A stretch of DNA of 64,000 nt from Tubulanus polymorphus. Lineage: Eukaryota > Nemertea > Palaeonemertea > Tubulaniformes > Tubulanidae. The position numbers and the translations under genes are program-made. Shown piece by piece: positions 1 through 64,000 of the stretch (within the stretch, counting starts at the first letter, position 1; the number at the start of each line of letters is the position of its first letter). The notes below the pieces were generated by a model. The model did not search any database. It saw only the letters and a list, made by a program, of their open reading frames with translations, and was not told where the DNA came from. Where the stretch lies: NCBI RefSeq assembly GCF_964204645.1, contig NC_134029.1:6900001-6964000 (forward strand), read 5' to 3'.

Positions 1-911
1 ACAATGACTATCACCTTGACTAACGTTCAGTTTTACGATAATAACGTTCACAACAGAAGATTGCCCGGGATCTAAAGCCATACTGATATAGGGCCTATTT
101 CTTTGGAAAAATCTAGGGGCATTGTAAGAGCTAGATCACAGGATTCATGGTTAAGCATTTGTAGGCTAGAGCAGGGGTGGATCTAACATGAAAGAAGGTG
201 GTTGCTCTGGGTTCGCGCATGCTAAGGCAGTTCTTGCAGAAACGTATCACTTAGTTTTTCAACCTACTTCATTCCATGTGATTAAACTAAAAGACCTCGA
301 GATGAATATATGCATAAGATGCCTAGATGTGATTTGATAACTTGAGATTAACTAATGAATTAAAACAGTAGAGTATCATGTTAGCACATCATGTATTCAG
401 TGTGATGGATTCATGTGATCCTACATGATAAAATGAGACACTCTCACATGATGAAACGAGATACTCCGACATTGAAACGATGTTTTGGCAACAAAAGATG
501 AATTTATTGCACGCGTTTTATTCGCTGAAAATAGAACTAAAGTGGTATGCGAAATATGTGCGCATGAAACTAAATCATAGTCCAGTTACCTGGGCTGACT
601 ATAGGGTGGTAGGCAACTTTTGTTTAATGAATGAGTTACTAGTCAAGTATCCTGCTGTCGTACTCGAAAAATTTTAAGGTCATCTGGTAGGTCTGTACGA
701 ACAGGCAATGCCTTAGATCGACTGGTATTTTCTTTTTCTTTTCTATCATGTACAACATAACCAACAAACAGTCCAGACAGCTTGTCTTTTTACACCACAA
801 TGCCTATTCTCCGCAAACTCGAATATCCGGTATTTTGGTGTCCGGTATCCGTGATACTAGAATAACCATAAAATAATCAAGTATTCAGATAGGGGTAAAA
901 CCCTAAAACCC

Positions 912-1023
912 TGGGGCCAGTTGCACAGTCGTGACTTAAGTCCAAAATTGGTCTTAAATCTTAAGATTGGCTTTAGAACTGAGTTGGTCTTAGACTGGTC
1001 TTAAGTCTAAGCCATGACTATGG
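912..1023. repeat. MITE-like inverted repeat, family B
   Basis: The ends are imperfect inverted copies: the left end reads CAGTCGTGACTTAAG and the right end, reverse complemented, reads TAGTCATGGCTTAGACTTAAG. The body is a series of variants of the word GGTCTTAAG and its complement. A second copy in opposite orientation lies at about 20143-20257. No coding capacity. Confidence 0.6.
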
Positions 1024-1758
1024 AAAATTAGGTGCCCAATTTCGCGGTTTCGTGGTGAGCTTTTATAATCGGACAGTCTGATACCAACTTATGGTTATAA
1101 TATCCGCCCGTGAAACTAAACCACATACATGTAGTGCCCATCCGATTAAAGCTTTAAATGTTTTGCCAATTCAGCACTTTTGGTGTAAATGCTTTTTTGC
1201 CCATAGCTCATTCTGATTGGTTACTTATCTTTCACATACAGAAGGTAGGCCTACTAGACTGATGATTTAAGATCAAGACGGCATCAAAGAGAAATTGGTT
1301 AAAAATCAGGATTTGAACCCATCTCCTGTTGTACTAGAGTAGCCATCAACCTAACCCTAACCTGGTTAATTACTCAATTATTTGTGGTAAGCTTTTATAA
1401 TCAGATAGGCTTATTCCAACTATTTGGTACGTGAAAATATCAGATTGTGAAACGAAGGCAGGTGATATTTTGCCAATGCGGCATTATACTTGTTAACGCT
1501 ATTTTACCGATGGATCGTTTTGATTGGCTAATTTGCTAATTTAAACCACGCATGCACACAGAGGTGCACAACTTGGAAATTCAAGAAGAGTGTGTAGAAC
1601 AGAGTTAGAAAAAATGGGAAAATGCAGCGGACGGAGCACTATTCGAACCCGGGCCAGCAAATTGCTAGCGCAGCGTCTTTCAATGGGAGGTTCCACTGAG
1701 GTTCTTGCCAGGAAAGTGAGGAGAATAGAGGTAATTGAGAATTGCCAGTCGTCGATTT

Positions 1759-1827
1759 GCCCAGGTAGCTCAATTGGTAGGGCAGTTGTCCGGCAAACGA
1801 AAGACCCGGGTTCGAGTCTGGTCTAGG
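1759..1827 (+). repeat. tRNA-like SINE head (degenerate)
   Basis: An A-box-like word TAGCTCAATTGGTAG is followed about 30 bases later by a B-box-like word GGTTCGAGTCT, as in a tRNA gene. The acceptor and T stems pair poorly (at least two mismatches), so this reads as a tRNA-derived SINE rather than a working tRNA. A real tRNA gene cannot be fully excluded without folding it. Confidence 0.45.
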
Positions 1828-2106
1828 TTTTTTCGAATTCCTCGAAATTGATTATTTTTCGGATTCCCCTTTACTCTTATCCTAAGCCTAAAACCTTACT
1901 CGCATGCCTATCAAAACAAATTTTCAGATCATATAATGGCAAAATAGTGTTTATAGAATAAAGGGGCACCAGCACCTGAGCAGGGCCAGTCAATGAATCA
2001 GGCCAGGCGAGCAGGCGAGGTCTGAGAGTGAGACTGACTGAGAGGTCATGATTTCATACGTTTCATGGTAAGACATGCCTAAATGACAACTATGACGAAT
2101 ACTTAC

Positions 2107-2223
2107 CGACTTTTTCGGTGAACCTAACAGTGTTTCGCTGTCTGTATTTCCTTGGCCCAATGAAGAAACAGCATTTTCTTCCAGTAAATCATCATCTTCA
2201 CGATTTACAATACACGTCGCCAT
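2107..2223 (-). CDS. First coding exon of an unidentified gene (partial)
   Basis: On the minus strand an ATG in a good context (AAAATGGCGACG) opens 39 codons that end exactly at a consensus donor GTAAGT (2106-2101), phase 0. The peptide begins MATCIVNREDDDLLEENAVS and ends TLLGSPKKS; it is acidic at first, then serine-rich, with no domain I recognise. The rest of the gene must lie further left and I could not find a second exon. The start lies 75 bp from a possible plus-strand start at 2298, so it may share a bidirectional promoter with PDCD7. The exon call rests on start context, open frame and donor only. Confidence 0.5.
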
Positions 2224-2297
2224 TTTGAAAGGTCACATGATACAAATCGGGGTGCCGGAATGTGCTGCCACCAGTGGTCGACTACAACACTAACCCA
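2224..2297. promoter_or_regulatory. Possible bidirectional promoter
   Basis: Short spacer between the minus-strand ATG at 2223 and a plus-strand ATG at 2298. It holds GTCACATGAT (an E-box/CRE-like word) and ACTACAAC, similar to the core seen in promoters of many housekeeping genes. No TATA box. The role is inferred from layout; the plus-strand start is itself uncertain. Confidence 0.3.
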
Positions 2298-2921
2298 TGG
2301 ATGGTTCATTATTTGATGTAAGTAAGCGAAACCAGGTTCGTTGACTTAGGCACCTACTGAACAGGCCTATACTCGTACCCCGTATGTTAAAATTAAGTAT
2401 ACACTGTTCATTCCTACTTATGCGTAGCTGAACATAAACGAAACTGATAATGCCAGCAGGTTTCTGGTTATTTTGTCTTAATCTACAGTATTTCTACACC
2501 CAGCCTTCCGCCAACTCCAAAAGGGCTCCTCCGTCCAGCAAAGGGATTCTACACGGGTTGTGTCATCAAAAAGAGAAGAAACAAAGCCAAGGCTAGCTTC
2601 AGTTCAAAAAGCTGTTCAAAGCCAAAAAAAGGCAAAATTTCGAAAATCTAGACTTATTTTGTTTAGTGACATTTCATAGCAACTGATATCATAATCTACG
2701 TTATGGCTTTGAAACTATAATTTATTTTAAAAAGAATTGGGGCCATGAAAAAACATTCAGAAAATTTTAGGGCCCCTCTGGCTCCGCCTCTGGTATAACA
2801 TGCACCCACTGTGACTGTCTGGGAGGCTTTCAACTGTCACTGGATTTAATCTTTATTGTTAACACATTCCTTTCCCCGGGGTAAAAATCAAGTTTCGGAA
2901 CTGAAATTTCTACTCTTTCAG

Positions 2922-3888
2922 GTACTTTGAAGTCAGCGATGAGCAAAACGAAACGATGATGATGGAACAACTTCGCGAAGGCTACAAATTACTGAATGAA
3001 TTAGAAAAACAAAAAATAACATTACAACAACAGGAATGCGTCGATGAGCCGGAGAAATGGACTCAAGTGTATCAAGCAGCGATTGAAAATAAAACGAAAT
3101 TGACTGAAGTTTTATCCGGATTTGACGAACGTTTTTTGGTCGTTACCGAAACTAAACTAAAAAAGCGTCGCAAGAAAAGGGAATTAGCGAAACGTCGACG
3201 TGAAAGAGATTATCTCGACCGCCAGGAACAGCTCAGACAGCGGGCGGAACTTCATCAGAAAATCGACCAATGGCAAGCGTCGATCAGTCACAAGATTTCC
3301 GACGCGAAACGCAAGAAAGAACTGAACGAACAGGCGGATAAAGTGCTCGCCGAGGTTCGACAGAAATTGAACGACGTCAATCGTAATATCGATTTCATAA
3401 AAACGTTGGTGAAATTGCGTAAACTTCGCAAAGAGGCGGCCGTGCGTAAGGGGTTATACACGCCGACCGACTGCGACGAGAAATTCGAATCGCGCAGCGC
3501 CGTTCTAATGTCAATGCTCGAGCTGCAAAAAAAAGACTACACCGGCGAGCAGCGCACCCTGGAGGCGATGCTCGTAAACGAACAGCTCGAAAATTTGAAA
3601 AAAGAGGAAGCCGCGGAGGAGCGTTCGCGCGTTAAAAAGGAGAAAGTCGTTCGCAGGAAGATTTTCGGTCGGTCCGATTCGCCGATGGATATGTCCGATC
3701 CGTTGTATATGTTCAAACAGTATTACTTACAAGCCGAGTTCAATCCGGCCGCGTTGGTTCAAATTCGGAAAGAATGGGATTTCTTTTTGGTGCCTCAGAA
3801 TACGCCCGGTAGCAGTACGGTTCCGATGTCGTGGGTTCTACCGGCTGAACCGTCGAGCGCCGGCTGGGCGACCGCTTTAAAGAAATGA
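2922..3888 (+). CDS. PDCD7: PDCD7, U11/U12 snRNP 59 kDa protein (last exon; 5' exons uncertain)
   Basis: The protein belongs to the U11/U12 di-snRNP of the minor spliceosome, in the nucleus. The exon follows a polypyrimidine-CAG acceptor at 2921 with one leading base and reads YFEVSDEQNET into the frame that contains the ATG at 2956, then runs about 321 codons to TGA at 3886-3888. Most of it is a charged coiled coil (K/R/E-rich, residues about 60-240). Family signatures are clear: KLRKLRKEAAVRKG in the middle and, near the C terminus, FKQYYLQAEFNPAALVQIRK, WDFFLVP and WVLP, matching vertebrate PDCD7. The proline-rich N terminus must come from upstream exons. A tentative chain is 2298-2318 (MDGSLFD, donor GTAAGT) and a Pro/Ser-rich exon from about 2486, which can be joined in phase but only with a weak donor. 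The ATG at 2956 is therefore probably internal. The gene converges on AIFM1. Confidence 0.9.
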
Positions 3889-4241
3889 GACATTTTGTAC
3901 ACTACATCTGATTGTGTGTTTTATTTGGTACAAATAGATATTTGCATTTATTTCGTAATGAATAGCTCAATTCTTACTCTTTACATGATGGTCTTGTTTA
4001 TTGAATCGTTTATCTGTTCAAGCTGAAATTCTATCAAAGGGAATGCTTTAAAGATTAGTCCAGACATTTTATCCTGAATGCATGTTACTACAGTGGATGA
4101 ATTTTTCTACCAGCCAGTTACCCCTGGAAGTATTACCAGAAAAGAACAAAATGGGGCTTTCTGAATCCCAGGGATTACGGTCCAAAGGGTAAGGGTAGGG
4201 TTACTTTAGGAATAAGTATCGAAAAAGACGTTCCAGCAGTT

Positions 4242-4305
4242 GGCTTGTTAGTTCAGTCGGTAAATTGGTACACTAGTACTAGCGTGTTCAAATCCCAATT
4301 TTCGC
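4242..4305 (+). repeat. tRNA-like SINE head (degenerate)
   Basis: Words resembling the tRNA A box and B box at the expected spacing, but poor stem pairing. Probably a decayed tRNA-derived SINE inside the PDCD7 3' region. Confidence 0.35.
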
Positions 4306-4467
4306 AATACCGGGCAAATTTCCAGATAAGTCCAGCGGGTTTGTGCATGCGCATTGGGGAACCTAACCTTGGGAAGTAGAAAGCTTACCTGTTACTTCAA
4401 TCTCACTTATCGTCATAGCTGGGATGATCATTATGTGGATGACTTGTCCAAATGATGACTTACACTA

Positions 4468-4473
4468 AATAAA
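4468..4473 (+). terminator. Candidate poly(A) signal for PDCD7
   Basis: First canonical AATAAA on the plus strand downstream of the PDCD7 stop, about 580 bp away. Not confirmed by transcripts. Confidence 0.35.
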
Positions 4474-5031
4474 TTGAATTGTGACTCAATGAATAGTGAC
4501 AGCTTAACAGAGAATGAATATTGAGAATCATTTCACTGATATCCACTTGAAAATTCTGTTTCGTGAAGTTCCACTCTGCATGATGGCAAGGAAGTAATGA
4601 ATATGGTAGGCAAGTCAAGGTCCCTTATCTGTCCATCTGAAGTACCAGTTATCGAAATACAGTCCCGTCAACTAACTACTGGATAAAGCAACAACCACAA
4701 ATTATTTGAAAACTTTCTCATAATTTATTAACACTTTCAGCTGAAGAAAATCTAGTTAAAACCGGAATACTGACAGGGAATGATTTATACTGAAACATGA
4801 TTTATGGCACACAATGTTATCAAACCAAAACATTAACAAAAAATGGCAAGAATACAGCAGAAACTTTGGGACACGTCGTGAACTCAAATGTAATAAGCCA
4901 TTATTGACAAAATGCAAAATTGTTTCTGATTGTTTCTGCCAAATTAAAAATGAACTACATGTATCAGAAAGGAGATCTAAGCACTACTAGTGGTTTGTGC
5001 CATTAAAACCTTACCCTAGGGAAGTGTATAT

Positions 5032-5064
5032 CCAATCGTGTCCTACAATGTAGGACATGATTGG
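5032..5064. repeat. 33-base near-perfect palindrome
   Basis: Two 16-base arms (CCAATCGTGTCCTACA and its inverted copy with one difference) separated by a single base. It lies in the presumed AIFM1 3' UTR or the spacer beyond it and could form a hairpin in RNA. Confidence 0.7.
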
Positions 5065-5608
5065 ACATTATGCTCATGTAACAGGTGCATCATCCGCATT
5101 CCTAATTTGCAGTGAGATGGGGAGAGAAATCCATACAAATTTGCATATTACGTAATAAAGGAAATAAATTCTAATACTGAAAGATTTCAGAAAGTAGTGA
5201 ACACATCTTAACACAAAAACTTCCGAATTATCTCTTAAACTCGTACAAACAATTATAGAACCATTGCAACATAATGTGAATTTAATACCTTCATCTAAGT
5301 TGAATTATCGCTTTACTCAAACAAAAATTACTGGTCCAAAAATAATTAGAGTTAAGAGTCTAATTCAACATGTTTAACACTACTTTTTGAAATCAAATGT
5401 CCTATTGGAGAGCTATATTTATAGCTATAGCAGTATTAGAACTATCCTTTCGTTCGAATATGTTACAGGACGGTTTATGAAACGAAGTAATCGCAATCCA
5501 TAGATTTTCTCTGTATCAGCCGTGCCGTCGTTCATCCCTGACAGAGGTTTTTGTTACTCATCACATTCAAACACGTTAAAAATCCTATTTAATCCGTTCA
5601 ACTCGATT

Positions 5609-10140
<4,532 letters not shown>

Positions 10141-13100
10141 GTTTCCTGATTTGCAGCCGGGAGGCGTAAGAGGGCAGCACTGTACGGTCTGTTTCTATTG
10201 TGTTATTAAATCTGTAAATTTTGTAAATTTTATCCATCTAAAACCTGTAATGGCTTTGAATTTAAACAAAATAGAAAAAATAAATATTCCCACATGTAGG
10301 CTATATAGCATAATTGCACATAATCCAAACAAATAACAGGGTCAATCCCTATCTTACTCAAGATCACTTTCCTATGAAAGCACTCTCCTAATAATATAGT
10401 CTATAGATGTGAAAATCTGCATGGATGATGGGAATCTGCGGCGGTGTTGTCGATGGCGGTCACAGACCAGAATACTCCTCTAGAATCAGGCTTTAAAAAA
10501 CAACACAAAAAATAAATTTGAAGCACTTTAAATTAATTTATTGCATTTTAAAGAACCATGTCCATAGATCTATATAATTTATCAGAACAAGACAGAGCAT
10601 TTTAACATTATAAACTGAGGTCACAAAATTTCCGAAACATACAGACACGTTCTTCTCCTCTCAAATTGAATTCAATTATAACGATTTTATGATAATCAGA
10701 TCACAGAATATAACTTCATAGTAGTACAGTGGTTTACACATCATAAATCAAGACGGAAAGATCATTAGCACATTAGAGAATTTAACAAAGTACGTGTTCA
10801 TCATCTAATTTTCAAAATTTAGATTTTTCCCCGTTATTACGAGTAGGCGGCGTATGGATATTTTGACGAATGACAATGTTGTTTATATAAAGTGGCTATT
10901 TTTTTGCAATGAGAAATACTCGAAACAATAAATACGTTTATAGACACCCGAAACCAAATTATAGTCAATGTCAATATGGTCGATTAGCGATAAGAAACAA
11001 AGGCAATTTCTACTCTTATGGGGCCGCATCATCGGCAATTGAGATGATTTATGATACAAAAATTTACCGTGTAAACATGGAATGCAAGAAACATTGAAAT
11101 GTTCAATAATCAACTGATATTACTTACTTTTTCACTGATTAATAATTAATTTCATTTATTAAGTAATTTTTCAATGACTCCTTTAATCGTTTGATTCATT
11201 CACAAAAATTCTCGCACAACAAAAAAAAATGCGTGTCATATATTCCTATATATAATGATAATGATATTAGTTCTCATGTTATGAGATTCCTTGTAAGTCT
11301 ATGCAAAAAAGTCCCCCGTTTTTTTTTCCGTCATTTCGCGCAAGGCACACACGGATCAAGCTTTGCCACGGAGAAGTACGATATATAGAGTATAGTTCCC
11401 ACTGAGAATGAGCGCGTCGGAGAGGATATCCTAAAGAAGCGCGGAAACCTAGAGAGAAATTTCAAGCATTCCATTTTCACAATCATATCATAGAGAGAAA
11501 GACGATTTTCAACCGCGCCTGGAATCACCTGATTTCATACGATACAGTTACCAGGTAGGTATAGCTCGTTGACAGACTGAGCAATAGTATACATATATAC
11601 AATCATCCTATCGTTATTCATCAAATAAAGTGTTCATTCATTATACGATACATTTCATTTAGGCTTCCACAATCTCTTCCAGTGGACGGTTAATCCACAG
11701 CAGTGTCTTGATTATCGATTTACGATAACGAACGTCTATTTGTTTCATATTAATATTCTTAGATATACGCATGTTGAATACCTTATTATACTGCGTTCAA
11801 CTCAAGTTTAATTCAATCGTTCTCGACTCTAGTTTATATATATATATACATATACTGTCATCTGGGGAAGATCTTCATTCACATAATATTTCCTTCATTC
11901 CTATAATAAATATATTTTCAGCTTCCAACTGTCAATTCATCATTAAACCAGTATAAATACAAGCGACACACTTCGTCACAACTTTTTGTATATATCAGTA
12001 CAAGAATCTACAATTCATCTCGATACAACTGTGAAAACATAAGCTTTTTAGAAGATTCTAAGGAGTCGGCCATTTACTACCGATACGCACAACTTCCATT
12101 ATTTGTTACCCTCCTGTCCATAAACTCGGGATTATCATTCTTCTAGAATATGACTAACTCTTTCGGTATGTAATAAAAAGTCGACTCCTTAACTAGAATT
12201 TTTGCTGAAAATACAGCCAAATTTAATATATTTTTTTTCTTCAAGAATAAAGCCATACAACATTAGACAGTGTTTGTGGGGGATATGAGAACTATTACAT
12301 TATATGTATGCGAACACTGTTTGTGAATCTGCGAGGTGATTGTCTGACAACTCTTGTGTATTGAACTCTTAGTGTACATTTAATGTATGCATATTAAGCG
12401 ATACAAGGGGCACTTCTTAGTAGTTTACAAAAGAACCAAATCCAAACTATAAGTACTGACAGAAAAGCCCCTACGAAAAATGCGCATTCAGTCCATCCTA
12501 ATTCTTAATACAGAAATAACCAAATTAACGATAACTTCATATTAGACGTTACCTGTTTTTTCGTAACATAAAAAATAATCTTTTGTAGAAAAATTCAAGA
12601 TAATTTTCTAAATGGTGATAGAGTTGTATTTGCAAAAGGATGGACTGTACGCGCTTTACCAATTTGTCCGGATGGTATTACTTTAAAAGAGCGCGTTAAA
12701 TTGGAAAGGAACATCGTGATTCTATGAACAACACTTATCTGTTTTATATACACGCGTACTACATAATAACAATAATCAAAAGCTTGGCACCTCAGTAGCT
12801 AGCATAGTCTAGAAATTGGAAAATTGTCAGCGTCGAGCTTGCGAAAAGACCGAACTAGCTACTAAAAAAGACAAGCGAGTTATTTGAATGTACGAAATAC
12901 CTCGGCGAACTGAGCACCTCTGTACACAAAGAAATACAGCGATTAAAAAAAGACGACGCGATATACGCGACCATCTTTTTTTAATTTTTCACCGTATTAT
13001 ATCATTATATCCCTTCATCACCCGTATCTGTACATTGAAATGAAATTTACAATTCTCTTTTTACCGCGAGTTAACTAATACAACACAATACACATAAATA

Positions 13101-13361
13101 AATCAACTAAAGCATTATCGTTTTTATTTCTTGTTTAGAGCAAAAGTCGAGGTTGGAAAAAAGTCTACGGCTTAATATTAAAGAAATACCACCCGGATTA
13201 TGGTCGATGACACCTTGCATATTCAATTGATAAGAACTAAGTATTATCTATGTTTTGTTGTCAAGAATTTTTGTGGCTGCAGCGATCAGTTTTAGATGTT
13301 GTTCCCGATGCTCTCGTGACGATGTTGCGGTCAATGGCAGCCGAACTCGCGCTCACACATT
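10141..13361 (-). other. Presumed long 3' UTR of Jupiter and spacer to AIFM1
   Basis: No exon found on either strand. Very AT-rich with many short poly-T/poly-A runs. The minus strand carries poly(A) signals, the most distal good one at plus-strand 10537-10542 (TTTATT). If that one is used, the Jupiter 3' UTR is about 2.8 kb. The part from 10141 to about 10500 would be the AIFM1 5' flank. Confidence 0.45.
10537..10542 (-). terminator. Candidate distal poly(A) signal of the Jupiter gene
   Basis: AATAAA on the minus strand, followed by T-rich sequence. Other AATAAA words lie nearer the stop codon (for example near 11155), so alternative polyadenylation is possible. Confidence 0.35.
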
Positions 13362-13427
13362 CTAACCAAACGATATCTGGGATTGTCCGCCGGGAGGAGC
13401 CATTACCTTAGTAGATGGTTTTCCGGA
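13362..13427 (-). CDS. Jupiter terminal exon
   Basis: Acceptor TTTCAG, phase 0. Encodes SGKPSTKVMAPPGGQSQISF then G and TAG at 13364-13362. The closing PPGG-S-x-x-S-F-G box is the typical C terminus of the family and mirrors the N-terminal box (TSKVMAPPGG against STKVMAPPGG). Confidence 0.92.
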   Translation of the reverse strand, partial: SGKPSTKVMAPPGGQSQISFG

Positions 13428-16400
13428 CTGAAATACAGAAAAGAATCAATTCATTTCACTTTTATCATCGATTGAAACGTCCTTCCCCAGGCAGAGATAT
13501 AAACGTGATGGTATCGCTAGACTCAGCTACGGTACAAAACCCTGCCACACTAGACGACCGGATGTGGCACCAATCAGATTGCCCGTTGTATTATAGCTGA
13601 GGCAAATTTCACAGATAAACTGTAAATGGAAAAGGTTTGAATCCTCGCCGGTGGAGGATAAGTTTGAAAATAACTCAAAAGATTCTGGCCCCCTTTTGCA
13701 GGGGTTCGTACCAACTAAAAATGGCATCAGTACAAAGGATTACCCAGTAACTCGCCAGATACTTGAATGCGATGCAAAAACATGTACTGATTATTTTTTG
13801 ATTCAGGAGATTCGGAAAATCGAAGGTCTGAACGCATTTAAACACAGTCTGAAACATCTGCTTTTCTCTGTGAAGCGTGTGGACTGTAGATGCAGTTTTC
13901 AGTAACCATAAGGCGTGGGGGAACATCTTTTAAATGAAACAGGCAAAACATTATTATTATCGAGATCTGTACTCACCTCATGAACAGTAGTTGTATGAGT
14001 CAAGGGATTATAGGATTCTGAAAATAAGGCAATATAAAGAAATCATTGATATGCACATGATCTACAGAAAATGTATCATTATGAACATGGAGCCTCATCA
14101 TAACAAAACTGGACACGAAATCTTTGACCCAGTCATAAAACGTAACCAGCTTCAAGACTCTTATTTAGACTAAATGGACAAATTTTCCAGTATTCTGAGG
14201 TTCGCTGTAATGAAGATCCAAGGCAGTCATATATGGGACTAACAATAGAAATGAATGGGAAAACATCATATCTTGGAATTAAGGCAAAAACTGTGTAAAA
14301 CATAACTTCATTGTAAACACATTTAATTTTTAATGAATGAGAAGAAGTATTTCAGAATTCAGACCTACGAGACAATATAAATAGGATAGAGAAACTACTC
14401 AATCAATCACAGACAAGTGATAAAATACTGTACCATTCTTAAATGTTCAAGGGCAAGTTGCAAGTGCAACTTCGATCCTTGTGTGATGATTGTGATTGTG
14501 ATTGATTAGTAATAAATGAACAAAAGAGTTTCATAAGTAAACTGAAAATGAAGAAGTGTACAACACTAAATAATCTAAATATGTTTCATTTTTTATTCAG
14601 CCTCGATTAAGACATGAAAAGAAATTTTTTCAAGTAGTAGATAAGCGTTGATTGATATCATTGTGTGGAAGTCTTGAATAAATCGACAAGAAGCCCATCA
14701 ATAATTTAGTCTTATTAGTGTTTCCTCATATTTTGTTAGTAACAAGATGATTCAAGTAATAATTCAATTTGATTCATGAAATTCTAATTTGGACAGGATG
14801 TAGAACCAGAATCTAATACGTGTTATCATCTCTGATTGGTCTAGATCTGAGGAGCCTTGGTTAATTAACCAGAACAGGGTGCAGTTTTCAAGGAGTTTTA
14901 AAGGAGAAAATTTCACATTTCGAGGAAGTGTTTGTATCACGTTCGTATCCCAAAGAGCATTTTCCATTTTGAAGGGTTTTTAAGGAATCAACAAGTCGTA
15001 GGGACTCTGCAAAACTGCTGCTCTGAGATCGACAAATCAAGAGTGAGAACACGGTAAATTGACGAGGTTCTTTATTTTCACTCGATATAGATATAGTTAC
15101 ACTCGAGAACTCTGAAGTTATAGATAAATCTATCCGTAAAGTGATGCAGAAAATGAATTCGCAGTTCAACGGTGATGTGAATATAAGTGAGCAATGAATA
15201 CCGCTACCTTTCGCTTTACGATTAAAACCTCGTTCGTTATCTAAAGCGCCTACACCTACAATAGGATCGCGTTCTGTATGGAGGAAAAGTTAAGGGAAAA
15301 TCATTTAGTTTCTGCGTTATAAGTATTTCTTTGAAAGTTCTTCTAACTCCTTCGAACACACCAGTTGCTCTAACACGCAATACTGGACTTGTGAAAACGA
15401 CCCATAGACAAATTGAGTTCATAGTCTAATTCTAACTGATAGAATGGGATCCACTGTTTAGAGCGACTTTCATAGACTCAGTGAGTTGAACCACTCAGTC
15501 AGAGGCAGCTGAAATAAAACTTTCTAAATTATTCCAATATATACGAGATAATGTTTTGTACACCAGCAACCGTGGACATAAAGCCTAAAAAAGAAAAAAA
15601 TTCGATTAACTCATAGTATCTAACACTATAACCCTTAAAGGCCTACCATGTGTGTGTGTGGAGATGTGACTGTATTCCCTAATTCAACTGTGTTATTATC
15701 ATACATATCAATAAAATCTACATACACTAATACTCGTAATAATATACAAACATCTTCAGGTTTTCGAAAGAAAATACCACCACAGAAAATGAAAAGCCGT
15801 TTCCATAAAAACACAAAATAGAGAGCTAACAAATTCTATGCCTTCCAACTTTTTAACGACATGGCAATCATTTATTCATTGAAATGAAGCAGTAGAAATT
15901 GTCAGCATTATACCTTTCCATAAACCATATAAGTAGTTATACATAGGTAATTACTTTTATTACATTTTTTAAGATGAATATATATATAGGACTTCAACAT
16001 AAAACAACATAGCATACAATTTCATAATAATAGTGATTACATTTCCCAAAGCTCCGCTAACCGATCGGTGTGTATATATGGCGATTTAGAATATAAGCCC
16101 CGCTGGTGCCCGCGCTAGTTGTTTCGTGAATTCGCGCCTACCTTGCTGGCGAGGAAAAGCCTCCTCTAAGTCTCAGCGATATCGCGGTACCACTGGCATT
16201 GTCGAAAAACCTACAGCAACAAATCGTGTATTCTCGATAAGAAAAAGTGATAAGCAAACAATATTGTCACCGATACCGAAATTCTCGCCGCTATCGTCAA
16301 AGCCAAACTTCAACAATATCGCTCCGACTCATCCGAGTTCAAGAACTAAGGTATCGTAGATTTTACGAGAAGTTTTTTTTCTTGACGTGACAACCTCCAC

Positions 16401-19400
16401 ATTTAGAGAGATTTAAAAAGGTTATTTACCATCGTTTGACTTAAATTCAAGAAAACTTCTCCAGAATAAGACATTTCCCCCTAAAAATTTTTCAATGGCA
16501 AATTTCATTCAAACACTGGCGCAAATTCTCCGGCAAGTTTAGTACGAAATCGAAAACTACGTGCAATCCACAGTTACAAAGTCGAGGAAGTCAGGGGTGT
16601 GTATAGAGGATCGTTGCGTGTGGTGGTGAATATTGTAACAGTGATAGGCACAAAAAAATGAATAGAGAAATACAGCAACGAACACCACAGACAATCTCAA
16701 ATAATACCTCTTACACTATGTCTATTTAGAGCGGATGATGGACGCGGGGATTGCGAAGTATGTATGTCATATGACTGACAATCCGTGCCGGTTAACGGGT
16801 TCGACGATGATCGAGCTAAAATAACGCATTTAAAATACGATTAATTCGATACTGGTAAATAATTCGATAATTAACGCACGTCATATATCGGGAACGGGGA
16901 ACTAACGCCGCGATCGCACGGAGACGATTTGGCCCGCGCCAAGTTGCCACGGATCAGGCTGGGCTAAATTTGGCCCGTGCCTAATTAGAGAGCGCGTTCA
17001 CGCGTAAACCACTCACTCAATACTAAACAATGCTTAAACAAAGCGAAGTGAGTCACTTCCAGAACCAGTTCCAATTCACCCGCAATTATTTGCTAACATT
17101 CGGCTGGGGCCAAAAATGCTCATGCGATCGCCGCTAAAGGCACAGTTGCTCACTAGAAGAGTTCACCAGATGGCGCTAACGTGAAGTCAGGCTTAACTCC
17201 ACATTTATTATCAAGTTTATACATACAAACTCATAATGAATAAATCACAAATGAGAAATAAACTAAGGTATTCAGACAATCAGATCACATAATCTGATTA
17301 CAGTTAACTAACTTTTTATATTCAGTGGCGCCAGGTGGTTGGATAACTTGCGCTGACAGTATAGTTCCCCGTTCATCAATTTCATAATGATTTGTGTGAA
17401 GATTTAGATTATTGACATATTCATTCAATTTCATCTACCAATAGGAACCACAGCATCACAAAGACTCGAATGTCATTTACCATTTGACATCAACAGCGAG
17501 CAGGAAAGACGAAAGGATTTTGAAGATGAAGGAATAGAAACCATAGGATTCCAATACCGGAGGGTTGATGAGAAATCGCAACTCTTATAATGTACTTCAA
17601 TTTTGCAATTCAAACAATCATAATCGATACGTAAAAATATCTTTCATGAAACCAGGCCTAGGTTGAAGTTTCACAAAAGTGTAAGCTAATTAATTATTTT
17701 TTGCTAGCGATTAATTTCGAAAAATTTTAAGTTAAAATTCTCCACAAATGCCAGTCCAAGTACATAGGAATCGTGGGTAGAAAGCATATATCGGGAGAAT
17801 TCTACAAGTCCATGATTTGGAGCAAATTTGGTTGCCAGAAAACTGAGGATTGTGATACTCCCTGTGGGTAGAAGGAAAGTATACCAGCAATAGGTTATTC
17901 AGATAAAGTAGAGTGAAGACGATACAAGCAAATGTCTAAAACGCTATTTCTCACAAAATACAGAAACTATGAGAACACAAAATTTTTCACTACACATCAA
18001 AGTGCAGTGATATTAAACCACCGTCAAGTTACTGTACTGTAGTAGAAACAACACAATTCTCAGCTATAGAGTACGTAGGTGAATAAGACTGGAAACTAGT
18101 ACCACCTGATAGTGAAAACAAGCAACGCGCATGAAACGGAAAAATCTATGAATATATTTGTAGAATACCTTTTTGACGTCTGGGAGTCCGTGACCGGTTG
18201 TCATAACTGATATCAAAGGATTGGCAATTATCCCCCGTAATGGGGTTGCTAGAGCTCACTATAAAGATCAACAATTTTCCGCGATTAATAGCTCGAATAA
18301 TATTAGGAAAAAAACGAACATTTTATAAGAAAATGTTGGAAAACTTTTCATATGAATTTTGAACACGCGAATTTTATTACATTTTCGAATACAAAGGAAA
18401 ATATTGAAATAAATTTTTCATTGCCCGAATTTCAATTACAGATTTCAGATCGACTAAAGGACATCTAAACTATCACGACAGATACAGCGGTTACTACCAA
18501 GTACGACAGTAGACACATAAGTTTGTACCTTTGGACTGCTGGACGGCTACTTTAGACTTGGACTTGAATTCAGGTTTCAGCGTGTAGGCCTGGCAATTAT
18601 GGCCCGTTAACGGATTACAAACTGCGTGATAAAACAATATTTTCATCGACCGAGAGACATATTCTCTGGAGTACTCTAATGTAGAAAGCCGACAATAGAA
18701 GAATATAAACAGGGCTGCCAACCTCTAATAAGTGCATCAACAAGACACATCAAGAAATGTTCAAATCAATTGGCAATCAATGGTAATGCCATCAGTAACA
18801 CCTTTCACATTTATGAACATATGAAACATATCAAATCAGTATTTCTCGTGACAAAATACTGAGAAATCAGGGAAAGTTGGCAGCTCTGTATAAATTGAGC
18901 TCGGCAACGTCTCAATTCAGTGTTATCAAAATACATGTCATTGTTATTCTTCTATTGGAAAATTGTTTTTCGAGATAAAAAAATTCTGGACTTTTCTCTA
19001 AAACAAAACATTTACGACTACGGGTAAACGAACCCAACTAACAATTTCTTTCAGAATAAAACAAAGTCATATTTGTATGCATTCTCAAGATTACATTAAT
19101 AGGTCCGGCTTTTTTGGGGTATCATCAACAACGGAACAACGGAATAGGGAAATTGAGTTTTTCTTTTCATTTAGAAAAATTTTGAGCCCCTGATGAATTT
19201 CGATTGAACAATAATATGACGAACAAAATAACCGCTGATGAATAAAAATTAATAACAAAAAAAATGTAACAAAAAATCACTCATGTAAATGAGAATCATA
19301 ACGAATTTGATGAATAATGATGTCTACCTGAGTTAGCCTTCGGAGTTGGCTGTCTAGCTTTACTAGACGGTTCACGATGGATGTCCCAACAATCGCAGCC

Positions 19401-22400
19401 ATTCCCGGTGATCGGGTTAGAATTCGCTAAATCAAGAAATCACATGCATGATGAATGATAATAATGGCGGAAAATAATCCGAGAAAAATCCAATTAACGA
19501 ATTACTTAAACATTGAGTTGATGACAACGAAATGAAGAAACTGAATTCACTTTTAATGTATGTTGACGAAAACACTTAAAATATTGACAGAGCTTTTAGA
19601 ATATTTAATTCTAGAGGTATTTGCATTCAGGGCGAATAAAGCACATAGTCTATCTATATATTATTATGCTCACGAAAGGCAAGTAGTGAATTTACAAAAT
19701 TTTCAGAGGGAAAAACTTGATAACAATAAGCAGCAAAGTAGCAACGATTGCAAATGGTAAGCAAATATTTCAATTAACGAAACCGCATCATTATAATACA
19801 CTATAGAACCGCAACGAAACTCAAACAAACCACCGCGGAAAAATTAAGTCTCGACAACTCTTCGAAAGCGGTGAGTTCTTTTTCATAACACGGTCAGTAA
19901 ACTCAAGAGGCCCATTCCCCGTGGTACCGATCTAGGGGAACCTACGATGTCTTAGACATACACACCCGCTATTAGGTGACGATACCATTTCTAAGACAAA
20001 TTTGAAATTTGAATTAATCCGATTCCAAAATGCTCTCAAACCTTCGTATACCACCTCATCTATAAGTACCGGGTACTACTATTTTGTACTCAGGCTAAGA
20101 TAGGACTGCAACTCAGTGTAAGGCCGAGTCTACTGGACCTAGATGAACAGTCATGGCTAAGATTTAAGACCGGTCTAAGACCACCTTGGTTCTATAGCCA
20201 ATCGCAGCTAATCTAAGACCCCTTTTGGACTTAAGGCACGACTGCGCAACTGGGGCCAGTTGCTCAAAAGTTGGTTGGAGTTAACCAGTGGGTAGTTGAC
20301 ATAGTGACAATTAAAAGTTCATTGTTACTATGGTATTTATCCGCTGGTTATCTATAACCAACTTTTGAGCAACCGGCCTCTGGGCTTTTTTTATTGTTTC
20401 TCAACTGTTTCAAGAAATGACAAAAATGACGAACAGCCTTCGAAGAGTTTACTCGTTCAGTGAGAGGAAAAACAACAGCAACGTCAAGATGATTATTAAT
20501 CTACCTCGTTTCACGCCAAGCAGACGTCGTCTACTTTGTCGAGGCGGTGTATTCTCACTGATGCTACTACTCGTTCCACCCGTAATCGGATTCGAGCCGC
20601 CTGAAATAATCAATCACCGACACAAACCTCAGTGCGTGATGCATATAATTAGAAAACGTATTCGACGTTTTGCCTTTCATCTGTAACAGTCACAGTTTTA
20701 CCTTACGTGTCGCAACTCCAAAATCATGGTTTTAGACTTTCGCCTAAAATCTTAATCCAACAGTACCAGAGTTTCGCAATTCCATTTGCTTCAATATAAA
20801 TTTTAGGAAACTCCAAAATTACGATATTTTTTGTAAATCGACTAAAATTTTGCCCGCACTCAATCAAAGAAATCATGTCTCCACTTCACGACCGCAACTG
20901 GGCGCCGACCTTCATCCCTTCTTGGCACAGTGAAGACTAAAATTTGGGCCGGTCTTAAATTCTACTGGCCAAAATTAAGTCTGAAATGGCCCTCAATTAT
21001 CAGAATTATTGGTTGAAGAACAGATGAACGACAATACGTCAAATACAGCGACAAAGTGCTCTCCTTCGCTCGCCTTTGTTGTTTGCTCGGGAATTCATTT
21101 TTGGAAAATATTTGAGATCACAAAAAAGAACCTCTTTTTGCTTGAATATCAAAATACATTTAAGAAAATATTTACCATACAGATAATTAAAAAAAAGAGA
21201 GAGAGAGAAAGGTTTGAATTGATGATTTAGGATGGATTGGTACGCTATATGAAGACATTTTTAAAATAAACAAGATTAATATTATTTACAAAGACAATAT
21301 TTTTTTTTGACGAAAGGAAAAATACAATCATGACAAAACAAACATGACTAATAAAGTGAAGGGCGATTTATTGGTAGATTTTCTATCTGTTTGCCCGGGG
21401 AATCTTTATTATAACATAGATGAAGGTAAGTGATAAATAATGTGTACACGCAACAAAGATAAGTGAAGAAATCCGAAGCCTACGATTTGAAAATGAACAG
21501 GCTGATGTGAATGGATAATGGATAAAAAGCCCTTAAGATGCTCACATCAAAGCTTCGAATAAGCGATGATAACTACTCCTAGAAAGGAGGTGAATATCCT
21601 ATCTTCCGTATACCGCAACTGAATGCAATAGCCTTTTCCAGCAAAACCTTACGCCCAAACCATATGATTGAATGACATAAAAACAAATGAAAGGAACCAC
21701 ATCAAGTCTAGTAGCCACAGACTCTCACAGAAATTTTGGAAAGGTCATTATGTGGGATTGTCGAAAAATGCTGAAAAGGTTACTACTATGATCGCCTTGC
21801 TAACTTCTCACAGTACCCGTATCATATATCATGTTAACCGTAACTAAACCGCTGATGCACCCGATACCAGTAGGCCGATATGAATTTAAACCTTGGAATG
21901 CAGCGTGGAATCGAACGTCACCAGAAAGGAAACCAAGCAACACTGGCTACGCTCATGGATGAAAACATATATTAAACCATCCTCCCTCGGAATTCGAACC
22001 TTATGGCAACGCTAGGCTCAGCCATGGCACGAAACCCTGCTACACTAGACCCAGTACGAGGGTTTGCTGCAAGATAACTTGCGGCAACAATCAGATTGCC
22101 TGTTGTATAATCGCCGAGGCAAATTTCACGAATAAATCATACATGGAAAAACCCGGGCTAAAATAAAACAGGATTTCTGATCAGCTGGTGATGACAACAT
22201 CCAAGCTGCACATCTAGCTGCGCACTCGGGCTAGTGTGGCGGAATCTCATACCGTGGCGTTCCATCAGGTTCGAGGACGATATCTAACTGGCTCGTGAAT
22301 ACAGGTGGGATATATACGTATATTATGTACAATTTCTACTCCTGTCTCTACCTTGGCGCTGCAAGTCACGACACACGGGATTCCGTTTCAGACGCGTGTA

Positions 22401-25400
22401 CTCCTGACCGAGATCGCCGCGGCCGGTGATCGGATTGCGATTCTCCTGATTCGACGGGCGTCTGCTGCCCAGTCGAGTTTTCGACGGGTCTCTACGATGC
22501 GGGTACAACAGGTCGAACTCTTCGGTGCCGACGCCGGCGATCGGGTTTCGCGGCACGTTGTCTATTATCAACGGAAAGAAGAGATTTTAAAATCGGAGAG
22601 AAATCTTCGATCAAAAAGATGTCTGTCCACGTTTTAGATGAAATTTCAATCGGAAAAACAGATGAATCATGCAGGAAGTATCGTTTCGAAAAAATGTTGG
22701 ATATAGTAGACTCCGCTTGCCTCAGATCTAGTGGGACCAATTGGGGCAGTTGGAGCAGGGAATGGGAGCATGATAATTTGTGATATATTGTCCGGGGCAT
22801 GCAGGGATAATCTGAGGCAACCTTCCGGGGATTTGGATTAAAAAGAAAATTTTGTAAATCATCGAATTGTTCTTCTCTCGTCGTGGATTCGAACATTCTT
22901 GGTAAGTTTAGGAGCAATTTCGAATAGGTTGACATCAGAACTATCGAAAAAAGAAAATATGATGTACCAGGTACTAATACTGGGTATTACATTTACGGGG
23001 CCGACGCAAATGTCAACTCTTGAGCATTACGAACAAATAATCTTGAAATATTTATACGTTTATGGGCGAGTTCCAGAATATTTTTCTTTGGTTCGACTAT
23101 GGATAACTCCGGGGCAAACGGCGTCTGCTGTAGCCAAGTGATAAAGATTTCTGTTTTATGATGATATTGCTTTTTGGATAATATCATATGTCATTACCAA
23201 TCCATCTGTCGGGTGAAGTGCATTATTCGAATAAAAAAAAAAATACCAACCCCAAAACCTGACAGAGACCTTACGTTTTACCAGTAGTGCGATAAAAAAA
23301 AGCCGAAACCTGTAGAGAATTGCAATTGAACAAACCTTCGACATTCTTCAAAGCAGGGCGTCGCTTGTGCACTTTCTGTTCGTTCTCAGTACTGAAATCT
23401 CCTTTACCGACAACCGGGTCTCGTTGAGCTAGATTTATATACATACATACACAATTTAAATTCGTTTCAAAAAATTTAAAAACTCTTTGTAATTGGCGGA
23501 TACAGATTTTAGACAGAAGACGAAGAACTAGTAGATTACGAATCAGGGTTCAGAAATCGGGTGTACAAGAGATGGAGATGGAAACTTTTTAGGTGAAGGT
23601 TGGAGATATCAGGAAGGTCACCGATGAAAATAACAAATTGCCGAAGAAAATTCCGCAACCAAGAATATATAAGGATAACCGTAAACACCACGGATGATTG
23701 AACAAGCGAAATTACTGGAGAACCCTAAACTCGGTAATCAAAAAGTCGATAGTCGACTTAATTCAATTTCGACCGGCATCACGCGACGAAAAATCCAAAT
23801 TAGATCTTCTTAATTGTAAAAGTGCGCAGTTCAACAACCAAAGCGATAACCTAATATAACAGCATTTGCGTATGCAACGCGTTTCATCTTCTTAAAATCC
23901 AGAACCTAAATGCGACTATATATAAAAGTGTTTATTTCCATGCCTGCTCGAGATTGAGTTTTTCAGCTAAAAAAGATGTACCTTCTTTATGACAAAAACG
24001 CTTGCTACAACGTTTTTCCGCCGGAAAATGGCCCTTGCCTTTAATAGGGTCGCGTGTGACTGAAATTCATCATAATATATCAGTCAAAAAAAAAGAAATT
24101 ACAACGTCCTGCCTTCCCACGATGATAGAAAATCATGTACATGTACTAATCACGGGTTAAATATGTAAAGAATTTGAGATTTTTTCCAATCAAGTCGAGT
24201 AAATGAGAGCAATATATACAGTAAACTTAAGATTTCTTGTATGATAGATATGGGACAGAAAATCCTCAGCATAAATTGTTATAGCTTGGATTAAATCCAG
24301 GAGTCAGTTACTCAAACAGTTACAGTTAACCAGCGGATAGTTGACATAGTGACAATTGAAAGTTCATCGTTACTACAGTTACTACAGTATCTATCCACCG
24401 GTTGTCTGAAACAAACTCTTCGGCAACTGGCCCCAGGACCTTAAGTTTCATCATGGGTATAAGTTAGAATCGAAATCAGTTTATTTTCCAGCGATTTGAC
24501 GGATACAATCGAATTCGGATTTAACTGGAAATCTAACCCCACGGCCTATGTTGGAACTTAACGAATCCGGGCGAACTATAGTTCATAGTTAACTGTATCA
24601 TAAACCGAAGCGTGATAACGATAAAAGATAATAACAGCCCGAAACCTTCTTCTGTTCGCTGGAGACAAATTCTACCTTTTTCACCGATGAAAGAGCGACG
24701 ACACCGACGTCCGGACTCGCGTAGAGGGTCGCGCTCTCGACCGAGATCACCGACACCCATTAATGGATTACGCTGGACTGTAAGGATAGGTTACAAGCTA
24801 CCGTGTAGTACATGTTGAACAGGTGAATGGGGAGTTTAGTATAAAGATGGTCCTCGTAAAGCGGGAGAAGGCAAGGTTCTGATGACAGAAGATAGAATAA
24901 GCGCGTTTGATTGGATGGCTAGTTCGGTCCAACTGACTGTACCAGCCTTCGGAGCTGGTTATTCCAGTCTAGACCAATGGGATACCGGCACCAGCAGATG
25001 GCGCAACAAAACGCCGGGTTATTCGTTGTGAAAAACAGTTCATTTTGAATGAAATCAGAACTAAATTTACAGGCTTCCGAATACGAAAATTATCAAACAT
25101 CATTGGATGGATATAAGATTCACTTTCTCAGTCAGTGTAGTTCTGCCGGTATGCCAGTGAACATGACGGGGATACGAGGCGACTAGTCAGCTCCAGTCAG
25201 CCCAATCAAACACACCTAATATACATCCCAGAGAAAGCAGGATTCAGAGAAGCGTTAAGAAGTCAGATTTCCGAGATTTGACAAAGAACGACGGTGTGAT
25301 GTACTAAGGTGTACAGATAGACACAAACAATACAATTCTATCACAAAATTAGCAACAGTTTTCCACTATGTTTTAACACTTTCGAAGCTGTGAGATACAC

Positions 25401-28400
25401 AAGTAACGGAAGGAGTTTCAATATAGTTTAAGAGTAGTAGATACCTGATTTCGACCGCGGTGTTTTCGGTCGTTCGGGTCCTTGCCGCGCCGCGTCGTAC
25501 GAAGTCCCGAGTTCCCCGGCTCCAAGAATCGGATCGCGCACAACTGAGAAAAGTCATAGCGACCAGGAAATGAAATTCATGCGATGTTAAAAAACGGACG
25601 GCCGGTTTTATAGACTGCTATTACGTTTAACCCGGGGGCAAACTCAATTGATAATGAATTGAATTAGCCTTTGGGTTAAAGGTAATACTAGTTTATAAAA
25701 CCTGGCCCGATGATTTGAAACTTAATAAAAGACTTAACTTTAAATTATCTTTTTACATATTTTCTGAATATTAGACGGATAATTCTTTTTTTGATTTAAA
25801 ATTTTTTCATACTCATTCTTCCACCATGAAAATAACTGCACACTAGAACCCGTGAAACAATATACCAACAAGCCAAAAAAACTAAGACAGAATTTAACAC
25901 TTATAACAACACACTTGATACAAAACCATAAGTAACAAAAGGTGATATTGGATGGAAATATTACTGGGTTGTCTCAGTAATATTTCATTTGAAAAAATAA
26001 ATCCATGAAGCAAATGCTGAATTTTCTAAAACCAAATCACAAGGTTCATAGCCCCAGTGACCACGCAAACATGAAGATGACATCTTCCAAAGACTACCAG
26101 AACACAATATTATTTTGGACTTTATGGAAAGTTGTGCCAAAAAAATTGAAAATCGTGTAAATATCACTGAATTTCAACTACAATCTGAAAGCAGACCTTC
26201 ACTAGCGCGCTATGAACCCTGAACTCACCAAAGCTGCTTAATCTAAATACTGAATCATGTGAAAACACTGTAACATATCGTGTACACTATTATTATATGC
26301 ATATTATGTTTTGTATGTTTTGTACCTCGTGGTATTTTCGATTTGAACGGTGTTTGAGGAGATATACACCGGAACGGTTTAGTAGGGTGCATCTCGCCAC
26401 CGAGATCACCGGTACCGGTGACTGGATTGCGATTCACATCTAAAAACACATCGATTGCAGAATATGAGAGACATCAACGCGGATTCAAGAGTTCGAGGAG
26501 AGAGTTGTGTTCACATCGATACAAGGGACCCAAAACAAGACACCAGTGATTATACTGTAGACTTCACCTATAGTGGTAGCATCAACAAAATGTTATTGGC
26601 AAACAAATAGATTTTTGGATTTGTCTACATTGACAAACAAGAAAATCGTTTCACTATCCTATCGCTTTTAACCCAAATAGACCGGTTAGTACCACAATAG
26701 GCACTGTCTACTGTACCAGTATTTCAATGGTGTGCCGGTATCAATTTGCAGACTGGACCAACCCCTAATAAAATCTATCATCATTCGTTCAATTCTTTTA
26801 TCATAGAGGCCTCTGTGTACATAGGAACACAACAGTTGTAGCCTCAATACGAATTTCTTAACAGCCACATTTTTAACCAGATTGCATTGGTTGCATTGAT
26901 GTGAACACACCTCTGAAAATTTCAGTGTCAAAGATCGTCGTAAAAAACTACCGAAATAAGAATAAACATAAGTGCGACGAGAAAGTCAACGTTAGACCAT
27001 CGACCGTTGTTTCGAAGAATTGCTAACCCCGAAGTTCGAAAGTTCTTAATGCCCGTGGTATAAAGAGAGGAGAAAACACTCGTGAATTTGGAAACGAAAA
27101 AGTTACTTTTCCTCGAAGAGAAATGAACTGTGTATTGCCGAGATTGAGATAACGTGCTGGGAGGATGCAAAACGGTTGTTGTTTTTTTTTAAATTTCATT
27201 GAACACCACACTAATTTCTACCTTTTCTCGATTTCGGTATTTTTGAAACCCTCGGCGACCTTTGTAACGGGTCATACTCTGAACCGAGGTCGCCCAAACC
27301 GGCAAGGGGATTTCTTTCTATAAATAGCATTCAAATTATTACATTTTCATCAAATCGCGACAATATTCAAATGGTTTACGTCTCTAATTCATTTCAAAAT
27401 GTATTTATAGCAATATATCTGAAAGCTGTCTATACAATATTCGATCTCAAAGGATAACCATACTTGAGTTACTGTTTGAAAACCATTTGGCAAAGTTGAT
27501 ACCCAGCCTCCTAACGGTACTCTCCATGCAATTACTACGAGCAATTACTCAGGAGATGGGAAAGGAGAGGCTGAATCATTTGGCCCCCCCAACATAAGGA
27601 GCCAAAGGACCGGTTGGCCTCAGGGGTCTACCAGGTTCCCCGGGGGCCCAAGAGTTAGGCTTATCTTAATTGCTCGTATAGTAGACCGAGTACTTAGCTA
27701 CCAGCGCGTACAAATAACTGAATATTTGATCCACTGGGCCAAGTTTTGTACTAAGGCAGAGAAACTGGATGCCCCGCTCTATTGGTACATCACCTATGCA
27801 ACTCAAGACTAGTTAAGATTCGAACTGGGAGCATTAACTTTAGATTTCAAACTTTGCATAGATAAGCTGAGAAACTTTCTTCGTAGGAATGTTTAATATC
27901 TCGATGATAGTAGTCATACGCCCGCGCACCAACCGACTTCCGAAATAAAACTGAACATTACCTTGCACCGGGGTGACAGAACGACGACATTGCGACGTGC
28001 TGCATCTCATCATATCAGCATCGGGCTCGAACGCACCTTCCATCGTAATCGGATCTCTAATCACTATCGCGTTTATTCGAAATTTAAAAAACGAACGCGA
28101 AAAAGAAAGAGAGAGATGTTTGAAATAAAAATTCGATATGCGCTCACACCGCACGGTAATCAACTCCACGCGTGTAAAACGATATTATAACTCTTCGAGA
28201 TTTGTCGGTATAAAGCAATTTATCGGAGATTTTTGGTTCGAGTGCTGCACTCGGTACTCGATGAAAGAGGCCACCGACACACGGGAATAAATCAGTCAAC
28301 ATCGTTACATAGGCCTAGGTACGTTATAAGACTCGAAGTGGATCTCATTACCGATTTATAATACTTCATTATTGACGAGACATTAAAGTGGGCAGTTTTA

Positions 28401-31400
28401 TGTGATTAATTTTCGCATATTTCGAGAATGTATCCGTCATACTCGAAGGGGGAACTTCACTGCAATAACTTCACTCGGCCGGCAATAGAATGCTTTGTAA
28501 CTTAGTCACGATAATAATGATTTTAACACACACTCTCAGCAGCTGTTATTTCAATGTAATATGACTATTAATTTCATACGTATCGAATCGATGTTAAATT
28601 TCAATGTACAACGCCGTTTTAGAAATGGTTCATTTACTGTTCGAATTAACAACTGCAGCCCCAGCACCGTAATAAACGAGCATACCAACACCAGACTACG
28701 TAGTTAAGTATAACCGAGAAGTCAAATAATTACGCCATGTTCCAACTATAGAGACCCTTATAAAGAAGCCTGCCACCTAAATCCCTAATATGACATCATC
28801 AATTTCACCAGGGATAAAAATGAACATACTCTTTTAAATATGCTTTTGGTATTCTCACATCAAACATTCGTAAGAACAGACTTGTTTCGGTCCTTTCCTT
28901 TTAAATGGAGACCTGAATGTATGGACTTATAGCCCAGTGTGAGTGCTCCTCTTGTTCTTAATTGAAACGAACTAATTTCACACGGTTCTTAAGGATATAG
29001 TGTGAACACGGTCATGCACAGATTCGGGACTAGGCAGTGATCGTGGAAGGGTCTACGTGGTGAGGATTTGAGATTGGGAACAAATCAGCAGCGATCAATT
29101 ACTACATCTGGGCGCTGATAGAAGTTAACAAGATGTCGCCCATTCGAAAAATCAATATTCAAGTACGAAGAGTTCGATGATGACCATAAAACTCATGCAG
29201 ATTCAACAGCACTTGTAGATACTGAAATTTATAAGTTGCATTTTGCCATCTACTCAGTACTGGCGGGTCTAGAGGCCAAAATTAAATTCAGCATAAAATA
29301 GTCATAAATGTATTTTCTGGTCAGCCTTTGCACTATTAATCCGACCAAATGGCAGTCTAATATTTGCATAAAGAATGAAACCACAAAATATATTCTCATG
29401 AACTTTTCTAACAATGACTTTAATAGTTAAATGTTATGACAAAATCAGTGTTTCACTCGCATTCAACAGTTCATTGTTACGGCATAATCTTACAAGTTGT
29501 TTACCACAAAGACTTAAAAGAGTTTAATTTATCATATGGCAAGGTCCTTAAAGGATTAATTCGTGCTTCTACCATCAAGACTTACATATACGCAAAAGTA
29601 ACATACCTAGAAAAAAGGCAGGCCAGCGAAGAGCGAATGATGGATTAAGTACTACTTCTATCTACAGCGAGTGTATAAGTTCTATAGCCGGCAATGGACG
29701 CGCCTACTTCTCAGCTGAATCAGATTAACTGTCGATACATGCATGTGACAATACTATACAGTGATATCGCATCGGGAGCTGCTCAGCTCATGTTATTGAC
29801 TAATCGTTACTGTATTTCATACCTCAAACCGCTGTTGATACGTAAATAACCGAATGTGACACATGCGTCGTGTCGTGCTGCATGTGCTAGTTCGAGCTCG
29901 GACCTCCCATAAATTATCAGTCATGTAACAAGCCCCCTCCCCGGAAAAATTAGATACCGCATCGGCGTATGGCCAAAGATGGAACAATGCAAATCGGTTC
30001 ACTTGCTTTCAATTTTAATAATTTATATTAATCAATTTGATTAATTGGGCTTAACTTTCATTTTAGCCGATAAAAAAAATTTGTTCGCTGAAAAATTTTC
30101 TGCCTACTGTAATTGACAAACCCTATGTACTATCAAGATTGAGACTCAGAAGTGCTATTTTTGTACGCCGTACTATGTTTGGGGCCTTTCCCTGGATGTA
30201 AAAATCAATTTGACAGCTGTATATTGAATATTGAAAGGTCTGACTCGATGTTACGCTGATTAATTACCGTATCAATACCTCAGCATTATAACCCGGGTTA
30301 TGGTCGAAAGACTGAAGGAGCCAATGATGATAACCCGGGAGATCAGAATTGAGTCCTGGATATAGTCAAGGAAAAACAAAATAAATACGAGATTTTGACC
30401 CAACCTCTGTACGGTATACGGCTACGTAGGGTGTCATTGCATTAGACTAATACCGGTAAAAAAAATCCTTGAGCACTTAAAGAAATGTTGGATGATATAA
30501 ACATATCTTAATTCCACTTTTGAATAAATCTCTTGAAGACTGGCAGAGGGTAAGCATTCTGATTGACAATGGACTGTACAGGTCCTATACAGCGGCATCT
30601 TTTGCAAGGTGCTTTAAGTATTCTGTGTACATTATCTTCTTCTTAAGATCCAAAATCAACACCGTACCGAAATGCTAATTTAAACCCTTTGAGGAGTCCT
30701 CATCTAGTTTGGAGAGGGAAAGTGCATACGTAACACAATGACAACATTCTAAGGTCTTCATGATAGATATCACAAGAAAAAGGTGCCTTGCTTTAGCTTA
30801 CACATGCTTGTTGGGCCGCTGTTCCTCCCAATGTCAAAACTGGGATCGTCGCAGTACGAAAAAGACTTCACTATTTAAAGCGAGTAATACCGATACCAAT
30901 AAAAGCATATGGAAAGATATGAATTGAAAATGTGACGCACCAAGAATTGAAGAAATGATATGGGAAAACAAAATACTTATCACCCGAGGTATAGTCCGTG
31001 CCAAACACCATTTACACTTTTGAAAACATTTGTGCCGTACACCATCAAACAAGAAAGCAGAGATATGTGAATCGATAACAAAAAAAAACCAAAAAATAAA
31101 TTGCAATCGGTAAAATGTACCTCTCGGTTTCGAAGGAGTCCGTAATATACGAAGTTTATGGTTATAAGGAGGCCTCGTATCGACTATAAACGGGGGTGGC
31201 TCTGGTGGAGCTATATAAAAAACAATAATTTCATGCGTAATATCAAAAAGAAAAATACAAAAAAGAATTGTATTTCACAATTTCTGGCATGTTTGAATAG
31301 AAAATGTACTACTGCTAAAATCAAATCTGCTATATTTTTCTGTATATCGCATATGGGGAAAAAGCTATAAATTACAATATCGGACAAGTGGCCTGGGAAT

Positions 31401-34400
31401 AACGATTATTTGTACGCACGGTGGTACATAGGGGACGCGATTTTTAATGTACACGCGATATGAATATTTCGCAAACCGATTCGAAAATCTTTTAAATTGT
31501 GGACGATCAAAAATCTACTTCGCGTATCAACGTCGAGTGATTCCTGCGCGGAATTAAGACGGTCAGTCATGTATGAAATTAACAACATCTAAATAAGGCA
31601 ATCGATCCCTCTATCAAGAGAGAGGCGTGTACATATACATCAGTACGCTATTCGCTATTCGCAGCTGTACAATTTTCGAACGTGAAACAGCTGTTACCGG
31701 GACTTCGATCGATTCTATTATCATTCAAATATGCGTTTTACACGGAACTCCGCGCGCGTTTATAGGGAGTATACCATTGTATATAGTCATCAGCCATATC
31801 AATCTATTATAACGCCTAGACTATAGATTTCGTCGCGATAAGTTTTTTTTCCGCGACGGATTTACTCGATGCTACGAATACCCTTAGCGCGCGTATCGTA
31901 ATGACGGTAAACTCCGCCTTGTACGAATCTTATCAATAACCGGCAAAATCAACAAAACTACTTCACAAATTTGAAAATAGATTTCAGGAAGATTTCTACC
32001 ATCGGTAGCAACTTCACCGAGTCTAGGGCGGAGTTTACTGAAAATTGCTTTGAACCATAATTAAACTGTAATTTTTATGAATACAGAATATCTGAATTTT
32101 TTTTGTTCGGAAACTAAATGTTTCTTACATGCTACTACGCTATATTACGTACGGCAATTTCATATCTTCACAGATATTTTCCTGACCTCACTTTGTCAGA
32201 CATATTTAAATGACTAGAACCCCTGATAATCGAATTATTTCCTGATTTTCATGTCGACTTTCCGAGCGACAGATTGTTAAAGGACCCACGCGCTGACCGA
32301 CGTACATATTAAACATACCTTCATCGTCGAGATAACCGCCGGTCAAATCCTCAATACTGAACGCGTAACTACCGGGAAAGTGGTGCGGCGACGGTGGACT
32401 ACGACTCCTGACTCCGGGACTCTGGCGTATGACCGCCGGCGGGGGCGGCGAGTGATGCCGGTGAGGCTCGTGTTGCGACGGTATCAGCAACGGCACTTTA
32501 TCCGGTTGGTACTGCGCGCCGTGAACCGGGCAATACACTATACCATTCACCGGCCCGTACATGAGGCCTTTCGGAATCGGGATATTTTTTTTCGTCGTAT
32601 TCTGTTTTTTCTCTTGAAGGAAACAAACACAGCAAATCAAAAATGATAATACAATTGTCTGTAAGAAAAGGCAAAAATATGTTGAATCTGTTGGAAACAA
32701 AAATCCTAATATCAATTCGACCTTACCTACTGAGGTTGTAAAGTAACTATCTACCGGACAAGAGGCATTACAAGGAAACAAATAATGAAAAAGCAATTAT
32801 ATGCATTTTATGATCTATAGGGCGTGGGCCCGTATGACTCAAAGTACATACTATGCACAGCAAATTGACAGATTTCCGTGGATAACATCCAGACCCAGTC
32901 GAGGAAAAACTTGATAAAATACGTACGAAAACAGCTGTTGACACAATTGTCAGTTTAATGCAAAGCCTTTTGTTTCAAAATAGAGCTGGGCTTGCTAGGT
33001 ACATGTATGAAAGATAGAATCTAAAGACCATGTCACGATCTCTACGTAACTCACTTTTTGGATGTCCGTGCTGATGCATGTTGACTAAATTCCGCGAAAA
33101 CGATAACAGAAATACAAAACGGAGAACGCGCTCGTAAACGATGCGGACAATCCGTGAATGAAACGGGGAAATGTAATATCCGAAATATACTCAAAAGAAC
33201 GCTACGATTCAGACAAAAATCCAGGACGGTGTGACACAACGAACACTGCTGGGATGACAGTTGGTCACCGTCGTTTGAAATGATAATAATATTAATCTGG
33301 CTTGTGTCACGTTAGTCACAGCTGCCCCCTCTCGTAGCGACAACGAGCGCAACATAGAATATCTATATTGCACAGTTTCTCACTACCATCGACGCGAGCA
33401 GCATCGCTACAAAGTCAATAATGCACCTGGCATGATTATTGACATAAAAAAGGAATATCTTTAAAAATATGTCATAGCGTTCGAAAGAAAATGTTTGAAA
33501 ACCTTTTGGGGCCCAGTCGTTGAAAGGTTACTCCAGTCAGTAACCTGTCTGTGGTTTAGTTTCATGATCTGATATTTTTTCACAAACCAGTCAGGAATGT
33601 TGCTTAATCGCTGAAAGCATTCATAAAATCGCGCTTGTTGGTGAATCAAGCCATTAATTGCCAACTGAAGTCTGATAGAAAGTATGTTTTTGAAGCGTTA
33701 CTTTTTTCAACGGTGTTTCAGCCCTCGGTATAAACCCATCCGAACGCTTACCAAAACGATAAGGTAACTAACTTATTCATGTATGGTTAAGACCTAGTCG
33801 TAAAGTCGCTAGAAAGAGATCTGAAATGGAACCAGATCCCAAATCTTCGGGACCAACTGAAATCATATTTGACGACGCGCCTGCTGCAAAATAACAAAAA
33901 CATCATTAAACACCCTTTACGCTGGCGGATCCGTCCATACCTTTGTCGCATTTACAAATCTTCGGATAATCGTGTCTGTATCGGCGAACGAATTTGAATA
34001 ACATGAAGAAGAGAACACGACACGGAAGAGTCCAGCATTTGCACGAAAATCACACCACCGAATAGCGATCGGAGATTTATGTAAACACACCGGCGTACAG
34101 CGACCGTGTAGAGAACGTGCACACAATACTACAGGTAAATTCATTAATATGCTATTAATTCGACGTCGAATTCGACTGAATTGTAACAGGCTGCGCGATC
34201 GAGAGACTCGATTATATTTAAAGCCATGTATTGCACTATCTCTTTTTATGGTTGAAATATTATAAATGCAAAAACAACGCGTTCAAACCATCAACATTCT
34301 AAATATGCGGGCACAATTTACAAAAAGATAAAGTCATTTAGCGTCCGCGGAACCAGTTGATTCGCGCATTATCTCGCAGTAAAAGGGTCGATTCATCGGA

Positions 34401-36748
34401 ATTTATCGGCAAATGTTTGAAAATTCTTACGAAGAAAAAAAACTTTTGAAAATTCCACTGCTAATTGTAGGCCTACCATTGACTCACTCAAGTCACTCGA
34501 GTCAATTATTGAGTCAATTATTTCTTCACCGCTCAGAATTCTATTCCAAGACCATACTAAGAGAGAGAGTGGCCATTACACCGTACACCAAAGGCCATGG
34601 CCGCATGAAAATACGATAAAACTGTATTGTATGGGTTGGCAGCTTTATTATTGCGTGAAAATACTTAACTTGCCTTGCCTACTCAACGTGACAAACTGAT
34701 TAAAAGTAAAAGAGAACTTCAGCTTCCAGGGGTTGTCACTAAAAACCTAAATAATTCGAACCTCTTAGAAACCGGAAAAAGGATGTTAGTCATAATAATG
34801 TATATATATATATACGCTTATGTAACAGTTCAATTTGATTGATCAAGTCTATAGTGCCATAGTCCAATGGTTAAAATAATATGTCAGCATTGTGAATGAG
34901 ACAACGGCTATCCGTTATACTATGATGAAAAATGGAATGGGGTTAACATGTTGTGATGAAATAACCAAAACTGGAAAATGTGCAGAATTGACACTAAATA
35001 CTGTGCAAAATGTACCTAAAAAATACCTGAAAAATGGTTTCTAAATAGCCAAGCTATTTTACTGCAAAATGACAAAAGCCTTTGTAGCAAGAAAACGTTT
35101 TCAGGTTGGTTTGATTTACCTATCATTTATAGTCACATGTCCACACACACACACATTGATAGGAGTTCATAAAACACATGTAACAACTGAAACCGAAAAC
35201 TTGGGTCTTTATTGAATGAAACACAAGGTAGATTAAGATTCTAAAGTACGTTCAACCTCGGTTAATCCGTTATCGGATAATGAATCCATATGGCATAACG
35301 TAGATTGGTCTAGTTTTAAACTAAGTTACCCCCATGAGATTTCTGTGTTTCCATTACACTTCAAATTTGTGGTCCTATTGACCCATCACTATCAGTGAGG
35401 AAGGAACGTGCATTTGTTTTCCTCGAAATATACTGGGTAACTGTGTATAGACGGGCCACATTGTGCCTGTTAGCTAAACAAAATAACAGGTACCAAAGGA
35501 CCTCCTTCACTTGATGGTTTTTTCTTAGTTTCAGAATATTACTTACAAGTGTCTGATTGTAGGCAATTCATTCACCTGCAAACTGGATATTATAGGCCTA
35601 CAGGATAATGCGCTTAAATCATTGTTTATACCGATTATAGGCCTATCCAATATGTACAATTACAGATCTGTTTTCACTAATCCGTACTAAGAAGCTCGGT
35701 CCCGAATGATACAGATTAACACCGAGGTTGACTGTACGAGTAAAACTGTTTAATAAACTGGATCAGTTTAATCTGGCTTTTCAAACCTTCTTAAAAGTGA
35801 AACAAGAGATTTTTTAAAAAACCAGATTACCTATTTCATAGGCCAGCGGCCGGTTGCTTGAAGGTTAAACTCTTTTAACTGTTGCTTAAAGGTTAAACTC
35901 TTAAACCTTTGAGCAGCCTGCCCCTGATTATTAAGGGTTTCTCGCAATTCCTGAAAAGCGAAAAGTTGTTAGAGGTAAGGGTTCTAGCAGGTTAACACAT
36001 AACTACCATATCATCGCACCCCGAACATGATAAGTACATCTGAACTGAAAAAAAATGAAGTAAGTCCCAGTTGAAAAAAGCCATTCCTGATAGGCAAGGC
36101 CTAGAACATTTTGTTTAATACAATGAATCAGGATCCAATGATGACAAAAGTTGTTAGAATAAGCAGCATAATTCAAATAAACCGACGAAAAAAGCAAGAA
36201 ATATCTGGAAATGTCATTTTGACACCAGGCCGGGTATAATTAGAAATAGTGGCTTGGTTAGTTTCACACGCAATTTTCAACTTATTGTATTCAACTAGGG
36301 CCGATTATTTTCTCCGTTTTTGACTTACTCGGCATGTTTTTCGTCGGAGACGAGGTGCTCTCTTCACCGCCTCCGAAGATAGACGAATGAGTGTTAGATT
36401 GCTGTTGGCGAGCTGCCGGCTTATCATCGGGGGCAGGGGCGCTGCCGAACACGTTATTCTGAGGGGGTGGTGGCTTCGGTTTATTTTGAGCGGCGGGAGT
36501 CGGTTCATCGCTACCACCAAATAAGTTGATAGACGTTCGGCCGCCTGGTGGAGCCATAACCCTAAAATGAGAAATAGTACCGGAATAAAGTTCTGAATTA
36601 AATTCAGCAGGCAGGTCAGAGGAAGGGACACAGACTATATATAGACCCGGAATTTTGAAGCGAAATATTTCAGAAATACAAGACGTAATTCTTACTTAGA
36701 AGTCGGGCGACCGCAGTCGTAGCCTTGATTCGTTCCTGTCGAAGTCAT
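13362..36748 (-). CDS. Jupiter/JPT (HN1) family microtubule-associated protein with modular NP[ILV]xG exons
   Basis: Family proteins bind microtubules. Exons: complement(join(13362..13427, 13977..14017, 15208..15273, 16708..16815, 18169..18258, 18529..18621, 19328..19426, 20505..20600, 22352..22561, 23336..23428, 23982..24059, 24676..24777, 25445..25543, 26326..26439, 27222..27317, 27962..28063, 31121..31210, 32319..32612, 36329..36561, 36696..36748)); total 2223 nt, in frame, 740 residues. Family marks: VMAPPGGRTSINLFGG near the N terminus, NNVFGS and SSIFGG further on, and VMAPPGGQSQISFG at the very end. The 16 exons between are all phase 1-1 and mostly carry one RNPxxGxGDLG or SNPxTGxxCQ repeat plus a basic Ser/Pro tail. 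Skipping all of them leaves 130 residues, near the usual family length. Transcription starts opposite POP5. Exon identity is strong; which exons are used together is unknown. Confidence 0.88.
13525..13640. repeat. Interspersed repeat, copy 1
   Basis: Shares long similar words with 22018-22160: CAAAACCCTGCCACACTAGAC, AATCAGATTGCCCGTTGTAT and GAGGCAAATTTCAC in the same order and spacing class. Both lie in Jupiter introns. The flank contains GGTTTGAATCC, a B-box-like word, so it may be SINE-related. Confidence 0.6.
13977..14017 (-). CDS. Jupiter penultimate exon
   Basis: Phase 1 in, phase 0 out, consensus donor GTGAGT. Encodes SYNPLTHTTTVHE, a decayed NPLT repeat. It is the only downstream exon that restores the frame of the terminal exon, so it should be constitutive. 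Confidence 0.85.
15208..15273 (-). CDS. Jupiter cassette exon c16 (RDPIVGVG)
   Basis: Phase 1-1, 66 nt, donor GTAGCG. Motif RDPIVGVGALDNERGFNR, tail KAK. Shortest cassette. Confidence 0.83.
16708..16815 (-). CDS. Jupiter cassette exon c15 (SNPLTGTDCQ)
   Basis: Phase 1-1, 108 nt, donor GTATTA. Motif RSSSNPLTGTDCQSYDIH, tail SPRPSSALNRHSVR. A second donor-like word (GTAAGA) lies 7 bases upstream but would leave phase 0, out of frame with the rest. Confidence 0.82.
18169..18258 (-). CDS. Jupiter cassette exon c14 (SNPITGDNCQ)
   Basis: Phase 1-1, 90 nt, donor GTATTC. Motif SSSNPITGDNCQSFDISYD, tail RSRTPRRQK. Confidence 0.88.
18529..18621 (-). CDS. Jupiter cassette exon c13 (CNPLTGHNCQ)
   Basis: Phase 1-1, 93 nt, donor GTACAA. 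Motif CNPLTGHNCQAYTLKPEF, tail KSKSKVAVQQSK. Confidence 0.88.
19328..19426 (-). CDS. Jupiter cassette exon c12 (SNPITGNGCD)
   Basis: Phase 1-1, 99 nt, donor GTAGAC. Motif NSNPITGNGCDCWDIHREP, tail KARQPTPKANS. Confidence 0.88.
20143..20257. repeat. MITE-like inverted repeat, family B, reverse copy
   Basis: Reverse-oriented relative of 912-1023, ending CTTAAGGCACGACTGCGCAA. It abuts the family A element that starts at 20254; the two share the word GGCCAG. Confidence 0.55.
20254..20378. repeat. MITE-like inverted repeat, family A, copy 1
   Basis: Terminal inverted repeats of about 23 bases (GGCCAGTTGCTCAAAAGTTG and GGTT following) with one mismatch; internal AACCAGTGGGTAGTTGACAT also recurs in the other copies at 24304-24431 and 48784-48897. 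No coding capacity; non-autonomous element. Confidence 0.75.
20505..20600 (-). CDS. Jupiter cassette exon c11 (SNPITGGT)
   Basis: Phase 1-1, 96 nt, donor GTAGAT. Motif GSNPITGGTSSSISENTPP, tail RQSRRRLLGVKR. Confidence 0.88.
20601..22351. other. Jupiter intron c10-c11
   Basis: No further cassette exon recognised. It contains a copy of the interspersed repeat at 22018-22160 and long A/T runs. Confidence 0.5.
22018..22160. repeat. Interspersed repeat, copy 2
   Basis: Second copy of the element at 13525-13640 (GAAACCCTGCTACACTAGAC, AATCAGATTGCCTGTTGTAT, GAGGCAAATTTCAC), with an insertion in the middle. Confidence 0.6.
22352..22561 (-). CDS. Jupiter cassette exon c10, double repeat
   Basis: Phase 1-1, 210 nt, donor GTAGAG. 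Holds two motifs in one exon, PRNPIAGVGTEEFDLL and RNPITGRGDLGQEY, with a basic linker between. The second copy is closest to the RNPxxGxGDLG class (c4-c7). It looks like two ancestral repeat exons joined by intron loss, or an internal duplication. Confidence 0.9.
22714..22775. repeat. Short repeat shared with 42516-42590
   Basis: Both places read CGCTTGCCTCAGATCT, then GGGAC, AAT and GCAGTTGGAG with AGGGA. One copy is in a Jupiter intron, the other in a bHLH-PAS intron. Part of an unidentified dispersed family. Confidence 0.5.
23336..23428 (-). CDS. Jupiter cassette exon c9 (RDPVVGKGD)
   Basis: Phase 1-1, 93 nt, donor GTTTGT. Motif QRDPVVGKGDFSTENEQK, tail HKRRPALKNVE. Confidence 0.87.
23982..24059 (-). 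CDS. Jupiter cassette exon c8 (RDPIKGKG)
   Basis: Phase 1-1, 78 nt, donor GTACAT. Motif TRDPIKGKGHFPAEKRC, tail SKRFCHKE. Confidence 0.85.
24304..24431. repeat. MITE-like inverted repeat, family A, copy 2
   Basis: Contains AACCAGCGGATAGTTGACAT and AGTGACAATTGAAAGTTCAT as in copy 1, and ends GGCAACTGGCC. The terminal repeats are more decayed than in copy 1. Confidence 0.65.
24676..24777 (-). CDS. Jupiter cassette exon c7 (RNPLMGVGDLG)
   Basis: Phase 1-1, 102 nt, donor GTAGAA. Motif RNPLMGVGDLGRERDPLR, tail rich in Arg and Cys (SGRRCRRSFIGEK). Confidence 0.88.
25445..25543 (-). CDS. Jupiter cassette exon c6 (RDPILGAGELG)
   Basis: Phase 1-1, 99 nt, donor GTATCT. Motif VRDPILGAGELGTSYDAAR, tail PERPKTPRSKS. 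Confidence 0.88.
26326..26439 (-). CDS. Jupiter cassette exon c5 (RNPVTGTGDLG)
   Basis: Phase 1-1, 114 nt, donor GTACAA. Motif RNPVTGTGDLGGEMHPTK, tail SPQTPFKSKIPR. Confidence 0.9.
27222..27317 (-). CDS. Jupiter cassette exon c4 (RNPLAGLGDLG)
   Basis: Phase 1-1, 96 nt, donor GTAGAA. Motif RNPLAGLGDLGSEYDPLQR then a basic tail with VSKIPKSRK. Confidence 0.88.
27962..28063 (-). CDS. Jupiter cassette exon c3 (RDPITMEG)
   Basis: Phase 1-1, 102 nt, donor GTAATG. Motif IRDPITMEGAFEPDADMM, then a Cys/Arg/Ser tail ending TPVQ. Divergent repeat (ME in place of the first G). Confidence 0.82.
28064..31120. other. Large Jupiter intron c2-c3
   Basis: About 3 kb with no exon I can support. Donor-like words near 29634 and 29818 on the minus strand were tested; neither has an open phase-1 frame behind it. 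Confidence 0.5.
31121..31210 (-). CDS. Jupiter cassette exon c2
   Basis: Phase 1-1, 90 nt; acceptor TATATAG, donor GTACAT. Encodes PPEPPPFIVDTRPPYNHKLR then LRTPSKPR. No NPxxG motif but the same basic TPSKPR-type tail as the repeat exons. Confidence 0.75.
32319..32612 (-). CDS. Jupiter cassette exon c1 (98 codons, no NPxxG repeat)
   Basis: Phase 1-1; acceptor TTCAAG, donor GTATGT. Encodes KGLMYGPVNGIVYCPVHGAQ, then a His/Pro-rich run with repeated SPP motifs, then FSIEDLTGGYLDDE. The largest cassette and unlike the others. I know no domain for it. Confidence 0.8.
33055..33079 (-). CDS. Candidate alternative first exon of Jupiter
   Basis: ATG at 33079 opens MHQHGHPK and ends with a leftover A at a consensus donor GTGAGT, phase 1. 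That is exactly the ending of exon 2, so it can splice in frame to 32612 or any cassette exon. It would give isoforms lacking the N-terminal PPGG domain. Confidence 0.35.
33794..33883 (-). CDS. Candidate extra Jupiter exon (weak)
   Basis: Strong acceptor (pyrimidine-rich, GCAGCAG, so NAGNAG) followed by an open phase-1 frame, GASSNMISVGPEDLGSGS. It would end in phase 1 at GTCTTA, a poor donor. The acceptor and peptide suit the gene but the donor does not. Not included in the 740-residue model. Confidence 0.25.
36329..36561 (-). CDS. Jupiter exon 2 (N-terminal family domain)
   Basis: Encodes VMAPPGGRTSINLFGG, a proline-rich linker, NNVFGS, and SSIFGGGEES. It ends TKNMP plus A at a consensus GTAAGT donor in phase 1. 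These boxes are the recognisable core of HN1/Jupiter proteins. Confidence 0.93.
36696..36748 (-). CDS. Jupiter exon 1 (start)
   Basis: ATG at 36748-36746, peptide MTSTGTNQGYDCGRPTS, then donor GTAAGA in phase 2. It joins exon 2 to make SKVMAPPGG, the family's first conserved box. Confidence 0.9.
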
Positions 36749-37283
36749 GGTCGCTTTTAGCTCTTAACAACAATCGTAAACGAGGATTTTCTTTCTTTTT
36801 CGGTGTAATTTTCAACCCTGAGAAGTTTACTTTATCTATGTGTGCGGTATGGCGCGTGGGAGATTGTGTGCCGCACTAGATCACACCGCATAACCCAGTT
36901 GTTACTAAAATTGAAATTTAGAGTTCTAGAGCCCGGACTGAAGTTGTTCGAATTTGTCGTTTAATAAATTAATCTAATCAACCAGTATTCTTTAATTGTG
37001 TGGAACTTTTCAAGCCCTCAGAAATTGTAAGTAAATTAGATATTACATGTATTGCAAGGTATATGTTGATGATCTCAACTTTTAGCGGCAAGAAAAACAA
37101 AATTGTCATCTGTTATCTGTTTTTCTGAACAATTCAATTCAATAAATATTGAATATTTGCTTCCAATGAACATGGGGTTAGAATGAATCTCAAAATAGCA
37201 AATGAATTAATAATATAAATAGTTATCATATATGTATATTGTAGGTTTGACTCATGTGAGAAGAAACTGATGCAGCTGTAAAA
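36749..37283. promoter_or_regulatory. Bidirectional promoter region, Jupiter / POP5
   Basis: 535 bp between two divergent start codons (Jupiter ATG at 36748, POP5 ATG at 37284). It contains a GC-richer patch with GTATGGCGCGTGGGAG near 36847. No TATA box in an obvious position. Shared promoter function is inferred from the arrangement. Confidence 0.45.
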
Positions 37284-38913
37284 ATGGTTCGGTTGAAAAA
37301 TAGGTAAAATATTCCGAATTTGCCATTGTCCGGCTCGTTCTGGGTCTTTCAAATGTGTCATCACATTCAGAGATTTTCAAGTGTTCCTTATAGGGACAGT
37401 ATGGATCCAGTATCAATGACCAGCACCACTGAAGAGTCAATGATCCTTAATACTGGTCCCATTAGTTATTACAGGGGGTCTTAATCAATGTGACAAGTCC
37501 CGCCCCCCTGACTGTGAGAGATTTTCAGTACCTGATATGCGATTTGTATTTTTGCTTCGATAGGTACCTACTATGCGAGATAATCTATGAAAACGAAAAC
37601 TCAGTCAGTACATCACTTACGGCTTTCAAAATATTGAATTGTTTGAAAGATGCCGTTTTACAAATACATGGAGTGTACGGCGGATCTTTGTTAAAGGCTT
37701 CTATATCTGGTAAGTACCGTAAAACTAAAAAAAAACCAGCAACAAGAAGTATGATTAATTTCCCATTTAAGGTCCTTTAACTTGTGCTAAGATGGACCAG
37801 ACTGTGGTTTAGATTGGTATCCTATCCCATTTTACTAGCATTCAATAATCATTGCATTTTCGCCTACCAGTATTTAGCTCCCCTAAATTTTGCTTCGAAG
37901 CATTTTTTTGTTGATAACATCTCTGATAGGTGAATTATTGTTGATGATTTGCGCTATTTTCTTTTTTCAGTAAAATATTTCAATGAAAAAACGAATATTG
38001 TATTGATTCGCGCAGCGCGGGGTTCGCACAAATTACTTCAATCTGCTATGACGTTTGTACAGAAAATCGGGGACTATTCTGCATTCTTCAATACTATACA
38101 CATTGGAGGTAGGTTCATTATAAATGCGTTGACCAATTAAAAACTTCCAGTCTATAGTAGCTGTATTCTAAGTGATTAGCTTATGGATCCTTTTATAGTC
38201 TATTTCTTATTCATCCTGACTATTGGGAGTTATAGTCAGAGTTTATACATTCATTTGTCAATTTTCAAGTACCAGATTCTAAAGTAAGATATTAACTTGG
38301 AATATAATTGGGGCACCTTGGTATGTGTGGAGAAATGTCAAATTTACCGTACCGTAAAATTTTTCAGGAGAAATTCCCATGAAATCTGTTTAAAGTTCCC
38401 ATTCAGCAGAGAGTTTATTTTGGCCCTATATTGGGCCTAATCATTTTAGCTCATTTTTGGACTTAAGACCAAAGAAATATATTCATATACATATGACTCT
38501 GGTAGACTGGTATAAATCTCAGTACATGTATTCAAATTTGATAAACAAAACCCACAGTTGATGACTTCATAATTCTAATCTAACAGTTTATTTAATCTTA
38601 GGCTATGTAAATATATCATTTACGTGTTTATTTTTTTAGGAACGATCCAATCATGTCAGAAGTTTTTGATGAAATATAATAAACGACAGTTAAAAGTTCT
38701 ACTTGCTTTGGTCTCGAAAAAAGGTGTTATTGTATTCGATTAGTATTAGAAAGTTTGAAATTTTTCTTGTATGAAAGTTTTTGATATCAATCCTTTTTTC
38801 TTATTTTAGAAGAGAGAAAGAAAATCCGCGAGAATATCAAACAATGCTCGATTGTCAAACAAAATCCATATTTAGAGGAAAATGATGAAAAAATGGTTTC
38901 TGATAATGATTGA
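37284..38913 (+). CDS. POP5: POP5, RNase P/MRP protein subunit (complete, 5 exons)
   Basis: Subunit of the nuclear ribonucleases P and MRP, needed for tRNA 5' processing and rRNA maturation. Joined as 37284..37303, 37564..37709, 37971..38108, 38640..38723, 38810..38913; phases agree and the product is 163 residues, the same length as human POP5. Family landmarks: MVRLKNRYLLCEIIYEN at the start (human MVRFKHRYLLCEL), then VKYFNEKTNIVLIRAARG, then FFNTIHIGGTIQSCQKFLMK with YNKRQL; the tail is short, charged and acidic. Exon 1 is only 20 nt and was found because its leftover AG completes an Arg codon with the first base of exon 2. A poly(A) signal follows the stop closely. Transcribed away from Jupiter. 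Confidence 0.95.
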
Positions 38914-38933
38914 TACGTGTTATTTTGTTTGTA

Positions 38934-38939
38934 AATAAA
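38934..38939 (+). terminator. POP5 poly(A) signal
   Basis: AATAAA 21 bases after the POP5 stop codon. Confidence 0.6.
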
Positions 38940-39167
38940 TGCATTTAAATATTTTGAAATCTTATTTCTTCATTACCATGGAAATCTTAGCTTTTCACTC
39001 TGGAACAGGTTCTTCTACAGTCTATTTTTTCATGATGAGCGGTCTGGAGAGGCCGAACTTAACGATTCAGTAATGATTGAATTCTATATACGATTATCAC
39101 AGAAACTCGTTTCGGAGTTGTAGGTACTGCAAAAACAAGAATCAGCATACGGTACATTACTGAATTT

Positions 39168-39210
<43 letters not shown>

Positions 39211-39212
39211 TG

Positions 39213-39265
<53 letters not shown>

Positions 39266-41328
39266 TGGTATTTGCTCAGACATTTCGTGTAAGTAGTTTG
39301 TGTTTTAGAACTACATGATGCAGTACGATCATCGTGTCCACTTGCGCTCCACGCTTCAATGTGACCAGCTGTCAAAACAAACCTCAAATGAAACTCTTTC
39401 TATATCTGGGGTAACGGTGGCTGGCCCCTCACACACGATAGCTCTGACGTGAAAGGATAATTTTGGTGAGAAGTGAATCGATTTATCATATAGCCCCTAG
39501 CCCATGAATGATACATTATTCGGGTTCAAGCGCCCCTTTTGGGTCACAAACTAATAAAAATAACATCCACCACAAGTGTCATTCCATTGTAGTATTGACG
39601 TACTAGTAGGCCTACTGTGTAAGTTTTAAGCGGGTGTAGACTAAGATTTCTTTTTATCATTTGCAACTTTTGACTTGTTAAAATGGCTGTCTGTTCACTT
39701 GTATTATTATAGGCTTACTAGTAGGCTGCTAGACGCTTTTTGTGGCCGAATCGCACCACCTACACCTGCCATTTTTGAATTGTGCAGAATTTTTATCTCG
39801 GTTGTCTGTTAGGCTATAGGCCGAATTTATCGTTAGAAGCAGTACGGCAGGTAGTCTGAATACCAGTCGTTGTTACGGTTCCGTACAACAGTTGTTTCAG
39901 GAACAACGGCTAGGTACTAGACTACTGCTGATCTTGTAGTAGTCAGTTAGGCCTACCTGTCTATGGTTGAGTTTAGTTTCCCGATCGGATATTTTCAAGC
40001 ACATCTGATTATAAAAGCTTACCACCAACCATTCTAACTAATTACCCCATAGGCTAAGCAACATTTTTGGAGGTATGGTGTCGGCTAAGGGTACGTGTTG
40101 GACTGAAACCTGAAATAAATTGTTTTTCTTATTGCACTTTCATCCTTTGGTGATAAATAATCCTAGTTATTTTTAACATCAGTTGCAGTCTTATCATTAG
40201 ATGCCATTCTGACGTAAATCAAAAAATATCAGCTATGAAGTATATTATTATTCTTTCAACGTAAGCTTATACGTATTACTTCATGCTTATTTTCTACTCA
40301 CTCAGATATTTACTTGATTTACTCCCTTAGGCCTATTTATCCCCTGTTGTTAGCTATTCCTAATATCTATTTCCACTTAGCCTTTTGCTTGAGAGAATGT
40401 CAGGTGAACTTGCTCAGTCAGTTTTCAGCCCACTTGAGACCCAGCGGGATATTGTGGTTCACTTTGTTCATTTTTCCTTTCATCCATCCATCCATGGACG
40501 GAATCTATTTTGGGCAGTTTTGAAGATGCTTCTATTACAGACTGTCTTGATTTTTGGTTTATAATGTATCTACCCAAGACACGTCTTCAGCCCAAAAACT
40601 GGTTTGGTCAGACTGGTGGCCATTGTCATTCGCCGAAATCAGCATTTTTACAGCATTTTTATGGGAAATTTTGAAGATGCTTTGATCATTTATCTTGATC
40701 ATTCAAATATTTGTGTCCTCAAGGGCCCATCAGCATAAGAAAAAGTGGATCAATCCTGCAACCTTTTTTGTTCCTAAAAAGGTCACTTTTGGCCTGAATT
40801 CTGAGACCTGTAGCTTCCTACTGGTTTGCCATTTTTCATTGAAATTTGTGATGTGTATTCCTTGGAAAGATACAGGTTTTGACTTATAGTCTTGATATTT
40901 GATTATTATTAGCACTGTCATAGGATACATCTCAATATCCAAAACGACCTCCAAAATAAAGCAATTTTTCTTTTCGAATTTGCCTCCCCAATCACTTAAT
41001 TAGTAATGAATTCAATGTCTGAAGAACAAAAACAAATTATCTTTTTTGAAACCTAATCATAGAAAAAATAGGTAATGATTATGTCACTTACATCAATGTT
41101 GTCATGTTGCTAAAAACATAAGCGTTCCCGCAATCATTAGGTTTTTCTGGTCGTTTATTTTACAAAATCAAGGTTGAACGATTAATTTGAGGCTGGGTGT
41201 GGCTATGATTAATCGTACATACATAGTTACCATGGTTGCGCCATTATATTTCATTTGAAGTGCATTCGTACGGTTTTGTTTCAATAGGTTGTTATGGTTC
41301 GTCGGACAGCTTCGATGTCGATGAAACA
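38940..41328. other. Intergenic, POP5 to bHLH-PAS
   Basis: No supported exon. Contains the (TAG)n microsatellite at 39169-39266 and several TAGGCCTA words. The presumed 5' flank of the bHLH-PAS gene is at the right end. Confidence 0.5.
39169..39266 (+). repeat. (GTA)n trinucleotide microsatellite
   Basis: About 33 copies of GTA/TAG interrupted once by GTGGTAGTGGTAG in the middle. Long homopolymeric reading frames over it (poly-Thr, poly-Leu) are artefacts. Confidence 0.97.
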
Positions 41329-44300
41329 ATGGAGCAGTCACTTGTGAAGTCAAGCAATAACAGGTGACAAAAAACTTTTTATTTGGTATCATTCAACTAC
41401 AGTAGAGTTGGCGGATCCGATCAACTCGGATGTTTGTTGAAATATTTTTTCTGACACTATTTGAGAAGTATATAGGCCTAACATCCAACTCTGAATTCGC
41501 TCGAGTCGAACGCATTTTTAAGGTCCCAAGGGATGCGACTTGAGCAGAGTCTACTGTAGTACGTACGCACCTTAAGCGGGAGGCGGGAGGTGAATTCAGC
41601 GAAAATGCACCTTCCTTTTTTGCCCAGGAGACAGTTGAGTTATGTTAAAAGTTCACATGTGAAGGCTGGGTTTGTTTTTGATGACAATTTCTTTCAATTT
41701 GGCAATATCAAGAGTCACTTAATGCATGCCTTAAGCAATTAGAAATTTATCTATTGATTTTATCACTAATCAATGACAAAAACTACAAAACCCTCGTAAA
41801 GTTTCCGATTTCGGTGGCCCACTTCACCTTATATATAAGAGCCTCGACTATTTACTACAAAATAACACAACTTGTGACACATGAAAATCAACTGTAAATG
41901 AGCTATTCTGTGTCGTGATAAATGTGGATTTTCCCTTGAATATCCAGATGAAAGTGACATTAGTGGGTGCTAATGGGTTAAATTTTGATTTTTGTATCGT
42001 AGGTTGTCGCGTAATGTGTCCGAAAAGAACCGACGAGATCGATTGAACTCTTTGGTGAAAGAACTCGCGAATGTTAACCCTTACATCAATGATACGAATA
42101 AACGCCTCGACAAATGCAGTATTTTACGCCTTACAGTTAGTTACCTGAAGCTGTGTCAGTGTAAGTAAAACATGAATATTTATATGTGAATTCATGAAGG
42201 TAGGTGCATTATCAATCCTCTTTGTGCATTTGATGCAAATGATGGCATCGTGGAGATTTTGCCACGGTACAGCAAAACCCAGGGCTCCAAAACCCTGTCA
42301 TGGGTTGTAGACCCCTTACACAGCTATCCAGACAATTGAATCAATCGTGGTATCTCGATACTCAAATTCTGCTCGCATTTGACTGGCGATCATCCAGTAT
42401 TCAGGCATTAGAACTTGATGTGTACAATCATTAGCTCATTTGAAAAGATCACCTTTCATTGAGACAACGATTCCACATGAGTATACGTACGACAGATAAT
42501 AACATACACAGAGTGCGCTTGCCTCAGATCTCGCGGGACAAATAGATTCCCTCTCACCATGCATTCCATGGCAGTTGGAGAAGGGATGGTTCATTTCACA
42601 TCCCGTAAGTACATTCCATCATTTATATTTATGTGCCTGCATGTACTACTATTTTCAGATTTATCTAGACGCACTAAGCAGAGGCAGAGTGGACAACCAT
42701 CCTCAGTTCCGCGAAAGTATCAACTCCAAGATTTTTTTATGGTACTAATTCAGCTTGTTTTACATTCTTCGAGCCATCGATCGTGCAAATATTACAAACC
42801 GATAATCTAACTTCATCTTTCAACAGATCTCATTTACTAAAATGATGTTTCTTTGCATTTTAGAAACTGGATTCATTTATCTTTTTGATCAACCAAACCG
42901 GTACTATCCTATTCGTATCGGACAGTCTATCGCGGATCTTAGGTCATAATACGGTGAGTGGCATCAGAAAGTTCATTTGGACCAGTTGAAAAGTGCCCTT
43001 GATAATTGATCCTTGGCACAATCGCAGCTAACCCCAACTGTTTGCGCTAATTACTGGATTCGTTTGCGGTTCCATCATAGCCATTTTACATTGCAAAACA
43101 TATAAGGGACTCGAAGCGATGCTGCTTAAACCGGGCCAAATCTTGCCGATTCTTCGAAAGATGCGAGTATGATTCCGCCGAAATAGAGCAATCGGAAGAG
43201 AAACTTTCTAATTACAGGTCGAGCTGATCGGAGGTTCGATATACTCAATTATCCATCAAAACGATCATCCGATATTATCTGCTGAACTTGAATCGTTGAA
43301 ATTTGACCAGACTGCCAAAGGTAATAAATAATATGCACGGAGAAACTGATTAGAGTCTTGGTAACGTTGAAAAAACTAGTGCTTTACATCATATCACAAT
43401 GCACTGCAGATTATAGGTCCCTCTAATGGGCCAACTGTATTGTCGAACAAAAGACTCTGCTCTTGCCAGGATTCACAACTAGACTGTCCATCACGAAAAC
43501 TTTTTTCTGGTTTATTTTCAGGTTTTTCGCACCAGAAGATATCTGTGACGTTGAGATTACTCAGTCTACTGTCTGAATCTCATTTAAGTCATTATGAGTG
43601 TGTTCAGTTCATCGCTCAAGCTCACTTTTTACCAAACGATCATCTCATCTGTAAGAATATCTCCTTCATTCTAGACTTAGCGAAACTTTCACCCTCAACT
43701 CATCGTTCTTATTCATCATTCATCTTTGCTGTACATCCCCCTTCTTTGTAAGAATGCAAACCTGATTGAGATTCTGTTGTAGTACAACTTCATGCATTGA
43801 AGAAAATTTCTGAGATAGGATGTCTGCAAATGCATTTTCTTCCTTATTTCAAGAACAAAGATATGCTGTTTCCACTTCATAATTTTCAAATACGTATTTG
43901 TGACACTTCAGTTTGATCAATTTGGCATTTTCTGAATTAATGGGGCGAAATGAAATTTGATTTAGGAGTTAAACATTATCAGGAAATTTGCATCATGTGA
44001 AGGGGAGACTCTTCACCCATTAATTCTATGGCTGATTATTGTGGCAGAATGTTGATGCAACAAAGTTTGAATCCCTGCACTTCTTTGCGAATAACTGCAA
44101 CTTGTAAATGCATGCAGTCTGTGACATTCATTTAAGGCATCGCATTTTCGATCGCTTTACTTTCAGCTTCTTTGCATGACAAATCGACTAACTTAGTGTT
44201 CGGTGTAGCTAGACTAACATGGTCATTGTCAAACATGGAACTAAGTCTTAAAAATGATGAATATACTGAATACGTATCGACTCATGCTCTTGATGGTCGT

Positions 44301-46760
44301 GTCATGAATCTGGACAAAAGGTTAGCATTATTCATGAATTAGAAAAAAATTGGTTCCAAACCAATTTCATTTGCAAGTCTGTACTGAAAATATTGATTTT
44401 TTAAAGCCTGATTAGACTTAGTACTACATAGCTACAGTACTGGGCTTAAGTTTTGCATAATTTCCTGTTTTCGCCCACTTTGGACTTTAATCCCACGGGG
44501 CTATTGTGTCCGCTTTCCATTCGTCTGTTGACAGAATCTACGTAGTTTTCTCGGGAAGATGTCAACCTGCTTTGATGACTAGTCTTGATATTCACATTAT
44601 TTATGTATCTACCCTAGACACATCAGTGGCACAAAATTGTAGCCTGATCAGAATCGAGATGGCCAACTTGTGGCCATTGTTGTTTTCCAAAATCAGGGGG
44701 TCATTTGCTAAAAAATAGGTTAAAGATAACCGGCGGATAAATACCATATAGTAACAATAAACTTTTTTCATAGAAATTGTTTGGCATTACCAGTTCCCTA
44801 ATGGGCATGGTGTCCCTGGACTCATAGCTTTCTTTTCCTTTATTCCGATCTTAAGAATGTTTTATACAATAGTTATTCAGAAGCTTTTTCCTTGATCACG
44901 CGAGTTCATATTTTTCAGGGCAGCTGTGATTATTGGATATCTAAATCAGGAGCTTGTTGGCACTACCCCTTACGCGAAATGTCATCCGGATGATATGATA
45001 TTCGTTTTGAGGAGTCACGAAAAATGTAAGATTTCAACGCAAAATTCAGTGGGTGATGTGTCATTTCGGTGTCAGCTAAGAATCATGGAAACTTTTCTTG
45101 TACGCTCGAAAGTTTGCTCAGTATTTCGAATGTTTCGAATTTTTGTGTTTCAGTATTAGAATGCGGTTTCACGAACAGTACGGTATTCAGGCTGATATCA
45201 TGGGACAACAAACAATTGTACATAAACGCTCAGTCACAAATTATTTATGATAAATGGACTAATGAGCCGAAGCACATAATGAGCTGTAATAGAATTCTAC
45301 AGTGAGTAACTATTCAAAGTCAATGATGCCATCGTGTTTCTGTAACTACGCGTATTATGACATTAAGAGCCCCAGTTTTAGCAATATTTTAGTTCTGCGC
45401 CTGAATATACTTGTGATAGGGTACCCAACATTGTTCATCCTCAGTACCTACTATAGTCGACTCCGCTTTATTCGGAGCCAAATTACTCGTATTTTCACAT
45501 ATTTCATAGACGTCGGCAAGTCTGAATTATTTCAAGAGAAACCTTTAATAGATAATTCATTTCACTCGTAGAAATAACTTGTACTATTGCTTTATCCGTA
45601 CTATATTTTTGGTTGAATGAAATTACATAGTAATCAAACTAGTTAATCTGTACTGCTGAGATCGTCGGCAGAAAACATATGTAGTCCTACAGTTAGTGTC
45701 ACTGGCTTGTTTACTAGTGAGAGCCACTTATAGTTTTATTTTCTTCAGGTTCTCAGCAGATGACCGTTCGCATTTTATGTAATCTATACGCCCGAAGCCA
45801 CAATGCTCAAGAAAAAGGAGCCATTCTCTGCTTCATGCTTTCGAAGATTTTTGGGTTTATTGCCAATATTCAATACAACGCAACTTATTTTCAACAACTT
45901 AGTATTCTTTAAGTCATACATGCATTATATTAAGTTTAACACCTAGGTACGAGTTTTATGACTGCTTTGGCAATCTTTGGAAAATATCAAGTCACCTTGC
46001 TCATATCTGGCTTAATACGTATGAAAATCACCAGTCCCCAAAGATACGAGCTAAGCGGAGTTAACTGTATCTATGGTTTCAAATTCTTCCTTCCTACGTG
46101 CTTTCTCATAAGGCAGTCTGAGCTGTTACCTAGTCATCACTTCTGACTAGTCAGCAAACTTTTTTGTCTTGGATTAGGGAGATGAATAACACGATTGCTA
46201 TCTCTTACAGGTCTTCGGTTGGTGAAAATCTGAGGCGCAAGCAATTAGTCAAGAAAGAACCGGGCGTCCAGACAGGAATCAAAGTCAGCAGCGATGACCA
46301 AAAACGGGATGAACGGATCAATACTTTGGACGATAAGACCAACGTGTTGCATTGTGTTTGCATCGGTGAGAATTGTTACACGTTGTCAGTGCCGTCAGAA
46401 GTAGTCAGCGACGGGTTCTATGACTTGGAAGGTCATCACGGTTTTTTCAACTTGGCCGACCACAGCGAGTGCTACGGGTCGGAGGATCATCAAACGATGG
46501 CGATCGACCTGCAAAGCCGTGGCGTGTCTCACAATGGAAAATATCTCAATTCGAACAATCCCATGAAATTGTTGTCCGATGAACTTACTACTACTTTCAA
46601 CCCGGGAACAGGTCGATATGGCACGTGTTGCCCTGTAGACAGGTACACATCACCAGATGGCGCAGCTGAGCCTAATTTCGAATGTCAAAGTAAACAAGTC
46701 GGTCCTGTCTACGAACTCTCTTCCAATTATGGTGAAGCGAGTGGCTCGACTTGCGATTGA
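41329..46760 (+). CDS. bHLH-PAS transcription factor, Met/Clock-like (complete, 10 exons)
   Basis: Joined as 41329..41363, 42003..42160, 42659..42741, 42864..42953, 43218..43320, 43522..43650, 44167..44320, 44919..45025, 45154..45301, 46211..46760; all phases match, 518 residues. Residues 14-64 form a bHLH: SRNVSEKNRRDRLNSLVKEL, a loop, then LDKCSILRLTVSYLKLCQ. PAS-A covers about 90-200 (KLDSFIFLINQTGTILFVSD, LGHNTVELIGGSIYSIIHQND). PAS-B covers about 208-336 (FGVARLTWSL, YVSTHALDGRVMNLDKR, HPDDM, WDNKQLYINAQSQ, NRILQ). The 182-residue last exon is unstructured with no known motif. The basic region resembles Clock and methoprene-tolerant (Met) proteins more than AhR or ARNT; Met-like is my preference but not secure. 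The 35-nt first exon was chosen because its leftover AG completes an Arg codon with exon 2. A poly(A) signal lies at 47098. Confidence 0.85.
42516..42590. repeat. Short repeat shared with 22714-22775
   Basis: Lies in the bHLH-PAS intron between exons 2 and 3; see the other copy. A related word (TAGTCGACTCCGCTT) occurs near 45456. Confidence 0.45.
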
Positions 46761-47097
46761 GGCCGATGCTACTGTTTGTTGCTTTTTAGAGTATATTTTT
46801 CAATCTGCTCATATGAATGGGGTTTTAATTCACAGATTTTGTAAACCAAAAAATATTCGAACATGCTACTTCCTTAATAGATGTTATAAGTGGGATCAAG
46901 GGGCTTCGGCCCCTTTGTCAGGATAAAGATTGCCAAAACCAGCATCCTCTTAAGATTGCATTTTTTTAGATATATTTCTTTAGATATTTCTAAGGAAAAG
47001 AAATGCCTTTCCTTTTCTTTTGAATGCCTGTCTTCCACCTTTCCTAAATCAGCCCCTGGACATATACGGTATCTTTTTGGTCTTGTGAATTGTTTGG

Positions 47098-47103
47098 AAT
47101 AAA
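47098..47103 (+). terminator. bHLH-PAS poly(A) signal
   Basis: AATAAA about 340 bases downstream of the stop at 46758-46760, followed by T-rich sequence. Confidence 0.5.
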
Positions 47104-47449
47104 GGTTTTTCTTACAATTCTCTTCTAAGACCAGTGTTTCATTTGGTGAAACGTATCTGGGACTTTCCGGGTAAGAAATCAAGCAATGCAGATAAATGAA
47201 CCGGGTGATCTATCCAATTTTATGTCATCTACAGTACGGCCTAGAAGTAACTTATCGGTAACCTTGTTTGCATTTGGTTTTGTCTTTATTTACATTCAAA
47301 AGGCATTTTGTAATTCGTTCGGCGCTCCGGGACTAAAATGCTTGTTTCGAACGGCATCCTCGCCGCTAAGACACATTAGGTAGCTGGATACAAAGAAACT
47401 CAGAACAATCCTAGGTGTTCATAACATGACTACGTGTATGCTTCTCTAT

Positions 47450-47518
<69 letters not shown>
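47450..47518 (+). repeat. (CT)n(AT)n compound microsatellite
   Basis: About 12 CT units followed directly by about 21 AT units. Confidence 0.97.
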
Positions 47519-47520
<2 letters not shown>

Positions 47521-48783
47521 CTATTACTTAAAATGCTGGTTAAATTTTCGCCTTCTGAATCCGTCCATCTATTATCCGTATCTAATGATTCAGTATTGTA
47601 ATTGTTGTTTCAATGCATACATATTTAGCTGTTTACATATCTTAAAAGTACGATGAATTTTTAGAACCTAGTACAACTCGGAATCGAACTGTTATCACAC
47701 GTTTCCTGAGCCGTCTTGAATGAAACATTCGAAGATTTGTTTATTTTCGCATCAAATCATTTATACTCTCTTGAGTTTAGAAGCTAGGCTAAAAGAAAAT
47801 TCGCACCTCGTTCTCTCCTTTCTGCTGAGCTTAAAAGTTGACCCGGTCGGCTGCATATCTACCCTGTACATTACTTTTGATCACCGTGATCAAGCCAACA
47901 ATAACTGACCCGGCAGCTATAGAATTAAACTGATAACAAATTTTCTTGCAGTTTACGAAAGTTACACGGCCCATTAGGAGAAACTAGGTATAATTTTTTT
48001 TAGCCTAAATTTTCATGCTTCATTGCTCAAAATGGTATATAATAGTAAGGTAAACTCTTATTAAGAATGATGCAGGCATTACGACCTTGCCAAAGTTGTC
48101 GTAGTCAGGACTCGTCCTAAAGATGACTTACGCTTTAGTAAAGTCAATTGGAAATATAAATCAGGGCTTAAGAAAAGATGGCTTATGATGACTTCTCTAA
48201 TGATGATAAGGTTGGCTGTATTTAGATTTAAAAGTTGCACTGATAGAGAAGACCTTCAATACATAGTGAAGGCCTTATTTGACTAGAACTTGACAATATT
48301 GTTTAATTGGGTTTTTCATGGATGATCAGGCTTAACGTTTGCTCCCGAATGTCTTGTACTGGAGTTAACCGTTGGTGATAGCGAACCCAGTGATACCTAC
48401 TTGTCTCAATTTCTATAATATTTATACATTATTTACTGACATCATGTACAGTATTACCATGTTTAATGCGTGGCAAATTTACGTATATTGTCTGTTGAAA
48501 AATATGTATTGAGTTACTCTTTGACTGCTGGTGTCAGTCAATCAATTGACTTTGTCATGACGGAAATGTTATGGACCTAATCATGAAAATACGTCAATTT
48601 CTTCATTTTCTGAATGCATGTACGAGTTGTTTCAACTGACAGTCTTACTGGTGAAGCGACCAAACAAGCCAGCGCAGGTTATCCTCTAGAAATCATGCTT
48701 ATTCCGTCCTTTTTATTTTGTGATTTACATTTATCAAATCCTCGAAACACAAATACATGTATTAATAATCCATACACGTACAG

Positions 48784-48897
48784 GGGCCAGTTGCTCAAAA
48801 GTTGGTTAAAGATAAGCGGCGGACAATATCATAGTAACATTGAACTTTCAATTGTCGGCATGTCAACTATCCACCGGTTGACTCTAACCAACTTTTT
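48784..48897. repeat. MITE-like inverted repeat, family A, copy 3
   Basis: Begins GGGGCCAGTTGCTCAAAAGT and ends with the inverted AACCAACTTTTTG. The inner part (TTGAACTTTCAATTGTC, CCACCGGTTGACT) is inverted relative to copy 1. A partial relative lies near 44698-44771. Confidence 0.7.
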
Positions 48898-49550
48898 GCG
48901 TTTTCCACTCAAAGCTTATGTTTATAAATGACGATACACACATTTTGGATCTAGATTGTTAAAAAGGATACCAAGACCAAGACTCCAAGGGACATCAGTC
49001 GGTATGATATCCAACCTCTATGTTGTCGTGATGAATATTCTAGTATACTAGCAAATACAGGTACCAAACAACGGCATGGGTAGAAATTGCTAGAATCCGG
49101 TAACGTCGCTCAGGTGCAAAAATGCTATTTCTTAGGTTTTTCATTGACAACATTGAACATCGACAAATATTAACCACAGGACATTCTACCCATATCCCCG
49201 GTCATGTATTGCCAAATTTGACTGTAAGTGGCTTACTGTAAGAGGAGTAACGTGACAAACATTTCCTCGTCACCGTCAGTGATAGTGTACGTATATTTTT
49301 GTATTCTGTGCTGGTGAAACTTCCACCTTTTATTGGAGTCTTGCGTAATTTGAATGTAAAGTATCAATAATACTCGGTCATGCCGTTGCATGTTTATATA
49401 TTATGTATTTTTGTGACAATGTTTATTAGATTTTATAGATGTCCATATAAACAAACGTTACGTGATTGAAAATGATGTTATGAACAAATTAAACACGGTG
49501 TTTTTGTTGTCTCTTCGGTAAACCTCGCTTAACTTGGACTAAGTGGGCAC

Positions 49551-49661
49551 AGCGGCAAGTGCAGTATCTGGGCAAACCGGCAAGTGAAGTAACCGCGCAA
49601 ACCAGCAAGTGCAGTAACTGGGCAAACCGGCAAGTGCAGTAACTGGGCAAACCGGCAAGTG
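49551..49661 (+). repeat. Minisatellite, about 25-base unit
   Basis: More than four tandem units close to CAAGTGCAGTAACTGGGCAA plus ACCGG, with substitutions in the outer copies. Confidence 0.9.
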
Positions 49662-50610
49662 ATGTCCGAGTGAAAGATGGGAAAATACACTAGGGAGTCA
49701 AAGTGATTTTGTTTTTGTCCGAGTTTGCCATCTTCGAGTGTGATCGCGGCTATGGTTACATGAGGAGTCAGCCTATAGCCGATCGGATGGACATTGGACT
49801 CGTTCAAGTCTGACGTAAACGGCAAAACGTTTGTTTCATCGGAGACGCACAAAACGTTTTGAGTAAAAAAATTACTCGCAAATGATAAAACGCACACGGC
49901 ATAACGAGATACATCGAAAACGTTTTTTCCTTGCCGTCTGCGTTGGGCTTTGGACTCCACCAATAAGCGCGCTTTCGATCGACTAAGGGATTTATGAGTG
50001 TCTAATCCTGGAATTTATTCCTCCTAGATGTTGGATTCCGGTGTTTTAGATCTGTCACACGAATATGAAATATCCCCTGCCAATTTAAATTTGCCCTCCC
50101 TCGTACGCGTTCTGATACACGTTCTTCATGAAACAGGTGATAGCCCAATGTGCCTTCAGAAAAAATAGAGTTGACATTATGATATTTCGTGAAGATTAGA
50201 CCTAATCCCACCATTTTAGACGATGTAATGCCATTTTCCTCAAATGCAAGAAACCGGGCACCTCAATTTTAATAAATCTAGTTGAGAATTTGCAGTTAAT
50301 GAATATGTATTTAATTCCTAACCTGATACGAATACAGTGGGGCTACGTATAATCTATTCAAGAGTTTTTTCTTCGGTTTCAACTTCTTAACACAACTTTG
50401 AAGTCGCTGTCCCACTTAGCGTAGTAGATTTCAACAACGAATTCACCATATTCGGGTAGATTTAGCTCTTAAAAGCTCAAAAACTAAATAACAAAATATG
50501 AAACATATATTGATTTAGATTATCAAGCAGACATCGAGAGATTTAATCCAGCTTTCCATTACGGTACAGTACACTTCGCTCAGTTCTGACGTTTAGGACC
50601 GTAAAGATAT

Positions 50611-50653
50611 GTCCGACCATGGACGTATAAACTAGATACGTCCATGGTCCGAC
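50611..50653. repeat. Long hairpin
   Basis: Arms of 17 bases (GTCCGACCATGGACGTA and its inverse, one mismatch) around a 9-base loop TAAACTAGA. No known element recognised. Confidence 0.85.
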
Positions 50654-51827
50654 TTAGGTGATATCCGAGTTGGATGTCATGTATTTCATAATAAGTGTCA
50701 CAAAATATATACATCAACAAACATCCGAATGGGACGGTTATCGAAGTTGAGCGGATCCGACTTAGGCAGTCGGGCGGATCTAGGATATTTGAAGGGGAGG
50801 GGCCCAGGGAAGTAATAAGGGACCATATGAAATCAAACTGTAATGACGATCGCATAACAGCATAGCCCTTATGGCCGACGACTGTGAGGGGCCCCGGGTA
50901 CTCGACAATAGAAATGTTTTGAAATTTTGAGAAGAATTTGATGGGATTTCCACAGAGTTGAATAATGAAATCTATGAAATTAATCATAAAATACACAATA
51001 CCACATCCACAATCAAAATGCTATTGTATATTTATAATTTTGCATGAGAAAACACCACTTTAATTGAAAAATGTCACTTGGGATTTCTCAAGATTTCTTT
51101 TTGGGCACCTTCAAACCCTGGGCAGAGTCTACTGTGTATATAGGATAAAACCTTGCCCAATATGTATCGCCCAGTATTATTTACCTACCATGATTTTCGT
51201 GGGGCGCGTCTCATTCTTTATTGAAGTTGTTATACGCAGATCTATGTAAATAAGACAAACGAATTACACGCTGGAGACCGTCGACGTCTATTTCCTATTC
51301 TTAATTGGCAGACATCTCCCGGGAATATAGTGCATGTTCCGTCATATACACGGCTTGTCTCTCTTGATCGTCTCTTTACCATAAGCAAATAGCTCAAAAT
51401 AAACCCGAAAGCGTATGCCATTACACGACTGTTAAACTGTTATATAGTTCCAGTTGATATGGGTCATGATTTGTGCTAATATTTGTGGGAATGTTTCAAT
51501 CTTCAATTTCGTGAATATTTTCCAAGCTACCCGCGCCGATTGATCGGTTCAGTTTTTTGCTCTCTCATTTGCTGTATTTCATCTGTCTCGACGCATCAAC
51601 AAATCCCGGCTTGTCAACCTGATTAATTAGTCTGAATTAAATCTGCCACGATTTGGATTAGATGCTGTAACCAAGACGTTACTGAAATAGGGCGCACGTC
51701 GCGCTTTTTTATTGTACAGATAGTAACCGACGTCAGCGAATTTGCACCAACCAATAACATTTAATTTCGTTATTTCGTTTCAAAAATAACGCTTTTGTTT
51801 GACTTAGCGAACATTCTAAATAGGATA

Positions 51828-51946
51828 GGTGGCTGATTTGGGCCATACTAAAAAAATGCCCTTACGGCTGGAGGCATGAAAAAAATTTCATTATCGTGCC
51901 TTAAGCTTTACATATATATGTTTTAGTATGGCCCGAATCGGCCACC
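51828..51946. mobile_element. MITE with 26-base terminal inverted repeats
   Basis: Left end GGTGGCTGATTTGGGCCATA, right end reverse complemented GGTGGCCGATTCGGGCCATA, both continuing CTAAAA; 24 of 26 bases match. The element is 119 bp, AT-rich inside, and flanked by ATA on both sides, a possible 3-base target duplication. No transposase; the superfamily is not identified. Confidence 0.8.
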
Positions 51947-53280
51947 ATAGATAGGTCTATCCTCTGGAAGTAATATTTGTAAGTTCGGCACTCTGTTCAT
52001 AAAGCTTTCTGTTGATATTGATGTAGCCGTCTGCATCTCACAGTTCCTCGTTTTATCGTCTGCCCGTCTGTCTCTGAAATGGAGGCGTCGCGCGGACAAT
52101 CCCGGGTTATTGGTTTTATCCGATATCAATCGGGAGAAAGTTGCAGTAACTTTTACTCCTATCGGTTAATTGTTTGGCCTTTGTGCATTCGCCACAGGAT
52201 TGGATGCGATCGCGAAACGTGAATTACAATTTATGGCTACTGCACGACTCCGCTGCCGTCGTGATTCAGAACGCGGTATGAAACTCACTAACAAAAACAT
52301 AAGATAATCAGATTGTCATACATACCGTTGATGTTAAGACACTTGAACAACTTTTTAAGATATACAAATGTAATTGGTTGTATGCAGTTGGCAACTGGTG
52401 CAATGCGACGAGGCCGTCCGATGTTAGCATCGTCAGGGATTCAAACATGTTGGCTGCCAAAGTCCCTAAAAAAATTACAAAAAAATATGACACCCTCCAC
52501 CAATTTTATTCACATACAAATTCTACGCTCATATAAACCTACTTTTCGCTTTAACGTGGCTTCGGACCATATGAACAGATGAGACGCAACCTGTACCAAT
52601 ACTTTTTTAAAAAAGAAAAGGCGTCTTAAACCTACGTTTATAATGGAAAAAAACACGTTAAACCAAAAACGTGGCATTTTCGTAAATTGCAAAAATGGAC
52701 GGAGAATGCGTGTGATATAGTGATCTTTATGCATATGTATAGTTTCTTAATTGGGCTCGAATCAGCGACCATTCCTGATGCCATTGCAGGTCTGTATCCT
52801 TGCCGAGAGAAGATTGTGTACACGAACTTCATTCGCGTTAGCCACCGGCAGCATCTTCACATTTGCAATTAAATTGAATATCAACTCAAGTAGTTGAGAG
52901 TAGCCTACAGTTTACGCGAGTCCTTCTATATATACGTAATATTTCAGTCGGTCGGGTATAAGGATGAATATTATCGAATGTTCGAATACTGCGCCAGTTG
53001 TAGACCTATATTGCTTCCATCGTCTTTGTCATGCATGGATTGACATTCGCGCATCGGTCAAGGAATGATCTTTAAAGCGTCAGCAAAGTACAAAGTAGTT
53101 ACTGTATTTGAGTAATATTCGCTACTTCATTCGTTTCAATCAACGTTATTCGAAATCTATTATGCGTAAATGACTGAACAAATAAACGAGAAAAATAATG
53201 TTTAGTCGAACAGTACGGTGATCATTACTTAACGTTACGTGTGCGACGAATCATTGCGACTATCTCTGAATCAATAGCAG

Positions 53281-53543
53281 AGAGCGGCGTACGTCACCCG
53301 TGATTTTATAGTCACGAGCCAGTTGACGCAACTCGCAAATGATAATGATGTTGATGCGCTCGACAACCAGGCGGTCTTGACGACAAAAACCAACGCCGCA
53401 TCGGGAATTCGTACTACGCCAGTAACCGTAGCAACAGGATTCATCGCAGAAAAAAATATCAAAAAACCTGACTCAAACTGCAGTCGTAAAAGACACACCA
53501 GCGTCTGTAGTTCAGAGCATCGCAAAGTACGTGCTTGTTCTAG
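53281..53543 (+). CDS. Orphan coding exon, function unknown
   Basis: Bounded by an acceptor (ATAGCAG at 53280) and a consensus donor (TCTAG|GTAAGT). Only one of the three frames is open across it, giving 87 codons: RAAYVTRDFIVTSQLTQLAN near the start, then Thr/Ala-rich, then a Cys/Arg/Lys-rich end with CSRKRHTSVC and RKVRACSR. Its base composition is more GC-rich than the surroundings. The pattern of basic clusters would suit a processed secreted peptide precursor, but no signal peptide exon was found and I recognise no family. The minus strand is also open here, which lowers confidence. Confidence 0.4.
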
Positions 53544-54229
53544 GTAAGTAACTTTCGAATGAATTTTTCCTTCGGATAAACAATATGATATACACAAAAA
53601 GTTTAAATCAATAACTAGGATATATGTACAATTCACAAAGTAGGGTGAAGAAAATTTTGACGGCAAGCTCACACTCTGAAAACTGTCATTTTCAACGTTT
53701 CTATCACGCAGTTCTAAAACATGTTCGATCATTATATAAAAGTTATTTTTCTGACTCGTTTCCATTTTTGTATTCGACCCGCGTCGTGTTCACTACTAAC
53801 TAATTTACGGGCAAGAGCGCCTCCCGTTCACTCTTGCGCGGGAAAATTGTACAAATTGGTGATTCATGACCGCATATGTGTAAATATGGTATCATTACGA
53901 ACAAAACGAGTTGACATAGCAACTGAAAAATGATCGTAAAGAGCGATTAGATGTTTTGTCTGTTGTATATTTGATGGTTATATTAGATACACCACCGAAG
54001 GACATTAGGCCTGGGTTTAGATAAGAGCGGATATTATCGGAGCCGATTTTTAGTGCGCGGTCGAATTTCCATACACTTTTTGCACACGATCGACAATTAC
54101 TAACTTTTTAAAAGTTGTCGCGTCGCACGTAGATCTAAAACAGTCTTCGTAACTATTTTCGCATTTCCAATAACGTCTGTAAACTAATGGTGTTCATAAT
54201 GATAATAATGATAATGATAATTTGTATAG

Positions 54230-54359
54230 GGAGCGCGTTAATTCCACGCAAAAAAAGCTCCTCCAGCGTTCAACAGCTGAACCACGATGCGGTGGAAACG
54301 CGCCGTTACGTGGCATCCAAACAAAACATAAATTTCTGGAAAAAAACATTCAAAACTAA
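54230..54359 (+). CDS. Possible terminal exon for the orphan gene
   Basis: Acceptor TGTATAG at 54229. Joined to 53543 in the phase left by that exon it reads ERVNSTQKKLLQRSTAEPRC and on to TAA at 54357-54359. In the other phase the same DNA reads on to 54447, including FWKKTFKTKFNMIYTDNSKS and CGFCISPNEEVPFF, which looks at least as protein-like; the correct frame is unresolved. Confidence 0.25.
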
Positions 54360-57300
54360 ATTCAACATGATATACACCGACAACTCAAAATCTTGCGGGT
54401 TTTGTATTTCTCCGAATGAGGAAGTGCCGTTCTTTCAACTGAACTAAAAGCTCGCACAAAATGATCTAATTAAAATTCGATACTTGCTGAGCAATCAATT
54501 CTTTTAATTCTATCTACGTATCACCTTCGCGGATTAAATATTCATGTTTTACCGATAAAAACGCTTGCACAATTTGAATTTTATTTAACGCCAAACACGG
54601 CTACTTTCGGTTATAGAACACGCCTGCTCCCGATGCGTTATGTAACAACGTTGTATTTCGTTGCCAGTTAATCATTTCAATACACCACATTAAGAATTCA
54701 TATGGGATTCTGATTAAAAGTGTAACACGATCGCGTTACAAATTCACGGTTGTTACAACAAGTTTCGTGTTTCATATATAATGTCGACAACATATTCAAG
54801 ATATTTATGACTGGTCTATTCAATATCTTAGTACGCATCTTTTGTCTCGGATTTTTTCCTTTTTACTGCTTGGCCCGTCTTCCCGTGATAAAAATTCGAA
54901 CCTGGCGGCGACCGTAGGAGGTCGGCATGGCTGTATTCGGCAAGTATGTGCACCTAATCGAAGCACATCTCCCTTCCACCCATATACATTTTTTACAGGG
55001 ACAGTAAGTATGCGAAAATTTGCCGTCGTGTGTCTCGGGCGCCTGGCCATATCAACATGTCTTTGCCTCAGTCTCTGGTTGCATAAATCAATTTTTCAGG
55101 GACAATAGGTATTGTGGTTCGTAACACTTTGAAATATTTTGTCTAGCGGTATATTCTGAGCAATGTGTTCGTGGTATGATATAGTAATTAGGTAACTGAT
55201 TTCATTCGCGCCTATTAGGTAAGCCCTTTAGTACCATGGAAATAAGATTTCCTGAACATCCGTTCTAATCAAAGATAATAACCAGGCGAAATCCTCGTGG
55301 GACACAAACCTTAATACTTGAATTTCCGCCGCCGTGCGGTATCAGCATCGCGCTTCATCACATCCTATGTATAATACGGGCATCGCAAGGTGCGCTGTCT
55401 GGTTTTCCATTATCTCTTAACGAACGATAAGTTAATCGAAGGACTCGTTCGGATAGTTGAGTAAACCTCAACTTAAAAAACACCGATGTCCAGTGCTATT
55501 GAAATATCAAGATTTAGAATATCACAATCGATACTAATTTCATCAAAGCTATTTGCGTCCGCTCGACGTCGAGAAAGTTTTTCGCAACTTCTCGAGAGGA
55601 GATGCTTTGCTGAGTTGGTTCAACCATTCTGCAAATTAGGGTGACTCCTTACGTTCATTCAGCGTATAGGGAAAAAGGTCTGATGTTCACTTCAAGGAAA
55701 ATCAAGACGTCTGGAGAGGTCATTAGATCCAAGAACTGACTAGACTGTCGCTCACATAAGTACTATTAAACCATTACCGGTTACAGCGGAACAAACACGA
55801 TTAAATACACGGTCACGATTTTGATTTTGCGATGACTGAAACTTAATACAAATGGGCTTTATCGATTAACAAAATCTCGAAGGAGACTGAAGTTTCGTCT
55901 GGCAATTATCCTTTTGTGGACTCTCGGAACAATTGTCATAGCAATTATTGCCGTTTGGCAGAGCGCACATTAGCATGCTGGACATTCCGACGCTGAACTG
56001 GCAATATGGCATCGGTTCTATGGTTACAGACCGGCTCTTGACCGTTCGAAGAAATCGGCGATTATTGGTGAACAGTATGCCGTAATTGACCGCATTAGCT
56101 GTCCGCGGGGAAAGCCTTGGACATTTCAGATAATCTCAGCGTCAAAGTGAGTGCTAATCTTGCCTGGCTGACGCGCGCGATATCATGCGAGAAATTTTGC
56201 CGATGATAACGTGTGTAAGCTGATTCCTCTAGCGAGAAAAAAATGTCAACGTCTCTGTCGTCTGAACTTCACTACATCGATCTCTTTTTACGTGATTATA
56301 CGCGCGTATGCGTTATCGTTATACGGCCATCAATGCTGTCATGTTCGATACCGGTCCAAATCGGTACAGGTTTTGTTTATAAAGAAACAGATATCACTGG
56401 CGATAATACACACAATCATGCCGATGAGTTTCTTTACCTCCAGAAAACCTTTTTTTGTAAAATAGCGCGAGAAGTCGATCGAAACACGCAACGGAAGCGC
56501 AGACTCACTTGATATACCTATAGATTCCAAAGGCATCCTCGCTTGCCAGGGTTTGGTTGCTGTCCGCCGAGCTCACGCCTTTATGTTGTCCAAGAGCAAC
56601 TTCTGATATTTGAATTAGATTTTAGAATATATTGTAATATAGTCGCACACCTATTCGTTTCATTCAATTCCGCATTTGTTTCCCAATCATCGTCATGGCA
56701 ATATTTTTTTGAGTACCAGGTAACAGTTTTCCGCGATCGTCATCGGTGACGCGTGCCCAGTCAGTCGAAATTTATGCTCTATCAAAATTCGCGTCTGGTT
56801 AATTAGCGTTGGACGTAGTTCGCTAATTAGGATAGCTCGTAATCATAAAGACTAATGAAGCCACAGGAAGTAACATCATCCTGCGAATAAAGGTGCGGGT
56901 TCTCAGTCACGGGAATTGATACCCGCACTCATCTATCATCCATATTTCTTTTCATTCGTTGCTGATCCAAGTTCTATCAGTGAAAATCGATTCGTTTTCA
57001 ATGAGTTAACTCCGAGTTAAATCTCAACTCAAAACCGTGGAACTGGGTCCATAGTTTATCATTCCATGTGCCAATATCGATAAACGTTGTAATCAGAAAA
57101 AACGAAATAACTGAAAATAGATTGAAAATATAAGCCACGTTTTAATGAATAACACGGTGTATGCTAAACATTTATGACAGATGAGGTTTCTACATAATTA
57201 GTTGCGGAAGTCAACCATCTTATTCTCCAATGACTTTAACTATGATTAAGATAATTTTTAAGTAAACAAAACGGATCCTTTATGATTATTCGTTATGGAC

Positions 57301-59915
57301 ATTAATTTTCACTCGATACTTGTGTTTAAACGCTATACATTGAATTTTATTTGTATGGTTTGAATACACATCAACAACATGTAACAGTAAAACCACGTAC
57401 ACATAGAATTACATAGATTAACCTCTGCACAGTGAGCGATCTAAAACAATGTTTTTCGTTGAAAAAAAAACCTGAAACTAGTTCATGGAATGGCAAACAG
57501 AAGTTTCTACGAAAAAATTTTCCCCGAGATAAACGTATCTCTTTATCCGCAATCAGAGAGTTGATTTGGTGCGTGAATAGATCAATACAATCGGAGCACG
57601 TCGATGTAAAGACTGTTGATTTTTTGAGTGCTTCGAGCGCTCTTGCGTTCGTTTTTTAGTAGATTCGAAACTAATGATGGGCGACCACTCGGGATCTGCA
57701 AAGTCTGAACTCAAACGAGCGCTGTCGTGTTTTACGCTGATAAATGAGTTTATAGCGCGATCGCTATTAGACAGACCTGTTGCAAGTTTCCTTCGTTTAA
57801 ATTCACAATCGCGATTCGATTGCGCTTTCTACACGTGTGGGAATCACGCGATAAGAAAATCTGAATTGCTGAAAATTAACTCCGTCGAGAATTTCGGTAA
57901 CTGAAATTTTCCTAAGGTTCTTATTTCATTCAACCTCTTGTTAAATCCCTTAATCTGTTTAAGACCTAATGTTGGTTTATCATCTTTCATTTTTAACATT
58001 AAGATAATTTTCGATTTGAAGTAAGTTTATAAACTGTTAGCCACCGTTAACCTTAAAGGTTTTTTATACTTATCTGGACTATTACAAATTAATGTACCCG
58101 TCGTATATCTACGTTCTGTTAATCAGGAGAGACTGGTTGTTCCTATTTTTCTTGTCTTCGTATGGTGGTAGGGCATTCTCCACATGCTCCCAGATGGTGG
58201 AATAACCTTCTCGCGGGCATACCGAAACCCCATGTCTTGTAATTCATCAGGCACTCGAAACAGTTCTATTCCGTGCTAGCTTTCTAGAGCGCATTTGAAC
58301 TTTTCTTCCGCTATATAAAGTTTTCCGCTATATAAAAGACAATCTATCATTATTATGTAGATATCTGTTTCGTCCATAAGGCTTCGGAGCTATACAATGA
58401 CGGGGAATTAGCAAAGAGGCGAATTTAATGATTCGACCTCATAGTTAGAAAACGACGAAGAAAGCACTGTAACGAAATTGATAATTTCTATCCGAGTCTA
58501 CATTCTACATTCTAGCTTCAAATAAGTCTACGGGAAATTAATGCGAAGCTCAAGTTCCCTATAGCGACATGAAATTCACGTTCAGAGAAGATTCAAAGGG
58601 GTTGCAATAGCCATAAAAGCCGCGAAGCAAAAGAGATCTTTTCGCTTATACCAAAGAGAGCCCCTTTAATAACAGTTATCAGTGCGCGTTCCGTACAATG
58701 AACTAAATTTGATGGATTTTCTGTGTTTTGCTTAAAATATTCTTCAAGACTGAATCACCCGCTTCTTAGTTTCCATGGATACACGAAAACCCAGTCGGAA
58801 AAACGAAAATCTTTTTGCGGCTATGAAAACGTTTCAAACGTGTCAACCCATTATCAGTGCGTCTATTTAGCGTTGCGAAGCGTCGAACACTGATGGTCAC
58901 GCTATTGACGTTACCAAGTCGCAAGAAAGTCGTAAAAGTTCTCTTATGAAGAAACTATCTTTGATCTTGAACCTGAAACTATTCCGGAGTCGTTTCTTGC
59001 GGAATAAATCCGTCGATGCGGGGATAATCTCGCGGTTCCCTGGTGTATACGCAAAAATCAGAGCCGATCGGGTTTTCGATCGTTCTTCTGCTGCGGTTGT
59101 TTCGTGCGTGGTATAATATCTGACGCGAATGAGGCCTTTTCCTCTTCATTTACCGTTTGACAAATTCGTTTTTAAGAAAGAAGGTTTCCGTTTTGAAGTT
59201 TTTGAATTATCACTAAAATCGGTTTTCGATAGTTTTTAATCCCGCAAAGCATTGATTTATTTTGAAACGATTTCCTTTTTCTACGCATAGACAGACAGCG
59301 ATCATTGCAATTATATCACTCTCCGTCAGACGGAAATAATTGAATTCGTTATTTTTTATAAAGATGAATTTTGCGCGAATCCCCATTTCCATGTTACGCT
59401 ACTTTTTGTTAGTTATCAAACTTGCCATCGACGAAAGGAATATTACGAGAGAGAAGACTTCCGGTTCGTTTTTTTTTTCTAATTTGAATTGAGAATGGCA
59501 TCTGCGAAGTTAAATCGATATGGTAAATAACGCGCAGAAGACGCTTCCATCGTCTGTCAAGCACGTCGAGCACACGTTCAAGCAGGAAGTGAAACATCGC
59601 GTAAAAGATCTCTATTCAAGTAGACTTCCGAGTTTTGAAACATGATGTTTTTATTGATTTCCTGGGAGGTCTAGTTTCAGTTTATTTCGACCTTTCAATT
59701 TTCTATCAGTCACTCTTGTCAACGAAGTTTCCCTTTCTCTTGATGTAAGAAATTTTTCTTTCATATTCTGGCCGCAATTTATGATATTTACAATCAATTT
59801 AATGGCTTCACAAAGCTTTGAACTCCCCAACTTTTTCATAAGTAACAGATACGTAGGCCTTTCCCCCTAATTCCCCTTATCCCCCTTAAGACCACAAAAA
59901 GTTTTTGACTCCACT

Positions 59916-59959
59916 GTATCCTTGGTACTGGATGGAAATTCTTATAGTACCAAGGATAC
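59916..59959. repeat. Perfect 14-base inverted repeat
   Basis: GTATCCTTGGTACT and its exact inverse, separated by 16 bases. Confidence 0.85.
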
Positions 59960-62685
59960 TGGTGGCGTCAGGCCCCTGTGCTCTAATTCAATTGTAAATT
60001 CTTTGACGCTGTCCAATTTCGAAAAACGTGGATATCGCCAGCTCTCATCAGCGAAACAATTTTTTTTTAAAATATTTATACATGATGTTGGTTCCGAGGG
60101 ATGATACAATGCGAGCCAATAGGCTGTACTTAGAAATTTGAGGCACTGAAGCCCTGTGCTTAGTGCATCGGTGCAATTGTGTAGTAATAGAAATAGAATA
60201 ATACTAATACTAATACTAATGATAATGATAGATTGTTATTAGTTTCTGTGAATTACTAGAACTTTCATCCGTCGTTAGCAAATATTTTCGTACAATTATG
60301 AGTAGATTTATCGTCGGTATTTTTAACGTCCGCTTTGGTGTTAATTGAGTGCATAGATATACATTCGACCATTACGCGACGTCGAAGTAACATATTTCCG
60401 ACTTGTACCGATGTTAATTAGGCGCTGATGAATATAAAGTCAAACAATAATTTGTCCGCGTACGCCGAATTGCCGTATTATGCGATGTAAATAACACAAC
60501 GGAAGAGAAATCACGACGAAAGAAAGCAGTTTGTGTTCGAACGACGTGACTCGTTGTCGTAAAACCAACGAGCCATTTGTGCCGGAAGGAAGCAATATTG
60601 ACGATTACGCTAATATGACTTGTGTCCGGCGACGTTTTATCCGCGTATCTTTACATGACCAATCGAAAATTACCTGCCATCTCGTCTTTTTTATAATACT
60701 AGGAAATAGCCATCTTACTAATCCACGTGATACGACAACGGATATGGGGGCAAATGTTGATTATTTGATTGCTAATTCTATATTTACATACAAGATGTAT
60801 TTTGCATGGATAGATTTCACATTATTCCATCAACCATAAACTATCATTTAGGGGTGGGCTACTTCAAAAATCATACTTTTTTGGTTGTTCGTGAAAATTG
60901 AAAAGAATCATCAATATGAATTAGGGGTGAGTGACGATTTATGGCGGATATCTACTACTGCTGGAACGGTTAGGAAATCATTTAAGTGGCTCTTCATTGA
61001 CAGCTGAAAGGTTTATTCTATTTCTATCCTTTCATTCGTCATTTCAAAATCTTTTTTTTGAAGCTAATGTCTTCTGACTGTTTAGCAGTTCCTTGATTTC
61101 TTCCCGGCCTTTTAATCCATTAGGTTAGATGATGTAACGTTATTGGATTTTTAAAGGACATAGTGACGTGTTTTCAATCCTCCACAGCATCTAACTGTTC
61201 TGAAAAAAAAGAAATGAACTGAAAATCGGAAAATTCTTTATGACCGTTCCTTGGAGAAATTTCCACATGCATTTATTCACTTATGTAAAAATCCTGGAAA
61301 AACAAGCGCAGTGGCAACTGTTGATAACGAACAATTTAATCGGTCCGATGCTTTCGCAATAATACAGGATTGTACCCTTGGTTCGAAATCGCTTTTGAGT
61401 AACGAATCATCTCATTTTCGAGCATCTTTCGCTTGGTTGGAGTCTTAAAACGTGTAGGATAATCGAACAGTTGATAACTCGGGCGATTTGTCGTGTGTGA
61501 TGATCTATGACGAAGAATCCCGTGAAAAGAAATCAGATACGTTGCCTAATGGCTCAATTGATTTTACGATTGATTTTCTACTTTCGTTATGGATTCCATG
61601 TTTGGGAAGCATTTGTCGATGACATCTTTACGAGGAGGCGAACAGCCGTTTGTTCAGTAAAATCACGAACGCTTTCCGCAAAAGCTGTCGGTATCATACG
61701 ATACGCCAGATAAAACTACGATTATTACCTAGAAAAAGTGTCCGCAAATTGAGCAAAATGTAATGCTAGACTTGAGCCAACACGGCTCTAATTGCTAGGG
61801 AAGCAGAGGATCGTTTTATACCGAGGCAGACATTCTCTTCACCAAGAACCTTAGTGTCTGATGTACCACAGTTGGTTACACAGGATCGTAGAGCAACGTA
61901 GATACACTGTGGAGACAGCCACTGCCAGGACTGGGTGAAACATTCTCCAGACATTAAGAATAGAAGAAAATGATTGAATCGTAATTTCAACTTAAACGCC
62001 CCGTACCCCACGGTTGTGAGTCCGCGGGTAAATGGTATGTTCGGTTGTCATTTCCGGTCACTACGTCGATGTCTTATTTGCTGTTTGCTCGAGTAGCCGG
62101 TTGATAGATTTGTCTCTGTAAGCATCGCCCGACATCTCTTTCGTATATCCGGTCCCCTGTCCAGTTTTGAGTGACTGTAAATAACATTCCTTTCCATATT
62201 CTATTTGCTTTATGAGATCTAACAAGAATCCCGCGGGTCACGCGGCTTGACTGACAGCCAATAAATGAAACTTGCATATGATTTTTGTATGCTTCGATCA
62301 AACACTGTTTCGATTATATTGATCATCGATCGTCAATCATCCCTGATGAAGTGAATTTTGACAAAGTCTTGTTCGTCTTGTAATCAATTTTCCGACGGGT
62401 ACAAACGTCGATCGAAAGCGCGTAATATGTGGTTTTTGTAACCGAACCACGTAGCACGCACCGTAAGCTCCTTTTAATCTGTAAACGATGATCAATAGTT
62501 TCAAAACCATTATATGGTTCAATATCAAATCGCTTGTTCATCAATTATCTTAGACACATGCGTTAAGATCTGTTTTGAGCTTTCTTGAATATGTGAAGGG
62601 TGAATAGAAAACTGTGCTATATTGAGAATTACGAAAGATGAAGTTCGAAAAGTTTTCTTTTAGCTAATAGTTTATTTGATTCGAC

Positions 62686-62716
62686 GTTTCGACTATAATC
62701 TAATAGTCATCTTCAG
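62686..62716 (-). ncRNA. Hammerhead-ribozyme-like core
   Basis: On the minus strand: CTGAAGA, a base, GACTAT, loop TAGATT, ATAGTC, GAAAC, followed by GTC. This fits the hammerhead core CUGANGA, a six-pair stem II and GAAA, then a short stem III with a GUC-like cleavage triplet. Such minimal motifs are known in Penelope-like and other retroelements. A complete stem I has not been traced, so activity is unproven. Confidence 0.4.
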
Positions 62717-64000
62717 GAATACTGAATGAAACAAAATATGAGATATTTACATGTGACAAGAACAAACAGACGTATAAAGCAAGAGTGAAGGAAACTAGGG
62801 GTATTACAAGATAGAAAAGTTACGAACTAAAGAAATCATTAAGTAAAGCAAATTAGGGGGTAATTATCTAAAACAGTGAATATAAGCAGTAACGATAAAT
62901 GAATGAAATCAAAAGCAAAGGAAGCAACAACAGGATCAAAACCAGGATACATTAGAGTCTAACCAAATTTGCTGAGAAATTTAGAAATAAGTTGGTAATA
63001 AAAACTAAATGGTTAATCGTGCTGTTATAAATCGGATTCAATCTATACAGTGTACATACGTATAGCGATGGCCGAATGTGATCCAAATCGGCTTATACTC
63101 AATGGTTTTTGAATATTCATTTCTGAAGACCTAAAGCGTGCGTGATAGAATACATGGAACATCTAAACTGACCTCTCATATAGATGTAAGTTGAAACAAC
63201 GTGTGGACGTACACTGATCCATATCTTTGTGTTACAAGGAATCCAAGGCTACGTACACGAAGGCGCTAATAAGTCACAAACTAAATAACAAGTGACGAAA
63301 TATAACCGAAGTGGAAGTAATTTGTGTACATCTTGAGAACAATGGCTACGTGATGCGGAAACCTGTTATTAGAGATGATTGCTAACCGCGGGCAACTAAT
63401 ATCACCAGTACTACTCCTGAGACAAATGAGAAAGAGAAAGGATCCGGTATTCCGATGTTAGAGATGAGGTCACTCTGAAATCAGTCGACGGAACTTTATA
63501 TTAGATTTATATCGAAGACAATAGGCGCATTTCTGCAATTAGGCAGTGTTTGTAGAACGGCAGAGATAGGCGCCTAAATAGAAATGAGATAAAAAGATCT
63601 CCCTGGAGAAAATAGAGAACAGAGGAAACATCACTCAATGTACAGAGACCCAGACACCGCACGTACATGTATGAATTCAGTCGGTGTTCTAAATACAACC
63701 ATCGACGCAAAAAACAGTTCTCGTGTTATCCTCCGTCTGTTATCTCTACACATGTCTTCGCAGAACAGGGGAAAATGATTTTGATCGTCGGTCAGATAAG
63801 TTGCCGTTTTGTTTGTTTACTGTTGCGTCTTTCGTGACGTCACTGATGACCATGTGAGTGTATATAACTAGACGATGCGACCCATAACAAGCGCATACGA
63901 GTGTTTGGATCGCGTTGATCAAGAAATATTCGTGGTACGGTCTTTGTTTCGATAGTTTCAAACCAACTCTGCAGTTGCTTGTTAAGGCGTATGAATACCC

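Follow-up and report, generated by a model that had tools for sequence, protein, structure and literature searches.

The question raised by this locus is whether sixteen exons lying between the ends of a small Jupiter/JPT-like gene belong to that gene, and whether splicing uses them to set the length of a repeat protein. The window analysed is a 64,000-nt stretch of Tubulanus polymorphus DNA (NC_134029.1, 6,900,001-6,964,000), in which the JPT-like gene lies on the minus strand at positions 13362-36748.

Anatomy and family of the gene

The original prediction placed sixteen phase 1-1 exons at 15208..32612, and an exon-by-exon rebuild between E2 and E19 returned all 16 candidates (E3-E18, 32612-15208, minus strand) with those phases and splice signals. 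This span holds for the array but not for the gene, which also takes in the JPT-like N-terminal exons E1-E2 (36748-36329) and C-terminal exons E19-E20 (14017-13362, minus strand).

E1, 36696..36748, minus: first coding exon, MTSTGTNQGYDCGRPTS plus two bases; donor TAA/GTAAGA
E2, 36329..36561, minus: N-terminal exon with VMAPPGGRTSINLFGG; ends in phase 1 with A; donor CGA/GTAAGT; single genome match
E3, 32319..32612, minus: 294 nt, motif-less array exon, proline/histidine-rich; contains CPVHG; AAG acceptor; codon score 33.4
E4, 31121..31210, minus: 90 nt, motif-less array exon; weak codon score
E5, 27962..28063, minus: 102 nt, motif RDPITMEG
E6, 27222..27317, minus: 96 nt, motif RNPLAGLGDLG
E7, 26326..26439, minus: 114 nt, motif RNPVTGTGDLG
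E8, 25445..25543, minus: 99 nt, motif RDPILGAGELG
E9, 24676..24777, minus: 102 nt, motif RNPLMGVGDLG
E10, 23982..24059, minus: 78 nt, motif RDPIKGKGHF
E11, 23336..23428, minus: 93 nt, motif RDPVVGKGDF; donor GTTTGT, G at +5
E12, 22352..22561, minus: 210 nt, two motif units, RNPIAGVG and RNPITGRGDLG
E13, 20505..20600, minus: 96 nt, motif SNPITGG
E14, 19328..19426, minus: 99 nt, motif SNPITGNGC
E15, 18529..18621, minus: 93 nt, motif CNPLTGHNCQ
E16, 18169..18258, minus: 90 nt, motif SNPITGDNCQS; poor codon score
E17, 16708..16815, minus: 108 nt, motif SNPLTGTDCQS; poor codon score; an alternative GTAAGA donor at 101 nt breaks the frame
E18, 15208..15273, minus: 66 nt, motif RDPIVGVG
E19, 13977..14017, minus: first C-terminal exon, SYNPLTHTTTVHE; phase 1 in, 0 out; donor GAG/GTGAGT
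E20, 13362..13427, minus: last exon, SGKPSTKVMAPPGGQSQISFG plus stop

Requiring a GTRAG donor left six candidates for E1, and admitting any GT donor, as far as position 40000, gave 15; the one picked lies closest to E2 and resembles the beginning of JPT1. A Pfam search with E3 gave no match.

Each of the 16 array exons begins with two bases of a split codon, ends with one (G), and has a length that is a multiple of three. All have an AG acceptor and a GT donor, with the exon ending in AG before the GT, and none is interrupted by a stop or has a damaged splice site. As the array exons are all symmetric, every combination of them preserves the frame, as had been claimed. The junction codons are also as described, ANN after E2, which ends in a single A, and GNN elsewhere; the lack of stops among them is a by-product, since the splice consensus largely demands G at -1. 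The enlarged gene could in principle encode proteins from 130 residues, with all 16 exons skipped, to 740 with all included (721 from the E2 ATG and 19 from E1 and its junction). Both figures of the original prediction were thus recomputed, against about 150-200 residues for the small HN1/JPT proteins.

All 17 junctions, from E2/E3 through E18/E19, are in phase 1, compared with 5/31 control introns kept from three genes (16/16 PRPF8, 10/13 Brr2 and 5/6 RyR, rows counted by hand). The rows dropped were three of Brr2 (residues 715, 721 and 726; alignment breakdown) and one of RyR (gapped stretch), and the kept PRPF8 intron at residue 198 has a one-residue gap at the boundary.

E1 and E2 together align collinearly from residue 1 with human JPT1 (34/92 identical, E 5e-8), in a single comparison with a 154-residue sequence that we take to be that protein. 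The pair has the JPT1-like pattern MT..T..G....S-[RK]-V-x-x-PPGG. APPGG is found at both gene ends, in E2 and E20, and by inspection PPGG stands a few residues before the C-terminus, as in JPT1 (APPGGQSQISFG plus stop); BLAST gave no alignment of the two C-termini, pairing the JPT1 C-terminal PPGG with E2 instead (E 0.058). The assembled proteins did not match Pfam JUPITER (PF17054), although our JPT1 sequence reaches 33.6 bits against a cut-off of 27. It is therefore the pairwise match to this sequence that carries the family link. We file the gene as JPT-like: of the predicted Jupiter/JPT gene, the single gene with JPT-like ends stands, and membership by the family profile does not. The unmatched profile would also suit a gene unrelated to JPT, with PPGG ends produced by convergence of low-complexity sequence, but this is very improbable given the collinear match and the PPGG near the C-terminus in both proteins.

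Pfam hits to Kelch_6, Nucleoporin_FG and Zn_ribbon_TiaS were below the family cut-offs and were taken as chance. So were seven matches over a short stretch when the repeat alignment was used as a profile against the PDB (E 0.019 to 0.23, the best to apolipoprotein(a) and plasminogen chains). Repeat E7 searched by itself found a coat protein at E 0.49, which was likewise set aside, and JPT1 gave no PDB match up to E 10.

The repeat motif and the origin of the array

The motif [ND]P[ILVM]x[GM], with in-phase splice signals, occurs in 14/16 array exons and is absent from E3 and E4. E5 has M instead of the last G and E12 has two motifs, which brings the array to 15 copies with the consensus RNPITGxG. 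The original prediction also ascribes an NPVTG-type motif to insect Jupiter. The best window of JPT1 for the array motif is NPPGGK, but shuffles equal its score in 50% of cases; as the likeness to this C-terminal NPPGG site is not significant, the idea of a copy stays speculation.

We counted motif units with in-phase AG and GGT by window region and strand. Between 13 and 33 kb there are 14 on the minus strand and 0 on the plus strand, with a single unit in 0-13 and 37-64 kb (both strands pooled) and 0 in 33-37 kb (both strands), while 100 dinucleotide shuffles gave a mean of 0.11 and a maximum of 2. In E12 the scan passed an internal donor, because the chosen one is beyond its reach. That the middle exons are a gene or genes of their own, between or within a small JPT gene, is quite unlikely. 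E3 and E4 are unlike the rest and no intron is longer than that between E2 and E3 (3716 nt, versus 270-3057 nt for the introns after array exons), but this reading sits poorly with the run of phase 1 junctions, with the absence of antisense motif units and with a related NPLT in the same place in E19.

By codon usage, the claimed frame is the best of six in 10/16 array exons (not in E4, E6, E8, E14, E16 and E17), and the score exceeds the 95% point of random intron 96-mers in 14/16, E16 and E17 falling below; this null is generous, since the 96-mers were not required to be open. The six exons in which another frame leads, and the two low scores, would be expected of a partly decayed array with many dead copies no longer spliced. 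We regard such decay as extremely improbable, since reading frame and splice sites are intact in all 16 and motif change is mainly at third positions (183/68/338 differences at codon positions 1/2/3 in 525 codon pairs). Disorder and a basic character are predicted for the array part of the protein.

Similarity beyond the motif declines with distance along the array (permutation p 0.0054), which fits tandem exon duplication. Four exons carry copies of a DNA repeat family, D1, that are 63-73% identical to its reference copy, and two subfamilies are each confined to one part of the array: the GDLG-type (E6-E9, E12) and the CQS-type (E14-E17). The 14 motif exons are homologous neighbours of equal phase, and the NPLT of the C-terminal exon E19 stands 8 nt from the acceptor, the commonest offset. 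The proposal that the motif was spread by tandem exon duplication is thus supported by the distance decay, the D1 copies and the NPLT of E19. Of 20 candidates scored in the 268-Mb genome none was a second array, and E2 had no second copy there at E <= 0.001. A scan of viral contigs (not an animal collection) gave 17 pattern matches and no relative. Searches for the molluscan haemocyanin and annelid linker families were without a match, in the controls as well, and COX1 had none in the assembly. As for the competing docking and selector sequences of mutually exclusive exons, six inverted-repeat pairs of at least 24 nt were found and none recurs along the array; at this length shorter or diverged selectors could escape.

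Donor splice sites of the array

The chosen array donors are AG//GUNNN in 16/16 and GURAG in 0/16, whereas the framework donors of E1, E2 and E19 are GURAG, E1 having been sought first with GTRAG as a condition and later without it. GURAG is found in 18/31 kept control introns (p 7e-5), which at 78-625 nt are mostly shorter than the introns after array exons. The difference persists with AG-ending donors only (0/16 versus 8/19, p 0.004), with every control row kept (19/35, p 1e-4) and with E17 counted as GURAG (p 6e-4). GURAG sites that were not chosen lie at 154 nt in the frame of E11, 42 nt in E13 and 101 nt in E17. From 40 nt to the first stop, 14/16 array exons have a single phase-1 AG/GT donor, and E9 and E18 have one extra each.

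This uniform class, a new observation of our analysis, fits coordinately regulated cassettes and is at most an indirect sign of the combinatorial splicing that the original prediction proposed. It could also come from the founding exon, in which case the 16 donors are not independent. No intronic k-mer beside the array exons clearly stands out: the lowest p values (1.3e-5, among 4096 6-mers) rest on 2/16 flanks, and the next upstream k-mer is TTTTGA (p 1e-4, 6/16 flanks); none of these was taken as a signal. TGCATG is found in 0/16 downstream and 1/16 upstream flanks.

It is possible, if doubtful, that all 16 exons are constitutive, giving a fixed 740-residue repeat protein in which the symmetry is a relic of surviving tandem duplication. 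Tandem duplication of symmetric exons gives such a pattern without splicing control, and on their intronic side the 16 donors show 13 different hexamers, a divergence as under weak constraint. The lack of GURAG relative to the control donors speaks against this reading, as does the size of the ends, which by themselves already make a JPT-sized protein (130 residues against the 154 of JPT1).

A proposed splice-tuned cassette array and its known counterparts

The explanation that we favour, and hold to be somewhat probable as a whole, is a JPT-like gene with a tandem-duplicated array whose cassette behaviour tunes a microtubule-associated protein. A single gene with two APPGG ends would have grown in its middle by repeated tandem duplication of a phase 1-1 exon, the unit being a symmetric exon with the motif [ND]P[ILV]xG; the anatomy is visible in the sequence, and the duplication history we infer. 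The array exons are most likely cassettes, judging by their common AG//GUNNN donors against GURAG in the framework. Since the two sets differ in this way, splicing conditions favouring one donor class could move the gene between short and long forms. The array would add 0 to 15 motif copies between the APPGG ends and, by analogy with the family, may tune avidity or reach.

A more specific version, which we consider unlikely, is a microtubule-lumen protein in which E2 and E20 provide two APPGG anchors for a splice-selected string of up to 15 tubulin-contacting motifs, each cell setting valency and length. The whole string would be switched together by donor class, because the array donors are all AG//GUNNN and those of E1, E2 and E19 GURAG.

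If the gene is expressed as proposed, a family of small proteins would gain a modular, splice-tuned version and a natural series in which to study how microtubule binding depends on motif number. The uniform donors would also make it possible to test directly whether a large cassette array can be coordinated by 5' splice-site class alone.

JPT1/HN1, JPT2/HN1L and Drosophila Jupiter have in common with this gene the N-terminal exon-pair pattern and PPGG near the C-terminus; compared with the 154 residues of JPT1, 16 symmetric exons are added here and the Pfam profile is unmatched. Drosophila Jupiter has been reported as a microtubule binder (PMC3375142). No similar JPT array or motif was found among the literature matches listed, in their titles and the starts of their abstracts. 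Genome-wide classes of 5' splice sites, including AG//GUNNN, have been treated (PMC11732430); the 16 array donors share this class, AG//GU without GURAG, while the parts of that work consulted describe genome-wide classes and no one-class array.

Arrays of tandemly duplicated exons, and exons used in mutual exclusion (PMC9013439, PMC6071210), likewise have equal-phase tandem exons in one gene. No inverted repeat of 24 nt or more was found to recur along the present array, and with every array exon length divisible by three the frame would be kept without mutual exclusion. In Tau/MAP2, basic repeats of about 31 residues are carried by separate exons whose inclusion alters repeat number. Without any claim of membership, the present array would work like these microtubule-binding repeats, with exon-borne units whose number would be set by inclusion. 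It differs in its consensus, RNPITGxG, which has no PGGG-type motif as in tau-like repeats, and in having many more exons.

Structure of the JPT-like gene

The gene model, on the minus strand of the window (G000:C5:6900001-6964000, from an assembly of 268 Mb in 77 contigs), was reconstructed one exon at a time with AG and GT signals as guides.

36748-36696, minus strand: E1, product MTSTGTNQGYDCGRPTS
36561-36329, minus strand: E2, contains VMAPPGGRTSINLFGG
32612 to 15208, minus strand: E3-E18, the sixteen array exons
14017-13977, minus strand: E19, product SYNPLTHTTTVHE
13427-13362, minus strand: E20, terminates in VMAPPGGQSQISFG and a stop

The array exons, sixteen in number, each have a length divisible by three, with two bases of a split codon at entry and one, G, at exit. 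The run of sixteen phase 1-1 exons in the original prediction was thus recovered in the exon-by-exon rebuild (AG/GT signals, lengths and end bases), and recomputation returned the predicted sizes, 740 residues for the full form (721 counted from the E2 ATG, plus 19) and 130 without the array exons. We also considered whether the exons belong to separate genes. The introns from E2/E3 through E18/E19 are all in phase 1 (17/17), against 5/31 by hand count among the retained introns of three control genes in this genome, and NPLT in E19 lies 8 nt inside the acceptor, at the offset seen most often among the array exons; both observations favor a single gene.

E1 and E2 together align from residue 1 with human JPT1 (34/92 identical, E 5e-8 in a single comparison). 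Pfam JUPITER scores human JPT1 at 33.6 bits, yet it does not match the assembled protein; across the genome it gave no match, but neither did the controls. The proposed Jupiter/JPT identity is supported by the N-terminal match and not by the Pfam profile; we therefore call the gene JPT-like, short of assigned JPT membership.

Array exons and their origin

A unit was counted where the motif [ND]P[ILVM]x[GM] had a nearby in-phase acceptor and an in-phase GGT donor. Between 13 and 33 kb, 14 units were found on the minus strand and none on the plus strand, against a mean of 0.11 and a maximum of 2 in 100 shuffles; in the rest of the window, pooling the two strands, 0-13 and 37-64 kb together yielded a single unit and 33-37 kb none. 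The motif is absent from E3 and E4. Two copies are present in E12 (22352-22561) with no intron separating them, from either an intron-loss fusion or an unsplit duplicate. E3 (32319-32612) is unlike the remaining array exons, with 98 residues, GLMYGPVNGIVYCPVHG and then a histidine/proline-rich tail; a Pfam search with it gave no match, and of the matches from the genome search only two weak ones (E 0.7 and 0.9), besides E3 itself, overlap this exon.

From 40 nt into the exon to the first stop, exactly one phase-1 AG|GT donor was found in 14/16 array exons, with one additional donor each in E9 and E18. Codon-usage scoring, trained on PRPF8, Brr2 and PDCD7 pieces and of little power for short exons, placed the claimed frame first of six in 10/16 array exons. 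The score exceeded the 95% point of 96-mers drawn at random from introns in 14/16, a generous comparison since the null segments need not be open; E20 also fails this test, though in a JPT-like gene this exon should be coding. PDCD7, a minor-spliceosome protein, is itself encoded in the window by a single open frame (2905-3888, plus strand; Pfam PF16021, E 8e-68).

Outside the motif, exons farther apart in the array are less similar to each other (Spearman -0.34, permutation p 0.0054). Two local subfamilies were identified, GDLG-type (E6-E9 and E12) and CQS-type (E14-E17), and a 48-nt DNA stretch recurs in four GDLG exons, 63-73% identical to the reference copy. These observations support the tandem exon duplication originally proposed. 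Differences between copies of the five-codon motif fall at codon positions 1/2/3 in the numbers 183/68/338 (525 codon pairs), a bias partly due to the motif-based choice of units. We infer that the array arose by tandem duplication long ago and that selection has acted on the protein. Among the introns, E13-E14 contains a MITE-like palindromic element (20254-20378; 61-nt arms 3 nt apart), with a related copy in E9-E10 (24319-24436), and a second dispersed repeat (83%) is found at 13563-13633 (E19-E20) and 22080-22150 (E12-E13).

Donor classes

As outlined in PMC11732430, two 5' splice-site classes differ in their response to loss of LUC7L/LUC7L2 versus LUC7L3. The chosen array donors show a regularity that the original prediction does not mention: all are AG//GU (16/16) and none is GURAG, with G at +5 in 2/16. 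GURAG donors were found in 9/16 introns of PRPF8, 7/10 kept (of 13) of Brr2 and 2/5 kept (of 6) of a ryanodine receptor, that is 18/31 against 0/16 (p 7e-5), the control introns being mostly shorter than those of the array. The contrast held among AG-ending donors alone (8/19 against 0/16, p 0.004), with all control rows retained (19/35, p 1e-4) and with E17 reassigned to its own GURAG donor (p 6e-4). The framework donors of E2 and E19 are GURAG, as is that of E1, more weakly supported because GTRAG was required in the first E1 search and any GT allowed only later.

Uniform donors could instead have been inherited from a single founding exon, and since the copies are moreover not independent, these p values make the case for regulation look stronger than it is; the 16 array donors carry 13 different intronic hexamers, so the sites have diverged since. 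Other GURAG sites occur near three array exons, 154 nt into the frame of E11, 42 nt for E13 and 101 nt for E17. In E17 (16708-16815) two donors of opposite class lie 7 nt apart; a join to E18 is out of frame from AGT|GTAAGA and in frame from GAG|GTATTA. Directly downstream of the PRPF8 N-terminal exons are long retroelement-like open frames (G000:C2:22671000-22675600; L015, L016), perhaps within a PRPF8 intron.

Possible function and relation to the known family

The array portion is basic (pI 10.1) and lies on the disordered side of the charge-hydropathy boundary (mean hydropathy 0.383 against 0.44 at the boundary). Because the array is placed between the two PPGG motifs, both on framework exons, it may change the reach between these anchors or provide additional contacts. 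A direct contact of the array motif with tubulin is speculation, as its resemblance to the C-terminal NPPGG of JPT1 was no better than shuffles. The array exons are predicted to be alternatively spliced into a number of isoforms, 65,536 being simply the count of possible exon subsets, and the protein is predicted to bind microtubules. The original observation stands, and its interpretation is supported in part. The gene is an unusual expansion, either inside a known family or next to one, by a building process that is itself known.
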